From assembly GCF_900113065.1 (NCBI RefSeq), contig NZ_FOOA01000004.1, positions 1 to 64,000 of the forward strand: DNA of 64,000 nucleotides, given 5' to 3'. The stretch comes from Aureimonas phyllosphaerae (GTDB lineage: Bacteria > Pseudomonadota > Alphaproteobacteria > Rhizobiales > Rhizobiaceae). Shown one piece after another: positions 1-64,000 of this stretch (position 1 is the stretch's first letter; each line of letters starts with the position of its first letter). Both the position numbers and the translations under genes were made by a program. Below the pieces are notes generated by a model. That model was not told where the DNA came from. It did no database searches and saw only the letters and a program-made list of their open reading frames with translations.

Positions 1-243
1 ATCCTGAGCCTGCGGCCCGACATCCTGAAGATCGATGCCAGCCTGACGAACAACATTCATGTCTGCCCGAGCCGGGCGGCACTTCTCGCAGGGCTCGTGC
101 AGTTCGCCCGCACGTTCGACACCAGGATCGTCGCCGAAGGGATCGAGGTCGCGCCGCAGCTGGATCGCCTGCGTGAGCTCGGCGTCGACTATGGGCAGGG
201 GTACCTTCTCGGCCGACCGCTGCTGCTCAAACGGGCTCGGTGA
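1..243 (+). CDS. EAL-domain protein, C-terminal end (partial)
   Basis: The frame is open from the first base to a TGA at 241-243 (80 codons), so only the C-terminal part is in the window. It shows late EAL-domain motifs: LKID at residues 9-12, VAEGIE at 44-49 and DYGQGYLLGRP near 63-73. EAL domains hydrolyse cyclic di-GMP. The lysine of LKID and the glutamate of the AEGIE motif, both conserved in active enzymes, are present, but the EAL signature itself lies outside the window, so activity cannot be judged. Any GGDEF, PAS or membrane part upstream is also unseen. Confidence 0.88.
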   Translation: MLSLRPDILKIDASLTNNIHVCPSRAALLAGLVQFARTFDTRIVAEGIEVAPQLDRLRELGVDYGQGYLLGRPLLLKRAR

Positions 244-328
244 AGCCCGCAACGGGAGCGGTCGCGTGCCCCAGCGCTTCGCCGGAGCCGACAGACGACA
301 CGCTCGGAACGCCCATTCGTTTGAGCGG

Positions 329-442
329 TCAGACCCCGCCGAAGAACCGGGTGAAGAACAGCACCAGCAACCCGGCGACGCCGATACCGATGACCACATA
401 CAGAGCTGCCATGATCCCCGTGGCCGACTTCCTCGAACTCAT
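329..442 (-). CDS. 37-residue single-pass membrane peptide
   Basis: A short reading frame begins at the ATG at 442-440 behind a good ribosome-binding site (AGGAGA, about 7 bases upstream) and ends with TGA at 329. The product starts MSSRKSATGIMAALYVVIG and has a short basic head, one hydrophobic span of about 20 residues rich in V, I, G, A and L, and the tail FFTRFFGGV. The head-span-tail layout and clean start site argue that it is real. No family is recognised; a small membrane peptide or a subunit of a larger complex are both possible. It is convergent with the EAL gene. Confidence 0.6.
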   Translation of the reverse strand: MSSRKSATGIMAALYVVIGIGVAGLLVLFFTRFFGGV

Positions 443-1043
443 CGCTCGACTCTCCTGGTTTCGTTGATCGCTGCGGATGTCGTGATGATGGGGTCGCTAC
501 GGGTGGAAGCCTATCCGACGACCATGCATCATCGCGATCCGTCGCACCCCGCTCGTTCAAGACCCCATACGCCAAATCGGACACCCATGCCGTGCGACAC
601 GTTAGCCGCGACCGATTGCGGGGGAGACCCGCGGGATGTCCGGATCCAACAAGGGAAAACCGCCGCTGTGGGAGCGACTGCGACCACCGGTTCTGGTCAC
701 AACCCGATCGCCTGAGGTGAGGATGCCGACACCTGCGAGCCGCCATCGCCGACCATCCGCCGCGTCCGAAAGTTCACGATGTCGGCAGGCGATCCTTCAG
801 CCTGCGTTGCATCCCTCGTTTCCGGAACTGCCGCCGAAGCTCGGCGCCTGATCTGGAAACCGCTCAGTGAGCGCCATCGGCCTCCTCAACCATGAGGTCC
901 GTCGAGGCCCGATTTCGATAACGGGCACTAAAGGACGGGGAAGGTCCGCCTGAAAGACGCGTTATCGTCACCCTCTTTTAGATTTCAATCGACTTCTATC
1001 AGCCTAGATATGGTTCCAGAAGATCGCTCATCGGAGCTCGACC
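443..1043. other. Intergenic region with no gene seen
   Basis: These 600 bases lie between the divergent small membrane peptide and fabF and must contain both promoters. Open frames here lack coding character and have no plausible start sites. Just before fabF the sequence becomes less GC-rich (980-1015). No repeat, RNA or clear sigma-70 or EcfG promoter is identified. Confidence 0.5.
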
Positions 1044-2327
1044 ATGTCTGTGCATCATGCCTATTCCCGCCGCGTCGTCGTCACCGGCATGGGGATCGTC
1101 TCGCCTTTGGGCGTCGGGATCGAGCCCGTCTGGAGCCGCCTCGTCGGGGGTCGTTCCAGCATCCGCCGGCTTCCCGACGATCTGGTGCCGGACGTCGCCG
1201 CGAAGGTCAGGGGCGTGGTTCCCACGCGCGAGGAGGACCCGGAAGCCGGGTTCGACATCGACGGGGTCGTGTCCGTCAAGGACCAGCGCAAGCTCGGTCG
1301 CTTCATCGCCTTCGCTCTTGCGGCCAGCGACGAAGCCCTCGCGCAGGCGGGCTTCACCCCGTCGACCGAGGCGGAGCGTGAGCGCGCGGCGACCGTGATC
1401 GCCACCGGGATCGGCGGTTTCCCCGAGATCGCCGGCGCCGTTCGCACGACCGACGAGCGCGGAACGAAGCGGCTTTCCCCGTTCGTCATCCCCTCGTTCC
1501 TTGCCAATCTCGCGTCGGGTTGGGTTTCGATCCGCCACGGGCTGAAGGGGCCGCCGGGATCGCCGGTCACGGCCTGCGCGGCAGGCGTTCAGGCGATCGG
1601 CGATGCCGCACGGATGATCCGGGCGGGAGAGGTCGATGTCGCGGTCTGCGGCGGCGCCGAGGCGTGCATCGACCGGGTGAGTCTTGGAGGGTTCGCGGCG
1701 GCTCGGGCCCTTTCGACAGCGCACTATGAGGATCCGGCGCTTGCCTCGCGGCCGTTCGATGCCGCCCGCGACGGCTTCGTGATGGGGGAAGGCGCCGGGA
1801 TCCTGGTGATCGAGGCGCTCGACCACGCGATCGCCCGTGGTGCGGTGCCGATCGCGGAACTCGTCGGCTATGGCACGAGCGCCGACGCGTACCACCTCAC
1901 GGCGGGGCCAGAGGACGGCAGCGGCGCCCGGCGTGCGATGGCGACGGCGCTCCGTCAGGCCGGTCTTGATCCGACGGGGATCGACCACATCAACGCACAT
2001 GCGACGTCGACCCCCGTGGGCGACCAGGGAGAGCTCGCCGCCATCCGCGCGCTCTTCGGCGAGGTTCGACCGATCATCACGTCCACGAAGTCGGCGACAG
2101 GTCATCTTCTGGGCGCGGCCGGCGGGATCGAGGCCGTGTTCTCGGTCCTCGCCCGGCGCGACGGCATCGTTCCCCCGACCCTCAATCTCCTCGACCCCGA
2201 TCCCTTGGCGTCGGGCATGGACATCGTCGCGGGCACCGCACGCCGTTCATCGCTCCGAACGGTTCTCTCGAACGGGTTCGGCTTCGGCGGCGTGAACGCG
2301 AGCCTCGTGTTCCAGCGGATGGAATGA
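1044..2327 (+). CDS. fabF: Beta-ketoacyl-ACP synthase II (FabF)
   Basis: Condensing enzyme of fatty-acid synthesis, extending acyl-ACP by two carbons from malonyl-ACP. The 427-residue length is normal. The catalytic triad is visible: Cys178 in VTACAAG, His319 in NAHATSTPVGD and His354 in TGHLLGAAGG, with the C-terminal GFGFGGVNASLVF loop. The ATG is preceded by GGAG seven bases upstream. It stands alone rather than in the usual acpP-fabF-mltG group, so it may be a second FabF-type synthase, perhaps for a specialised lipid; that is inference. It converges on the MATE gene through a hairpin at 2347-2369. Confidence 0.93.
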   Translation: MSVHHAYSRRVVVTGMGIVSPLGVGIEPVWSRLVGGRSSIRRLPDDLVPDVAAKVRGVVPTREEDPEAGFDIDGVVSVKDQRKLGRFIAFALAASDEALAQAGFTPSTEAERERAATVIATGIGGFPEIAGAVRTTDERGTKRLSPFVIPSFLANLASGWVSIRHGLKGPPGSPVTACAAGVQAIGDAARMIRAGEVDVAVCGGAEACIDRVSLGGFAAARALSTAHYEDPALASRPFDAARDGFVMGEGAGILVIEALDHAIARGAVPIAELVGYGTSADAYHLTAGPEDGSGARRAMATALRQAGLDPTGIDHINAHATSTPVGDQGELAAIRALFGEVRPIITSTKSATGHLLGAAGGIEAVFSVLARRDGIVPPTLNLLDPDPLASGMDIVAGTARRSSLRTVLSNGFGFGGVNASLVFQRME

Positions 2328-2346
2328 TCTATCGACGCGGCGAACT

Positions 2347-2369
2347 GCCGGGCGCGGCCTGCGCCCGGC
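2347..2369. terminator. Hairpin between convergent fabF and MATE genes
   Basis: Perfect 9-bp arms GCCGGGCGC and GCGCCCGGC with a GGCCT loop sit in the 58-base gap between two convergent genes. There is no T-run, so it is a plausible but not canonical bidirectional terminator. Confidence 0.5.
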
Positions 2370-2385
2370 GGCGAAAGCGGCGCGA

Positions 2386-3777
2386 CTAGGACGATCGCCA
2401 ATCCGCCCGGACCGTGACCGCCGCCATCGCAAGTCCGTAGACGACGATCCCGGCGGCGATGGCCGCGAACACGATCGAGGAGGTGCCGCCCATGCGCAGG
2501 ACCAGAAACGCGCCACCGAGGGCGATCGCGGTGCGCAGAACCGTAACCGCCAGAGGCCCGGCCAGGCGTCCAGCCCCCTGCCCGGCGAAGTAGAGGCCCA
2601 TCCCGAGGCCGAAGAAGCCGAAGGCCGGTCCGACGATCGCGAGATAGTGCGATCCGGTCGCGATCATCTCGGGATCCGATCCGAAGAGCCCAAGCCACTG
2701 CGACGGGAACGCGGCGCCGAGAAGCCCGACGATTTCCGCCGCCGCGAAGGCCATCGCCGCACCCGTGAAGGAGATCCGCTTGGCCCGCTCGATCCGGCCC
2801 GCCCCGACATTCGTGCCGACGAGAGGCACGAGCGGAGCGCCGAAGCCGAAGGTGAGCGGGATGAGGAGGTATTCGAGGCGTGCCGCCGTCCCGTAGCCTG
2901 CCAGCGCTCCCTCGCCAGCCAGGCGTCCGACGATCGACGTGATGACGATGAAGATGACGTTGGTCTGGATCGCCGTCAGCGATGACAGGGCGCCGACCCG
3001 GAGGATGTCGGCGAACAGCCGCCACTCCAGCCGGCCGGCTCGAAGGGAGAGGAGGCTGCGTCCCGAGAGGATGTGCCAGGCGAGATAGGCGCAGCCTACG
3101 GCGTTGAAGACGACGATGGCGAGGCCGCCTCCCGCAACGCCCATCGCCGGCACCGGGCCGTAGCCATAGATGAGCAGCGGCGAAAGCGGCACGATCAGGA
3201 GGACACCGAGCCCCGCGATCGCGGCCGGCACGCGCATGTCGCCGGTCCCTCGAAGCGCGCTCGCCAGGGCGTTCATCACCCAGAGGAGGACGTTGCCGGC
3301 GAAGATGATGTTGGAATAGGTGACCGCCGCGTCCAGCGCGCCGCCTCGCGCGCCCAGCATCGCATAGAACGGGCGCCCAAAGGCAAGCGCCAGGATCGAG
3401 AAGGCCAGCCCGATGCCGCCGAGGAGCACCGTCCCGTGAAAGAGGACGCGATCGCCGTCGGTGCGCCGTCCGGCCCCGAGTGCACGCGCGACCGCCGAGG
3501 AGATGCCGCCCCCCATCGAACCGATCGAGAGCATCTGCATCAGCATGAAGACCGGGAAGACGAGCGCCATGCCGGCCAAGGCATCGGGCCCGAGCCGCCC
3601 GACCCAGTAGGTCTCCACAAGGCCCGTCGACGCCTGGAGCAGCATCACGGCAAGGTTCGGCCAGGCGAGCCGGAGGATCAGCGGCACGACGGGATCCGAC
3701 AGAAGCGAATGCGTGCGCCCATCCATCTGCGGTGGTGATGGCGAAGCGAGTCCGGCTGAAGCGGCGGCATCGGTCAT
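2386..3777 (-). CDS. MATE family efflux transporter
   Basis: Inner-membrane multidrug/toxin antiporter of the MATE (NorM/DinF) family, 463 residues with about 12 hydrophobic spans. It starts with a polar head, then DPVVPLILRLAWPNLAVML, the typical first helix, and the family sequences TYWVGRLGPDALAGM and GGGISSAVARALGAG follow. MATE proteins exchange drugs or organic cations for H+ or Na+; the substrate here cannot be predicted. I chose the ATG at 3777-3775, preceded by GAGGA about 8 bases upstream; an upstream TTG at 3822 would add 15 residues without support. The thioesterase gene lies 79 bases upstream on the same strand. Confidence 0.9.
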   Translation of the reverse strand: MTDAAASAGLASPSPPQMDGRTHSLLSDPVVPLILRLAWPNLAVMLLQASTGLVETYWVGRLGPDALAGMALVFPVFMLMQMLSIGSMGGGISSAVARALGAGRRTDGDRVLFHGTVLLGGIGLAFSILALAFGRPFYAMLGARGGALDAAVTYSNIIFAGNVLLWVMNALASALRGTGDMRVPAAIAGLGVLLIVPLSPLLIYGYGPVPAMGVAGGGLAIVVFNAVGCAYLAWHILSGRSLLSLRAGRLEWRLFADILRVGALSSLTAIQTNVIFIVITSIVGRLAGEGALAGYGTAARLEYLLIPLTFGFGAPLVPLVGTNVGAGRIERAKRISFTGAAMAFAAAEIVGLLGAAFPSQWLGLFGSDPEMIATGSHYLAIVGPAFGFFGLGMGLYFAGQGAGRLAGPLAVTVLRTAIALGGAFLVLRMGGTSSIVFAAIAAGIVVYGLAMAAVTVRADWRSS

Positions 3778-3856
3778 GCGGCATTCCTCGCTGCGCGGCG
3801 AAACGGGAGGGTGGAGAAGCAATCGAAGCGCCGGCAGGCCGTGCTCCCTGAAGAAG

Positions 3857-4387
3857 TCAGCCGACGGCGGCCCCGTCTGTCGGCCGGGGGTTGTCGAGGA
3901 CGAGGCACGTCTCGGTGCCGTGAGCGATCAGGCGTCCCTCGGCGTCGTAGAGACGTCCCTCGCCAGTCGCCATGCGTCGGCCCGAGAAGAGCGCCGACGC
4001 CTCGCACCGCACATCCACCTCGCCCGGCAGCAGCGCCCGGACGTAGTTGATGGACAGGGAGGTCGTCGTGTAGCTCTGCCCGGCCTTGAGGGTCGAATGG
4101 ACGGCACAGGCCATCGCGGTATCGAGGATCGTCGCGATCCAGCCACCATGAACCGTTCCCAACGGGTTCAGGAACGCCGCCTTCGGCCGTCCTGCAAAGA
4201 CGATCCGCCCCGCCGAGACGCTGACCGGCGTGATGTCCATCGTCGCCCCGAAGGGCGGCAGGGGCAGCCGCCCGTCCAGCATCCGTTCGAGGACTTCGAG
4301 CCCGGACAGCGCCGCGATCTCGCCTCGCGGCAAGGGAGCGGGCTCCTTCGAGCGGTCGTTGCCGGCATCGTGTTGATGGTCTGTCAT
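3857..4387 (-). CDS. PaaI-type hotdog thioesterase
   Basis: Predicted acyl-CoA thioesterase of the PaaI/YdiI hotdog group, 176 residues. The core reads FLNPLGTVHGGWIATILDTAMACAV: the HGG motif and the D/E on the long central helix are typical of this group, followed by TTTSLSINYVRALLPGEV and RLYDAEGRLIAHGTETC. An N-terminal stretch of about 40 residues precedes the domain. The chosen ATG at 4387 follows AAGGAGGGG at good spacing; an ATG at 4417 is in frame but has no comparable site. It is 46 bases downstream of the RND permease on the same strand and may be cotranscribed with the pump. Confidence 0.82.
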   Translation of the reverse strand: MTDHQHDAGNDRSKEPAPLPRGEIAALSGLEVLERMLDGRLPLPPFGATMDITPVSVSAGRIVFAGRPKAAFLNPLGTVHGGWIATILDTAMACAVHSTLKAGQSYTTTSLSINYVRALLPGEVDVRCEASALFSGRRMATGEGRLYDAEGRLIAHGTETCLVLDNPRPTDGAAVG

Positions 4388-4433
4388 GGCTACTCCCCTC
4401 CTTCGACCCGAGGTCATCGATCCGGTCCTGCCG

Positions 4434-7400
4434 TCACTCCGCCGGCACCGGGCTTGATCCGTCCGGGTGATCGTCCCGCAACGCGGTCGGCGCTGCCGTT
4501 CCTTCCTTCGTCTTCGGCGCCTTGATGCGGAACCAGGTCGCGTACAGGGCGGGCAGGAAGAGGAGGATGAGGACCGTGCCGCCAGCGGTGCCGCCGATCA
4601 GCGTGTAGGCCATCGAGCCCCAGAAGACCGAGTGCGTCAGCGGGATGAAGGCGAGCACGGCGGCGAGCGCCGTCAGGATCACGGGGCGCGTGCGCTGGAC
4701 GGTCGCCTCGATGACCGCGTGGTAGTCGTCGAGCCCTTCCGCCTTGTTCTCGCGGATCTGCTCGATCAGGATCAGCGTGTTGCGCATCAGGATGCCGGCG
4801 AGGCCGATCATGCCGAGGATGGCGTTGAAGCCGAACGGCTGGTCGAAGGCGAGGAGGATCGGCACGGCGCCGACGAGGCCGAGCGGCGCCGTCAGAACGG
4901 TCATGAAGGTCGCCGAGAACGAGCGCACCTGGAACATGATCACGATCAACGTCAGGACGATCATGATCGGAAAGACCTTGGCGAGCGCCGCGTTGGCCTT
5001 CAGCGACTCGTCGATGTTGCCGCCCATCTCGATGCGGTGGCCCGCGGGAAGCGAGGCGATCAGCGGCTGGAGCGCGGCGAGCACGGCGGTCGAGACCTCC
5101 GGCGGCTGTGCCGTTTCGGCGATGTCGGACCGGACCGTGATCGTCGGCGTGCGGTCGCGGCGTTTGATGATCGGGTCCTCCATGCGGATCTCGGTGCGCC
5201 CGATCTGGTCGAGCGGGATGAGCCGGCCGTCACGGCTCGTCAGCGAGAAGTCTTTGAGGCGCGTCGGGTCGAGACGCTCCTCGCCGGCGCTCCTGGCCAC
5301 GATGTCGACGGTTCGGATGTCCTCGCGCACCTGCGTCACCGTGATCCCGGAGAGCAGGAACTGGAGCTGCTGGGCGGCTTCGGTCGGCGACAGGCCGATG
5401 AGCTTCAGGCGGTCCTGATCGAGCACGAAGCGAAGGGTCGGCGAGCGGCTGCCCCAGTCGCGGTTGGCCTGGCGCACGCCCTCGACGCCGCGCATGACCG
5501 ACAACGCCTCGCTCGAGATGCGCACGAGTTCGCCCGCGTCCGGTCCCATGACGCGGAACTCGACGGGGAACGGCGTATAGGGACCGAAGACGAGCTGCGT
5601 CACACGGACATAGGCTTCCGGCGCCAGCCCCTCGGCGATCGCCTCGCGCATGCGGTGCTTCAGCACCTCGCGCGTCTCGGCATCCTTCGTCAGGATGACC
5701 ATCTTGGCGAAGGACGGGTCGGGCATCTCCGGCGACATGGCGAGGAAGAAGCGCGGCGCACCCTGACCGATGTAGCTCGACACGAGCTCGGCCTCGGGCT
5801 GCTTGTCCAGCCAGGCCTCGAGCTTCGCGACGGTCCGGGTGGTCGCCTCGATGCTGGAGCCCTCGGGCAGGCGCACCTCGACCAGCACCTCCGGGCGATC
5901 GGAAGACGGGAAGAACTGCTGCTTCACCCCGCCCATGCCGACCACGGCGGCGCCGAAGGCGAGGACGACGAAGGCGCAGGTCAGGAACTTGTGGCGCACG
6001 GCGGCGGTGATGACAGCGCGCAGGCGCCGATAGTTCGGCGTGTCGTAGATCGCGTGCACGCCGCCGGGTACGGGCTTGATCTCGGGCAGGAGCTTGACGC
6101 CGAGATAGGGGGTGAAGGTGACCGCCACGACCCAGGAGGCGATCAGCGAGAAGCCGACGATCCAGAAGATGTTGCCGGCATACTCGCCCGCGGTCGACTG
6201 GGCGAAGCCGACGGGCATCAGGCCGATCACCGTGACGAGCGTTCCCGACAGCATCGGCGCGGCGGTGTGGCTCCAGGCGACCGCGGCGGCCGACACGCGG
6301 TCCATGCCCTCCTCCATCTTCACCACCATGACCTCGATGGCGATGATAGCGTCGTCGACGAGGAGGCCGAGCGACAGGATCAGGGCGCCAAGCGTGATGC
6401 GGTCGAAGAACCGCCCGGTGTCCAGCATGATCAGGAAGACGACCGCCAGCGTCAGCGGCACGGCGAGCGCCACGATGATGCCGGCGCGCCAGCCGAGCGC
6501 AATCAGGCTGACCAAGAGCACGACCCCGAGCGCCATGACGAACTTGACCATGAACTCGTTGATCGAGCCGGAGATGTTGACGGCCTGATCGGTGACCTTG
6601 GTGAGGCTCAGCCCAAGCGGCAGGCGGGCGCCGATCTCGGCGGTCTTGGCCTCCAGCGCCTTGCCGAGGTCGAGCCCGTTCCAGGCATCCTGCATGACGA
6701 CGCCAAGCATCAGCGCGGGCTCGCCTTCGGTGCGGATCCGGAAGGTCGCGGGATCCTCGTAGCCGCGGCGGACCTCGGCGATGTCGGACAGTCGCAGCGT
6801 CCGCCCCGCCGCCACGATCGGCGTGTCGGCGATCTTCTGGACATCGTCGTAGGCGCCGTCGAGACGCAGGAACACCTGCGGCCCCGCGGTGTCGATCGAG
6901 CCGGCCGGGGCGACGGTGTTCTGGCGCTGGAGCGCCAGGAACACGTCCTGCGCCGAGATGCCGAGGGTTGCGAGCTTGGCATAGGAGAACTCGACGAAGA
7001 TGCGCTGCGGGCGCTCGCCGATGATGTTGACCTTCTTCACGCCCGGAACGTCGAGAATCTCCTGGCGCATCGCTTCCGCCTCGCGCACCAGGACACGCAT
7101 CGGCATGCCCCTGGCCTTCAGCGCGTAGAGGCCGAACGTGACGTCGGAGAACTCGTCGTTGACGAAGGGGCCGAAGGCGCCGCTCGGCAGGTTGCGTGCC
7201 TCGTCGCCGAGCTTCTTGCGGGCCTGGTAGAACTCCTCCTGCACGGCGGCGGGCGGCGTGTCGTCCTTAAGGGTCAGCGTCAGGAACGCGACGCCCGGCC
7301 GGGCGATGGTCTCGACGCGATCGTAGTAGCGCAGCTCCTGGAGCCGCTTCTCCAGGGGCTCGGCGACGAGATCCTGCATCTCCTGCGCGGTCGCGCCCGG

Positions 7401-7559
7401 CCAGGCGACCGTCGTGATCAGCGTCTTGACCGTGAAGGCCGGATCCTCGGCACGGCCGAGATTGAGGAAGGCGAAGGCGCCGGCAAGGGCCGTGATGATG
7501 ATGAGGAAGAGCGTCACCGACCGGTGGCGCACGGCGAGGGCGGAGAGGTTGAGGCTCAT
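4434..7559 (-). CDS. RND efflux transporter permease
   Basis: Inner-membrane proton-driven pump of the HAE/AcrB-like RND superfamily, 1041 residues with the standard duplicated 12-span layout. The first span (SVTLFLIIITALAGAFAFL) is followed by a large periplasmic loop, spans 2-6, a second loop and spans 8-12. LGLLVDDAIIAIE near residue 401 carries the paired aspartates needed for proton relay. The ATG at 7559 is 3 bases downstream of the adaptor gene, so the two form an operon. No outer-membrane channel gene lies beside them; a TolC-like protein must be supplied from elsewhere. Expression is probably controlled by the divergent TetR regulator. The substrate is unknown. Confidence 0.94.
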   Translation of the reverse strand: MSLNLSALAVRHRSVTLFLIIITALAGAFAFLNLGRAEDPAFTVKTLITTVAWPGATAQEMQDLVAEPLEKRLQELRYYDRVETIARPGVAFLTLTLKDDTPPAAVQEEFYQARKKLGDEARNLPSGAFGPFVNDEFSDVTFGLYALKARGMPMRVLVREAEAMRQEILDVPGVKKVNIIGERPQRIFVEFSYAKLATLGISAQDVFLALQRQNTVAPAGSIDTAGPQVFLRLDGAYDDVQKIADTPIVAAGRTLRLSDIAEVRRGYEDPATFRIRTEGEPALMLGVVMQDAWNGLDLGKALEAKTAEIGARLPLGLSLTKVTDQAVNISGSINEFMVKFVMALGVVLLVSLIALGWRAGIIVALAVPLTLAVVFLIMLDTGRFFDRITLGALILSLGLLVDDAIIAIEVMVVKMEEGMDRVSAAAVAWSHTAAPMLSGTLVTVIGLMPVGFAQSTAGEYAGNIFWIVGFSLIASWVVAVTFTPYLGVKLLPEIKPVPGGVHAIYDTPNYRRLRAVITAAVRHKFLTCAFVVLAFGAAVVGMGGVKQQFFPSSDRPEVLVEVRLPEGSSIEATTRTVAKLEAWLDKQPEAELVSSYIGQGAPRFFLAMSPEMPDPSFAKMVILTKDAETREVLKHRMREAIAEGLAPEAYVRVTQLVFGPYTPFPVEFRVMGPDAGELVRISSEALSVMRGVEGVRQANRDWGSRSPTLRFVLDQDRLKLIGLSPTEAAQQLQFLLSGITVTQVREDIRTVDIVARSAGEERLDPTRLKDFSLTSRDGRLIPLDQIGRTEIRMEDPIIKRRDRTPTITVRSDIAETAQPPEVSTAVLAALQPLIASLPAGHRIEMGGNIDESLKANAALAKVFPIMIVLTLIVIMFQVRSFSATFMTVLTAPLGLVGAVPILLAFDQPFGFNAILGMIGLAGILMRNTLILIEQIRENKAEGLDDYHAVIEATVQRTRPVILTALAAVLAFIPLTHSVFWGSMAYTLIGGTAGGTVLILLFLPALYATWFRIKAPKTKEGTAAPTALRDDHPDGSSPVPAE

Positions 7560-7562
7560 GGC

Positions 7563-8678
7563 TCAGAACCCCTTGGCGGCGAGGAGCCGGATCGCGGCGC
7601 CTTCGTGGAGGAGATGGGCGCCGAGCGCCGCGACGGGTGTTCCGGGCTCGAGCCCGGAGACGGTCGCGGTCTCCTCGCCAAGCTCGAGGATCGTGACAGG
7701 CCGCAGGTTCACCTTCGACGATGCGCGGTCCACGACCCACACGCCCGTCGTCCCGTTCTCGTCGAGGATCGCGCCGATCGGCACCTCGGCGGAACGCGCG
7801 GCGACCGGATCCTTGATCCAGACCGTGACCGTCGAGCCGATCGGGGCGGCGGCGGCGTCGCCCCCGAGAACGAAGCGTGCCTCGTAGGTTCGCGTCTGCA
7901 CGTCGGCCGCGCTCGAGAGCTGGCGCAGGACCGCCGGCCAGCGCCGGTCGCCGAGCCCGTAGATGCTGGCCTCGGCGGCGGCGCCGATCCCGGGACGCAC
8001 GGTCTCCGGCAGGGAGACAGTCGCCTCGCGCTGTCCGTCATGGGCAAGACGCACCACCGCCTGGCCCGCCGAGACGACTTGACCGGGTTCGCCGAGGGTC
8101 TCGACGACCGAGCCGTCCGCGTCCGCGACGAGCACGGCGTAATCGGCCTCGTTGCGCGCGACATCGGCCTCGGCCTCGGCGGCCGAGAGCTGTCCCTCCG
8201 CCGTGTCCAGTGTCGCCTTCGCCTGCTCGTATCGCTGGCGAGGCGCTTGTCCGAGCCGCAGGAGCGAAGCGTAGCGGGCCTCGTCCGCCCGTGCCTGAAC
8301 CGCCAGCGCCCGCGCGGCGTCGACCGCCTTCAGCTTGGCCGTCAACGCTAGGCGAAGGTCGCGGTCGTCGACCCGCATCAACGGCTGGCCGGCCTTCACT
8401 TCCTCGCCCGCGTCCACGAGGCGTTCGACGATCTTGCCGGGCACGCGGAAGCCGAGATTGCTCTGGATCCGGGCCGAGACCGATCCCGTGAAGGCGCGCT
8501 CGGACGCCCCGATCCGCTTCGCGTCGACGGTCGCGACCATCGGGGGCTCGGACCTCGCGTCGACCACAGCGGGCTTGGTCGCCTCTTCCGTCGAGGCCAG
8601 CGATGGATAGACGGTGACGGCGGCCCCCGCGGCAGCCAGCGCGGCGGATCCCAGAACGATGAAGGAAACGAGTCTCAT
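7563..8678 (-). CDS. RND periplasmic adaptor (HlyD/MFP family)
   Basis: Membrane-fusion adaptor linking the RND permease to an outer-membrane channel, 371 residues. The N-terminus is a signal or anchor segment (VSFIVLGSAALAAAGAAV). Then come the split lipoyl half-motif (GFRVPGKIVERLVDAGEEVKAG, near 75-97), an alanine-rich alpha-helical hairpin (about 105-180), the second lipoyl half (DGSVVETLGEPGQVVSAGQ) and the beta-barrel and membrane-proximal parts. It is the first gene of the pump operon and starts about 45 bases beyond the predicted divergent promoter. Confidence 0.92.
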   Translation of the reverse strand: MRLVSFIVLGSAALAAAGAAVTVYPSLASTEEATKPAVVDARSEPPMVATVDAKRIGASERAFTGSVSARIQSNLGFRVPGKIVERLVDAGEEVKAGQPLMRVDDRDLRLALTAKLKAVDAARALAVQARADEARYASLLRLGQAPRQRYEQAKATLDTAEGQLSAAEAEADVARNEADYAVLVADADGSVVETLGEPGQVVSAGQAVVRLAHDGQREATVSLPETVRPGIGAAAEASIYGLGDRRWPAVLRQLSSAADVQTRTYEARFVLGGDAAAAPIGSTVTVWIKDPVAARSAEVPIGAILDENGTTGVWVVDRASSKVNLRPVTILELGEETATVSGLEPGTPVAALGAHLLHEGAAIRLLAAKGF

Positions 8679-8713
8679 GAGACCACCTCGTTGACGGGAC
8701 GCTGCCCGAGGCC

Positions 8714-8770
8714 TTTATAGATTGCGTGCAACTTCTATATGCCGTATAGCTGTCGAACGCAATCTATAAA
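8714..8770. promoter_or_regulatory. Mirror-image overlapping promoters with two TetR operator copies
   Basis: The 102-base gap between pump and regulator holds a perfect 14-bp inverted repeat (arms 8714-8727 and 8757-8770, left arm TTTATAGATTGCGT). It encloses two 24-bp imperfect palindromes of form TATAG-N14-CTATA at 8716-8739 and 8745-8768, placed in opposite orientation. Two promoters overlap face to face: plus strand TTGCGT (8722-8727), 17-base spacer, TATAGC (8745-8750); minus strand TTGCGT (8762-8757), 17-base spacer, TATAGA (8739-8734). Each palindrome therefore covers the -35 of one promoter and the -10 of the other. One repressor could shut both genes at once. Confidence 0.82.
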
Positions 8771-8780
8771 TGGAGAGCTC

Positions 8781-9377
8781 ATGCGCGTTTCCCGCACCCA
8801 GGCCGAGGCGAACCGCGAGCGGGTCATCGACGTCGCCAGCCGCCTGTTCCGCCGTTACGGCTTCGACGGCATCGGCTTGAAGGATCTGATGGCAGCGGCC
8901 GGCCTGACGCAGGGCGCCTTCTACAAGCAGTTCGCATCGAAGGAGGATCTGGCCGCCCAAGCCACCGTCCGCGGGTATGCGGGCATCCGCGAGCGCTGGC
9001 GGCAGTTCGCGTCGCAGGACCCCAGGCGCCCGCTCGCGTCGCTCGTGCGATCCTACCTCTCTCCCGAGCACCGCGACGAACAGGCGGAAGGCTGCGTGAT
9101 GGCGGCGCTCGGCGCGGATGCCGCGCGCGCGGGACCTGTCGTGCGCGCCGCCATGCAGGACGGGCTGGTCGCCCATATCGACTTCCTGGAGGCCTGCCTG
9201 CCGGAGGACGAGCCGGATCGGCGCGAGCGCGCGATGGCGACGGCCGCGTCGATGATCGGCGCGATCGTCCTCGCCCGCAGCGTCAACGACGAGACCCTGT
9301 CGAAGGAGATTCTCGATGCCTCGATCCGGGACATCCTGAAGCGCCATGAAAGCACTCCCGGTCCGCACGCCAAGTGA
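8781..9377 (+). CDS. TetR family transcriptional regulator
   Basis: Likely repressor of the divergent RND pump and of itself, 198 residues. The N-terminal TetR helix-turn-helix is clear: RERVIDVASRLFRRYGFDG, then LKDLMAAAGLTQGAFYKQF with KEDLAAQA following. The C-terminal ligand domain resembles the AcrR/NemR-type group with GCVMAALGADAAR. I chose the ATG at 8781 behind GGAGAG; an in-frame ATG at 8739 lies inside the -10/operator region and would make the operator coding. The inducer is unknown but probably overlaps with pump substrates. Confidence 0.92.
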   Translation: MRVSRTQAEANRERVIDVASRLFRRYGFDGIGLKDLMAAAGLTQGAFYKQFASKEDLAAQATVRGYAGIRERWRQFASQDPRRPLASLVRSYLSPEHRDEQAEGCVMAALGADAARAGPVVRAAMQDGLVAHIDFLEACLPEDEPDRRERAMATAASMIGAIVLARSVNDETLSKEILDASIRDILKRHESTPGPHAK

Positions 9378-9456
9378 CCATGCGAGCTGCCCTGTGTGCT
9401 GCCGTGGCGCTCAGCCCCTCCGAGACAGACGGCCGAACCAGCCCCAAGGACGAACG

Positions 9457-10284
9457 ATGAACAGCGCCCCCGACAGAACATCCACGGCCGCTCGGACGGT
9501 CTATGCCTCCATGCGCAAGCGCGCCCTCGTCACGGGAGCGTCGAGCGGGCTCGGATTGGAGTTCGCCGATCTCCTGGCCGCGCAGGGTGTCGATCTCGTG
9601 CTCGCCGCAAGGCGTCGGGAGCCGATGGAGGAGCTGGCCGCCGATCTGCGTGCGAGGTACGGCGTCGACGTGGTCGTCCTGCCGATCGACCTCGCCGCCC
9701 CGGGAGCCGCGGTGCGCCTCAAGGAGACGCTGGACGCTTCCTCGACGCACATCGATATTCTCGTCAACAACGCCGGTTACGGCCTGCATGGCGAGTTCTT
9801 GGACACGCCGGTCGAGCGCACCGCCGACATGATCCAGCTCAACGTCACGGCACTGACCGAACTCAGCTACGTCTTCGGTCAGGACATGGCAGCTCGCGGA
9901 TCGGGAAAGATCCTCCTTGTCGCGAGCCTCCTGGCGTACCAGCCCGTCCCCGGCTTTGCCGCCTACGCCGCGACGAAGTCCTACGTGTTGTCCTTCGGGG
10001 AAGCGCTCCACGACGAGCTGCGCGAGCGCGGCGTCGTCGTCACCACGCTGTGCCCGGGACACACGGAAACCGGCTTCGACGCGGCGGCCGATGCGCCCGT
10101 CTCGCCGATGCTGCGTCGGATGACGATGAAGCCGCGGCCCGTCGCCGAGGCCGGGCTCGATGCCCTGTCGCGAGGCAAGGCATCGGTGATCGCCGGGTTC
10201 ATGAACAAGCTCGTAGCCTTCTCCAACCGCCTGACCCCGCGCGCCAGCCAACGCGCGTCCATGAGGAAAGTCCTCGGACCCTGA
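9457..10284 (+). CDS. SDR family NAD(P)-dependent oxidoreductase
   Basis: Classical short-chain dehydrogenase, 275 residues. It shows the cofactor-binding TGASSGLG near residue 23, NNAGYG, the catalytic tyrosine and lysine in YAATK and the upstream serine in LLVASLLAY. The C-terminal PGHTETGF is typical of the DltE/YqjQ-like group. The substrate cannot be assigned. The ATG at 9457 has AAGGACG upstream; longer frames starting at 9346 overlap the TetR gene and lack a ribosome-binding site. It lies 79 bases downstream of the TetR gene on the same strand, so coregulation with the pump is possible. Confidence 0.88.
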   Translation: MNSAPDRTSTAARTVYASMRKRALVTGASSGLGLEFADLLAAQGVDLVLAARRREPMEELAADLRARYGVDVVVLPIDLAAPGAAVRLKETLDASSTHIDILVNNAGYGLHGEFLDTPVERTADMIQLNVTALTELSYVFGQDMAARGSGKILLVASLLAYQPVPGFAAYAATKSYVLSFGEALHDELRERGVVVTTLCPGHTETGFDAAADAPVSPMLRRMTMKPRPVAEAGLDALSRGKASVIAGFMNKLVAFSNRLTPRASQRASMRKVLGP

Positions 10285-10290
10285 CGGTCG

Positions 10291-11056
10291 ACATGTTTCG
10301 TCGACGCCTTCCGCACCGCGATGACGTCGCAGCCAAGCGAGGCGATGAGGCCGGACTTGGCAGTGCGGAGCCAGGGATCAAGATCGGCCTCGGCCTTGCC
10401 CTGGACGATGGACCGGAAGCGGTCGATCAGGGTTCGCGCTTCGCCGAGCGATCACGTGCATTCCTCGATCGCGGAGATCGTGAGGGTCCCGGCTCCGGTC
10501 CGGTGGATGCGCTTCAGCGTCATCAGGCGGGCGATAGTACGGGCGGACGGTGGTCTGCGAAGCACGGCGCACGTCATGCGTTGCGACCGGCGCCGGCGCG
10601 TCACCTCGTCTCGAACGACGCGCTCTGAACCACCAGAGCCGGAGGCTCGAAGGCGCCGCCTGGGTTCTGCGCCGTCGCGGCAGGCCGGCTCCCGCTACGC
10701 GTCGAGAAACACCAAGGGCGAATCGAAAGAGCCGTGGCGGGTGCGGAACAGGTCCGTGCGCTGGTCCCGCACGAACCGGCGGATGACCTTGCGGCTGCGA
10801 CCCGTTCGGCGGACGATCTTCCTGATCGACGCCCCGTTGGCCGTCACCTCCGTAACGATGGCGTTCGCTTCCTCGCAGCGAAGGTGACCTTCGAACTGAA
10901 GGCGCTCGGCGCATGTCGGGGCTGAGGGTCCACCGGGCCCGCCGCCGATCGCACTCGTGCCGAGATGGTGACGGTCAGGACGCCATCGATGAGCTTCTCA
11001 TGGTCGACGGCCCACCCGGCTAGAACGACAGACGAGGGCGAGAGGGGACATGGCAT
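10291..11056 (-). pseudogene. Decayed ISL3-family transposase
   Basis: Read on the minus strand, the start matches an ISL3 (IS204/IS1001/IS1096/IS1165) transposase: VVLAGWAVDHEKLIDGVLTV at about 11030-10970. A deletion removes the zinc-finger region. Another frame then resumes with EEANAIVTEVTANGASIRKI, GRSRKVIRRFVRDQRTDLFR, PPSARTIARLMT and KAEADLDPWLRTAKSGL. That second frame carries an in-frame TAG (after LVFLDA) and TGA (after AIEECT), and stops short of the conserved C-terminal NGQ-E region. No terminal inverted repeats were found. It is a non-functional relic between the pump region and the polysaccharide locus. Family assignment rests on remembered conserved blocks. Confidence 0.75.
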
Positions 11057-11198
11057 GGCAGCGCGCCTCGAAGGACACCGCCATTCCCGCCGACAAACGC
11101 CACCGAAAATCAGTCAGACCCAAACTCGCACGCCGAATGACCGACAGAGCTTGCGATCATCGGCCAGCATGAATCCTCGGCCGGCTGGACTGTCGGGA

Positions 11199-12329
11199 TC
11201 AACCGCTCGTCATGGCCGGGGCATCGTGGTAGCTCCTGTACCACCGGACAAAGCTCGACAGGCCGTCTCGAAGATCGGTCGATGGAACGAAACCGACAGC
11301 CTCACGCAGGCGGGTCGTATCGGCAAAGGTGACCGTCATTTCCCCGGGTTGGCGTTGCCGGTGGGTGATGGCGGCTTTTCTGCCGAGGAGCGTCTCGAGG
11401 GTCGCGACGAAATCGCCCAACGCGACCGGATGCGTGTTTCCGATGTTGTAGATGCGGTGCCCGGCACTTGCGGCGGTCTGCGGGTCACCGGCGCTCCTGT
11501 TGACCAGGCGCGTCACGGCCTCCACGGCGTCATCGATATAGGTAAAATCGCGTCGCATGACGTCAGCGTCGTAGAGCGTGATCGGCCGTCCCGCCAAAAT
11601 CTCGCGGGTGAAACTGTAATACGCCATGTCGGGGCGCCCCCATGGGCCATACAGCGTGAAGAAGCGCAGGCCCGTACAGGCGATGCCCTCCAGCGCCGAG
11701 AAGGCTTCCGCCATGAGTTCGTTCGAACGCTTCGTGGCCGCGTAGAACGAGGCCGGTCGATCGGCACGGTCGTCCTCGCGGAACGGGATCGACGAATCGG
11801 CTCCATAGACCGAGCTCGATGAAGCATAGACGATGTGGCGGGGACGGACGTAGCGGCAGGCGTCCAGCATCGACACGAAGCCGTCGAGGTTGGGCCGCGC
11901 GTAGGCCCACAGGTCGCCGCTCGGATTGCGAACGCCCGCCCGAGCCGCGAGGTGAACGACGGCATCGGGGCGAAACGTCTCCATGATCCCAAGTAGGCGC
12001 GCCCCATCGGCGACGTCCGCCTCCTTGAATCGAAACGCCTCGTGGTCGGACACCCGCTTCAGCCGGGCACGTTTCAGACTGGGATTGTAGTAGGGATCGA
12101 GATTGTCGATGCCCAGAACGTCCATCCCCTGCCGCAGGAGACGAAGCGACAGGTGGTGCCCGACGAAGCCGGCAGCTCCAGTGATCAGAACGCGTTGAAT
12201 GCGGAGCCCCCAGTCTGTCGCCCGGCAGCCGGGATCCCGAACATCCGCCCTGTGCGGTTGTCCCGTGCCCCCCGGTTTCGATCGACGGACGTACTCCCAA
12301 CAGGCTCGCGAGAAAAGCGCCGGCTGCAA
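11199..12329 (-). CDS. NAD-dependent sugar epimerase (UDP-glucuronate 4-epimerase-like)
   Basis: Extended short-chain dehydrogenase acting on a nucleotide sugar. The Rossmann motif TGAAGFVGHHLS begins about residue 48 of the longest frame. It is followed by the acidic DNLDPYYNPSLKRARL, typical of UDP-glucuronate 4-epimerases, ASSSSVYG, the catalytic YAATK and RFFTLYGPWGRPDMAY. UDP-galacturonate production from the UDP-glucuronate of the nearby dehydrogenase is a reasonable inference. The start is uncertain: the longest frame uses TTG at 12329 and no ATG or GTG exists close to the Rossmann fold, so the first 40 or so residues may not be translated. It is divergent from the glycosyltransferase at 12498. 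Confidence 0.85.
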   Translation of the reverse strand: MQPALFSRACWEYVRRSKPGGTGQPHRADVRDPGCRATDWGLRIQRVLITGAAGFVGHHLSLRLLRQGMDVLGIDNLDPYYNPSLKRARLKRVSDHEAFRFKEADVADGARLLGIMETFRPDAVVHLAARAGVRNPSGDLWAYARPNLDGFVSMLDACRYVRPRHIVYASSSSVYGADSSIPFREDDRADRPASFYAATKRSNELMAEAFSALEGIACTGLRFFTLYGPWGRPDMAYYSFTREILAGRPITLYDADVMRRDFTYIDDAVEAVTRLVNRSAGDPQTAASAGHRIYNIGNTHPVALGDFVATLETLLGRKAAITHRQRQPGEMTVTFADTTRLREAVGFVPSTDLRDGLSSFVRWYRSYHDAPAMTSG

Positions 12330-12497
12330 CCGACCCGTCGTTCCCTGCCGCCCGCCCCGACCGCATGGGGCTGAGAGAGCCTGATGATGCCGCGCCGCGT
12401 GATCAGGCGGAATTACGATTTTCCCAATCGCGCGGTGCTGTCGTATAACGGGGCCCCGCAGACCATCGGTCTCGCGTCGGAGGCCTGGAAATCTTTG

Positions 12498-13760
12498 ATG
12501 TCGATCTCACCCCTCAGGGCGCACCAACCCGCATCCAGCAGCGGGCCCCGGATCCTGATCTACAGTCACGATACGTTCGGTCTCGGACACATCCGTCGCT
12601 GCCGCGCCATCGCGAATCGGCTGGCGACAAGTTTTCACGACCCCTCGATCGTCATCATCTCCGGTTCGCCCGTGATCGGCAGCTTCGAGTTCGGGGATGG
12701 TATCGACTATGTTCGGGTGCCCGGCGTGGTGAAGCTGCCGGACGGCACCTATTCCACATCCAGCCTCTCGCTGGATCTGGAGGAGACGGTGCGGATCCGG
12801 GAGGCCATCATCATGGCGACGGCTCGCGGACTGCGGCCCGACATCCTGATCGTCGACAAGGAGCCGACCGGGTTTCGCGACGAACTCGTCCAGACGCTGC
12901 AATTCCTGAAGGAGGCTGGCACCCGCATCGTTCTCGGTCTGCGCGATGTTCTCGACGAGCCTGCCGTGATCGTGCCGGAGTGGCAGAGGAAAGGGGCGCT
13001 CGCGGCGCTGGAACGCTTCTATGACGAGATCTGGGTCTATGGCTTGCCGCAGATCCATGCGCCGCTGGAGGCGTTCGATCTCTCGCCCGCCGCAGTCAGG
13101 CGCATCGTCTATACCGGCTATATCCCACGCGAACTGCCGCCGAGACCCCAGCCCGCACGCTACCCGAAGCTGACGCGCGAACCGTTCGTTCTCGTGACGA
13201 CGGGAGGAGGCGGCGACGGCGAGGAACTGATCGACTGGGTGATTTCGGCCTACGAGGCCGACCCGTCGATCCCGTTGGGAGCGCTGGTCGTCTTCGGCCC
13301 ATTCATCCCCCGAGCGCGCCGCATGGCGTTCATCGAACGGATCGCCGGCCTGCCTCGGATGGACGCCATCACCTTCGACACCAAGATCGAGCATCTGATG
13401 CATCGTTCCGAGGGCGTGATCGCGATGGGTGGCTACAACACCTTCTGCGAGATCCTGTCCTTCGACAAGCGCGCATTGATCGTCCCCCGCCGCACGCCAC
13501 GGCTGGAACAGACGATCCGCGCCGAGCGAGCAGCGGAACTCGGCCTCGTGTCCATGCTGGACGGCGCCATGCTGGAGCCCGGTGCGCGCCGCGATCCCGC
13601 CATGATGGGTCTGGCGATCCGCGCACTCGCGGAGCAGCCGCTGCCGTCGAAGAGTTTTCCGAAGGGGCTCCTGGATGGGCTGGATCGGATCGAGGCCGCC
13701 ACGCATGCTCTGATGACGCAGACGCGCATCGCCGCGCCGCGCGACGCGGTGTTTGCCTGA
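12498..13760 (+). CDS. Glycosyltransferase, MurG/UGT-like (GT28 type)
   Basis: Predicted GT-B fold glycosyltransferase, about 420 residues. The N-terminus has ILIYSHDTFGLGHIRRC, the GxGH signature of MurG-like enzymes; the C-terminal half has FVLVTTGGGGDGEEL and a donor-binding region VIAMGGYNTFCEILSF. It resembles the N-terminal half of the fusion protein at 16388-18292 (GIGHLARA, SGGGGVAG, SISQSGYNT). Start choice: ATG at 12498; ATG at 12384 would add 38 residues of less coding-like sequence, and both have only moderate ribosome-binding sites. It is followed after 2 bases by a GT4 enzyme. A role in the surface-polysaccharide locus is inferred from context. Confidence 0.85.
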   Translation: MSISPLRAHQPASSSGPRILIYSHDTFGLGHIRRCRAIANRLATSFHDPSIVIISGSPVIGSFEFGDGIDYVRVPGVVKLPDGTYSTSSLSLDLEETVRIREAIIMATARGLRPDILIVDKEPTGFRDELVQTLQFLKEAGTRIVLGLRDVLDEPAVIVPEWQRKGALAALERFYDEIWVYGLPQIHAPLEAFDLSPAAVRRIVYTGYIPRELPPRPQPARYPKLTREPFVLVTTGGGGDGEELIDWVISAYEADPSIPLGALVVFGPFIPRARRMAFIERIAGLPRMDAITFDTKIEHLMHRSEGVIAMGGYNTFCEILSFDKRALIVPRRTPRLEQTIRAERAAELGLVSMLDGAMLEPGARRDPAMMGLAIRALAEQPLPSKSFPKGLLDGLDRIEAATHALMTQTRIAAPRDAVFA

Positions 13761-13762
13761 CG

Positions 13763-15055
13763 ATGCTGGTTCGAACGCCGCCCGGCCGGAGACCGGAACA
13801 AGGCCTGCGCCTTCCCGTCGTGGTGAAAGGGTATCCTCGCCTTTCCGAGACCTTCATCGCGCAGGAGCTCTTGGCTCTCGAGGACGCGGGCTTCCTGATC
13901 GAGATCTGGTCGCTTCGACGCCCGACCGACGGCGCGCAGCACGAGTTGCACCGAAGGATCCGCGCACCGGTCCACTATCTTCCCGAATATCTCTACCAGG
14001 CGCCGAAGCGCGTGCTGGCGGGACTGGCCCATGCACGTCGGCTGACGGGATGGCGTCCATTCCTTCGCGCCGCCTGGCAGGATCTGAAGCGCGATCCGAC
14101 ACCCAATCGCATGCGCCGCCTGGGACAGGCGATGGTACTGGCGCGAGAGCTCGATCCGGCTCTCGCTCATCTCTACGTCCATTTCCTCCACACACCCGGC
14201 TCCGTCGCGCGCTATGCTGCGCTGCTGCGCGGAGGAAGCTGGAGCTTCTCGGCCCATGCCAAGGACATCTGGACGACGCCGGAATGGGAACGGCGCGAGA
14301 AGATCGAAGCCAGCCGCTGGGGCGTGACGTGCACGAGACAGGGTTTCGACGAGCTCGTCCGGCTATCGCCGCCGTACGACCGCGGCCGCGTTCGCCTTGC
14401 TTATCACGGCCTCGACCTGTCTCGATTTCCCCCGCCACCTGAGACCCGCTCGCCTCGCGACGGGCGTTCGGCGGCCGATCCCGTCCGCATCGTCACCGTG
14501 GGGCGCATGGTGGCCAAGAAGGGATTTTCCGACCTTCTCGATGCGCTCGCGGCCCTGCCGAACGAGCTGCATTGGCGGCTCGTCCACATCGGCTCGGGCG
14601 AACTGAAGGACGCGTTGAAGACCCAGGCGGCGCGTCTCGGGCTCGACGACCGCATCGAATGGAAGGGCTCGCAGCCGCAGGATGCCGTCGTCTCGGTCTT
14701 GCGCGCGTCGGACCTGTTCGTGCTGCCATGCCGAGAGGGGGACGGCGGCGACCGGGACGGGCTGCCGAACGTCCTGATGGAAGCCGCGTCCCAGAAGCTC
14801 GCGATCGTCTCGACGGACTTCGCCGGCGTGCCGGAGTTCGTCACCGACGGACGAAACGGCCGCCTCGTCCCACCGGCGGACCCCGATGCCCTGTCGAAGG
14901 TCGTCGCCGATCTGATCGGCGATCCCGGCATGCGGCAGGCGCTGGGTGCGGCAGCCTACAGGGTTCTCGTCGAGCAGTTCACGCTCGAAGGCGGGATCGC
15001 AACGTTGAAGCAGCTTCTTCGAGAAAGCCTGGCGGAGCGCGAGCCTACGCCTTGA
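13763..15055 (+). CDS. GT4 family glycosyltransferase
   Basis: Retaining glycosyltransferase of the GT4 group, 430 residues. The N-terminal half begins VVVKGYPRLSETFIAQELLA, a very common GT4 opening; the C-terminal half contains IVTVGRMVAKKGFSDLLDAL and the donor site EGDGGDRDGLPNVLMEAAS, in which the two glutamates of the EX7E-like motif region are seen. FAGVPEFVTDGRNGRLVPP follows. Its start lies 2 bases after the previous gene, so translation is probably coupled. The 3' end overlaps the convergent nucleotide-sugar dehydrogenase by 11 bases. Confidence 0.9.
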   Translation: MLVRTPPGRRPEQGLRLPVVVKGYPRLSETFIAQELLALEDAGFLIEIWSLRRPTDGAQHELHRRIRAPVHYLPEYLYQAPKRVLAGLAHARRLTGWRPFLRAAWQDLKRDPTPNRMRRLGQAMVLARELDPALAHLYVHFLHTPGSVARYAALLRGGSWSFSAHAKDIWTTPEWERREKIEASRWGVTCTRQGFDELVRLSPPYDRGRVRLAYHGLDLSRFPPPPETRSPRDGRSAADPVRIVTVGRMVAKKGFSDLLDALAALPNELHWRLVHIGSGELKDALKTQAARLGLDDRIEWKGSQPQDAVVSVLRASDLFVLPCREGDGGDRDGLPNVLMEAASQKLAIVSTDFAGVPEFVTDGRNGRLVPPADPDALSKVVADLIGDPGMRQALGAAAYRVLVEQFTLEGGIATLKQLLRESLAEREPTP

Positions 15056-16391
15056 CGACCCGAGAAAGGTCGAGTTGCCGCTTGGCGAAGACATTGCGCG
15101 TGTCGACGCCCAGCCGCATGTGTGCCGCAACCAGCGCATAATCGACGTCGTCGTGGTCCGTCGCGACCAGCACGGCGTCGAAGTCCGCGATCGCCTGAGC
15201 GGTCAGCGCGATGGAGCGGCGTCCCGCAAGCTCGCGATGCTCGCGCGTCGGACCGATCTCGGGAACATGCGGGTCGTGATAGCTGGTGTGCGCGCCCCGG
15301 TCCTCGAGCAGCTCGATGAGCCGGAACGAGGCGCTCTCGCGCGTGTCCTCGACGTTGCGCTTGTAGGCCACGCCGAGCACGAGAATCCGGGAGCCGTTCA
15401 GGCCTCGCCCGAACCGGCGGTCTAGCGCTTCCGCCATACGGTCCACGACATGGCGCGGCATCGCGGTGTTGATCTCACCGGCAAGTTCGATGAAGCGCGT
15501 CGGAACCTCGAACTCGCGCGCCTTCCACGCGAGATAGAAGGGATCGATCGGGATGCAGTGGCCGCCGAGGCCCGGGCCCGGCTGGAACGGCATGAAGCCG
15601 AAGGGCTTGGTCGATGCCGCGGCGATGACGTCCCAGACATCGATCCCCATCGCGTCGTAGACGACCTTCAATTCGTTGACGAGAGCGATGTTGACCGAAC
15701 GGAAGATGTTCTCGGTCAGCTTGACCGCTTCCGCAACGGCGGGGCTCGATACGGGCACGGTCGAGGTCATCGCCGCCGCATAGAGCGCGTCGGCGAGCCG
15801 CGATGCATGCGCCCCGTCGCCGCCGACGATCTTGGGAATGTCCCGCGTGCCGAAATCGCGATTGCCGGGGTCTTCACGCTCCGGCGAGAAGGCGAGGAAG
15901 AACCCGTCGCCCGAGCGTGCGCCCGCCTCCTCGAGGATGGGCTTCACGATCTCCTCCGTGGTGCCCGGCCATGTCGTGGACTCAAGGACGACGAGCTGGC
16001 CGGGTCGAAGGGTGCGGGCGATCTGGCGGCTGGCGCGCTCGACGAAGGAAAGGTCCGGCTCGCGCTGACGCGTCAGCGGGGTGGGCACGCAGATCAGGAT
16101 GGCGTCCGCTTCGCCGAGCCGCTCGAAATCCGCGCTCGCCTCGAAGCGATCCTCGGCGAGGGCCGCCCGGATCGCGTCCGCCGGGATGTGCCGAATACCG
16201 CTTTCGCCACGGTTGAGAAGCGCGACACGGCGTTCGTCGATGTCGAAGCCGAGCACCGGGAAGCCCGCGCGACACAAGGTCAGCGCGAGCGGCAGCCCGA
16301 CATAGCCGAGCCCGATGATCGCAACGCGTGCCTTGCGGTCGGCGATCAATCGCGCGAGCTTCGTTGCCAGTGGGTTCTCGGCTTCGGTCAA
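15045..16391 (-). CDS. Nucleotide-sugar dehydrogenase (UDP-glucose/UDP-HexNAc 6-dehydrogenase family)
   Basis: NAD-dependent four-electron oxidase making a UDP-uronic acid, 448 residues. It shows the Rossmann IGLGYVGLPLA, ICVPTPL, ESTTWPGTTEE, AFSPEREDPGN, KLTENIFRSVNIALVNEL and the catalytic cysteine in GGHCIPIDPFY (near residue 279). The C-terminal domain has VLGVAYKRNVEDTRESAS. Features such as the serine-rich loop and the HCIPIDP form fit the WbpA/TviB-like UDP-GlcNAc branch as well as UDP-glucose dehydrogenase, so the exact substrate is open. The start is a TTG at 16391 behind GAGGAGG, overlapping the upstream TGA as TTGA. Confidence 0.88.
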   Translation of the reverse strand: MTEAENPLATKLARLIADRKARVAIIGLGYVGLPLALTLCRAGFPVLGFDIDERRVALLNRGESGIRHIPADAIRAALAEDRFEASADFERLGEADAILICVPTPLTRQREPDLSFVERASRQIARTLRPGQLVVLESTTWPGTTEEIVKPILEEAGARSGDGFFLAFSPEREDPGNRDFGTRDIPKIVGGDGAHASRLADALYAAAMTSTVPVSSPAVAEAVKLTENIFRSVNIALVNELKVVYDAMGIDVWDVIAAASTKPFGFMPFQPGPGLGGHCIPIDPFYLAWKAREFEVPTRFIELAGEINTAMPRHVVDRMAEALDRRFGRGLNGSRILVLGVAYKRNVEDTRESASFRLIELLEDRGAHTSYHDPHVPEIGPTREHRELAGRRSIALTAQAIADFDAVLVATDHDDVDYALVAAHMRLGVDTRNVFAKRQLDLSRVVKA

Positions 16392-18292
16392 ACGGCAGCC
16401 TCCTCGTTGTCTGGCGTCGTCGCCATGAGCGCGTCCGTGTCCATCCACACCGCGCCGGGATGGACCGCCAGCCGTTGAAGAAGGCGTTCGACGAAATGCC
16501 AGATTCGCCGGTCGTGCGCGAGGTGATGGGTGAGGATGCCGATCGGCTCGTCGCGGTCGAGATCACGGACGAGCTTTTCCAGAATGTCCGCTTCGTCCGC
16601 GAGGCCGCGGCCGTGTCGCCAGGCGATGGGGTCGCAATGCGTGTTGACCACCGCGAGCCCATTCCTTCCGGCGGCCTTGCGCGGTCCGAATGTCGAGAGA
16701 CCGCGATAACCGCTCGCCCGGAGATGCGGGACGAGCTCGTCGTCGATACGGTTCCAAGGCGGTGCCAGGAGCGGCCGCACGCGCGGCCCGAACAACGCTC
16801 GCAGGCTGCCGAGCCCTTCCCGGAGCCCCTCCAGAATTTCGCCGGCCGGCCGGTATCCGAGTTCGCAGCTCTTCCGGCCCGGCGGCGCATTGTTGGCATG
16901 CCGGATGCCGTGAACGATCACCGCAAGATGGTCGGGTTCCCGGCTTAACCGGGTCGCCAACCGGTCGCTCGCAAGGCGTGGGCTGACGGCGAGCGCCAGC
17001 GGCAGGTTCAGCCGGACTCGCACCTCCAGCAGACGATCCAGCGCGTCGCACGGCTCGGCCGCGTCGTCGTCGCGCCACCAGAGCCGCGCCGGGCGCCCCT
17101 CTCGTGCAAGCGCGTCGAGGCGCTCGTCCAATGCGCCCCAGGCGGCCGCGTTGCGCCGCGCCCGCATGCCGGCGTCCTCGATCGCGGCCACGCTGCCCTC
17201 GACGCCACGCGTGACGATGTGGGGCGCCGTGTCGAGCGACAGGGTTCGCGCCTCCTCGACGGCCTTCAGGAGTGTCGTGGGCGAGAGTTCGCTGGCCGGA
17301 AGCAGCACGGCGAGACCGGACGCCGCCAGTCTTGTCGCGCGCAGGCTCTGCTCGCGCTCGCCCCCGTCCTCGAACGGCACCAGCACCGCGGGAGTACGGG
17401 CGGCGGCGATGTCGAGTGCTGTGTTGTAACCGCTCTGGCTGATGGAAACGGCGGAGCGCGCGAGAAACTCGCGAAAGTCGCGACGCGCCCGTTCCACCAC
17501 GAGCCGGGGATGGGCACCCGCCGCAAGCGCTTCGAACGCCGCATCGGGCACGCCGTGGCCGACGAGGACCCGCCAGATCGCATCTCGGGCATCGAGACGC
17601 GATGCAGCAACAGCCGCCTCGAACAGGGGAAGCCCGGCAACCCCGCCGCCGCCGGATACGACGACGTCCCGTGTGCGCGGCTGCGTCCGCTCGACCGGAG
17701 CGCCCTCGGCGACATAGCCCGTATAGATCAGGCGGGCGCGCAGCCTGTCGCCGACAGGCCAGGACGCCTCGAGCGGAACCGCCGCCGGATCGCCGTGCAC
17801 GAGCACGCCATCATAGCGCTCGGCGACGATCGTCTCCGCCTGATCGACCTTTTCGGGACGCGCGGGCGGATTGAGGATGTCTCGCACCGAGGCAAGGAGG
17901 ACCGGTCGATCGGGGCGCGCCCAGACCGCCTCGACCAGCGCCTCGAACTCGCCGCGCAGCGAGCGCCGGCCAAACGGATAGGTTTCCGTGACGACGACAT
18001 CGGGCCGCATGCGATCGAAGGTGTCGAGCAGCGCCTCGCGGCGGGCCGCCATCCCCGTCTCGTCGAGAACCGCGCCGTCATCGGTCCAGAGCGTGCGGAA
18101 GTCGGCATTTCGGCAATGAACCGGAAGAAGCTGGACGACGTCGAGGCCTTGCATGTCGAGATGGGGGACCGGCCGTCCGCCGGCGGCAAGGCAGACGTCA
18201 TGGCCGGCGTCCGCCAGCCCCCGGCCGAGCAACGTCGCGCGCGCGAGATGCCCGATCCCGAGAAGATGGGTGACGACGATCAGGATGCGCAC
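16388..18292 (-). CDS. Glycosyltransferase-polysaccharide deacetylase fusion
   Basis: A 634-residue two-domain protein. Residues 1 to about 370 are a MurG/UGT-like GT-B glycosyltransferase (LLGIGHLARATLLGRGLA, VVSGGGGVAGLPLFEAAV, SISQSGYNTALDIAAA, VLVPFEDGGEREQSLRA). From about residue 400 a deacetylase-like (NodB-related) region follows: LWWRDDDAAE near 402, HGIRHANNAPPG, PLLAPPWNRIDDELV near 510 and ILTHHLAHD near 587. A separate gene at 31936-32721 encodes only the second domain with the same motifs. The fusion may add a sugar and trim its acetyl group in one enzyme; this is inference. It overlaps the upstream glycosyltransferase by 13 bases. Confidence 0.85.
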   Translation of the reverse strand: MRILIVVTHLLGIGHLARATLLGRGLADAGHDVCLAAGGRPVPHLDMQGLDVVQLLPVHCRNADFRTLWTDDGAVLDETGMAARREALLDTFDRMRPDVVVTETYPFGRRSLRGEFEALVEAVWARPDRPVLLASVRDILNPPARPEKVDQAETIVAERYDGVLVHGDPAAVPLEASWPVGDRLRARLIYTGYVAEGAPVERTQPRTRDVVVSGGGGVAGLPLFEAAVAASRLDARDAIWRVLVGHGVPDAAFEALAAGAHPRLVVERARRDFREFLARSAVSISQSGYNTALDIAAARTPAVLVPFEDGGEREQSLRATRLAASGLAVLLPASELSPTTLLKAVEEARTLSLDTAPHIVTRGVEGSVAAIEDAGMRARRNAAAWGALDERLDALAREGRPARLWWRDDDAAEPCDALDRLLEVRVRLNLPLALAVSPRLASDRLATRLSREPDHLAVIVHGIRHANNAPPGRKSCELGYRPAGEILEGLREGLGSLRALFGPRVRPLLAPPWNRIDDELVPHLRASGYRGLSTFGPRKAAGRNGLAVVNTHCDPIAWRHGRGLADEADILEKLVRDLDRDEPIGILTHHLAHDRRIWHFVERLLQRLAVHPGAVWMDTDALMATTPDNEEAAV

Positions 18293-19425
18293 GACGACGG
18301 CCTTTCCCGCAGAAGCGGATGCAGGGTCGATGCGAGGCGCTGGACCGCCGACGCGAAACTGTGCCGGCCGGCGGCGTGCGCGCGGGCTCCCTTTCCCAGC
18401 CGGCGCAGATACGCGCGGTCGCGCCCGAGTTGCATGAGGCGGTCCGCAAGGCCCACCACGTCGCCGGCATCGGCGAGAAGACCGGAAACGCCGTCCTCCA
18501 CCACCTCGCCCACTCCGCCATAACGCATTGCCACCGCCGGGCGACCGTGGGCGGCCGCCTCGAGGTAGGACATGCCGAACGCCTCGTTGAACCCCGGCCA
18601 GACCAGCGCATCGGCGCGACGGTAGGCGGTCGCGAGCTGGCTCGGATCACCGGCGAGGCCGTGGAAGCGGACACGCCTGGCGATCGGTGCGAAGGCGGCC
18701 TCGACCTCGTCTCGCGCCTCGCCATCGCCGTGGATGTCCAGCGACCAGTCGATCTCGACGAGCGCCAACGCCTGCGCGAGGAGCCGGTAGGATTGCAGCT
18801 TGTCGGGCGCGCGCATCATCGCGGCCGCCACCAGTCGCAGAGGTCCCGCCTCCGGTATGGGCGCGATGTTCTCGTCCGTCACGTCGGCCACGAAGGGAGG
18901 CAGGTGGATGAGCCCGGCTTCGCTGCCGCGGAGCGTCGCCAATCCGGCGAGGTCCCGCCGGTTCAGGACGAGATGGAGGTCGGCCGTTCTCGACGCTCTC
19001 GCCGCCGCCTCGTGAAAGGAAGCGAAGGGTCCATCCCGCCGCTTCTCGGCGTGCGAGGCTTCCGCCAGCACGTACGGGATGCCGAGCGAGCGGGAGACGA
19101 CCGGCCCGAGGAGGTCGGGCGCCTTATAGTAGCTGTGATAGGTGAACCAGAGGCTCGGGCGTTGCCCTGGCGGCAGACCTCCCATGGTCGCGGCCAGTCG
19201 ACGGGCCTCCAGGCACGCCTGTTCGAGGAGCGCCGGCTGCCGACTGCCGTCACGCGAGAACGCGCGGAACGAGCTCGCCAGTTGCGGTGCGAAGCCGGCC
19301 TGGCGCACGGCCGAGAACAGCAGGCGAGCGAGGGTTCTGTCCCCCGAGGGAACAGGGTCGTCCGGCGACTTCAGGGGAGCGTAGAAGAGCAGCGGTGGGC
19401 GGGCCGACATCTGGTCGATTGGCAT
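18280..19425 (-). CDS. GT4 family glycosyltransferase
   Basis: Glycosyltransferase of the GT-B/GT4 group, 381 residues. It opens PPLLFYAPLKSPDDPVPSGD, then shows TYHSYYKAPDLLGP, a donor-domain LRLVAAAMMRAPDKLQSYRL and the characteristic ALVWPGFNEAFGMSYLEAAA with GFNEAFGMSYLE as the EX7E site and GGVGEVVEDGVSGLL behind it. The ATG at 19425 is the best of several weak starts; another lies at 19410. It is the first gene of the minus-strand arm (GT, fusion, dehydrogenase) and is divergent from the ABC exporter operon at 19605. Confidence 0.86.
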   Translation of the reverse strand: MPIDQMSARPPLLFYAPLKSPDDPVPSGDRTLARLLFSAVRQAGFAPQLASSFRAFSRDGSRQPALLEQACLEARRLAATMGGLPPGQRPSLWFTYHSYYKAPDLLGPVVSRSLGIPYVLAEASHAEKRRDGPFASFHEAAARASRTADLHLVLNRRDLAGLATLRGSEAGLIHLPPFVADVTDENIAPIPEAGPLRLVAAAMMRAPDKLQSYRLLAQALALVEIDWSLDIHGDGEARDEVEAAFAPIARRVRFHGLAGDPSQLATAYRRADALVWPGFNEAFGMSYLEAAAHGRPAVAMRYGGVGEVVEDGVSGLLADAGDVVGLADRLMQLGRDRAYLRRLGKGARAHAAGRHSFASAVQRLASTLHPLLRERPSSCAS

Positions 19426-19604
19426 GGCCCGTTCGCCGAGACAGTTGAGCCCCAGCCCTAGCGCACGCGGCATGCCCCGGCAAGCGGGCGGCGCCTTGCA
19501 GAAGGCCGGCAAGGCCGTCCGCGCTCCCGCCTTGACGGGCGGGAGGCTTGCTGCGCTCCTAGCGCGGAAACCTATATGCCCGTCCGAAGCCGGTATAGCA
19601 TCCC

Positions 19605-22319
19605 ATGGCAACCTCCCTGTATCGCTACATCTGGCACCATACGCGACGCGAACAGATCTGGATGCTGGTGGTGGTCGTCGTGTCCGTCATCCCGTTCTTT
19701 TTGTCGCTGAACCTTCCGAAGCTCATCATCAACGGGCCGATCCAGGGTGAAGGGTTCGAGGGCGCGGGCGCGACGGTCGACTACTTCCGGCTCACCATTC
19801 CCCTGCCCGGCTTCCTCGGTGGCAGCGACCACCTCGTGCTTCTCGACGGCACGCCGTTCGAGCGCATGGAGGCCCTTTTCGTCCTGTCCTCCCTGTTCCT
19901 CCTGTTCGTCGTCGTGAACGGGGCGTTCAAGTTCTACTTGAACACCTACAAGGGGCGCCTGGGCGAGCGGATGCTGCGGCGCATGCGCTACGAGATGGTG
20001 GACAGGGTCCTGCGCTTTCCCATACGCCAGTTCCGCCGCATCCGACCGGCGGAAGTCGCCTCCATGATCAAGGACGAACTGGAGCCGATCGGCGGCTTCA
20101 TCGGCGACGCCTTCGTCCAGCCGCTCTATCTTTCGAGCCAGATCCTGACGGCGATGATCTTCATCTTCCTTCAGAGCTGGACGCTGGGCGCTGTCGCCTT
20201 CGCCGTGACCGCCTTCCAAGCGATACTGATCCCCCGCATGCGCCGTCGGCTTCTGATCCTCGGTCGGGAGCGGCAGCTGACGGCCCGGCGCCTCGCAGGC
20301 TCGGTCGGCGAGATCATCGAAAGCATGCCGACGATCCGCACCAACGACACGTCGAACATCGTGCGTGCGCGAATCTCGGAGCAGCTCGGCCGCATCTTCC
20401 TGATCCGGTTCGACATCTACCAATGGAAGTTCTTCGTCAAATTCCTGAACAACTTCCTGTCGCAGGCGACGCCGTTCATCTTCTACATGTTCGGCGGCTA
20501 TTTCGCGATCCGTGGCCAGATCGACATCGGCGAACTCGTCGCGGTGATCGCCGCCTATCGCGAGCTGCCGGCCCCGCTCAAGGATCTCATCGACTGGGAC
20601 CTGATGCGCCTCGACGTGGACGTCAAATACGATCAGGTCGCCCAGCAGTTCGATATCGACGGCCTCCTCGACCCGGCGACGCAGGCCCCGATCGCTGCGA
20701 GTTCCGAACGGCTGGAAGGGGGATTCCAGCTGATCGAGGCGACGATCCGCGACGACACGGGCGCAGCGCTGGTCAGTGGGGTCTCGCTCGACTTGCCGCT
20801 CCACCAGCGGCTGGCCGCGGTCGGCCCTCTCGGCGATGGCGCCGAGGTCGTCGCCGAAGCGCTGGTGGGCCTCGCGCCGCTCGCCTCCGGCCTGATCAAC
20901 TTGTCGGGTCGGCCGCTCGGAGCGTGGCCGGAATCCGTCACCGGTCGGCGCCTCGCCTATGCCGAGCCGGCATCCTACTACCCGCGCTCCAACCTGCGCG
21001 AAGCCCTGCTCTATCCGCTGATGCATCACCCGCTGCACGACGCCCGGCCGGCGACGACCCGCTCCGAGTCGCGCATGCGAACGGAAGCGCTGCAGTCGGG
21101 CAACAGTCTCCTCGACCCCAACGACGACTGGATCGATCGTTCCGCGCTGTCGCCGGAGCCCGACGAAGAGATTGCCCGCATCGAGCAGATCCTGGTCGCC
21201 GTGGAACTGAGGCGGGACCTGACCCGGTTCGGCCTCTCCAGTCGCGTCCCCGAATGGCTGACGGCGAAGGCAGGCCCCAGGATCGTCTTGGCGCGCAGGC
21301 ATCTGGCCGCGCGGCTGCGCGAGGAGAAGCTCGACTCCATGGTCGAGCGGTTCGATCCCGGCGCCTTCCTCGACCATGCGACGCTGATGGAGAACCTCGT
21401 CTTCGGGGCCGCGCGTCAGGACGAGATCGCAGCCACCCGGCTCCTGATACGATCCGATGCTCGCCGCGTCCTGGAACGTCTCGGCCTCGACAGGACGCTG
21501 GTCGAGATGGGTCTCAAGATCGCGATGACGCTGGTCGAACTCTTCGGCGAGATCGGCGCCGACGACCCGATGCTGCGGCGCATGGACATCATCAGCCCGG
21601 ATGAGATCGACTTCTACCGGCAGATCGTCGTCCGGCTGGGATCGAGCGGCCGCACCGCGGAATCCGACGAGGATCGCGGCGCGCTGATCCGGCTGGCCCT
21701 GTCTTACGTGGAGCCGCGGTATCGCCTCGGCCTCGTGGACGATACCCTGCGCGCGCGCGTCATCGAGGCACGGACCCTGTTTCACGAGACCGCGTCGCAG
21801 ATGGTGCGCGAAGGCGTCGAGTTTCATGAGCCCGATCGGTTCAATCCCGCCGCAACGCTCAAGGACAACATCGTCTTCGGCCGCGTGGCGAACGCCACTC
21901 CCAAGACCAGCGCCCGCATCGACGAATTGCTCGACGCGTCGATCGACGCCTACGACCTCGGTCCCGTCGTGCTCCGGACGGCGCTGGAATACGACCTGGG
22001 AGCCGGTGCCAAGAGACTGAGTCTCGGGCAGCAGCAGAAGGTGACGCTGGCCCGCGCCATGTTGAAGGCGCCCGACTATCTCGTGGCCAACCGATGCCTG
22101 TCCGCTCTCGACGCCGACACGCAGGCGCGTATCCTGAGGTCCGTTCTTCAGCTCGCGCGGGACGCGGGCCGCCCGTTCGGAATGTACTGGGTTCCGAGCG
22201 CACCCATCGAAAACGAACTTTTCGACCGTATCGTGCGTTTCGAGCGTGGACAGTTGACGAGCGACAGTCTTGCCGACCGAAGCGAGCTTGTCCTATCGTC
22301 CTCTCCCGGGCCGCAATGA
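19605..22319 (+). CDS. ABC exporter-like protein with decayed ATPase domain
   Basis: A 904-residue protein whose first 350 residues are an ABC exporter transmembrane domain (spans near 18-36, 88-104, 155-190, 285-310). The nucleotide-binding half is degenerate. Where Walker A should be (about residue 406) there is VGPLGDGAEVV, lacking the lysine and following Ser/Thr. About 400 residues of charged helical sequence separate this from the signature LSLGQQQKVTLARAML near 805, against about 100 normally. Walker B reads YLVANRCLSALD, without the Asp-Glu pair. Sequences VFGAARQDEI and VFGRVANATPKT look like repeated Q-loop-to-helix segments. ATP-driven transport is therefore doubtful. It is the first gene of a four-gene operon with cyclic-nucleotide signalling genes. 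Confidence 0.85.
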   Translation: MATSLYRYIWHHTRREQIWMLVVVVVSVIPFFLSLNLPKLIINGPIQGEGFEGAGATVDYFRLTIPLPGFLGGSDHLVLLDGTPFERMEALFVLSSLFLLFVVVNGAFKFYLNTYKGRLGERMLRRMRYEMVDRVLRFPIRQFRRIRPAEVASMIKDELEPIGGFIGDAFVQPLYLSSQILTAMIFIFLQSWTLGAVAFAVTAFQAILIPRMRRRLLILGRERQLTARRLAGSVGEIIESMPTIRTNDTSNIVRARISEQLGRIFLIRFDIYQWKFFVKFLNNFLSQATPFIFYMFGGYFAIRGQIDIGELVAVIAAYRELPAPLKDLIDWDLMRLDVDVKYDQVAQQFDIDGLLDPATQAPIAASSERLEGGFQLIEATIRDDTGAALVSGVSLDLPLHQRLAAVGPLGDGAEVVAEALVGLAPLASGLINLSGRPLGAWPESVTGRRLAYAEPASYYPRSNLREALLYPLMHHPLHDARPATTRSESRMRTEALQSGNSLLDPNDDWIDRSALSPEPDEEIARIEQILVAVELRRDLTRFGLSSRVPEWLTAKAGPRIVLARRHLAARLREEKLDSMVERFDPGAFLDHATLMENLVFGAARQDEIAATRLLIRSDARRVLERLGLDRTLVEMGLKIAMTLVELFGEIGADDPMLRRMDIISPDEIDFYRQIVVRLGSSGRTAESDEDRGALIRLALSYVEPRYRLGLVDDTLRARVIEARTLFHETASQMVREGVEFHEPDRFNPAATLKDNIVFGRVANATPKTSARIDELLDASIDAYDLGPVVLRTALEYDLGAGAKRLSLGQQQKVTLARAMLKAPDYLVANRCLSALDADTQARILRSVLQLARDAGRPFGMYWVPSAPIENELFDRIVRFERGQLTSDSLADRSELVLSSSPGPQ

Positions 22320-22349
22320 CTTCGAGCACGTGCGAAGGAAGCAGCGATC

Positions 22350-22814
22350 ATGAGTCTTCTTGCGGACGAAGTCGAAGTCCTTCGGCGCACGCCCCTGTTT
22401 CAGGGGATCGAGCTCAGTCGACTGAAACTCGTGGCCTTCACGTCGCAGGTGATGCGGTTCTCGGATGGGGACGCACTGTTCCACCAGGGCGATACTGGCG
22501 ACAGCGCCTATCTCATCCTCGCCGGCGAGGCCATGGTCTTGGCCGATTCGCCGATAGGCGAGATCGAACTGGCACGATTGGGGCCGCACGAGGTGGTGGG
22601 GGAGATCGGTATCCTGTGCGACATTCCCAGGACCGCGACGGTGCGCGCCGTCGGCGATCTCGCCACATTGCGGATGGGCAAGGAGTGCCTGTCCGACATG
22701 CTGGATGCATTCCCTTCGATGGCGCGCGTGATGCTGCGCGAGATGGCGATGCGCCTCAACCGGACATCGGCCGAACTCGTATCGGCCCGCGCGGCGGCCT
22801 TGATTCCCACGTGA
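22350..22814 (+). CDS. Cyclic-nucleotide-binding domain protein
   Basis: Single-domain protein of 154 residues with a Crp-type beta-barrel and no DNA-binding domain. PLFQGIELSRL opens the domain, FHQGDTGDSAYLILAGEA is the strand-turn region, and the phosphate-binding cassette reads VGEIGILCDIPRTATVRA, with Glu85 and Arg94 in the ligand-contacting positions. It therefore probably still binds cAMP or cGMP. The start ATG follows AAGGAAGC. It lies 30 bases after the ABC gene and 25 before the metallohydrolase. It could gate or report on the ABC partner; no partner is proven. Confidence 0.9.
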   Translation: MSLLADEVEVLRRTPLFQGIELSRLKLVAFTSQVMRFSDGDALFHQGDTGDSAYLILAGEAMVLADSPIGEIELARLGPHEVVGEIGILCDIPRTATVRAVGDLATLRMGKECLSDMLDAFPSMARVMLREMAMRLNRTSAELVSARAAALIPT

Positions 22815-22839
22815 CGTCTTGAGCATCGTGCAGGCGGGA

Positions 22840-23682
22840 ATGCGCCTCACCGTGTGGGGCGCACGCGGAACCGTTCCCATCGCTCTGGAAGATCCGTCGC
22901 GCTACGGCGCGCGGACCTGCTGCGTGTCGATCGAGGCGCAAGGGCGAGTTCTGATCTTCGACGCCGGAACCGGGATCGTGGATCTCGGCAACCGGCTCAT
23001 GGCGTCCGGCGAGCGCGAGATCGACCTGTTCCTCGGCCATGCCCACTACGACCACGTGATCGGCTTTCCCTACTTCCTTCCCTTCTACAATCCAGCCTGC
23101 CGGGTTCGCATCCATGCCGGCCACATGCAGGACGGCCGGAACTGCCGGGCGCTCCTGGAGGATTTCCTGCGTGCCCCGTTCCATCCCGTGGGCCTCGAAA
23201 AGTTCAAGGCGGACATCGAGTACGTGACGTTCCGGCCGACGGACATGCTGCAGCCTTCGGCCGGCATCCGCATCACGACCCATGAACTCACCCATCCCAA
23301 CGGCGCCGTCGCCTACCGGGTGGAGAGCGACGGGCGATCGGTGGTCTATGCGACCGATCACGAGCATCGACCCGGCATGCGCGACGTCGCCCTCGAGACC
23401 TTCATCGCCGGCGCGGACGTCCTGATCTTCGACACGACCTTCACCGACGAGGAACTGCCTCGATACGTCGGCTATGGCCACTCGACCTACGAGGAAGGCG
23501 TGCGCCTCGCCCTGGCCACCGGGGTTCGGCGCCTTGTGCTGTTCCATCATTCCCACAAGCGGCCGGACGACGACCTCGCCCGGATCGAACGCGAGATGCA
23601 GACCCTGTTGCCGGGCGCCGTCGCCGGACGGCCGGGCCTGGAAATCGATCTGCCGGCGCTGCCTCGCGCGCCGGAGATCTAA
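22840..23682 (+). CDS. Metallo-beta-lactamase-fold hydrolase
   Basis: About 280 residues with an MBL-fold metal centre: HAHYDH at residues 67-72, THPNGAVAYRVE with its histidine, YATDHEH, IFDTTFTDEE and the late GHSTYEEG and LVLFHHSH. The pattern fits MBL-fold phosphodiesterase-like hydrolases rather than lactamases. Placed between a cyclic-nucleotide-binding protein and a cyclase, hydrolysis of the cyclic nucleotide is an attractive but unproven role. The ATG at 22840 has AGGCGGGA just upstream; TTG at 22819 and GTG at 22828 are alternatives. It is followed 9 bases later by the cyclase. Confidence 0.88.
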   Translation: MRLTVWGARGTVPIALEDPSRYGARTCCVSIEAQGRVLIFDAGTGIVDLGNRLMASGEREIDLFLGHAHYDHVIGFPYFLPFYNPACRVRIHAGHMQDGRNCRALLEDFLRAPFHPVGLEKFKADIEYVTFRPTDMLQPSAGIRITTHELTHPNGAVAYRVESDGRSVVYATDHEHRPGMRDVALETFIAGADVLIFDTTFTDEELPRYVGYGHSTYEEGVRLALATGVRRLVLFHHSHKRPDDDLARIEREMQTLLPGAVAGRPGLEIDLPALPRAPEI

Positions 23683-23691
23683 GGTCCGACG

Positions 23692-24924
23692 ATGGTGCTC
23701 AATACGTCCAAGATACTGGAGATCGGCGACTGGCTCATCCAGCAGGCGCTGGCGGAAAAGCCACTCGAACCCATGCTGGAAGGACTGGCCAACAAGCTCA
23801 ACCATGTCGGCGTGCCGATCGACCGGTGCCGCATGACCTGGTCGACACTCCATCCGCTCTTCGAGGCCGAAACGGTGCTGTGGACGTCGGGGCGCGGCAT
23901 CGAGACGAAACGCTTCGTCCATCAGGAGGAGGAGTCGCAGGAGTATCTGCGCAGTCCGATCAAATACATGCTCGACCACGATCTGGACTTCCTGCGGGGC
24001 CGGCTCGATGTGACGGGGGCACTTGCGTTCGATCTCTTCGAGGAGTTGCGCGCGGACGGATTCACGGACCTCATCAATCTGCGCACCAATATGTTCATGG
24101 GGCGCTCCGTCCTGCCGCTGCGCGCGGACGACCTCGGCCTCTATGTGACCTGGGCGACCCGCGCCCCAGGCGGCTTCCACGACACGGTGGTCGAAACCCT
24201 GAAGCAGCTGCAGCGCTACATGTCGCTGGTCTGCAAGCTCGGGATCTACCCCCGGCTGATCACGAGCGTCGCCGATACGTATCTCGGCCCGACCATCGCC
24301 CGAGAGGTCCTCGGCGGCCGCATCCGCCTGGGAAGCGGCAGTCAGGTGCGGGCGCTCGTCTGGCTGTCCGATCTGCGCAATTCCACGGGGCTTGCGGAAG
24401 ACCTAAGCGAAGACTGCTACCTGACCCTTCTCAACGATTACTTCGACTGCACAGGACGAGCGGCGATGGAGGCGGGCGGCGAGATCCTCGCCTTCATCGG
24501 CGACGCGGTCCTCGCCATCTTTCCGATCCAGGACGGCAAGCTGACGCAGGATGCCGCCATCAGGAAGGGCATCGCGGCCGCCCGCACGGCGCGCGGGGCC
24601 CGCCGGACCGTCAATGCCAGGCGCCGCGAGGCAGGCGACGTGGAATTCGACTTCGGCGTGGCGATGTGTGTCGGGGAGGTCCGGCTCGGCAATATCGGCA
24701 TCCGCCAGCGGCTTTCCTTCTCCGTAATCGGCCCGTCCGTCAACGAGGCCGAACGGATCGAGAAGGAGACCAAGCGTCTGGGCGTGCCGGTGCTGGCGAC
24801 GAGCGAAGTGGTCGATGTCGCGGCGGCGCACTGGCGGCGGGTCGGCTCCTTCACCCTGAGGGGAACGCATCACGAAACGGAGCTGTTCGGCCTTCTGGCC
24901 GACGACACGCGATCTTGGGCCTAG
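23692..24924 (+). CDS. Class III adenylate/guanylate cyclase
   Basis: A 410-residue soluble protein. Residues 1 to about 200 form a conserved regulatory region of unknown type with no membrane span. The C-terminal cyclase domain shows the first metal aspartate in VWLSDLRNST (near residue 227), the second in EILAFIGDAVLAIFP (near 271), and the transition-state pair in NEAERIEKETK (Asn and Arg near 351-355). All key catalytic residues look present, so it should make cAMP or cGMP. It is the last gene of the operon that also encodes a nucleotide-binding protein and a possible nucleotide hydrolase, and it converges on a permease gene. Confidence 0.9.
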   Translation: MVLNTSKILEIGDWLIQQALAEKPLEPMLEGLANKLNHVGVPIDRCRMTWSTLHPLFEAETVLWTSGRGIETKRFVHQEEESQEYLRSPIKYMLDHDLDFLRGRLDVTGALAFDLFEELRADGFTDLINLRTNMFMGRSVLPLRADDLGLYVTWATRAPGGFHDTVVETLKQLQRYMSLVCKLGIYPRLITSVADTYLGPTIAREVLGGRIRLGSGSQVRALVWLSDLRNSTGLAEDLSEDCYLTLLNDYFDCTGRAAMEAGGEILAFIGDAVLAIFPIQDGKLTQDAAIRKGIAAARTARGARRTVNARRREAGDVEFDFGVAMCVGEVRLGNIGIRQRLSFSVIGPSVNEAERIEKETKRLGVPVLATSEVVDVAAAHWRRVGSFTLRGTHHETELFGLLADDTRSWA

Positions 24925-24929
24925 TCGGC

Positions 24930-24947
24930 CCCGAAGCGATCTTCGGG
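24930..24947. terminator. Hairpin between convergent cyclase and permease genes
   Basis: Arms CCCGAAG and CTTCGGG with a CGAT loop occupy the 34-base gap between two convergent genes. It has no T-run; the placement suggests a bidirectional terminator. Confidence 0.45.
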
Positions 24948-24958
24948 CACAACCCCGG

Positions 24959-26119
24959 TCACTCGGACAGGGGATCGAGCGCGTCCCGCAACCCGTCTCC
25001 CAGAAAGGAGAAGGCCAGGACGGTCGCCATGACCGGAACCATGGGGAGGAGCAGCCAGGGGTAAAGCACCACCGCCTCGATGTTTTGGGCTTCCGTGAGA
25101 AGGACGCCCCAGCTCGTGATCGGCGCGCGCAGGCCGAGATTCAGGAAACTGAGAGCCGTCTCGGCCAGGATCATCGAGGGGATCGCGAGCGCGGCCGACA
25201 CCACGATATGGCTCATGAAGTTCGGCAGGAGGTGCCGCGCGATGATGCGTGCCGGCCCCGCGCCCATCATCTCGGCCGCCGCGACGAAGTCCTCTTCGCG
25301 CAGGGAGAGGAGCTTGGAGCGCACGGCGCGCGCCAACCCCGGCCATTCGAGGCAGGCAAGGATCGCCGTGATCGCGAAGTAGACGAGGAGCGGACTCATG
25401 GTCACGGGGAGCGCGGCGGACAGGGCGAGCCAGATCGGCAGGTGCGGCAGGGAGCGCAGGATCTCCGTCGTTCGTCCCAGCCAGAAATCGGCCCGGCCGC
25501 CGAGATAGCCCGCGAGACCGCCAAAGAGCAGCCCGAGCGCAAGGGTCAGCGTCACGCCCAGCAGCCCGATCGTGAGCGAGATCCGGGCCCCGTGGACGAG
25601 GCGCGAGGCCATGTCGCGCCCGAGCCGGTCGGAACCGAGGAGAAAAGCCGTCCCGCCCTCCGGCGCGCAGTAGAGGTGCCGGTCCGCGTCCCAGATGCCC
25701 CAGAAGCGGTAGGGCTCGCCGCGGCAGAAGAAGCGGAGCGGCTGGGGCTTGGTGCGATCCTGCGTATAGCGACGCTGCAGCGTATCCATGTCGAGTTCCC
25801 CCTTCATCGCGTAGACGAAGGGGCCGAGAAACCGGCCGTCATGGAAGAGATGGACCGGCTGTGGGGGCATGAAGATGTGGCGCGTGTCGCGCGTCGCCAC
25901 ACCGGTCGGCGCGATGAACTCGGCGGTCGCAGCCACGAGATAGGAGACCACGAGAAACGCGAGCGAGACGACGGCAAGGCGACGGCTGCGCAGGCGCCAC
26001 CAGAACAGACGGCGGCTCGAAGCGCGCGCATAGTCCGCGCGAACGCTCGTATGCTCGCCCGTCTCGCGCTCGGCATCGAACGGGCGTGTGCTGACCCAGT
26101 GAGGAACCGGTTCGCTCAA
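24959..26119 (-). CDS. Peptide-type ABC transporter permease (OppC/YejE-like)
   Basis: Inner-membrane permease of the DppC/OppC/YejE group, 386 residues. After the first span (AVVSLAFLVVSYLVAATAEF) there is a large periplasmic insertion of about 120 residues (LFHDGRFLGPFVYAMKG through HLYCAPEGG), as in YejE-like proteins. GSDRLGRDMASRLVHGARIS then leads into the core, with the cytoplasmic EAA loop in EEDFVAAAEMMGAGPARII. The start is a TTG at 26119 overlapping the upstream TGA as TTGA, so it is translationally coupled to the other permease. It is the last gene of the importer operon. Confidence 0.88.
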   Translation of the reverse strand: MSEPVPHWVSTRPFDAERETGEHTSVRADYARASSRRLFWWRLRSRRLAVVSLAFLVVSYLVAATAEFIAPTGVATRDTRHIFMPPQPVHLFHDGRFLGPFVYAMKGELDMDTLQRRYTQDRTKPQPLRFFCRGEPYRFWGIWDADRHLYCAPEGGTAFLLGSDRLGRDMASRLVHGARISLTIGLLGVTLTLALGLLFGGLAGYLGGRADFWLGRTTEILRSLPHLPIWLALSAALPVTMSPLLVYFAITAILACLEWPGLARAVRSKLLSLREEDFVAAAEMMGAGPARIIARHLLPNFMSHIVVSAALAIPSMILAETALSFLNLGLRAPITSWGVLLTEAQNIEAVVLYPWLLLPMVPVMATVLAFSFLGDGLRDALDPLSE

Positions 26120-27114
26120 TGGCCGCGTCGCCCGGTGAGGCGCAGGCGCGGATCGATCAGCGCCAGAGCGACGTCCGAGACGAGCATACCCGCGACGGTG
26201 AGAATCGACAGGAACATCAGAAAGGACCCCGCCAGGTACATGTCCTGACTGCGAAGCGAGGACAGGAGCATCGGTCCCGTGGTCGGCAGCGACATGATCA
26301 CGGAGATGATCACCGAGCCGGACACAATCTGCGGCAGGAGATCGCCGATATCGGAGACGAAGGGGTTGAGCGCCGAACGCAGCGCGTACTTTCGCAGGAC
26401 GAACCCGTCCGACAGGCCACGGGCCGTGGCCGCGACCACGTAGGGACGGCGCAGTTCGTCGAGGAGGTTGGCCCGCAGGCGCTGGATCATCGCGGCCGTT
26501 CCGGACAATCCGATCACCACGACCGGAACCACCAAGTGGGCCAGAACGGACACGACCTTCCCGGTCGACCACGGCTGACCGAGATAGGCGGGATCCATCA
26601 TGCCGCCGATCGAAACGCCGAAGATCGCGTTGGCGACGTAGAGCAGGATCAGCGCGAGCAGGAAGTTCGGTGTGGCAAGCCCGACATAGCCGGTGAGCGT
26701 GAGCGAGCGATCCGCAAAACCATGCTTCCGCCGGGCGATGAAGAGGCCGAGCGGAAAGGACACGAGATACACGAAGAGGACGGTCACGAAGTTGAGGACG
26801 AGTGTCAGGAAGACCCGGTCGCCGATCACTTCGGAAACGGGCGCGGCATATTCGAAGGAGTAGCCGAAGTCGCCTTGGACGAAGCCGCTGATCCAGTGCA
26901 GGTACTGCACGGGCAAAGGCTGGTCGAGCCCGTACTGTTCGCGCAGGAACGCGACCTTTTCCTCCGCCTGCGCTTCCCCCTCGGCTCGCAGTTCCGCGAT
27001 CGAGTTGGTGAGATAGTCGCCTGGCGGAAGCTGGATGATAGTGAAGATCAGGATGCTGGAGACGAGGAGCGTCGACACCATCGTACCGAGGCGGAACAGG
27101 AGATAGCGCAGCAT
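26116..27114 (-). CDS. Peptide-type ABC transporter permease (OppB/YejB-like)
   Basis: Inner-membrane permease, 332 residues. It opens MLRYLLFRLGTMVSTLLVSS, the usual OppB first span, continues TIIQLPPGDYLTN, and has QYGLDQPLPVQYLHWISGFVQGDFGYSF before the core. The EAA loop is YVVAATARGLSDGFVLRKYALRSALNPFVS. The ATG overlaps the stop of the binding-protein gene as TAATG. With the next gene it forms the heterodimeric channel of the importer. Confidence 0.92.
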   Translation of the reverse strand: MLRYLLFRLGTMVSTLLVSSILIFTIIQLPPGDYLTNSIAELRAEGEAQAEEKVAFLREQYGLDQPLPVQYLHWISGFVQGDFGYSFEYAAPVSEVIGDRVFLTLVLNFVTVLFVYLVSFPLGLFIARRKHGFADRSLTLTGYVGLATPNFLLALILLYVANAIFGVSIGGMMDPAYLGQPWSTGKVVSVLAHLVVPVVVIGLSGTAAMIQRLRANLLDELRRPYVVAATARGLSDGFVLRKYALRSALNPFVSDIGDLLPQIVSGSVIISVIMSLPTTGPMLLSSLRSQDMYLAGSFLMFLSILTVAGMLVSDVALALIDPRLRLTGRRGH

Positions 27115-29075
27115 TACGGTCGAACCGGTGCCGCAGCGGCGGACGTCGTTTCGTCGGCGAGGAAGAACGTGTCGGGACGGTAGGAGCCGAGATAGGCGCC
27201 AGGTTCGAAGTTCCAGCGCCCCGTCTGCGGCAGGTTCTGCAATCGCCGCGTGGCGACGATGATCTGGTCGACGTCGGAGACGATGCCGATGCGCGGCAGT
27301 TCGTCCGCGTCGACCCGCAGCATCTCGTCCCAGATCCGGCGCTTCTCGGCGTCGTCGAGCGTCCGGCGCCAGGCCTCGTTGCGGTCGAGCTGCTCCCTGG
27401 CGAAGGCGAGCGTCGGCTGGACACCGAGCTTGCCGCCGCTCTCGTGGTTCAGTCCCCAGGTCGGCCAAGACGCCTGGGACGAGTCGGTGGGCGCCAGAGC
27501 GGCTGGACTGTCCTCAGCCCGAGCCGCACCGTTCTCCAGGCCGCTTCCGACCGTCACGAGCGGCGAACCGGCCGCAAGGCGCGAGGCCAGCGTGTCCCGC
27601 TCCACCGCCTTGAACAGCATGCGAACGCCGATACGGCGCCAGTCCTCGGCGACGAGCTGGAGAACGTCCGTCTGCTCGCCGTCCTCGCCGGCGAACTCCA
27701 CCACGAGATCGAGGGCTCGCCCGTTCGGCATGAGACGCGTTCCCGAACCGTCGCGGGCTTGAAGTCCCAGCCCGTCGAGCAGACGGTTCGCCTCGTCCGG
27801 GTCGAAACGGGCCCAGCGCGTGGCGAGCGCCTCGGTGAACAAGGGCGATGCCGGCAGGACGGTGTCGCCGGCCGGACGCGCCAGCCCGTAGTAGATCGCC
27901 TGCGCGATGTCCTCGCGGTTGATCGCAAGGGACAGGGCACGGCGGAAGTCGCTCGCCTGCAGCAGCGTCCGCCAGTCGGCATCGCCGGTGTTGAGGTTGG
28001 GGAAGAGCACCATCCGCGAGCCTCGCCCGCTCGGCCAGCGCAGGACCTTGTAGTTCGAGCGCCCCTCGGCCGCCTTCAGAAAGGCATAGTTCGCGATCGT
28101 GAGCGCCGTGCTCTGGAGATCGGTCTGCCCCGACGAGGTCATGGCAGGGATCAGCCCTGCGCTGGCGATCTCCATCGCGACCTCGTCGATGTAGGGCAAC
28201 TGGCGCCCTTCTGCGTCCACCCGGTGAAAATAGGGGTTGCGGCGAAACAGGAAGCGGTCGGCGGGCGGCTGGGTCACCAGAACCCAGGGCTGCAGCGATG
28301 GCAGATCGGGGTCGGTGTTCTTGTAGGACTGGTCATGTTTGAAGTGCAGCGCCTGCCAGTTGCGCTGGCCCTCCGCCTCGATGCGGCGCTGAAGCTCCGC
28401 AGCGCCCGCATAGCGCTTGTGGAACTGGCGGAGGTAGTGGGCCGGCCGAAAGATCTCGAGCGGCAATGATGCGGCCAGCGCGGGCATGAAGTCGGGATTG
28501 GCCTCCGCCCATTCGTAGCGGATCGTCCAGGCGTCGAGAAAGGTGACCGTCGGTCCGGCGCCATGCACCAGTAGTTGGCGCGGGAGGCCGCTCTTGCCAA
28601 GTTGCGGATCGTTGGCGACGTCCTCCCAGTAATAGCGGAAGTCTTCCGAGGTGAACGGTTCGCCGTCCGACCACCGATGGCCGCGCCGGAGGTGGAAGGT
28701 GAAGATCCGGCCATCCACGACGTCCACGCTCTGCGCGACGTCGGGCACGATGCGTCCGTCGGGCGTATAGCCGACGAGGCGCGCATAGCCGAAGACCACC
28801 ATGCGTCGCGTGTCACGCGCCTGCGGCTCGATCGTGCGCAGGGTGCCGCCGTAGCGTCCCGTCTGGCGCCCCATCGCGGCGAGGTCGGTGCGGAGCGGGT
28901 CCTGCGGCAGACGGTCGCGCATGGGGGGAATGTCCCCGCGTGCGACCTCATCCGACAGGATCGGAGGTTCGCCGTCCGCAGGCGCGGCCGCGACGATCGA
29001 CCAGGACCCCATGACGACGAGCGTCGGCAGCAGGAGGCGAAGGAGACTCGGACCGATCCGCACGCGAAGACCCAT
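27114..29075 (-). CDS. Peptide-type ABC transporter substrate-binding protein (SBP_bac_5)
   Basis: Periplasmic extracellular solute-binding protein family 5, about 653 residues. The signal sequence MGLRVRIGPSLLRLLLPTLV ends in VAAAPADGEPP, without a lipobox. Family motifs include GGTLRTIEPQA, TFHLRRGHRWSDGEPFTSED, NPYFHRVDAEGRQLPYIDEV and FRRALSLAINREDIAQAIYYG. This long type with the QLPYID segment resembles YejA-like peptide-binding proteins. Two starts compete: ATG at 29075, which gives the clean signal peptide, and GTG at 29156, which overlaps the upstream stop as GTGA but adds 27 residues before the signal. Confidence 0.88.
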   Translation of the reverse strand: MGLRVRIGPSLLRLLLPTLVVMGSWSIVAAAPADGEPPILSDEVARGDIPPMRDRLPQDPLRTDLAAMGRQTGRYGGTLRTIEPQARDTRRMVVFGYARLVGYTPDGRIVPDVAQSVDVVDGRIFTFHLRRGHRWSDGEPFTSEDFRYYWEDVANDPQLGKSGLPRQLLVHGAGPTVTFLDAWTIRYEWAEANPDFMPALAASLPLEIFRPAHYLRQFHKRYAGAAELQRRIEAEGQRNWQALHFKHDQSYKNTDPDLPSLQPWVLVTQPPADRFLFRRNPYFHRVDAEGRQLPYIDEVAMEIASAGLIPAMTSSGQTDLQSTALTIANYAFLKAAEGRSNYKVLRWPSGRGSRMVLFPNLNTGDADWRTLLQASDFRRALSLAINREDIAQAIYYGLARPAGDTVLPASPLFTEALATRWARFDPDEANRLLDGLGLQARDGSGTRLMPNGRALDLVVEFAGEDGEQTDVLQLVAEDWRRIGVRMLFKAVERDTLASRLAAGSPLVTVGSGLENGAARAEDSPAALAPTDSSQASWPTWGLNHESGGKLGVQPTLAFAREQLDRNEAWRRTLDDAEKRRIWDEMLRVDADELPRIGIVSDVDQIIVATRRLQNLPQTGRWNFEPGAYLGSYRPDTFFLADETTSAAAAPVRP

Positions 29076-29152
29076 ATGTGAGCGCACGTCCAGGCCGTGC
29101 GCATGAGGGCGAGGCTCGCATGGGGCCGACGGGCCCGCAAGCCGCCTCGCGC

Positions 29153-31021
29153 TCACCGGGCGATCTCGTTGCGGCCATCCTCATAGGCCTGGACGAAATG
29201 ATCGTGACTCAGCGCGATGAGTCCGGGCTCGTCCTCGCCGTCACGCGCGGTGAACGGCCAGCCCCATCCCGACGTCCCCTTCGCCTCGCCGCCTTCGAAG
29301 GCGGAAAAATCGGTGGGCTGCGCCGGATCGGGCTCCGGAATGGAGGCGATGAGGCGGCGCGTATAGGGATGCACGGGACGCGAGAACAGGGCATCGCGAG
29401 AGGCGACCTCGAGGATGCGACCGCCCGACATGACCGCGATGCGGTCCGCCAGATAGTTCACGACGGCGAGGTTGTGCGACACGAAAAGGTAGGTCAGACC
29501 GAGTTCGCGCTGCAGGTCGCGCAGGAGGTTGAGGATCTGCGCCTGGACCGACACGTCGAGAGCCGAGACCGGTTCGTCGAAGAGGATGAGTTCGGGCTCG
29601 AGCGCCAGCGCGCGGGCAATGCCGACCCGTTGACGCTGACCGCCGGACAGGCCGTGCGGAAAGCGCTGGAGATGCGAATCCGGCAGACCGACGATCGCCA
29701 GCAACTCGCGGGCCCGCTCGCGCCGCGACGCCCGCGTGCCGATCCCGTGAATCTCGAGCGGCTCGGTGAGGATCGCCTCGATGCTCATCCGGGGATCGAG
29801 CGCGAGATAGGGGTTCTGGAAGACGTATTGGACCCGGCGCCGCCACCCCTTCAGCGTGTCGCCTCGAAGGTCGAAGACGTCCTGCATGCGTCCGTCCGGC
29901 ATGCGCATCTCCACCCGCCCCGTGTCCGGCCGTTCGGCCCGAGCGAGGATGCGCGACAGCGTGGTCTTGCCCGAGCCGCTCTCGCCGACGAGGCCGAGAC
30001 ATTCGTGGCGGCGGATCGTCAGGTCGACGTCGCGCAGCGCATGGATCGGCGCGCCGCCACCGAAGCTACGGGAGCGGAACGTACGCGAAAGGCCGGTGGC
30101 CTCCACCAGGACATCGCCCTGCCCCTGTTCGCGCCGCCGGCCGAACTTTGCCAGCGCGTCCGCGGTCCGGATTTCCCGTAGCGGCTTCAGGCGCTCCTTG
30201 CGCGAGCGCGAAAGACGCGGCACCGAGCGCATCAGGGCCTTGAGGTAGGGATGGCGCGGATCGGCGAAGAGGTCGGGGACGGAGCCCGATTCCATGGCGG
30301 CACCATGGTGCATCACGACCATCTCGTCGGCCATCGAGGCGACGACCCCGAGATCGTGGGAAATCAGAAGGAGAGCCGTTCCATGATCGTCCCGAATCCT
30401 CGCAAGGAGGCGCAGGATCTCGGCCTGGACCGTCACGTCGAGCGCGGTCGTCGGCTCGTCCGCGATGATCATGGCGGGTCGGCAGACGATCGCCAGCGCG
30501 ATCATGGCGCGCTGGCAGAGGCCTCCCGAAAGCTGAAAACTGTAGGCCGCCGACGCCCGCTCCGGATCCGGGAAACCGACGTCGCGAAGGGCCTCCAGCA
30601 TCGCCGCGCGCGCGCCGCGCTTGTCGAGTTCGGGGCGATGACGGCGGAGGACGTCGAGGATCTGTTCGCCGATCGTGTGCAGGGGCGACAGCGCGGCGGC
30701 GGGCTCCTGGAACACCATCGAGATCCGGTCGCCCCGGATGTCGCGGTATCGCGGGTCGCTGCGCGAGAGAGCCGCCAGGTCGATCGACCCATCCGTCTTG
30801 GGATCCCGGAACAGGATGCGACCGGACAGGCGAAACGCCGTTCGGGGGAGAAGGCCGAGGATCGTGTGTGCGGTGACGGACTTGCCGGAGCCCGACTCTC
30901 CGATCAGCGCGAGCGTTCGTCCCGCACGGACCTCGAACGAAAGGTCGTCGACGGCACGGATCCGCCCTTCCAGCGTCCGAAACTCGATCGAAAGGTTCTC
31001 GACGGCCAGCAGCGGGGACAT
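29153..31021 (-). CDS. Fused double-ATPase subunit of peptide ABC transporter (YejF-like)
   Basis: One 622-residue protein carrying both ATPase domains that are separate DppD and DppF in most systems. Domain 1 has [30 protein letters not shown] and [11 protein letters not shown]; domain 2 has [38 protein letters not shown] and [12 protein letters not shown]. All ATP-binding and hydrolysis motifs are intact. The C-terminal peptide-transporter extension ([19 protein letters not shown]) is present, plus about 35 further residues. It is the first gene of the operon, so the order is ATPase, binding protein, permease, permease. Confidence 0.94.
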
Positions 31022-31094
31022 GAAACCACGAACAGCGAACGGATCGTCCGGAGCGAGTGCCCCGGCCGCTTCACCATGGCAGATGGCCGGTCGA

Positions 31095-31943
31095 TCAGGG
31101 AAGCTTTAAGTCGAGGAGAAGCGTCTCGTTATAGAGTAGATCCACGTCGCGCGCCTTGATCTCTCCGACCGGGCGGAACCATCGCGGCAGCGGGATCGCC
31201 TCGAGTGGCACGCCCGATCCGGCCGACAGGAACCGACTGTCGATCGCAAGCACGCCCTCCTCGACTAGAAGGTCGGCCAGATCCTGCGCATGGTGGGCGA
31301 GGAGCCCGGCGTCGCTCGCATGGAGGAGGTCGTGGTGCAGGACATCCGCGCCCTTGCGCTTGCGCTGCAGAAGGACAAGGGCCGGCCTCCCCGCCCCTTC
31401 CACGATTGCACTGACCAGGCCAAGCCCTTCGTGGTCGGCGAGGCGGCGGCGCGCATCCTCGTCGAGTGAAGCCACGTCGTCGGTCAACCGAAGAGCGCCG
31501 TGGGAGCGCAGACGCCTCGGCGGGAAGAGCGCGCGCTGATCGTCGAGGATCGAAAACCCCAGCGCCCGGATGCGCCGGCCTGTCGCACGGCGCGCCGTGA
31601 GCGTCACATAGGTCGTGTCGGCGCGCTGCATCCCGGCGCCGAGAAGCTCCTGTCCGAGCCCCGAACCGCGATAGGAACGCTCGAGATACCACGCACCGAG
31701 ATCGCAGAAGCGCCGGGTTCCGAGGCGCGTCCGCCGGTCGCTGTAGATCGTCGCCATGAAGCCGACGATGCGCCCGTCATGCTCCACCAGCCACCCATGC
31801 TCCAGCCCCTCCGGTCGCCATGGGTCGTCGAGGATGCGGCGCCAGCGTGCGGGCTCGATCCGTTCGTTCATGAACCGGTGCAGGAACGTCGCCACGAGGT
31901 CGATGTCGCCCGGGCCTGCCGGACGAACGAAGGGCTCACTCAT
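31095..31943 (-). CDS. GNAT-type acetyltransferase-like protein
   Basis: A 282-residue protein with an N-terminal GNAT fold. VRPAGPGDIDLVATFLHRFMN opens it, WLVEHDGRIVGFMATIYSDRR is the central sheet, and LERSYRGSGLGQELL is the acetyl-CoA-binding motif A. GRRIRALGFSILDDQ follows. About 130 further residues have no recognised domain and end in LLYNETLLLDLKLP. The ATG at 31943 overlaps the preceding deacetylase by 8 bases (ATGAGTGA). With that neighbour it may modify a surface sugar; this is inference from context only. Confidence 0.75.
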   Translation of the reverse strand: MSEPFVRPAGPGDIDLVATFLHRFMNERIEPARWRRILDDPWRPEGLEHGWLVEHDGRIVGFMATIYSDRRTRLGTRRFCDLGAWYLERSYRGSGLGQELLGAGMQRADTTYVTLTARRATGRRIRALGFSILDDQRALFPPRRLRSHGALRLTDDVASLDEDARRRLADHEGLGLVSAIVEGAGRPALVLLQRKRKGADVLHHDLLHASDAGLLAHHAQDLADLLVEEGVLAIDSRFLSAGSGVPLEAIPLPRWFRPVGEIKARDVDLLYNETLLLDLKLP

Positions 31944-32721
31944 GTGCCGCGCCTCCAACGAAAACGGATCTGGCCGGAACCGGCACCGCCCAGCGTGCCA
32001 ACAGGGGCACGAGACGCTCGATAAATCGCCAGGTCTCCTCGTCGTGATCGAGATGATGGGTGAGGAGGCAGAACGCGGCGCCTGCTTCGGGCCCGTTCTC
32101 GTCCAGCCACTCGTGCAAGTCGGAAAGGAGCCGCGCTTCGCCGGCAAAGCGCGCCCCGCCCTTCCAGCGCAAGACGTCGAGGTGGGCGTTCGCCACCGTC
32201 ATCCCGGATCGCCGCCCCTCGCCCTCGCAACCGAAGACGCTCAGGCCGACATAGCCCATGGCTGGAAGCGCACGCGCGATCCGATCCTCGATACGGTTCC
32301 AGGGCGGCACCATGACCGGCAGGAAGCGGTCGCCGAACACCTCAGCCAGCTGCCTTTGCCCACACCTGAGATCGGCGAGGATTTCCTCGCTCTCCCGCCG
32401 CCCACCGCACTCGACAGCACGTTCTCCCTCGCGTGCCTCGTTGCCGTGGCGATAGCCGTGCTGGAGAATGGTGACCGGGGAGGACACCGCATCGAAAATT
32501 CGCGGCAGCCCTTCATCCAACGATGCCGGGATCGTCGCCAGCGCGACCGGAAACCGGCTCGCCTCGGCAAGGGCGAGCAACCGGGCGATCTGAGGGCCCC
32601 ATCGAGCCGCGTCGTCATCTCGCCACCACGCGCGCAACGACGATCCGGCCTCCTGCCGTTCCGCAAGGCGACGCTCCAAGAGCAGCCACGGATCTCGGTC
32701 GTTTTCGGAAGGAGCCTGCAT
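31936..32721 (-). CDS. Polysaccharide deacetylase-like protein
   Basis: About 261 residues, matching the C-terminal domain of the fusion protein at 16388-18292: LRAWWRDDDAARWGPQIARL, ILQHGYRHGNEA, VMVPPWNRIEDRIARALP, VANAHLDVLRW and CLLTHHLDHDEETW occur in the same order. The DD pair and the H-H pairs are the metal and catalytic positions of NodB-like carbohydrate deacetylases. No signal peptide is seen, so it probably works in the cytoplasm, unlike classical NodB enzymes. The start is uncertain: ATG at 32721 or 32757, neither with a good ribosome-binding site. It is coupled to the acetyltransferase downstream. Confidence 0.78.
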   Translation of the reverse strand: MQAPSENDRDPWLLLERRLAERQEAGSSLRAWWRDDDAARWGPQIARLLALAEASRFPVALATIPASLDEGLPRIFDAVSSPVTILQHGYRHGNEAREGERAVECGGRRESEEILADLRCGQRQLAEVFGDRFLPVMVPPWNRIEDRIARALPAMGYVGLSVFGCEGEGRRSGMTVANAHLDVLRWKGGARFAGEARLLSDLHEWLDENGPEAGAAFCLLTHHLDHDEETWRFIERLVPLLARWAVPVPARSVFVGGAAHE

Positions 32722-33444
32722 GCGTTGGCGATCGATATCTTTCAGGAACCTGCCCATCGGGCGGCACGAAGGTGCGTCAGCGCGAAGGCCGGCACCTCGA
32801 ACCCGCGCACCTCGCCACAAACCATCGCCGCAGGTCAACCGATCCGGAGGCCGTCAGGGATCAGACCTGCGGCGAGCTTCGTCTGACGCCAAGCGAAGGC
32901 TCGACGCGGTGCGCTTCAGCCTGATTTCGAATAGGGCACTAGCCTTACCGCTGTCGGTCCGGATCAAAGCGGCGAACAGTCTGCAACTCAGGCAACCGGT
33001 CCGCGACGGACGAGGGTCGCGGATCGTTGCGACGACCTGATGATAGCAGCGCATCCCGTTTCAAAACATCTCGCAAGCTGCATTTTCGGCGCGATCGCCG
33101 AACACTGCATCGGTGCGGCGAGACGTGAGGTTTGGATCATTCGCCGACGGGAGGTCCAGGAGCGGTGCTCGGAAAACAACGGGGATCTTCGTCTTGCCAA
33201 GCGAGAGGCAGTCACGCCGAATTCTTCGACGCGTCGTTCTCCCACAGCCCGGACGCAACGGGAAATGATGCCTTGAGAGAACGTGGCCGCAGGACCGATT
33301 GGTTGCTTGTGCCGAGCGGTTGGAACGGCTCATCCGCCTCCGGTTGGGCACTCCGAAAAGCTGCACTTCCGAAAACGACCCGTTTCAGACGTGCGACTTG
33401 GCCCATGCCCCGACCGAGAGCAGACCTCTTGTGATTCCTCGTTG
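32722..33444. other. Intergenic region without recognised genes
   Basis: About 720 bases between the deacetylase start and the end of the histidine kinase, both on the minus strand. Base composition is lower in GC than the surroundings and no frame has coding character or a recognisable product. One small hairpin (33085-33102, arms TTCGGCG and CGCCGAA, loop CGAT) is present. It could hold the deacetylase promoter or the decayed remains of a gene. Confidence 0.45.
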
Positions 33445-36168
33445 TTATCCAAGAGGCAGATCGATGGTGCAGCGCACGCCGTCCGGCAGAAGAACGTAGG
33501 TCGTCATGGCATCAAGCTGGTAAGGGAGCGCCTGCTCGATCAGGGTTCGACCGTATCCGCTTCCTTGCGCAGCGGCCGCCTCTTCCGGCATGTCGATGAC
33601 GCCCGTCTCGCTCCATTCCACATGGAGGCGGTCCGCGTTGGCTCCGCCAGGCCGAACAAGCCAGGTCACGGTCAGTCGCCCTTCGCCGCCGGACAGCGCG
33701 CCGTATTTCACGGCGTTCGTGGTGAGTTCGTGAAGGGCGAGGGCAAAGGTCTGCACCGTTGCGGACGGGAGGCGGACGCCTTCCGGCCCGTGCAGGACCA
33801 CACGGCTGGTCTCGGCATCGATCGGAATCCCCCGTGCCTCCAGTTCCGTCTTGAGAAGACTGTCGAAGGTCACGCGCTGACCGCTGTCCAGCTTGGATAG
33901 GAGACTGTTGACGCGAGCGAGCGCTCCCAGTCGGGCGTGGAAGAGATTCAGAAAATCGGGCAGATGGTCGATGCCTTCTGCCGTCCTCTCCGACATGGCT
34001 CGGACCACGCCGATGAGATTGCGCGTTCTGTGCTGGAGTTCGGCCACCAGCACCTGCTGGCGGCCCTGCAGGTGTCGCATGTCGTCGATGTCGGTCGACG
34101 TGCCGAGCCATTCCACGATCTGCCCGTCATCGTCGCGCACCGGAAGAGCGCGTGTCTAGAACCAGCGGTAGCGGCCTTCACGAGCATGGAAGAGACGTGT
34201 TTCGACATCGAGATGCGTCGACCCATCCGAGCTCCGCCAACCGGCCATCGCCTTTGCCCTGTCGTCGGGATGCAGGGCGTCGAGCCAGCCGAGGCCGTAG
34301 CTCTCCTCCGGGGTCTGCCCGGTATACTCGCTCCACTGAGGGCTCGCCCACGTCCATTCGCCGCCCTCGGCCGACCGCCAGACGAGCTGGGGAATGCCCC
34401 GGATCACCGTCCAGAGGCGTCGCTGGTTCTCGCGCAGACGTTCGGCCGTGTCTCGTTGCTCGGTGACATCCTGGCTGATCCCGCCGACGTGGTCGATCCG
34501 GCCGTCCGGCCCCTGGATCGGAAAGCCCGTGTCCTGGATCCAGCGGATTTCCCCGTCGTCGGCGCGGCGGATGCGATAGACGATCTGGACGCTCTCGCCA
34601 GCCAGCGCGCGAGGAAGCGCGGCCAGCGCCGTGTCGCGGTCCTCGGGGTGGACCAACTCACCCCAGCGGGCGATATCCTCCAGAACGACCGCCCGTCGCT
34701 CCCCCCAGATCCGCTCGAAGGCGGGACTGAGATAGACGAGCTGCCGGGTCCTGGCATCGACAATCCAGAGGGCGTCGGTAGAGTTCTCGGCAAAGGATCG
34801 GAAGCGTTCCTCGCTGGCTTCCAGCTTGAGGGCGGAGGCCTCCTCCTTCAGACGAATGACCTCCGCCTGCGCCGCCTTCCAGTCGCTGATGTCCTTCGTC
34901 GTGGTCGCCACGCCGTCGTTGAGCTTGACCACCGACTGATAGAACCAGCCGTCGAACTGTTCGTGGACGTAATGGCGCTCCGCCTGTTCCGGATGCCCGG
35001 TCTCCGTCACCCGCTTGAAGGCGTCGAAGATTCCCTCCGTGACGACGCCGGGGTTGCGCGTCAGAAGACTTTCGCCACGGACCTTGCCATAGAGGCTTTC
35101 CGACGTGTGGTTATTGAGAACCCAACGGAAGTCGACGATCTCTCCCCTGTCGTCGCGGATCGCCTCGAAGACCTGGATCATGTCGCGCGAGGCATCCAGC
35201 GTCCCGCGCAGGAGACGGCGACCGGACTGCACCTCCTCGATCGCCTCGGCGATACGCCGCTCGAGTTCCGCTCGATGACGCTCCTGGTTGGCTCGCAGCG
35301 CCGCTTCCGCGTGCACACGGGCATCGATGTCGATGTTCATGCCCGCCCACTTGGTGATGCGCCCTTGCGCATCGAGAACGGGTGCAGCCCGGACATTGGT
35401 CCAGCGCCAGCCTCCGTCAGGGGCGCGAAGGCGGAATTCGGCATTGACCAGCCCGCGGGCCGCAATGGCTTCCCGCCACTGCCGCTCGGCGAACTCGCGG
35501 TCGTCCGGATGGATCGCGTTCAGCCAGCCGTAGCCCTGCCATTCATCGAAGGTCTGTCCCGTGTAGGCACGCCAGCTCGGGCTATCGACCTCGACAACAC
35601 CCTCGGCGTCCGCCTCCCAGACCGCCTGTGCCAAGGCTCCGATCAGCAGACTCTGTCGGGCCTCGCTCTCGCGCAAGGCGCGTTCGGCCATCACCTGCGC
35701 GGTCGTCTCCTTCAGGGTCCAGAGGACACCGGCGACCTGCCCGTGCTCATCGTGGACCGGCGCATAGTCGACGTCGAACCAGGCGTCCTCCAGTCGGCCG
35801 TTCCGGAGCACCGGATAGCGTTGCGCCGGCAGTCGCGCCGACCGTCCGGACATGCCCGCCGCCACGTCCGCGGCAAAGACATCGCGCGACCGGGCGAAGG
35901 TTTCATAGGCGGACCGACCAAGCGCCAGGGTGCGATGCTCCCGGAGGAGTTCGGAGAAGGCATCGTTGTAAAGGTGGATCGCGTCGGCGCCCCAGACGAG
36001 GCTCATCATGCTCGGCGAATGCAGCACGAGATCGACGATGGTCCGCAGACTCTGCGGCCAGGCGTCGACCGAGCCGAGAGGCGTCCTAGACCAATCGAAC
36101 GAACGGATCCGTTCGGCCATCTCGCCCGCGTGTCGCGGCCACTCGCGAAGCGGGGTCTCACGACTCAT
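33445..36168 (-). pseudogene. HWE histidine kinase with multiple PAS domains, interrupted by an amber codon
   Basis: The reading frame spans 908 codons with a TAG at 34158-34156 (codon 671). Before it lie four to five PAS/PAC segments (for example YTGQTFDEWQGYGWLNAIHP, RWTNVRAAPVLDAQGRITKW, IQDTGFPIQGPDGRIDHVGG). After it, in the same frame, come the rest of the last PAC motif (TRALPVRDDDGQIVEWLGTS) and the HWE kinase: phospho-acceptor His near codon 713 in AELQHRTRNLIG, HELTTNAVKYGALS and VEWSETG, the W-x-E of the family. The stop sits where family members have leucine (YRWFLTRALP-like), so a TTG to TAG change explains it. ATG at 36168 follows AGGCAGG. Without readthrough no sensor-kinase product forms; GTG at 34140 could start a PAS-less kinase. 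Confidence 0.85.
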
Positions 36169-36393
36169 GACCTGCCTCACTGGATCATCACAAAGAACCG
36201 GAGGTTAGGCCCTCGCGCCCGCAGGGACGCAACCGCATGGTGTTTAGACGTCACAATGATATCCGCTCTACCTTTCGGGCCGAGGAAGCAATAGTCGGCG
36301 GCAATGCCGAGCGGCAGGCGCTGGAGGGCGAGCGAAATGGTGCAACATCACGTGCGACGACGTTCAGACCAGCCGGGATTGGACAGCGAACCG

Positions 36394-36633
36394 ATGCGAC
36401 GCTTCTTCTACGACATCCGGCGAGGCTCCGAAGTCATCCCGGATCCCGACGGTGAATTGCAGCCGAGCCTTCAGGGCGCCATGGCAGAGGCGATTTCCGC
36501 GGCTAGAGATCTGGTGATCGATGCCATACTGACGCTGCGCCAGATCGACGATGACGCGGTGTTGATCCGCGACAGCGACGGGGCGATCGTCGGCAGTGTC
36601 TGCTTGGTCGATGTGCTTCCGATCCGACGCTGA
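36394..36633 (+). CDS. DUF6894 family small protein
   Basis: A 79-residue protein with the layout of the DUF6894 family: MRRFFYDIRRGSEVIPDPDG at the start, then LQGAMAEAISAARDLVIDAI and a C-terminal strand pair DAVLIRDSDGAIVGSVCLVDV. Members are common next to stress and regulatory genes in Hyphomicrobiales; their function is unknown. The ATG at 36394 has only a weak ribosome-binding site (GGACAG); a longer frame from 36304 lacks homology-like sequence in its first 30 residues. Confidence 0.72.
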   Translation: MRRFFYDIRRGSEVIPDPDGELQPSLQGAMAEAISAARDLVIDAILTLRQIDDDAVLIRDSDGAIVGSVCLVDVLPIRR

Positions 36634-36792
36634 CTTCGGCTTGCACCGAGGGCGGTGGCGCAATCAATCTCGTCTTCGGTCGCACGCTCCGCCGGTGCGG
36701 CCGTCATCGCCAGCAGGATGCCGGTCGTCCGTCGGCCAGCCCGCGTAGAGCCAAAAGTAGCTTCGTGATACCGAGCGAGCAGGAGTTCCGCG

Positions 36793-37875
36793 ATGCCCTC
36801 TGACGGCCGGAACCGCATTCTTTCGACGATGGCGGCTGATCACCGGGAAGCGCTGGTACCCGCACTGGAAAGAGTCGAGCTTCCCAATTGGACGACCCTC
36901 GTCGAGCCGGATGTCGACACGCGATACGTCCACTTTCTCGACGATGGCCTCGCATCGGTCGTCGCCAGCAGTTCGAGTGGCGAGCAGCAGATCGAGGTGG
37001 GTCACATCGGCTTCGAGGGGATCACGGGTTTCCATGTCGTGTTGGGTATGGCGCGAACACCGACGCATACCTTCATGCAGGTGGCGGGTTCGGGGTGGCG
37101 ATTGTCGACGGAGGATCTCTACCGGGCCATGTCCGCCAACGAAGGCCTTCGCCTCCATCTCCTGCGCTATGTTCAGACATACCAGATCCAATTGTCCTAT
37201 TCGGCATTGGCCAACGGGCGCTACACCATTCCGCAGCGTCTGGCCCGCTGGCTCCTGATGGCCCACGACCGCCTCGGAACGGATGCGATGCCGCTGACGC
37301 ACGAGTTTCTGGCGCTGATGCTGGGTGTGCGGCGTTCGGGCGTCACGAACGAACTTCACGTTCTCGAAGGCGAACATATCATCCGCGCGTCTCGCGGCCG
37401 GATCGAGATCCGCGATCGTGCCAGGCTCGAACGTCTCGCCGGCGAGACCTACGGCGTCCCGGAGGCGGCCTACGAAGCCGTGTTCGGCAGGATCCGGCCC
37501 CTGTCGGCCCGGGCCGGTGCGAAGCTCCGGGACATGCGCATCTTCCTCGTCGAGGACGACTTTCACCTCGCGACGCAAATGCAGCGCTACCTTGCCTCGC
37601 AAGGGGCCGTGGTCGTCGGGCCTGCCCCCAGCGTCCAGAGCGCGCTGCGAACGCTGATCGCGACCCCTCAGCTCGATGCAGCCATCGTCGACGTCAACCT
37701 GCGGGGCGAGATGTCGTTTCCGCTCGCCGAGGCGCTCCGCAAACGCGGCGTGCCGTTCATCTTCGTATCAGGCTACCAGAAAGACTTGATCCCGGCTCAC
37801 TTTGCGGACGTCAGCTTCCACGACAAGCCGATCGAGCCGTCCGAGCTGGCCGCAGCGCTGCTGGCTGTCGCCTGA
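36793..37875 (+). CDS. Crp/Fnr-type regulator fused to a C-terminal receiver domain
   Basis: A 360-residue fusion. Residues 1 to about 130 form a Crp-like sensor barrel (PNWTTLVEPDVDTRYVHFLD, IGFEGITGFHVVLG) that lacks the cAMP-contacting Arg-Thr/Ser motif. Residues 135-235 form the Crp helix-turn-helix (IPQRLARWLLMAHDRLG, LTHEFLALMLGVRRSGVTNE). From residue 248 a CheY-like receiver begins: MRIFLVEDDFHLA, phospho-acceptor Asp300 in AAIVDVNLRGE, VSGY, and Lys345 in HDKPIEP. The receiver is at the C-terminus, the reverse of normal response regulators. AGGAG lies 8 bases before the ATG. Regulation by a phosphorelay is inferred; the broken HWE kinase is a nearby candidate partner. Confidence 0.87.
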   Translation: MPSDGRNRILSTMAADHREALVPALERVELPNWTTLVEPDVDTRYVHFLDDGLASVVASSSSGEQQIEVGHIGFEGITGFHVVLGMARTPTHTFMQVAGSGWRLSTEDLYRAMSANEGLRLHLLRYVQTYQIQLSYSALANGRYTIPQRLARWLLMAHDRLGTDAMPLTHEFLALMLGVRRSGVTNELHVLEGEHIIRASRGRIEIRDRARLERLAGETYGVPEAAYEAVFGRIRPLSARAGAKLRDMRIFLVEDDFHLATQMQRYLASQGAVVVGPAPSVQSALRTLIATPQLDAAIVDVNLRGEMSFPLAEALRKRGVPFIFVSGYQKDLIPAHFADVSFHDKPIEPSELAAALLAVA

Positions 37876-37890
37876 GATGAAACGAGCCGG

Positions 37891-37917
37891 AAGGCGTCGG
37901 CAATCACTCACGCCTTT
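37891..37917 (+). terminator. Possible terminator after the Crp-receiver gene
   Basis: Arms AAGGCGT and ACGCCTT with a 12-base loop begin 16 bases after the stop. The run of T is only three long, so this is weak. Confidence 0.35.
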
Positions 37918-38110
37918 CAGCCGTCCGCATTACGACACCCGGCTGGAGGCAACGGCCGCAGTTCGGCTTCGGGTACCCGCTACATCCATGACGAACGACG
38001 TCTCTTGAAAACCGGACGGGACCCGTCGTTCCGTCCGGAGCCCGCCGGATCGGGTATGCTCGACCGAGGGTTCATAGCCGAACGAGCGGCAGGACGGTGG
38101 CAGCCTTGGA

Positions 38111-38404
38111 TCATCCGGACGAATAGCCGACAGCCGCGGCCTTGCGGTCATGCCGTGCGTTGGTGGCGAGGGGCATGGCCGGGCCGTTGAACAACGTTCC
38201 CGATGCGATCGTGTGGAGCGCTTCGATCTCCAGTTCGTCGAGCCGCGTTCCATCGCTGAGTTCGATCGCGACGGCTTCGGCGAGAGGACGATGAATGCTG
38301 ATGGAGCGGACTGCCGCGCGCAATCGCATCGGACCCATTCGTCGATCCGGATTCTCGGTCACAACATCGCAGATCTGGTCGAAGTCGGTCAGAGAACACG
38401 TCAT
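38111..38404 (-). CDS. Hypothetical protein, 97 residues
   Basis: Starts at ATG 38404 behind a strong ribosome-binding site (GAGGAGG, 6 bases away), which decides this frame. The product begins MTCSLTDFDQICDVVTENPD, contains RRMGPMRLRAAVRSISIHRP and SDGTRLDELEIEALHTIASG, and ends with a polar tail. It is soluble, with no signal peptide or membrane span. No family is recognised. A possible EcfG-type promoter lies just upstream (38427-38452), which would place it in the general stress response. Confidence 0.65.
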   Translation of the reverse strand: MTCSLTDFDQICDVVTENPDRRMGPMRLRAAVRSISIHRPLAEAVAIELSDGTRLDELEIEALHTIASGTLFNGPAMPLATNARHDRKAAAVGYSSG

Positions 38405-38426
38405 CAATGCCTCCTCGGAATGCAGT

Positions 38427-38452
38427 ATCGACATGAATAACAGTCGAGTTCC
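38427..38452 (-). promoter_or_regulatory. Possible EcfG (general stress) promoter
   Basis: On the minus strand GGAAC (38452-38448), a 17-base spacer and CGAT (38430-38427) resemble the alphaproteobacterial EcfG consensus GGAAC-N16/17-CGTT, with one mismatch in the -10. It lies about 23 bases upstream of the ATG at 38404. Confidence 0.35.
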
Positions 38453-38994
38453 AAGGTTTTGAAGCCGATCGATGGGAAGTGTTCAGAAGCGTACAGCAGG
38501 TTTTGATCAGACGGCTGAGTGAACGAACCCTGCGGGTAGCGAAGCGGAGCCTCTCCAACTGGTGGTTGGCGCGGCGCATCGGCGTCTGTTTGCGAACCTC
38601 TGAAACATCTCGAAGTCTACAGGGATCCTGCAGACGCCGAAACGCAGTGCGCGAGGTATAGGCGGGCCGACCGGGCAGCCGGCGGCATGGACAAGGGTGG
38701 GCGCAAATTCCGGCTCGCAATGCCAACCGGCGCTCTGCGGCCCCTCAAGCAGCCGGCATCGTGGAAGTCTCCGGCGTTGGCTCCGGGCGGCGATCCTCAT
38801 GCTCGGCGCCACAGGACGTTTCGCCGTCTAGGCTCTTCCTCCATCCATTTCATTGATCCCTCCATCCCATGCTCGATGTTGCGGGTACGGGACCGGCGCA
38901 GATCCGGTTCCTCCCATCGCGCGAGCCGGCGCACGGGCTGGCTTGCTGGACGCGAGGTCAATCCGCCTTGGTACGATCACCGACCCTGCCCTCC
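38453..38994. other. Intergenic region with no gene seen
   Basis: About 540 bases between the divergent hypothetical protein and the P450 gene. GC is somewhat lower than in neighbouring genes and no frame on either strand has convincing coding character. It should contain the P450 promoter, which I could not identify. Confidence 0.4.
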
Positions 38995-40296
38995 ATGACG
39001 TCGGGAGACTCTGCGGCTTTCCTGCGCGACGTCGTGCTTCCGACGATTGCCAAAGGCGTCATCATCCGGCGGCCCGCGATGGTGGCCCTCGTCGAACGCC
39101 TGTCGCTCGATGATCGGGCCGTGCGCCGCATGCAGCGCCTTCGAGCGCGGTATGGGGAGGACCCGCTCCTCGTCCGCAATCCGGTGCGCCCACAGGCGGT
39201 CATCTTCCGGCATGAGGACCTGCGTCGCGTGCTCGACCAAGCGCCGGACCCGTTTTCTCCCGCCAGCCGCGAAAAGCGCGCCGCGCTCGCACATTTCGAG
39301 CCGCATGTCTCTCTGATCACCCGCGGAGCCGAGCGCGCCGAGGGCCGTGCCTTCAGCGACGACATTCTGGACAGCGCCTGCCCGGTCCACCGCATGGCGG
39401 ACGCGTTCGTGGCGGTGGTCGAGGAGGAAGCCGACGAACTCATGCGTGTCGCCGCGCCGTCCGGCGAACTCACCTGGGACATGTTCTTCGCCGCCTGGTT
39501 TCGGATCGTGCGGCGCATCGTGCTTGGCCGGGGCGCGCGGCACGACCACGAACTGACGGACATGGTGGCAAGGCTTCGGAGGCGCGCCAACTGGGCCTTC
39601 GCCCTGCCGCAGAACAGGTCCCTGCGCGAGCGCTTCCACAACCGCCTTCGGGATCATATCGGGCGGGCCGAACCCGGCAGCCTCGCAGAGATGATGGCTC
39701 GCCGACCCGATGGGCCTCGGACGCACCCCAGCGACCAGGTCGCCCAATGGCTCTTCGCCTTCGATCCCGGAGCCATGTCGGCGTTCCGGGCGCTCGCGCT
39801 TCTCCTCGCCCATCCCGACGCACTCGAGATGGCGCGTGGGGAGCTCAAATCGGGCCGGTCGCGAACGGATCTGACCTTTCTTCGCGCCATCATCGTCGAG
39901 ACCATTCGCCTCTATCCCACGACACCGATGATCTTGCGCGAGACGACGAGGGACGTGGAGTGGCACCACGGCACGTTGCCGCGGGGGTCAGGGATCCTCA
40001 TCTTCACGCCCTTCTTCCATCGCGATGACGAGCGCTCGAGCGATGCGCACCGGTTCGCACCGATGAACTGGGTCGGTCGGGACCCGACCGATGTGCCGGC
40101 TTTCGTTCCCTTCAGCGCCGGTCCCGGCGCCTGTCCTGCCCGTCACCTCGTGCCGATGATCGGGAGCGCCATGCTAGCCCGCCTTCTCATGCATGACCGG
40201 GCAATCTCCCTCATGGCTACGAAACGGCTCGACCCGTCTCTTCCCCTACCCGGAACCCTCGACCCCTTCACGCTCCGCTTCGCCCTTCCCGCCTGA
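38995..40296 (+). CDS. Cytochrome P450
   Basis: Haem-thiolate monooxygenase, about 433 residues, soluble. The ExxR pair is Glu302 and Arg305 in VETIRLYPTTPMILRET, PERF-like region AHRFAPMNW, and the haem loop FVPFSAGPGACPARHLV with the axial ligand Cys380. The I-helix region LFAFDPGAMSAFRALA lacks the usual acid-threonine oxygen-activation pair (A/G-G-x-D/E-T), having FDPGAMS instead, so its chemistry may be unusual (for example peroxide use or an altered oxygen-activation step). No ferredoxin or reductase gene is adjacent. Start ATG at 38995 was chosen over 38869, whose extra 42 residues look non-coding. Confidence 0.88.
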   Translation: MTSGDSAAFLRDVVLPTIAKGVIIRRPAMVALVERLSLDDRAVRRMQRLRARYGEDPLLVRNPVRPQAVIFRHEDLRRVLDQAPDPFSPASREKRAALAHFEPHVSLITRGAERAEGRAFSDDILDSACPVHRMADAFVAVVEEEADELMRVAAPSGELTWDMFFAAWFRIVRRIVLGRGARHDHELTDMVARLRRRANWAFALPQNRSLRERFHNRLRDHIGRAEPGSLAEMMARRPDGPRTHPSDQVAQWLFAFDPGAMSAFRALALLLAHPDALEMARGELKSGRSRTDLTFLRAIIVETIRLYPTTPMILRETTRDVEWHHGTLPRGSGILIFTPFFHRDDERSSDAHRFAPMNWVGRDPTDVPAFVPFSAGPGACPARHLVPMIGSAMLARLLMHDRAISLMATKRLDPSLPLPGTLDPFTLRFALPA

Positions 40297-40501
40297 CCGA
40301 CGTCGCTTGCCTCGGCGCGAACGGGACAGTCCCGACCAATGGCCGATGTCGGTCCCGGCAGGATCGGGCGAGGAGCGCGGCCATGGCGATCCACTCACAT
40401 CTTCGGATTCAGATATATCGCAGACCAACAGTTTGGAGACGAGTTCGTCGCCCGCACAAATACTTTGTCCGCAAGTGTACAATTGCCGACTAAATACGCA
40501 T

Positions 40502-40514
40502 AATTCCTGGAATT
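40502..40514. promoter_or_regulatory. Palindrome upstream of the MarR gene, candidate operator
   Basis: AATTCC-T-GGAATT is a perfect 6-1-6 palindrome in an unusually AT-rich stretch 48 bases before the MarR start. MarR proteins commonly bind palindromes of this size and repress themselves. Confidence 0.5.
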
Positions 40515-40561
40515 GCTTTGGGATCGAACCAAATTGAGATGGCTATATGGGAGTCATCATC

Positions 40562-41065
40562 ATGGAATCTGTGTCCGCTCATATGCAGTGCGCCCCGCCC
40601 TTGCAGCGCTTGACGTCTCCTCGCATCGACGACGAGGTTTCGATCCTCGTGCTGGCGCTTTCAACCTCGCAAGCCCTGCGGGCTTTGATCGGCCTGAAAC
40701 TCGCCCCTCTGGGTCTTGCGCCGGGACAGGATCGACTGCTTGCCACTCTGCACGAGAAGGGGCCATTGACCGTCTCCGGTTTGGCGGAGGCATTGAACGT
40801 CCGACCCTCGACCGTTTCGAAGATGATGGACCGGCTTGCCGCGCGCGGCCTCACGAAGCGCAACCACGACGACGTCGACAGGCGCCGCATCAGCGTCGAG
40901 TTGACGGACGAGGGACGCGCCGCCTGCCAGAAACTGCATACGCTCTGCCGGGCGATCGAGGACGAGCTTCGCGCGGATCTCGACGACGACGGCGAACGAC
41001 GGATGATGGCGGGCCTGGAATTGCTGAACGAGGCGGTCGGTCAACGGCTGAAGCGTTTGCGTTAG
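40562..41065 (+). CDS. MarR family transcriptional regulator
   Basis: About 167 residues with a winged helix-turn-helix: APGQDRLLATLHEKGPLTVS, GLAEALNVRPSTVSKMMDRL and RNHDDVDRRRISVELTDEGR are the MarR signature helices and wing. The C-terminal helix LLNEAVGQRLKRLR serves dimerisation. GGGAG lies 8 bases before the ATG at 40562; an ATG at 40547 would add five residues. The target genes are unknown. The AT-rich upstream region with a palindrome suggests self-repression, and the P450 gene upstream is a possible target. Confidence 0.9.
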   Translation: MESVSAHMQCAPPLQRLTSPRIDDEVSILVLALSTSQALRALIGLKLAPLGLAPGQDRLLATLHEKGPLTVSGLAEALNVRPSTVSKMMDRLAARGLTKRNHDDVDRRRISVELTDEGRAACQKLHTLCRAIEDELRADLDDDGERRMMAGLELLNEAVGQRLKRLR

Positions 41066-41404
41066 GCGAGGCGGTCGAGACAGGTCGCGCGGCACGAGCA
41101 TGCCAGCGTGACATGGCTGAGGCCGTCGACCGATTGTTGCCGGAGAGCCTCGCATCGGTTGCCCGCTAGACGTTCAGTCCCGGCATCTGGTGGGTCGGGT
41201 TGACGATGAACCGGCCTGGCTCTGAGGTCCGGATCCTGGCGACGTACTCGTAGGGTGTGAGACCGCCGAGCGTCTTCAGTCGACGGCCGAAGTTACAGGC
41301 CACCGTGAAGTCGGCGAGATGCGTTCGAAGCTGATCGTGGCTCTCGTAGTGGAAGCGTTTGACGGTGGCTTCCTTGATCGTGCGGTTCATGCGCTCAACC
41401 TGAC

Positions 41405-41450
41405 CGTTCTCAGGGGAAGCGATTCACTGGATCGTTTCGTAATCCTTCAA
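41405..41450. repeat. Palindromic insertion 2 in the IS481 transposase
   Basis: About 45 extra bases separate the NHPW and NGQVERMN codons. On the minus strand they contain GAAACGAT and ATCGCTTC, an 8-bp inverted repeat with one mismatch around a 7-base centre, and add an in-frame TGA. Boundaries are approximate. Confidence 0.55.
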
Positions 41451-41763
41451 ACTCCAGGGATGGTTCGGCTTGGTCAGCCAATGCTCGATGCCGTTCGACC
41501 CGCAGATCATGTCGAAGCGCATCTGCCGGGACCAGGCGGTGTTACGGTTGCGCGGCTGCTCGGCGAACTGGATGCCGTTGTCGGTCAGGATGGTGTGGAT
41601 CCGATACGGCACGGCTTGCAGCAGGTGTTCCAGGAACTCCCAAGCCGTCCGCCTGTCCGCCTTGTCGACAAGCCGGGTGACCGCGAACTTGACGGTGCGG
41701 TCGATCGCAACGAACAGGTAGAGCTTGCCTTCACCCGTCTGCACCTTGGCAATGTCCCCTTAC

Positions 41764-41783
41764 GTGGTTCGCAAGCGAACCAC
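41764..41783. repeat. Palindromic insertion 1 in the IS481 transposase
   Basis: GTGGTTCGC-AA-GCGAACCAC is a perfect 9-bp inverted repeat at the point where the transposase frame breaks after FFHI. The whole extra segment is about 39 bases and its outer ends (CCTT and AAGG) are also complementary. Confidence 0.7.
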
Positions 41784-42428
41784 TGCCGGGCAAGGGATGT
41801 GAAAGAAGCCCACGGGATAGCGCTTGAAGCGCTGCCGCTTAGGCTTGTAGCCATCAACATCTGGTAGACGGAAGATGCCGTGCCGCCGGAGGCACCGGTG
41901 CAGCGCTGAGCGAGTCAGATGCGGGATCGTCCGCTGCGAGGCGTGGAGGCCGTCATCCAACGGCAGCAGCGTGTGCCGGCGAAGCGCGACCACAATAGCC
42001 TCCTCGGCCTCGCTTAGTGTCGTTGAGCGCGGCTCTCTCAGTCCGGTCTTCCTGTCCTCCAGGGTCTGACGCTTACGCCACTTGGCTACCGTCTTCGGAT
42101 TGATGCCGAGTTCCCGGCTCAGCGTCGCGGGGAAAGCAAGCGATCGCTGTATGGCTGCTCGGATGGCGTGCGTGGTCGTGGCGCTGCCGTGACGAACCTG
42201 TCCTACAGGGCATCCTTCCATTCCATGGAAACGATCAAACCACGAAACCCCGGGATCAAACACCTTAGGATCTAAGCCTTGATGCTGGGTTCAGGCGAGC
42301 TGGAATTTTGATCTGGAAGATGTAGCAATTGCCGGGCTTCGTCAGATGTCACGTCCGCACGTCTACAAGCTGCCGTACTGCGCGGCATGCAATAGCACAA
42401 ACGGCTTGCGATTCTGACCTTTAGTATG

Positions 42429-42518
42429 TGGCGGAGAGGGAGGGATTTGAACCCCCGATACCCTTGCGAGTATGCCGCATTTCGAGTGCGGTGCATTCAA
42501 CCACTCTGCCACCTCTCC
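42429..42518 (-). tRNA. tRNA-Ser (CGA)
   Basis: A 90-base serine tRNA with encoded CCA. The acceptor stem pairs GGAGAGG with CCTCTCC and is followed by G73 and CCA. The anticodon arm is CCGCA-CTCGAAA-TGCGG, giving anticodon CGA, which reads UCG codons. A long variable arm (TACTCGCAAGGGTA) is typical of serine tRNAs, and the T arm contains GGTTCAAATCC. A possible promoter upstream on the minus strand is TTGTGA (42619-42614), 18 bases, TAGAGA (42595-42590). Confidence 0.95.
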
Positions 42519-42840
42519 GTCCGAGGTCGATCTTGCGATCGATGAAGCATACGCTGTCGAGCGTGGTCGGCGCCCTGCAGCGCGAGGGCTCTCTAGCAAA
42601 GGAACGGGGCGTTTCACAAGAGGCAATCGACGCGGGTTGTGACACTTTGAAAACAGGCCGCGCCAGCCGCCCGATCCCTTGACCTTTGCAGCCGGTGGCG
42701 CTAGGCAACGCGCGTCGTGACCTGCGTCCGGCCGTGCCTCGTTCGCGGCGGATCATGCCACGGCATCGTTCGAAAGAAACACAAGAAGACGGCCCGCGGC
42801 GCTTCCAGCGTGCGAGAGCCGATCCCGAAAAGGCCAAGAC
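42519..42840. other. Intergenic region between tRNA-Ser and rplU
   Basis: This 320-base gap holds the divergent promoters of the tRNA and of the rplU-rpmA operon, and about 130 bases of rplU leader. No protein gene is seen. Leader-mediated control of rplU is possible, but no defined fold is identified. Confidence 0.45.
42679..42707 (+). promoter_or_regulatory. Candidate rplU-rpmA promoter
   Basis: TTGACC (42679-42684), a 17-base spacer and TAGGCA (42702-42707) fit an alphaproteobacterial housekeeping promoter. It lies about 130 bases upstream of rplU. Confidence 0.45.
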
Positions 42841-43311
42841 ATGTTCGCAGTGATCAAGACCGGCGGCAAGCAGTACCGCGTTGCCGCCAACGACCAGTTC
42901 GAAATCGAGCGCCTGCCCGGCGAGGCCGGCGACAGCGTTTCCTTCACCGAAGTCCTGATGGTCGGCTCGACGATCGGCGCGCCCTTCGTGGCCGGCGCCA
43001 CCGTCGTCGGCGAGATCGTCGAGCAGACGCGCGGCCCGAAGGTCATCTCCTTCAAGAAGCGTCGTCGCCAGAACTCCAAGCGCAGCCGCGGCCACCGCCA
43101 GGACCTGACGCTGATCCGGATCGCCGAGATCCTGACCGACGGCAAGGCGCCCTCCGAGAAGGCTGCGAAGCCGGTCGCCGACACGACGTCCGACGCCGCG
43201 CCGAAGAAGGCCGCCAAAGCCAAGCCGGCCGCCGAGACCACGACGGACGAGGCCGCGCCCGCCAAGAAGCCGCGCGCGACCAAGAAGAAGGCCGAGGGCG
43301 AAGAGGCCTGA
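42841..43311 (+). CDS. rplU: 50S ribosomal protein L21
   Basis: Large-subunit ribosomal protein binding 23S rRNA. Residues 1-102 are the complete L21 ([40 protein letters not shown]). A further 54 residues rich in Ala, Lys and Pro ([20 protein letters not shown] and on) form a disordered basic tail, common in Hyphomicrobiales L21 and absent from the E. coli protein. It is the first gene of an operon with rpmA. Confidence 0.97.
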
Positions 43312-43424
43312 GACACAGAACCCGCGGGAGCCTCGAGGCGTCCGCCACGTTCTGGACGAGACCATCATTCAAGCGTCCGTGCGGTGCCGCAAGGTCCCGG
43401 ACGCAGACATCAGGAGACTGAAAC

Positions 43425-43694
43425 ATGGCACACAAAAAGGCAGGCGGTTCTTCCCGCAACGGTCGCGACTCCGAGTCCAAGCGCCTTGGCGTGAAGAAGT
43501 TCGGCGGCGAGCAGGTCATCGCCGGCAACATCCTCGTGCGTCAGCGCGGCACGCGTTGGCACCCGGGCGTGAACGTCGGCATCGGCCGCGACCACACCCT
43601 CTTCGCCGTCGCCGAGGGCACCGTGACCTTCCAGAAGAAGGCGCAGGGCCGAACCTACGTGTCCGTCATGCCGAAGGCAGAAGCCGCCGAGTGA
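43425..43694 (+). CDS. rpmA: 50S ribosomal protein L27
   Basis: Large-subunit protein whose N-terminus reaches the peptidyl-transferase centre, 89 residues. [20 protein letters not shown] and the [20 protein letters not shown] block are diagnostic. The ATG has AGGAGA upstream. Its N-terminus starts directly at the mature form, so no Prp-type processing is needed. It is followed by a strong terminator. Confidence 0.97.
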
Positions 43695-43769
43695 TCCGGT
43701 TGCTTCAAGGCGCCGGCGTCCCAACGACCCGGCCCTTGAAGACGCAACCGTCGGACAAGGGATGAGAAC

Positions 43770-43800
43770 CGGGGAGATGGGCCGCCATCTCCCCGTTTTT
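43770..43800 (+). terminator. Rho-independent terminator after rplU-rpmA
   Basis: Perfect 11-bp stem CGGGGAGATGG / CCATCTCCCCG with a GCCG loop, followed directly by TTTTT. It ends the rplU-rpmA transcript 75 bases after rpmA and lies just before the next gene's ribosome-binding site. Confidence 0.93.
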
Positions 43801-43819
43801 GCATTCCCGGAGGGGTCCG

Positions 43820-44398
43820 ATGAGTTGCGAAGAATCCAGTCTCGAAACCGACGACGACGAATGTCGGCTGACGACGCGCCGCCTGGTGCTGCGGATCGCC
43901 CGGACCGGCGATGCCGCGGACATCGCCCGCTTCGCCGACGATCTCGAGATCGCGCAGATGACCTCGCGGATTCCCCATCCCTATCGCCTCGACGACGCGC
44001 ATGCGTTCCTGGCGCGGGCGGAGGATGAACTCATCGTGGCGATCACGGCGCGCGACAACGACGCCTTTCTCGGCCTCTGCAGCCTTGCGGCAGCGGGCGC
44101 GCCGGAAACCGCGGAACTCGGCTACTGGATCGGTCGCCCGCACTGGGGCCGGGGCTTTGCGACCGAGGCGGCGCAGGCGGCGATCGACTACGGATTTGCG
44201 GTTCTTGAACTTGCCGCGATCGAGGTTCGCTGCCGCGTGATCAATAACGGCTCGCGCCGTGTGATCCAGAAATGCGGCTTCGGCTATGTGGGCACCGGCC
44301 TGTCGACCTCGCTGGCGGCGGGGCGGGTCGCGAGCGAAACCTATCGGATGGATCGGCGGACATGGCAGTCGCTCAAAAGCTGGAGCACGCCCCGATGA
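43820..44398 (+). CDS. GNAT family N-acetyltransferase (RimJ/RimL type)
   Basis: Acetyl-CoA-dependent acetyltransferase of the Acetyltransf_3 group, 192 residues. LTTRRLVLRIARTGDAADIA is the usual opening, ELGYWIGRPHWGRGFATEAA is the cofactor-binding motif A, and IEVRCRVINNGSRRVIQKCG and FGYVG complete the fold. GGAGG lies 6 bases before the ATG. The target (protein N-terminus or small molecule) is unknown. Its position between rpmA and obgE is common in related genomes. It overlaps the next gene by ATGA. Confidence 0.9.
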   Translation: MSCEESSLETDDDECRLTTRRLVLRIARTGDAADIARFADDLEIAQMTSRIPHPYRLDDAHAFLARAEDELIVAITARDNDAFLGLCSLAAAGAPETAELGYWIGRPHWGRGFATEAAQAAIDYGFAVLELAAIEVRCRVINNGSRRVIQKCGFGYVGTGLSTSLAAGRVASETYRMDRRTWQSLKSWSTPR

Positions 44399-44952
44399 GG
44401 CGCAGAGACCTTCGCGGAGCGGCGCTCGCGGCCTCGCTCGCCCTCCTCGCGCTGCCGGCACGGGCGGCCGACGATTTCTCGCTACGCTCGTTCTTTGCCG
44501 GACACAGCGTCAGCGGCGGCGAGATCCGCACGCTCGGCCTCTTTCGGGAGCGCTTCACGGCGCGTTTCGAGGGCAAGGCGAAGGGCGACGCGCTGGACCT
44601 CGACGAGCGATTCCGCTTCCAAGACGGCGCGCGGCTCCAGCGCTGGCATCTCGTCGAGCGCGGTGGACGGGTCACCGGCACGGTCGAGACCGAAGACGGC
44701 TGGGGCGTGCTGCAGGGCCCCTTCCCCGTGTCGGGAACGAGTGGTCCGGGCGGGGCCGTCCTCGCCTATCGCGGCATTGCGCCGGGCGGCGGTCGCTGGA
44801 TGTTCGACTTCCGGCATCAGATCACGCCGCGGCCCGACGGGACGGCGGGAAACCGGGTGCGCATCTCGCGCTTCGGCCTGCCACTGGCGGGGGCCCGCGT
44901 CACCTTCACCAAGTCGGAGGCGGCGCTGGCGCCCCATCTCGCGCAGCCGTGA
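44395..44952 (+). CDS. DUF3833 family exported protein
   Basis: A 185-residue exported protein with a signal peptide (MRRRDLRGAALAASLALLAL, likely cleaved after ARA). The mature part has the DUF3833 pattern FFAGHSVSGGEIRTLGLFRE, LDERFRFQDGARLQRWHL and the basic RFGLPLAGARVTFTKSE. DUF3833 proteins are often lipoproteins of unknown function; this one shows no lipobox cysteine. The start overlaps the upstream stop (ATGA), so it is coupled to the acetyltransferase. Confidence 0.8.
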   Translation: MRRRDLRGAALAASLALLALPARAADDFSLRSFFAGHSVSGGEIRTLGLFRERFTARFEGKAKGDALDLDERFRFQDGARLQRWHLVERGGRVTGTVETEDGWGVLQGPFPVSGTSGPGGAVLAYRGIAPGGGRWMFDFRHQITPRPDGTAGNRVRISRFGLPLAGARVTFTKSEAALAPHLAQP

Positions 44953-45034
44953 CGCTGCGGGTTCGAGTTTCAAGATGGCGCCCGGCGCGCTACACCAAGC
45001 CGCAGGATTCGACGGTGCGGCCGAAAGGATATGA

Positions 45035-47251
<2,217 letters not shown>

Positions 47252-47262
<11 letters not shown>

Positions 47263-48526
47263 GGTTTCCGATCTTCAGAGCGTCATGGCCGACATGGGCG
47301 CCCGCGCGAAGGCCGCTTCGCGCGTCCTGGCGCAGGCGTCGGGCGAAACGAAGGACGCGGCGCTGCGCGCCATGGCCGATGCCGTGACGGCCGCTACGCC
47401 GGAAATCCTTGCCGCCAATCGCGCCGACCTCGAGCGCGCGCGTCAGTCGGGCATGGCCGCCTCCTTCGTCGATCGCCTGACGCTCGACGAAGGCCGCATC
47501 GCGGGCATCGCCGCCGCGCTCCGAGACATCGCCGACCTGCCCGATCCGGTCGGCGCGGTGACCGAGGAATGGACGCGGCCGAACGGGCTGACGATCCGGC
47601 GCGTGCGCACGCCGATCGGCACCATCGGCGTGATCTACGAGAGCCGACCGAACGTGACGGCCGATGCCGGCGCGCTGTGCCTGAAGTCGGGCAACGCCGT
47701 GATCCTGCGCGGCGGCTCGGACTCGGCCCTCTCCTCCCGCGCGATCCATGCCGCGCTCGCAAGCGGCCTCGAGGCCGCCGGCCTGCCGGCCGACGCCATC
47801 CAGATCGTGCCCGTATCCGACCGTGCGGCGGTCGGCGAGATGCTGGCCGGGCTGAACGGCGCGATCGACGTGATCGTGCCGCGCGGCGGCCGCTCGCTGG
47901 TCGAGCGCGTGCAGCGCGATGCGCGCGTGCCGGTCTTCGCCCACCTCGAGGGCCTCTGCCATGTCTATGTCGACCGGGCGGCGAACCTCGCCATGGCGGT
48001 CGCGGTGACGTTGAACTCCAAGATGCGCCGGACCGGCATCTGCGGCTCGGCCGAGACGCTTCTCGTCGACGAAGCGGTGGCGGGGACGCATCTCGTCCCG
48101 ATTCTCGACGCATTGAAGGGCGCCGGCTGCGAGATCCGCGGCAGCGAGGCCGTTCGCCGCCTTTATCCCGGCCTTGTCCCGGCGAGCGAGGAAGACTTCC
48201 GCACCGAGTATCTCAACGCGATCATCTCGGTCGAGATCGTCCGGGGCGTCGAGGGTGCGATCGAGCACATCGCGCGCTTTTCGTCGGGCCATACCGAGGC
48301 GATCATCACCGAGGACGCGGCGGCGGTGGAGCGCTTCTTCAACGCCGTCGATTCCGCGATCCTCCTTCACAACGCCTCGACCCAGTTCGCCGATGGCGGC
48401 GAGTTCGGGTTCGGCGGCGAGATCGGCATCGCGACCGGCAAGATGCATGCCCGCGGACCGGTCGGGGTCGAGCAGCTGACAAGCTTCAACTACCGCGTTT
48501 CCGGCACGGGCCAGCTTCGTCCTTGA
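47252..48526 (+). CDS. proA: Glutamate-5-semialdehyde dehydrogenase
   Basis: Second step of proline synthesis: NADPH reduction of glutamyl 5-phosphate, 424 residues. It shows [47 protein letters not shown] and the catalytic cysteine near residue 264 in [12 protein letters not shown]. The C-terminal [20 protein letters not shown] is diagnostic. Its start lies inside proB, so translation is coupled. The stop overlaps the nadD start as TTGA. Confidence 0.96.
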
Positions 48527-49161
48527 CCCCAGCGGAACAGCCGCCCCTCGGTGCCGACGACCTGAAGATGCCCCCCGCCCCGACCGGGCTGCGGGTGGGC
48601 CTCTTCGGCGGCTCCTTCGACCCGCCGCACGAGGGCCATCTCCTCGTGGCCGAGACCGCGCTGCGCCGGCTGCGGCTCGACCGGCTGTGGTGGATCGTCA
48701 GCCCCGGAAACCCCTTGAAGGCGGGTCGTCCCCCTGCCCCGCTCGAAGCCCGGGTGTCGCTCTGCCGGCGGCTCGCCGACGATCGCCGGATCGTGGTCAC
48801 CGCCTTCGAGGCCTCGCACCACATCCGCTACACCGCCGATCTCGTCGACCTCGTGCTGACGCATCGCCCGACGGCCCGCTTCGTCTGGGTGATGGGCGCG
48901 GACAACCTTGCGACCTTCCACCGCTGGCAGTCCTGGCGCGAGATCGCGACCCGCCTGCCGATCGCAGTGGTGGACCGACCCGGCGCGACGCTCGCCCCCC
49001 TGTCCTCACCGGCCGCGCGCTTTCTCGCTTCGGAGCGGCTGCCCGAAGCCGATGCCCGGCTCCTGCCCGGCCTGTCGCCGCCCGCATGGACCTTTCTGCA
49101 CGGGCGGCGGTCCACCCTGTCCTCGACCCGTCTCCGAGAGGCGCGTGCGCGCTCGTCTTGA
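48523..49161 (+). CDS. nadD: Nicotinate-nucleotide adenylyltransferase
   Basis: NAD biosynthesis enzyme adenylating nicotinate mononucleotide, 212 residues from the [22 protein letters not shown] is the nucleotidyltransferase H-x-G-H site, PGNPLKAG binds the pyridine ring, [19 protein letters not shown] is typical, and [11 protein letters not shown] is the second (ISSTxIR) ATP motif. The start is TTG at 48523 overlapping the proA TGA; an ATG at 48568 would give 197 residues and still keep the whole domain. Confidence 0.94.
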
Positions 49162-49317
49162 AAGGGTCACCGATCCTTGCCACTTTACTTGCATCGCGGA
49201 CGTAAAGCCTCCGCCGCAACACTCAGAAGGAAGAGTTAGCTGACCTCCGCTGCCGAACTACACGCCGACCTCGAGACCCTGGCTCCCGCGACACAGACGC
49301 CGGCCCCCGAGCGTCTC

Positions 49318-49650
49318 GTGATCGATCTCGTGACCGCCAGCCTCGACGATTCCAAGGCCGAGGAAGTGGTGGCGATCGATCTTCGCCGGAAGTCCGCGCT
49401 GGCCGACCACATGGTCATCGCGTCCGGGCGTTCGCATCGCCACGTCTCGGCCGTCGCCGACCACCTGATCCGCGACCTGAAGGAAGCCGGATACGGCAAC
49501 GCGCGGGTGGAAGGTCTGCAGAACGGCGACTGGGTGCTGATCGACGCGGGCGACATCATCGTCCACATCTTCCGTCCCGAGGTCCGTTCCTTCTACAACA
49601 TCGAAAAGATGTGGAGCGTCGCGGAAGCCAGCGAGACGCAAGGGCGTTGA
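49318..49650 (+). CDS. rsfS: Ribosomal silencing factor RsfS
   Basis: Binds L14 on the 50S subunit and blocks joining with 30S under starvation. Visible family sequence: LDDSKAEEVVAIDLRRKSAL, ADHMVIASGRSHRHVSAVAD, NARVEGLQNGDWVLIDAGDI and IVHIFRPEVRSFYNIEKMW. The first usual start codon is GTG at 49318 (110 residues), but the frame stays open and coding-like back to a CTG at 49240, directly after a TAG and behind AAGGAAGAG; related proteins have a similar leader of about 25 residues. The true start may be that CTG. TTGA overlap with rlmH. Confidence 0.93.
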   Translation: MIDLVTASLDDSKAEEVVAIDLRRKSALADHMVIASGRSHRHVSAVADHLIRDLKEAGYGNARVEGLQNGDWVLIDAGDIIVHIFRPEVRSFYNIEKMWSVAEASETQGR

Positions 49651-50129
49651 AGCTCTGGATCGTGGCGGTGGGTCGGATGAAGTCCGGCCCTGAGCAGGAT
49701 CTAGCTGCCCGCTACATCGATCGCCTTCGCAAGGGCGGCTCGCCGCTCGGCCTCGAATGGGGCGGCGTCGTGGAACTGGCCGAAGCGCGCCAGAGCACCG
49801 TCCAAGAGCGCAAGCGCGACGAGGCATCCCGCATCGAGACGGCGCTGCCTGCCAACGCGACCTTTCTCGTGCTCGACGAGACCGGACGCACGCCGAACTC
49901 CACCGAATTCGCCGATGAGATCGCGCGCCTTCGCGACGAAGGCGTGCGCGACCTTGCCTTCGTGATCGGCGGGCCGGACGGCCTCCAGCCCGAGCTTCGC
50001 TCGCGCGCCGCCAAGGCGATCGCCTTCGGGCGCCTGACCCTGCCGCACCAGATCGTGCGCATCCTCCTGGCCGAGCAGCTCTATCGCGCCTCGACGATCC
50101 TGTCGGGCCACCCCTATCACCGGGCCTGA
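49647..50129 (+). CDS. rlmH: 23S rRNA pseudouridine-1915 N3-methyltransferase RlmH
   Basis: SPOUT-class methyltransferase acting on the assembled ribosome, 160 residues. FLVLDETGRTPNSTEFAD, FVIGGPDGL (SAM-binding knot) and the C-terminal LTLPHQIVRILLAEQLYRAS with GHPYHRA are diagnostic and complete. The start is TTG at 49647, overlapping the rsfS TGA. A hairpin (50131-50158, arms GTGGCGC and GCGCCAC) follows but has no T-run. Confidence 0.96.
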   Translation: MKLWIVAVGRMKSGPEQDLAARYIDRLRKGGSPLGLEWGGVVELAEARQSTVQERKRDEASRIETALPANATFLVLDETGRTPNSTEFADEIARLRDEGVRDLAFVIGGPDGLQPELRSRAAKAIAFGRLTLPHQIVRILLAEQLYRASTILSGHPYHRA

Positions 50130-50322
50130 TGTGGCGCGCCGCGATGCAGGGGCGCCACAGTGTCGCAAAAACAACAACTTGAGTTTTCTCGTCCCTGTTC
50201 CCGCCACCATCGGCGTCATGCTTGTCGCCGGGTGCCGGACCGGCTCCCCATGGTTGATGAAATCTTAAGCTCGCGCCGATAGTCTGACGGCCTGGGGCTG
50301 GACGGCGGGCGGGGTTTTCGGG

Positions 50323-51783
50323 TTGCGCGAGCGGGGAGCGAAGATACGGCGTAAGGGCGGAGCCGTCGCGGCGGCGCTGGCCGTGACGCTCGCCTCCACG
50401 GCCGCCGTCTTCGGCGCGTCGGGCGATCCGTCCGCGACGATGCAGAGCGCTGCCTTCGGCCCGTCCGCGATCGACGCGCGCCAGGCGGATACCAAGGCCG
50501 AACTCGAGCGCATCACGGCCGAGTTACAGCGCTCCAAGGAACTGACCGTCCGCCTCGACGCCGAAATGGCGGCGCTCGCCGCCGACCGCGACCGGATCCG
50601 CGAGGCGACGATCGCCGCGGCGGCCGAGCAGAAGCGGATCTCCACCGAGATCACCGCCTCGGAAGACCGGCTCGCCGAACTCCTCGGGCAGGAGAAGGGC
50701 GTCAAGGCGTCGCTGCGCGAACGTCGCGGGGTTCTCGCCGAAGTGCTGGCCGCCCTCGAGCGGATGGGCCGGGCGCCCCCGCCGGCACTCCTCGTCAAGC
50801 CGGGCGACGCGCTAGGCTCGGTGCGCAGCGCGATCCTGCTCGGCGCCGTCGTGCCCGAGATGCGCGTCGAGACGGAGCGGCTCGTCGCCGACCTCACCCG
50901 CCTCGGCACCATCCGGCAGTCGCTGGAGGGCGAAAGAGCCCGGCTCGCCAAAGCGCAGAACGAAGGCGAGGAAGAGGCCGCGCGACTCGACCGGCTCTTC
51001 AAGGAAAAGGAAAAGCTCGAAGCGGAAGGGCGCGGCCGCATCGGCGAGGAGAACCGCCGCGCCGCAGAACTCGCCGCGGAGGCGACGACGCTCCAGGATC
51101 TGATCGCCTCGCTGGAACAGGAGGCCGAGCGCAACCGGCAGGAAGAGGCCCAGCGCCAGCGGATGGCCGCGCAGGCCGAGGCCGAGCGCCAGCGCATGGC
51201 CGAGGAGGCCGCGAAGGCCGCACCGAGCGGCACCGAGGGCCGAATGACGCAGGCGCCGGACGCCGCCGAGCCCTCCCCCGGCTACGACATTGCGGCGCTG
51301 CGCGAGGAAATGACGAAACTGGAGCCGACCGCCCCATTTTCGACATTGAAGAAGAGCCTCGTACCGCCCGTATCCGGCGCGCTGGTGCGGAATTTCGGCG
51401 AGAAGGACGACCTCGGGCGTCCCTCCTCCGGCGTTCTCCTTTCGGCGCGGGCCGGCGATCTGGTGACGGCGCCGGCGGAGGGCCATATCCTTTATGCCGG
51501 ACCGTTCCGCTCCTACGGGCAACTCTTGATCCTGAACGCGGGCGGTGGCTATCATATCGTGTTGGCCGGCATGAGCCGGATCGACGTTGCGGTCGGACAG
51601 TTCGTCCTGGCGGGAGAGCCCCTGGCGGCGATGGGGGCGCTTCGGATCGCAAGCGCGGCGGAAGCGGACGTGTCGAATGCCGAACCCTCGCTTTACGTGG
51701 AATTTCGCAAGGACGGGAAACCGGTCGATCCGAACCCTTGGTGGGCGGATGGATCATCTGGAAGGACGAGGAATGATACGTAA
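50323..51783 (+). CDS. Murein hydrolase activator EnvC family protein
   Basis: Periplasmic coiled-coil protein with a C-terminal LytM (peptidase M23) domain, 486 residues. The signal segment is AVAAALAVTLASTAAVFGAS. A coiled coil covers about residues 50-310, with an REER- and RQRM-rich second half. The LytM domain (about 345-475) reads VPPVSGALVRNFGEKDDLGR, TAPAEGHILYAGPFRSYGQL and IVLAGM; the zinc-binding His and Asp of active LytM enzymes are missing, as in EnvC, so it should activate amidases rather than cut. The only start preserving the signal is TTG at 50323. The end overlaps ctpA by 11 bases. Confidence 0.9.
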   Translation: MRERGAKIRRKGGAVAAALAVTLASTAAVFGASGDPSATMQSAAFGPSAIDARQADTKAELERITAELQRSKELTVRLDAEMAALAADRDRIREATIAAAAEQKRISTEITASEDRLAELLGQEKGVKASLRERRGVLAEVLAALERMGRAPPPALLVKPGDALGSVRSAILLGAVVPEMRVETERLVADLTRLGTIRQSLEGERARLAKAQNEGEEEAARLDRLFKEKEKLEAEGRGRIGEENRRAAELAAEATTLQDLIASLEQEAERNRQEEAQRQRMAAQAEAERQRMAEEAAKAAPSGTEGRMTQAPDAAEPSPGYDIAALREEMTKLEPTAPFSTLKKSLVPPVSGALVRNFGEKDDLGRPSSGVLLSARAGDLVTAPAEGHILYAGPFRSYGQLLILNAGGGYHIVLAGMSRIDVAVGQFVLAGEPLAAMGALRIASAAEADVSNAEPSLYVEFRKDGKPVDPNPWWADGSSGRTRNDT

Positions 51784-53119
51784 GCTCTCCATTCTCTTCG
51801 CGGGAGCGCTTCTGGGTGCCACCGCGATGACCGCCTTCGTCGGCCCGCACGCGGGCGTCGCGAATGCCGCAGGTTCGGACACCTACCGCCAGCTCGCCAT
51901 CTTCGGCGACGTCTTCGAGCGCGTGCGCGCGCAGTATGTCGATGTGCCGGACGACCAGAAGCTGATCGAGACCGCGATCAACGGCATGCTGACCTCGCTC
52001 GATCCGCATTCGAGCTACATGAACGCCAAGGAAACGGCGGACATGCGCACCGAGACGCGTGGCGAGTTCGGTGGCCTCGGCATCGAGGTCACGATGGAGA
52101 ACGAGCTCGTCAAGGTGATCTCGCCCTTCGACGGCACCCCGGCCGACAAGGCGGGCGTCCTCGCCGGCGATCTCATCGGCGAGATCAACGGCGAGCAGGT
52201 CCGCGGCCTGTCGCTGGCCGAAGCCGTCGAGAAGATGAAGGGCGAGATCGGCACCTCGGTCGACCTCACCATCATCCGCGAGGGCGCGGCCCAGCCGGTC
52301 CGGCTGACGATCGAGCGCGCCGAGATCAAGGTCCCGTCCGTGCGCCACACGGTCGAGAACGACGTCGGCTACATCAAGCTCCTGCGCTTCAACGAGCAGA
52401 CGACCTCCGGCATGGAAGAGGCAATCGCCGACATCAAGTCGAAGATCCCGGCCGACAAGCTGAAGGGCTATGTCCTCGACCTGCGCCGCAACCCGGGCGG
52501 CCTTCTCGACGAGGCGGTCAGCGTCTCCGACGCGTTCCTGCAGAACGGCGAGATCGTCTCGACGCGCGGCCGCAACGCCGAGGAAACCCGCCGCTACAAC
52601 GCCCGCTCGGGCGACGACATCGACGGCAAGCCCTTGGTCGTACTTGTCAACGGCGGTTCGGCCTCGGCCTCCGAGATCGTCGCCGGCGCGTTGCAGGACC
52701 AGAAGCGCGGTACGATCGTCGGCTCGCGATCCTTCGGCAAGGGCTCGGTCCAGACCATCATCCCGCTCGGTGCCAACGGCGCCCTGCGTCTGACCACCGC
52801 CCTGTACTACACCCCGTCCGGTTCCTCGATTCAGGGTCGCGGCATCCGCCCCGACATCGAGGTCGAGCAGCCGCTGCCCGAAGAAATCAAGGCGCAGATG
52901 GGCCTTAAGGCCGACGAGGACCTGAAGATGGGCGAGGCTTCGCTTCGCGGCCACATCAAGGGTGCCGAGGAGAACGAGGACGGCTCCGGCTCGCTCGACT
53001 ACGTGCCGCCCGAGGCCAAGGACGATCTGCAGCTGCAGTACGCCTACGACCTCCTGCGCGGCGTGAAGACGAACGCCGCCTTCCCGCCGAAGCAGGATAC
53101 CGCGTCGGCCGCCAACTGA
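51773..53119 (+). CDS. ctpA: Carboxy-terminal processing protease CtpA (S41 family)
   Basis: Periplasmic tail-specific serine protease, 448 residues. The signal peptide is MIRKLSILFAGALLGATAMT to NAAG. A PDZ domain (about residues 90-180, GGLGIEVTMENELVKVISPF) precedes the S41 core. The catalytic Ser lies in VNGGSASASEIVAGAL and the Lys in SFGKGSVQTI. The C-terminal 90 residues are a basic/acidic extension. AAGGACGAGGA lies before the ATG. With the EnvC-like protein it probably acts in peptidoglycan remodelling. A terminator follows. Confidence 0.95.
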   Translation: MIRKLSILFAGALLGATAMTAFVGPHAGVANAAGSDTYRQLAIFGDVFERVRAQYVDVPDDQKLIETAINGMLTSLDPHSSYMNAKETADMRTETRGEFGGLGIEVTMENELVKVISPFDGTPADKAGVLAGDLIGEINGEQVRGLSLAEAVEKMKGEIGTSVDLTIIREGAAQPVRLTIERAEIKVPSVRHTVENDVGYIKLLRFNEQTTSGMEEAIADIKSKIPADKLKGYVLDLRRNPGGLLDEAVSVSDAFLQNGEIVSTRGRNAEETRRYNARSGDDIDGKPLVVLVNGGSASASEIVAGALQDQKRGTIVGSRSFGKGSVQTIIPLGANGALRLTTALYYTPSGSSIQGRGIRPDIEVEQPLPEEIKAQMGLKADEDLKMGEASLRGHIKGAEENEDGSGSLDYVPPEAKDDLQLQYAYDLLRGVKTNAAFPPKQDTASAAN

Positions 53120-53144
53120 GCGGGCGAACGCCTGACATATCGAA

Positions 53145-53175
53145 GGGCTTCGGCGGCGACGCCGGGGCCCTTTTT
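53145..53175 (+). terminator. Rho-independent terminator after ctpA
   Basis: Ten-pair stem GGGCTTCGGC / GCCGGGGCCC (two G-U pairs), loop GGCGAC, then TTTTT. It follows ctpA by 25 bases. Confidence 0.85.
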
Positions 53176-53225
53176 CGTTGGGTCCGGCAAAGCTCCGATC
53201 CAGTCTTGCGTCCTATGAAGGACGT

Positions 53226-54401
53226 ATGCGCGACGAGCTCTACAGTCCCCTCGGCCAGACCCTGGCCCCCGCAGCCCGCCCCCAGCGCCGCTCGCTCGGG
53301 CGATGGCTCGGCGCCGCCTGCGCGACGGCTCTGGTGGCAGGCGGCTCCGCCTTCACGGCTCTCAATCAGCCGGCCTTTGCGCCGCCCGCTCCGCCCTCGC
53401 CCGTCAAGGTCGCCGAACAGGTCGCCGAGCGCCGTCCGGAGCCCGCCGAGCGCCAGCCGAACGTGCTCCGCATGGAACAGGGCGGCGGCTTCACGATCTC
53501 GGATGCGGAAGGCGAGCGCCCGCTCGTCGACGACGCCAACCCGATGACGGGCTCAATCCGCGTTCTCGAGCCCGGCTCGCTGCGCCAGCCCGCCGCTTTC
53601 TCGCACATGCCGGAGCAGGCGCTGCTCGAAGCCACCGACTTCGGCCCTCTCCCAGTTCGGGGCACCGACGGACGTCGGCCGCTCGACGTCTATGCCGGTG
53701 CCTGGTCGGGCACCGGCGGCACCCGGATCGCCATCGTGGTCGGCGGTCTCGGCGTCAGCCAGAGCGGGTCCATGCGCGCCGTCGAGGAACTGCCGGCCGG
53801 CGTCACGCTGGCCTTCGCGGCCGAGGGCAACAGCCTCGATCGCTGGATGCAAGCGGGGCGGCGGAACGGCCACGAGATTCTGCTGCAGGCGCCGATGGAG
53901 CCTTTCGGCTATCCCGACGTCTCGGCCGGCCCCCATACGCTGAAAGTCGCGGACGCTGCGGCCGGTCGCCTCGACGACCTCCACTGGTCGATGGGCCGGA
54001 TCACCAATTATGTCGGTGTCATGAACTACATGGGCGCGCGCCTCAATGCCGATCCCGCGGCCCTCCAGCCGTTCCTCGGCGAGCTCTCCAAGCGCGGCCT
54101 TCTCTACCTCGACGACGGCACGTCCCTGCGCTCGGAAGCGCGCGACGTCGCCATGGCCAACGGCACGTCCTTCGCCTCCGCCGATCTCGTCATCGACACC
54201 GAGCGCGAGCCGGCGTCGATCGAGAAGCAGCTCGACGTCCTCGAGCGGATCGCCCGCGCGAAGGGAACCGCGATCGGCACGGCCAGCGCCTTCGATGCCT
54301 CGATCGACGGCATCAAGCGCTGGGCCGCGGCCGCCGCCGAGCGTGGGATCGAAATCGTGCCGGTCTCGGCCCTCGCCTTCGATCCAGAAGCGCGCGGCTG
54401 A
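53226..54401 (+). CDS. Divergent polysaccharide deacetylase family protein
   Basis: Exported or anchored protein of the divergent polysaccharide deacetylase (DUF610/YibQ) family, 391 residues. An N-terminal membrane segment (WLGAACATALVAGGSAFTAL) precedes a linker rich in Pro and Glu. The core starts TRIAIVVGGLGVSQSGSMRA and contains ITNYVGVMNYMGARLNADPA, RGLLYLDDGTSLRSEARDVA and IGTASAFDASIDGIKRWAAA. AAGGA precedes the ATG at 53226; a frame from 53178 would add 16 residues. Its location between ctpA and rppH is typical of Hyphomicrobiales. Confidence 0.9.
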   Translation: MRDELYSPLGQTLAPAARPQRRSLGRWLGAACATALVAGGSAFTALNQPAFAPPAPPSPVKVAEQVAERRPEPAERQPNVLRMEQGGGFTISDAEGERPLVDDANPMTGSIRVLEPGSLRQPAAFSHMPEQALLEATDFGPLPVRGTDGRRPLDVYAGAWSGTGGTRIAIVVGGLGVSQSGSMRAVEELPAGVTLAFAAEGNSLDRWMQAGRRNGHEILLQAPMEPFGYPDVSAGPHTLKVADAAAGRLDDLHWSMGRITNYVGVMNYMGARLNADPAALQPFLGELSKRGLLYLDDGTSLRSEARDVAMANGTSFASADLVIDTEREPASIEKQLDVLERIARAKGTAIGTASAFDASIDGIKRWAAAAAERGIEIVPVSALAFDPEARG

Positions 54402-54478
54402 CAGGTCACCTATTCGGCAACGGCGTTTCTTCGCTTTGGCGAATGCGTTAGCATTTGCGAAAGATTTCCGGAGCGCGC

Positions 54479-54994
54479 ATGCCCCCTTCCCCCGATTCGC
54501 TGCCCTACCGCCCCTGTGTCGGCATCATGGTCCTGAACGACGATGGGAAGGTCTTCGTCGGGCGGCGCATCGCCGAGCCGCAGGGCGAGATGGACGGCGC
54601 GTCGCAGCTTTGGCAGATGCCGCAAGGGGGCATCGACGAGGGGGAAGACCCGCTGGAGGCCGCCAAGCGCGAACTCTACGAGGAGACCGGCATCCGCTCG
54701 GTGTCGCTTCTTGGCACGACCGACGGCTGGGTGCGTTACGAGTTGCCACCCCATCTCCTCGGAGTCGCCCTGAAGGGTCGCTTCCGAGGGCAGATGCAGA
54801 AGTGGTTCGCCTTCCGCTTCGAAGGCGACGAGAGCGAGATCCAGATCGATCCGCCGCCAGGGGACCACGACGCGGAATTCAGCGAGTGGGCCTGGAAGTC
54901 ACTCGATGAAGTGCTGGACCTCGTCGTTCCGTTCAAGCGTGGCGTCTACGAGGAGGTCGTCCGAGCCTTCCGTCACCTGGAGGGCGGCCGATGA
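54479..54994 (+). CDS. rppH: RNA pyrophosphohydrolase (Nudix)
   Basis: Removes pyrophosphate from the 5' end of mRNA, starting decay, 171 residues. [20 protein letters not shown] opens the domain and the Nudix box [22 protein letters not shown] is complete. WLPxHLR-like [20 protein letters not shown] and [13 protein letters not shown] are RppH/NudH features. ATG at 54479 has CCGGAG upstream. ATGA overlap with the next gene. Confidence 0.94.
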
Positions 54995-55512
54995 TGGCCG
55001 ATGGCGTCCGCGATATCGTCCTGCGCGAGATGGCGCCCGACGAACTGATCCTTATCGAGACGATCCACGCGACGGCGTTCGGACGCGACGAAGAGGCGCG
55101 CCTCCCCCACGCCATCATCTCGGCCGGCCACGATGTCATCTCGGTGGTGGCTGTCGATGGCGACTACTTCGTCGGCCATGCGCTCTTCACGGCGCTGGAA
55201 GGGGCCGAGAAAGCCCTGGCGCTCGGCCCCGTCGCCATCGTTCCCGACCGGCAGGGCGAAGGCATCGGAGCGCGGCTGGTGCGCCATGGCCTCGATCTGG
55301 CACAGCAGCGCGGCTGGCGTTCGGTCTTCGTCCTCGGCGACCCCGCCTTCTATGGCCGCCTCGGCTTCCGCGCCAACCTCGCCAAGGGCGCCATCGTCCC
55401 CTGGGCCGGACCGAATTTTCAGGCTCTCGAACTGGTGCCGGGAGCGCTCGCAGGCTGGGCCGGGATGCTGGTTTATCCCGACGCCTTCGGCGCCAACGAC
55501 GAACAGGACTGA
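54991..55512 (+). CDS. GNAT family N-acetyltransferase (YhbS type)
   Basis: A 173-residue predicted acetyltransferase (COG3153). [40 protein letters not shown] (acetyl-CoA site) and [20 protein letters not shown] are typical. The target is unknown. It is translationally coupled to rppH by ATGA and ends at a bidirectional terminator. Confidence 0.88.
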
Positions 55513-55527
55513 CGCGCATCTCAAGGA

Positions 55528-55561
55528 GAAAGGCCCGGCCGCTTCCGCGACCGGGCCTTTC
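55528..55561. terminator. Bidirectional terminator between the acetyltransferase and atpC
   Basis: Stem GAAAGGCCCGG / CCGGGCCTTTC (11 bp, symmetric) with loop CCGCTTCCGCGA, between convergent operons. A/T ends on both sides suit termination in both directions. Confidence 0.88.
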
Positions 55562-55591
55562 AGAAACTAGGGGCTTCGAACGGCTGGCGGA

Positions 55592-55996
55592 CTAAAGCCC
55601 GAGCGCTTCTTTGGCGTTCCGCAGGTCCGCAAGGCGACGCTCGGCGCGCGAGCGCACGGTGGCGTCCGTCGCATCGGCGACGTCCTCTTCCGTGTTGCGG
55701 ATCTGCTGGTCGAGCTCGGCGGCGTCGATCTCCTCGACCGGCATCGCGTGCTCGGCGAGCAGCGTGAACCCTTCCGGGTTGATGTCGGCAAAGCCGCCCT
55801 GCACGAAGATCCGGCGCTCGCCGCCGTTCGCGAGCGTCGCCTGGACGACGCCCGGCTTCAGCGTCGTCATGAAGGGCGCGTGGCCCGGCATCGCCGTGAA
55901 GTAGCCCTCGCTGCCCGGAGCGACCACGGCCGACACCTGTTCGGACAGGAGCAGACGCTCCGGAGACACCAGTTCGAACTTGAAGCTCTCAGCCAC
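55592..55996 (-). CDS. atpC: ATP synthase F1 subunit epsilon
   Basis: Central-stalk and inhibitory subunit, 134 residues. FELVSPERLLLSEQVSAVVA and EGYFTAMPGHAPFMTTLKPG form the beta-barrel; the C-terminal helical hairpin has ATVRSRAERRLADLRNAKEA. It overlaps the upstream small gene by 8 bases and ends the atp operon. Confidence 0.96.
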   Translation of the reverse strand: MAESFKFELVSPERLLLSEQVSAVVAPGSEGYFTAMPGHAPFMTTLKPGVVQATLANGGERRIFVQGGFADINPEGFTLLAEHAMPVEEIDAAELDQQIRNTEEDVADATDATVRSRAERRLADLRNAKEALGL

Positions 55997-56216
55997 GATC
56001 CGCCTGCCTTGCTTGGCTCCCGATGTGGAGCTCGGCCTGAAGCGCGGTGTCGAAATGTCGAACCGCGATCTCGAATTTGTCGCGGCAGCCGGGATTGCAG
56101 AACCCGACCACCCGTTCGCGATAGAGGGTCAACGCGTCGCCCGAGATCGGCTGTCCCGACCAGGGGCATGTCGTGTTGACCGCGTCCTCCACCTTCAGGA
56201 TTTCGGACGCGACCAT
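55989..56216 (-). CDS. Cysteine-rich small protein between atpD and atpC
   Basis: A 75-residue protein with CPWSGQPISGDALTLYRERV followed by VGFCNPGCRDKFEIAVRHFD. Three cysteines in a C-x(n)-C-xxx-C arrangement with the YxG-FC-PGC pattern resemble TRASH/YHS-type metal-binding modules; related small genes sit at this place in other Hyphomicrobiales and are sometimes labelled glutathione S-transferase-like, which the sequence does not support. It begins 5 bases after atpD and overlaps atpC, so it is made with the ATP synthase. Its role is unknown. Confidence 0.78.
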   Translation of the reverse strand: MVASEILKVEDAVNTTCPWSGQPISGDALTLYRERVVGFCNPGCRDKFEIAVRHFDTALQAELHIGSQARQADRG

Positions 56217-56221
56217 CGTCG

Positions 56222-57730
<1,509 letters not shown>

Positions 57731-57779
57731 TCATGTCGTTTCCTGGCGCGCCGCCCGTCGCGGCGCTGCCGGCAAGTCC

Positions 57780-58667
57780 TTAGAGCGCTTCGGCGCCCGC
57801 GATGATCTCGATCAGTTCCGTCGTGATCTGCGCCTGGCGCTGACGGTTGTAGGAGATCGAGAGCTTGTTGATCATGTCGCCGGCGTTGCGGGTGGCGTTG
57901 TCCATCGCGCTCATCCGGGCACCCTGCTCCGAAGCGCCGTTCTCGAGCAGCGCGCGGAAGAGCTGGACCTTGATGTTGCGCGGGATGAGATCGGCGAGGA
58001 TCTCCTCCGGTCCCGGCTCGTACTCGTAGAGCGCGGTGGCGCCGCCGGCCTGCGTCGTCGCCTCTTCGGCCTTCGGCACCTCGGCGGGGATGATCCGCTG
58101 GGCTGTCGGAACCTGGGTGATGACGTTGACGAAGGCGGAGTAGAAGATTGTCGCGACGTCGAACTCGCCGGCCTCGAAGAGTTCCATCACCTTGTCGGCG
58201 ACGGTTTCCGCAGCCGAGAAGCCGATGGTTCGGGCACCGCCGTGGTCTAGGCGGGCAACGATCCGATCGCCGAAGTCGCGGCGCATCAGGTCGGTGCCCT
58301 TCTTGCCGACCGAGATGATCTTGACCGTCTTGCCGGCGGCCTCGAGCCGACGGATGTGCTCACGCACGAGACGCACGATCTGCGAGTTGAAACCGCCGCA
58401 CAGGCCGCGGTCGGAGGTGAAGACGACGAGCAGATGTACGTCGTCCTTGCCGGTACCGACCATCAGAGGCAGGCCCTCGCCGTCCTCCATGGCGCCCGCG
58501 ATGTTGGCCAGGACCGATGCCATGCGCTCGGAATAGGGGCGAGCCGCCTCGGCCGCATCCTGGGCGCGGCGGAGCTTGGCCGCCGCGACCATCTGCATGG
58601 CCTTGGTGATCTTCTGCGTCGCCTTGACCGAGGCGATGCGGTTTCGCAGATCCTTGAGCGAAGCCAT
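57780..58667 (-). CDS. atpG: ATP synthase F1 subunit gamma
   Basis: Rotor shaft, 295 residues. [20 protein letters not shown] and [15 protein letters not shown] at the N-terminus and [20 protein letters not shown] with [20 protein letters not shown] at the C-terminus form the coiled-coil shaft. It starts 55 bases after atpA. Confidence 0.98.
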
Positions 58668-58722
58668 CTGTCGGGTCAGTCTCCTGGGCGGCCGGAGCCG
58701 TTAGTGCGAGCGGCGTTGCGGC

Positions 58723-60252
58723 TCAGGCGAAGGACTTCGAGTAGTGCTCGAGGACCGACTTGAGCTTGGCGCGCGTATCGTCCGACAGCGCCTTCTCGGT
58801 CGCGATCGTGTCGAGCACCGACTTGTGCTCGGTGCGCAGCGAGGTGAGGAGACCCTCCTCGAAGCGACCGACGTCGGAGACCTTGAGCTTGTCGAGGTAG
58901 CCCTGCGTTCCCGCGAAGATTACCGCGACCTGCTCTTCCGTCTTCAGCGGCGAGAACTGCGGCTGCTTCAGGAGCTCGGTCAGGCGGGCGCCGCGGTTGA
59001 GGAGGCGCTGCGTCGAGGCGTCGAGGTCCGAGCCGAACTGAGCGAAGGCCGCCATCTCGCGGTACTGCGCGAGCTCGCCCTTGATCGAGCCGGCGACCTG
59101 CTTCATCGCCTTGACCTGGGCGGCCGAGCCGACGCGCGACACCGACAGACCGACGTTCACGGCCGGGCGGATGCCCTGGTAGAACAGGTTGGTCTCGAGG
59201 AAGATCTGGCCGTCGGTGATCGAGATCACGTTGGTCGGGATGTAGGCCGACACGTCGTTGGCCTGCGTCTCGATGACGGGGAGCGCGGTCAGCGAGCCCG
59301 AGCCCATCTCGTCGTTGAGCTTGGCGGCGCGCTCCAGAAGACGCGAGTGCAGGTAGAACACGTCGCCCGGATAGGCCTCGCGGCCCGGCGGACGGCGCAG
59401 CAGCAGCGACATCTGGCGGTAGGACACGGCCTGCTTGGACAGGTCGTCATAGGCGATCACGGCGTGCATGCCGTTGTCGCGGAAGTACTCGCCCATGGCG
59501 CAGCCGGCGAACGGCGCGATGTACTGGAGCGGAGCCGGATCGGAGGCAGTCGCCGCGACGACGATCGAGTAGGCCATCGCGCCGCGCTCTTCGAGCGTGC
59601 GGACGAACTGGGCGACGGTCGAGCGCTTCTGGCCGATCGCAACGTAGATGCAGTAGAGCTTGTCCTTCTCGTTGCCCGCGTCGTGCGCCGGCTTCTGGTT
59701 GAGGAAGGTGTCAAGCAGGATGGCGGTCTTGCCGGTCTGGCGATCGCCGATGACCAGCTCGCGCTGGCCGCGGCCGACCGGGATCAGCGCGTCGATGGCC
59801 TTGAGGCCGGTCGACATCGGCTCGTGCACCGACTTGCGCGGAATGATGCCGGGCGCCTTGACGTCGACGCGGCGACGCTCGGTGGACTCGATCGGGCCCT
59901 TGCCGTCGATCGGGTTGCCGAGGCCGTCGACCACGCGGCCGAGAAGACCCTTGCCGACCGGGACGTCCACGATCGCGCCGGTGCGGCGGACGGTGTCGCC
60001 TTCCTTGATGTCGCGGTCGGAGCCGAAGATCACGATACCGACATTGTCGGACTCGAGGTTCAGCGCCATGCCGCGCACGCCGCCGGGGAACTCGACCATT
60101 TCGCCGGCCTGGCACTGGTCGAGGCCGTAGACGCGGGCGATGCCGTCACCGACGGAAAGAACCGTACCGACCTCGGAGACTTCCGCCTCGTTGCCGAAGT
60201 TCTTGATCTGGTTCTTCAGGATTGCGGAAATTTCCGCGGCCCGGATGTCCAT
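58723..60252 (-). CDS. atpA: ATP synthase F1 subunit alpha
   Basis: Non-catalytic nucleotide-binding subunit, 509 residues. [20 protein letters not shown] opens it; the P-loop is [38 protein letters not shown] and the alpha signature region are intact. It overlaps the atpH stop by one base. Confidence 0.98.
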
Positions 60253-60812
60253 CAGCCGACCTCTTTCAGCGCAAGCTTAAGGGATGAGAGTTTTGTGCGA
60301 AGCGAGGTGTCGATCTGGCGCGAACCGATGCGGACCACGAGGCCGCCCAGGATCGCAGGGTCGACGCTCTCGCGCATGGTGACCGTCTTCGACGTGTAGC
60401 GGCCGAGCGCGTCGCGCAGTTCGCGCCGCTGATCGTCGCTCAAGGGATGGGCGCTGACGACTTCCGCGTCGACCTCGCCACGGTGCTCGGCCGCCATGGC
60501 GCGGAAGCCGCGCACGATCGACGGGAAGGCGAACAGACGGCGGTTGGCTGCCACGACCTTCAGAAAGTTGCCGACGAGCCCGCTCGGACGCGTCTCGGCG
60601 ACCACAGCGGAGATCGCGCGCAGCTGATTGTCCGACGTAAACGCCGGGCTCTCGACGAGACGCCGGAAGTCGGCGTTCTCATCCACCAGCTGCTGATACT
60701 GCAGAAGCTCGGACTCCGTCGCGTCGATCGAACCTTCGTCGCGAGCAAGCTCGAAAAGGGACTGGGCGTAGCGTTCGGCGACCCCGGAAACCGGAGAGGA
60801 GGATTGTGCCAC
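60252..60812 (-). CDS. atpH: ATP synthase F1 subunit delta
   Basis: Peripheral-stalk subunit joining F1 to Fo, 186 residues. [40 protein letters not shown] and the C-terminal [22 protein letters not shown] are diagnostic. It is the first gene of the F1 operon; Fo genes lie elsewhere, as usual in alphaproteobacteria. Confidence 0.97.
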
Positions 60813-60941
60813 GGACGATCGCTTCTCTTCTTATCTGGGTTCCCGCGTCCGCCCGGTCGCGTCGCGAAGGCTCGTGGGAACTGTTCAAAAAAAGGTCGCG
60901 AGTGCCGGGAACCTGCCCCCGGGCTGACCGCGATGAGGGGT

Positions 60942-60970
60942 CGTCTAGCACAGGGTTTCCCGCTCCACAA
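60942..60970 (-). promoter_or_regulatory. Candidate atpHAGDC promoter
   Basis: On the minus strand TTGTGG (60970-60965), a 17-base spacer and TAGACG (60947-60942) fit an alphaproteobacterial sigma-70 promoter. It lies about 130 bases upstream of atpH, leaving a leader that contains a run of seven T (minus strand, near 60890). Confidence 0.5.
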
Positions 60971-61024
60971 CAGAGCGAAGGGGCCGAAAACGCGGCTTCA
61001 CAGCATGGTTTACGAGGCGCGGCC

Positions 61025-61420
61025 TCAGGCCGGCACCAACCCGAAAACCGGGGCGAGACACGCGCCTGCGACGATCAGGTTGACGAGGAGCCAGAGCCAG
61101 TTGCCGAAGGTCGAGGCATCGTCGGAGAGGATCGAGACGAGACGGCCGAAGGCCACGAACAGCCACCCTGCCCCGAGCGCCATCTGCGTGAAGGGCTGGT
61201 CGTAGAAGAACAGCGTCGCCAGCCCAACGCCGAGCGGAAGCCCGGCGAGCGAGCCACGTATCTCGGACAGGCCGACACGCCGCTCGCCGATCGGCTGGAG
61301 CTTGGCCATGCGCAGGAACGTGCCCGGCGCGAACAGCGCATAGAGGCCGTAGAGGATGCTGAAGCAGGCAGCCGCAAACGGCAGCGCGTCGACCGTGGTG
61401 GTGGGAAGCGTGATCGGCAT
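61025..61420 (-). CDS. DUF4345-type membrane protein
   Basis: A 131-residue protein with four predicted membrane spans: FAAACFSILYGLYALFAPGT, GSLAGLPLGVGLATLFFY, ALGAGWLFVAFGRLVSIL and LWLLVNLIVAGACLAPVFGL. The ALFAPGTFL and EIRGSLAGL segments match the DUF4345 family pattern as I remember it. No enzymatic motif is seen. It lies between a small exported protein and the atp operon on the same strand. Confidence 0.72.
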   Translation of the reverse strand: MPITLPTTTVDALPFAAACFSILYGLYALFAPGTFLRMAKLQPIGERRVGLSEIRGSLAGLPLGVGLATLFFYDQPFTQMALGAGWLFVAFGRLVSILSDDASTFGNWLWLLVNLIVAGACLAPVFGLVPA

Positions 61421-61497
61421 CGTAGCTCGCGGCGGAAGAGTTCGGTTGGCGCGAGGGCTTAGCGGAAATCGGGCCGAGCGGCAAAGCCGGACGGACC

Positions 61498-61995
61498 TCA
61501 GCCGGTGCAGTTCCCTTCCACCGCGATCTCCCGCCGCCCGTCGCCGCGAATCAGCGTCCTCGTGCCGGCGAGGTCCACGGTCTCCGCCGAGCGGCCCGTT
61601 TCGCGCACCGTCATGTTGACGTTGACGCGCGGCTCGCCGGCCGAGCGCCAGACGGTGACGTTGGCCTGCGCGGCGTCGGCGCCCGAGCGCACCTTCTCCA
61701 GTTCGCGCAGGACGCCGTCGACCATGACGTAGCCGCGCTCGACGGGGGTCTCCGCCTTTGTCTCTCGCATCACGAGGAAGGCAAAGCGCCAGGTCTGAGG
61801 GTCGTCGAAGCGGAAGGCCGCGCGACCCTCAGGCGTGAAGTAGGTGCAGCGCGACGGCGCGGGATACCAGAAGATCGTGTCCTGCGCGGCCGGCGGCCCG
61901 GCGGTGTGTGCGGGGCCGGAACTCATATCCTGCGCGATGGCGGGCGCGCAGGCGAGACCGAGAAGAGCCGTCGACACCAGCCGCTTAAACCTCAT
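61498..61995 (-). CDS. Hypothetical exported protein
   Basis: A 165-residue protein with a signal peptide (MRFKRLVSTALLGLACAPAI, cleavage after AIA-QD). The mature part has two cysteines (SRCTYFTPEGR and the terminal EGNCTG) that could form a disulphide, and a beta-rich centre (ANVTVWRSAGEPRVNVNMTV). No family is recognised. ATG at 61995 is behind GAGGGACGG; a GTG/ATG-like start at 62022 adds nine residues without support. Confidence 0.75.
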   Translation of the reverse strand: MRFKRLVSTALLGLACAPAIAQDMSSGPAHTAGPPAAQDTIFWYPAPSRCTYFTPEGRAAFRFDDPQTWRFAFLVMRETKAETPVERGYVMVDGVLRELEKVRSGADAAQANVTVWRSAGEPRVNVNMTVRETGRSAETVDLAGTRTLIRGDGRREIAVEGNCTG

Positions 61996-62073
61996 GCCGT
62001 CCCTCTTCCCTGCCGCCCGCATTCGCCCCTGCCATGACAGGATCGCGCCGCCGACAGCAAGGGCTGCGGGGCC

Positions 62074-64000
62074 TCAGAGGAAGCTTTGCGGATCGATGTC
62101 GATCTGGACGTGGACCGAGCCGCGCGGTTTCGGCGCGGCCGCGATCATCGCGCGCAGGAACGCCTGGAGCGGCGCGCGCCGGCCGCCCTGTGCCAGGAGC
62201 CGGAAGCGGTGGCGCCCGCGCACCAGCCCGAGCGGCGCCTCGGCCGGGCCGAGCACCTCGAGCCCCATATCCTGCGGTGCGGCGCGGGCGAGTTCGCGCC
62301 CGTGCTCCTCCGCTTCGCGGCGCGTGTCGGCCGAGACGATCAGCGCGGCGAGCCGGCCGAAGGGCGGCAGCCCCGCGCGCTGGCGCTCATGGGCCTCGCG
62401 GTCGTAGAAGCGGTCGGGATCGGCCGCGACCAGCGCCTGCATCACCGGATGCTCCGGACTCCAAGTCTGGATCATGCCGCGGCTCGGAAGCCCCGAGCGC
62501 CCCGCCCGGCCCGTCACCTGGTGGAGGAGCTGAAAGGTGCGCTCGGCCGCGCGCGGGTCGCCGTTGGCAAGGCCGAGGTCGGCGTCCACCGCGCCGACCA
62601 GCGTCATCAGCGGAAAGTGATGGCCCTTGGCGACGAGTTGCGTGCCGATCACGATGTCGGCCTCGCCGTCGGCCACCGCGTCGAGTTCGCGTCGCAGCCG
62701 CCGCGCGCCGCCCGGAAGGTCGGACGACAGGAGAATCGTGCGTGCGTCCGGAAACGTCTCCAGCATCTCCTCGGCGATGCGCTCGACCCCCGGCCCGCAG
62801 GCCACGAGATGGTCGAGCGTGCCGCAGGACGGGCAGCTTTCCGGGCGGTGCTGCGCGTGGCCGCAGTGGTGGCATTGCAGGGTGCCGCGCAGGCGATGGT
62901 CGACCAGCCAGGCCGAACACTGCGAGCACTGGAAGCGATGGCCGCAGGCACGGCAGAGCGTCAGCGGCGCGTAGCCGCGGCGGTTGAGGAAGAGGAGCGC
63001 CTGCTCGCCGCGCTTCACCGTTTCTTCGATCGCGGTCAGGAGCACCGGCGACAGGAAGCGGCCGCGCGCCGGCGGGTGGCGTCGCAGGTCGACCAGCGAG
63101 AGATCCGGCAGCGCGGCGTCGGCGAAGCGGCGGCCGAGCGGCACGTGGGCGTAGCGACCGGTGCGCGCGTTGACGCGGCTTTCGAGCGAAGGCGTGGCGG
63201 AGGCGAGGATCACCGGGCAGCCCCCCTCCCGTCCCCGCACCACGGCCATGTCGCGGGCGTGGTAGAAGGTCCGGTCCTCCTGCTTGTAGGCGGGGTCATG
63301 CTCCTCGTCGACGATGACGAGGCCGAGGTCGGGAAAGGGCAGGAAGAGCGCGGACCGCGCCCCGGCGACGACCCTGACGCGGCCCTCGGCCACCTGCCGC
63401 CACACCTTCTCGCGCATGCGCGGCGGCACATCGGAATGCCACTGCGCCGGCTCGGCGCCGAAGCGCTGATGAAAGCGGTCGATGAAGCTCTGGGTCAGCG
63501 CGATCTCGGGCAGGAGGATCAGCACCTGACGCCCTTTGTCGAGGGCGCGCGCCACCGCCTCGAAATAGACCTCGGTCTTGCCCGATCCGGTGACGCCTTC
63601 GAGCAGCGAGACCGAGAAGCCGCCCGCCTCCACGGGCGCGATCAGTCGGTCGGAGGCCTCGCGCTGATCGGGCGTCAGTTCGGCGCGGCCGTGCGCGGTG
63701 TCGGGCGCGGGGACGGCCGGATGCGGCGGCAGGGACACAGGCTCGAGCGCGCCGACCTTGACGAGGCCGTCGACGACGGAAACGGCGACGCCGGAGGCGT
63801 TCGCCAAGCCCGAACGCGTCCATTCGGGCGATTGCGCCAGCGTATCGAGGACGCGCTGGCGCGTCGGCGTCATGCGCGGCGGCAGGACACCGGTCGCGCG
63901 CAAGCCGTCCACGTGCGGCTCCGGATCGAAGGCGACCGGCGCCCGCAGCACCATGCGCGCCACGAGGCCGGGCGGCGAAATCGTGTAGTCGGCGACCCAG
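62074..64000 (-). CDS. priA: Primosomal protein N' (PriA helicase), 5' end cut by the window
   Basis: Replication-restart DNA helicase. The reading frame remains open to the window edge with WVADYTISPPGLVARMVLRA, the usual 3' DNA-binding domain sequence, so the gene continues beyond 64000. Visible parts: winged helix, Walker A in LLEGVTGSGKTEVYFEAVAR, IVDEEHDPAYKQEDRTFYHA, SATPSLESRVNA, eight zinc-binding cysteines (CRACGHRFQCSQC, CHHCGHAQHRPESCPSCG), QLVAKGHHFP and QVTGRAGRSGLP. All helicase motifs are intact. Confidence 0.95.
   Translation of the reverse strand, partial: WVADYTISPPGLVARMVLRAPVAFDPEPHVDGLRATGVLPPRMTPTRQRVLDTLAQSPEWTRSGLANASGVAVSVVDGLVKVGALEPVSLPPHPAVPAPDTAHGRAELTPDQREASDRLIAPVEAGGFSVSLLEGVTGSGKTEVYFEAVARALDKGRQVLILLPEIALTQSFIDRFHQRFGAEPAQWHSDVPPRMREKVWRQVAEGRVRVVAGARSALFLPFPDLGLVIVDEEHDPAYKQEDRTFYHARDMAVVRGREGGCPVILASATPSLESRVNARTGRYAHVPLGRRFADAALPDLSLVDLRRHPPARGRFLSPVLLTAIEETVKRGEQALLFLNRRGYAPLTLCRACGHRFQCSQCSAWLVDHRLRGTLQCHHCGHAQHRPESCPSCGTLDHLVACGPGVERIAEEMLETFPDARTILLSSDLPGGARRLRRELDAVADGEADIVIGTQLVAKGHHFPLMTLVGAVDADLGLANGDPRAAERTFQLLHQVTGRAGRSGLPSRGMIQTWSPEHPVMQALVAADPDRFYDREAHERQRAGLPPFGRLAALIVSADTRREAEEHGRELARAAPQDMGLEVLGPAEAPLGLVRGRHRFRLLAQGGRRAPLQAFLRAMIAAAPKPRGSVHVQIDIDPQSFL

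Follow-up and report, generated by a model that had tools for sequence, protein, structure and literature searches.

Several described systems resemble parts of the locus presented here. The bacteriocin exporters of the NHLM/NHLP type, together with the bacteriocin-type transport-associated protein family TIGR03896, likewise tie an ABC exporter-type protein to a cyclic nucleotide-binding (cNBD) protein, as far as the family names indicate. In eukaryotes, CFTR and SUR are ABC exporter folds that have turned into a channel or a channel regulator and possess degenerate ATP sites, and the control of CFTR is linked to cAMP. In Pycsar antiphage systems, the cNBD is linked to a TIR or transmembrane effector domain. 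In bacteria, cyclic mononucleotides have mostly been described as transcription factor ligands, and few targets are known for alphaproteobacterial class III cyclases. Hydrolysis can be carried out by atypical class-II phosphodiesterases such as Rv1339, CpdA of C. glutamicum and YhfI, a group which one paper defines by PF12706 in combination with the motif [T/S]HxHxDH (PMC9293780), while another attributes to YhfI a preference for cAMP/cGMP (PMC9117128).

The window, a 64,000-nucleotide stretch of Aureimonas phyllosphaerae DNA, contains a single tight co-directional run of four genes encoding an ABC exporter-like protein (ABCx), a cNBD protein, an MBL-fold protein and a class III nucleotide cyclase (CYC) (Table 1). 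The intergenic gaps of 30, 25 and 9 bases given in a preliminary description agree with the reading frame coordinates, the second being counted from the in-frame ATG of the MBL gene (4 bases from its TTG). The family assignments made there from the letters alone are likewise reproduced by Pfam: ABCx matches ABC_membrane (1.5e-21, 77.7 bits) and ABC_tran (6.1e-8), the cNBD protein cNMP_binding (7.1e-18), and the MBL protein Lactamase_B_2 (2.2e-17). CYC matches Guanylate_cyc (2.6e-4) with 21.1 bits, just below the Pfam threshold of 21.9, which is exceeded in the genome-wide search (23.1 bits). On a modest balance of probability, the operon appears to represent a complete cyclic-mononucleotide circuit, comprising synthesis, binding and degradation, which acts directly on a pseudo-ATPase ABC exporter within a surface-glycan locus.

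Table 1. Features of the four-gene run and its surroundings (positions within the window).
Feature	Position	Strand	Remarks
GT28-like glycosyltransferase	12384-13760	+	
GT4 glycosyltransferase	13763-15055	+	
UDP-glucose/GDP-mannose dehydrogenase	15045-16448	-	
Glycosyltransferase GT28-C	16388-18292	-	C-terminal half presumably polysaccharide deacetylase-like (by eye, no Pfam match)
GT4-type glycosyltransferase	18280-19611	-	True start probably downstream of TTG
ABCx, exporter-fold protein	19605-22319	+	904 aa; degenerate NBD, interrupted by helical insert
Walker A position of ABCx, residues 407-415	20823-20849	+	Lys to Ala, Ser/Thr to Glu; alignment with L003, another exporter encoded in this genome
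Mostly helical insertion of ABCx, residues ~481-735	21045-21809	+	Splits NBD; alignments and structure model
Signature to Walker B region of ABCx, residues 804-836	22014-22112	+	Walker B Asp-Glu to Asn-Arg
cNBD protein	22350-22814	+	154 aa; near-obligate partner of ABCx
Phosphate-binding cassette of cNBD, residues 84-97	22599-22640	+	Alignment of 157 cNBDs
MBL-fold hydrolase, candidate atypical class-II cyclic-nucleotide phosphodiesterase	22819-23682	+	287 aa from TTG; in-frame ATG at 22840
HxHxDH metal motif of MBL	23038-23055	+	Sequence alignment
CYC, class III nucleotide cyclase	23692-24924	+	410 aa; only class III cyclase found in genome
OppC-type permease	24959-26215	-	Convergent with CYC, 34-base gap; same arrangement elsewhere
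OppB-type permease	26116-27468	-	Frame runs upstream of likely start
SBP_bac_5 solute-binding protein	27114-29156	-	
Fused OppD/OppF-type ATPase carrying two ABC domains	29153-31021	-	

The transmembrane domain of ABCx is that of an exporter, and the predicted fold matches MsbA, TM287/288 and P-gp, with SUR structures also found among the matches. The Foldseek TM-scores are low (query-normalised 0.21-0.39 among the matches listed), probably due to the insert and the domain placement, and Z and the aligned ranges were therefore relied on instead. In the structural comparison, which used a model of ABCx alone, residues 368-898 were matched by the ComA NBD on both sides of the insertion. Additional copies of ENLxFG-like motifs are located inside the insertion and directly after it. 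The best NCBIfam match of ABCx is TIGR03796, with 109.2 bits against a cut-off of 853.3. Unlike the NHLM/NHLP exporters, the system of the window combines degenerate ATPase motifs with a glycan locus, and unlike the MsbA-type exporters of lipid A and polysaccharides, ABCx has lost the NBD motifs, has its NBD split by a helical insert (~250 residues) and has a cNBD partner. CFTR and SUR differ from ABCx in that they are eukaryotic and that phosphorylation or ATP/ADP, rather than a fused cNBD, exerts the control.

The Walker A segment of ABCx in the window reads GPLGDGAE in place of GxxxxGK[ST], Walker B consists of Asn829-Arg830, and the H-loop histidine is replaced as well. Across 183 ABCx homologues, GK[ST] is absent from 177, the Walker A Ser/Thr position is occupied by Glu or Asp in 156, and the Walker B Asp is found in 16. 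That ABCx might nevertheless still export in an ATP-dependent manner by means of an atypical site, with the cNBD serving as an add-on tuner, would fit its exporter fold, the Walker A Lys retained in 61 homologues, the catalytic Glu in 54 and the G....GK[ST] motif in 6; given the replacements in the window protein and the family-wide Glu/Asp substitution, this is considered rather unlikely, and a normal ATP cycle is probably no longer possible.

The term 'decayed ABC exporter', applied in the preliminary description, is misleading. Comparison with Aureimonas gave a dN/dS of about 0.22-0.23 overall and of 0.10 in the transmembrane domain, and the family, which is mostly alphaproteobacterial, was found in 132 of 385 alphaproteobacterial genomes; a decaying pseudogene was rejected on these grounds. 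By these sequence-based measures, ABCx is a stable pseudo-ATPase family under purifying selection, with motif losses that extend throughout the family.

The gene for the cNBD protein directly follows ABCx in 82 of 100 loci and is fused to its C-terminus in another 12, so that both are adjacent or fused in 94; in a second set they are adjacent in 79 of 80 loci. By the test used, six loci have neither a separate nor a fused cNBD (L033, L049, L053, L062, L100 and L136), of which L033, L049 and L053 comprise less than 2 kb of sequence downstream of ABCx, while in L136 ABCx is matched partially (119 bits). A short cNBD-like reading frame of 96 aa is present in L033. The cassette with Glu and Arg, described earlier as intact, is indeed complete in the window protein (Glu85, Arg94) and conserved among 157 aligned cNBDs (Gly84 in 157, Glu85 in 146, Arg94 in 157), which were selected by a similarity of at least 75 bits to the window cNBD. 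TIGR03896 is the second-best NCBIfam match (44 bits, cut-off 161.05).

No class III cyclase other than CYC was found in the genome, which is 99.98% complete and gave no class I match. The statement that all catalytic residues are present stands for both metal-binding aspartates (Asp227, Asp271) and for the transition-state residues Asn351 and Arg355, but not for the substrate-specifying Lys, which is replaced by Ala267, the roles being those usually assigned to these positions. Only 2 of 27 cyclases of the window type possess this Lys. Due to its absence, activity of CYC is not certain.

The MBL protein shares PF12706 (63.8 bits), the HxHxDH motif and an RNase Z-like fold with the atypical class-II phosphodiesterases, and its top Foldseek match is YhfI (E 3.5e-16). 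HxHxDH, His159, Asp205 and His243 are invariant across 24 MBL sequences. It differs from these enzymes in the residue preceding the motif, which is Gly in the window protein and Thr in the majority of the 24 sequences, and in its NF041851 score of 44 bits, far below the cut-off of 400. Judged by this sequence likeness, it is a probable atypical class-II cyclic-nucleotide phosphodiesterase.

The combination of a cyclase, a cNBD effector and an Apyc1-like MBL protein would also be expected of a Pycsar-like antiphage system. Apyc1 structures occur among the MBL fold matches (7u2s, E 6.3e-10, rank 39), and the PADLOC models PycC and PycTIR match the cyclase (1.1e-17) and the cNBD protein (1e-14), respectively, matches that arise because cyclase and cNBD domains are shared. 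However, cNMP_binding is the sole Pfam match of the 154-aa protein, in which Pfam detects no effector domain, the glycan-locus setting is conserved, and a cyclase is present at only half of the loci. An antiphage function is hardly credible.

In the surroundings of the four genes, the possible tie to a polysaccharide locus raised in the preliminary description is strengthened by a conserved glycosyltransferase and Opp neighbourhood. Glycosyltransferases of the types GTps, GT28 and GT4b accompany ABCx in 64, 61 and 60 of 80 loci, respectively. Judged by gene neighbourhood, the conserved unit exceeds the four genes and also includes glycosyltransferases, a UDP-sugar dehydrogenase and an Opp-like importer. 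Together with the degenerate ATPase, this linkage would also suit a non-transporting membrane scaffold of ABCx and cNBD, in which nucleotide binding toggles the neighbouring glycosyltransferases. The transmembrane region, however, is the most constrained part of ABCx (dN about 0.06, compared to 0.29 in the insert), which fits membrane passage at least as well and is not decisive; a pure scaffold is regarded as clearly unlikely.

Recurrence of the families in other genomes had been named beforehand as a test of the module and is observed, most closely for ABCx and cNBD as given above. The second set comprises the 80 top-ranking of the 514 relatives that passed; it is rich in rhizobia, may share species with the first set, and includes 10 loci shorter than 20 kb. 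Within 10 kb, 33 of these 80 loci contain both an MBL gene and a class III cyclase, 47 at least one of them and 33 neither, each gene being absent from 40. An impression gained from flanks of about 9 kb, that both genes lie outside the cluster, was overturned by wider flanks and named genomes. ABCx and MBL lie within 30 kb of each other in 37 of 100 genomes among the matches listed with both, and a cyclase is located at most 3.5 kb from the MBL gene in 34 of 64 cases. The excess of cyclases sits on the Opp side: 24 were observed in 40 loci extended in this direction (about 2.5 expected), and in 11 of the 40 a cyclase converges with OppC at a distance of 2-114 bases, an arrangement shared by the window with its 34-base gap, whereas central stretches around ABCx showed little excess (11 in 99 loci, about 6 expected). 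Alphaproteobacterial genomes encode 2-35 class III cyclases each (40 genomes), and the cyclase subtype at the locus differs between genomes. Since many loci are devoid of MBL or cyclase, the nucleotide might be supplied or removed by other or more distant genes, or the circuit might not always be closed.

The absence of MBL from half of the loci, together with four further cNMP_binding matches in the genome, could also mean that the genes share the locus merely via a common glycan, with the MBL protein cutting another phosphodiester and CYC signaling to the other cNBD proteins of the genome rather than to ABCx. This is very unlikely in view of the 12 loci with cNBD-ABCx fusions, the recurrence of cyclases of different subtypes and their proximity to MBL.

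The circuit acting on ABCx is still preferred, and the earlier proposal of a self-contained module in which a nucleotide controls a membrane protein is supported by conserved co-occurrence and by ABCx-cNBD adjacency or fusion. Further support from sequence comes from gene linkage, the binding cassette, the degenerate ATPase motifs, the phosphodiesterase-type active site and the single cyclase. The inferred elements are binding of the nucleotide, gating, in vivo hydrolysis and the role of the glycan as cargo: CYC would produce a cyclic nucleotide, which would be bound by the small cNBD protein positioned on the cytosolic face of ABCx. Binding would shift the conformation of ABCx, substituting for ATP as gating input. 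A surface glycan would be synthesized by the glycosyltransferases and the UDP-sugar dehydrogenase encoded nearby, and this switch would start or stop its passage or assembly. Degradation of the nucleotide by the MBL phosphodiesterase would reset the switch. The literature searched, mostly outside subscription journals, contains no description of cyclic-nucleotide control of a bacterial ABC exporter or of such a module, in line with the initial remark that no system with this content was known.

A wider generalization is put forward only tentatively: a widespread alphaproteobacterial family of exporter-fold proteins might have given up ATP, be gated by a cNBD, either fused or a separate partner, with a dedicated cyclase and MBL phosphodiesterase, and control surface glycan traffic. 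If true, cyclic mononucleotides would have a direct, conserved membrane target, whose gene is often accompanied by those for making and hydrolysing the nucleotide, which would explain part of the many alphaproteobacterial cyclases. An ABC exporter fold would moreover be maintained by selection without the usual ATPase.

ABCx of S. meliloti 1021 is located on pSymB at 841.7-844.4 kb, and the laboratory strain 2011 gives a full-length ABCx match. MsbA2 (SMb21191), whose operon is placed at ~938-943 kb of the same replicon by a table in a publication, was rejected as the known relative: among the window queries, the 597-aa exporter-like reading frame in that region matches OppDF best (55.9 bits), not ABCx. 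SMb20813, termed an msbA homologue in one paper, was suspected instead, identity not being claimed; SMb20804/20805, which affect the capsule according to another paper, could not be assigned to the ABCx locus. In strain 1021, the pSymB locus includes ABCx and a cyclase as well as MBL, which lies farther off; in ml46 it includes ABCx together with the cNBD and a cyclase. Pooled over both strains all four families are represented, making S. meliloti an organism in which the model is testable.

The four-gene operon of the preliminary description was confirmed: ABCx (904 residues, ABC exporter fold with degenerate ATPase motifs), cNBD (a 154-residue cyclic-nucleotide-binding-domain protein), MBL (an MBL-fold hydrolase, probably an atypical class-II phosphodiesterase) and CYC (a 410-residue class III cyclase) are all read in one direction, separated by 30, 25 and 9 bases, and a domain search returned the same families that had been named for them. 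No polysaccharide families were found among 20 ORFs tested on either side (1.0–12.4 and 31.8–44.5 kb), many of these outer ORFs having no family match at all; the locus is taken to span about 12.4–31.0 kb. Its closest relatives, in Aureimonas sp. AU4 and A. jatrophae, show identical gene order and 77–78% identity in ABCx.

Features surrounding the four-gene run in the window
Feature	Position	Remark
Glycosyltransferase/UDP-sugar dehydrogenase group	12.4–19.6 kb	one flank
Complete Opp-like importer (OppC, OppB, SBP_bac_5, ATPase with two ABC domains)	25.0–31.0 kb	other flank
Crp-type HTH followed by C-terminal response-regulator receiver domain	36793–37875	single protein; unusual order

By gene content, cNBD is a near-obligate partner of ABCx. 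Among 100 loci out of 97 of the 132 genomes with the ABCx family, it comes immediately after ABCx in 82, is joined to the ABCx C-terminus in 12 and could not be detected in six; in the GTDB set (best 80 of 514 relatives) it adjoins ABCx in 79 of 80 loci, the remaining one being a contig end. The natural fusion is the strongest evidence for joint action of both proteins. In 157 aligned cNBDs, picked by similarity to that of the window, the phosphate-binding cassette retains G84 and R94 in all and E85 in 146; thus, the predicted nucleotide-binding surface is kept while the ATP site of ABCx is lost.

Some genomes (G154, G331, G042) possess two or three ABCx copies, and the copies fetched from G154 and G331 (L129–L132) carry a fused cNBD. 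G283 (locus L136), G506, G513, G528 and G629 (genomes from the same taxonomic order) encode an ORF of 880–1016 residues matching only ABCx residues about 516–887, i.e. the insert and C-terminal NBD, which is perhaps a second divergent ABCx branch.

The co-occurrence anticipated for the four genes was found: cNBD adjoins or is fused in 94 of the 100 loci, and, with up to 10 kb scanned on each side of the 80 GTDB loci (best 80 of 514), MBL and cyclase are present in 40 each, both in 33, at least one in 47 and neither in 33. In 40 genomes covered by a pair of adjoining stretches (up to about 39 kb), MBL is present in 24, cyclase in 21, both in 13, either in 32 and neither in eight. ABCx and MBL lie within 30 kb in 37 of 100 genomes having both, among the matches listed, against a chance level of about 1% (60 kb of a 4–5 Mb genome; own estimate). 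Opp genes (OppDF 67, SBP 52, OppB 50, OppC 49) and glycan genes (GTps 64, GT28 61, GT4b 60, GT4 37, the dehydrogenase UGD 19) recur at these 80 loci (best 80 of 514). In L151, L159 and L174, which lack a cyclase at that place, MBL is followed by a methyltransferase-like protein of about 275–282 residues (by eye).

In CYC, an N-terminal domain of ~190 residues precedes the class III catalytic domain; the nearest solved sequences are 2w01 and CyaB 3r5g. Of the catalytic residues, all previously regarded as present, the metal Asp, Asn and Arg are in place, but the substrate Lys position is Ala. This Lys is kept in only two of 27 CYC-type cyclases (Ser in 17, the commonest), and the base used by CYC is therefore uncertain. 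No class III cyclase besides CYC was found in the genome: PF00211 (E <= 0.01) and a profile of the CYC family gave one match each. A search for class I cyclases found none. Other genomes often carry at this locus a cyclase of a different subtype (L152, L163, L169, others), ~450 residues long with the canonical Lys, which by eye looks membrane-bound. Of the 40 extended Opp-side loci, 11 have a cyclase convergent to OppC at 2–114 bases (34 for CYC). These 40 loci (0.78 Mb) hold 24 cyclases, spread over 19 loci, versus about 2.5 expected from 530 in 40 whole genomes (166.5 Mb by rounded sizes), a tenfold excess that is approximate since the two counts used different profiles. As opposite control, 99 central stretches (1.88 Mb) gave only 11 versus about 6 expected, so that the excess in that set sits on the Opp side. 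That the slot is kept while its enzyme is exchanged suggests local synthesis of a cyclic nucleotide as the feature that counts at the locus.

The sequences themselves show the gene linkage, the fusions, the conserved sites and the loss of ATPase motifs; we infer nucleotide binding, the nature of the product, its hydrolysis, the gating and the cargo. CYC would synthesise a cyclic nucleotide, which would be bound by cNBD on ABCx; ABCx would act as output within the glycan locus, and MBL would reset the system by hydrolysing the nucleotide. ABCx would then be a cyclic-nucleotide-controlled membrane protein, a kind already known, with a real chance that it represents a type of ligand-gated ABC protein that has yet to be described in bacteria. 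No description of such a gene combination was found in the full-text literature searched, whose coverage was partial, so novelty is not proven.

In S. meliloti 1021, MBL, UGD, cyclase, Opp, glycosyltransferases and ABCx lie together on pSymB (about 822–844 kb), and in strain ml46 cNBD follows ABCx. In the 1021 record the ABCx frame looks broken (L263, about 841.7–844.4 kb; longest ORF 762 residues), while a full-length CDS is annotated for ml46 and a full-length match is present in 2011. The GT28 and one GTps homologue of the ml46 locus each show up as two ORFs (L139, 11420–12640 and 13871–15000), which suggests broken glycosyltransferase genes. ABCx (46% identity), cNBD, cyclase and glycosyltransferases also occur in Plasticicumulans lactativorans (L191), a gammaproteobacterium, probably as a result of horizontal transfer.
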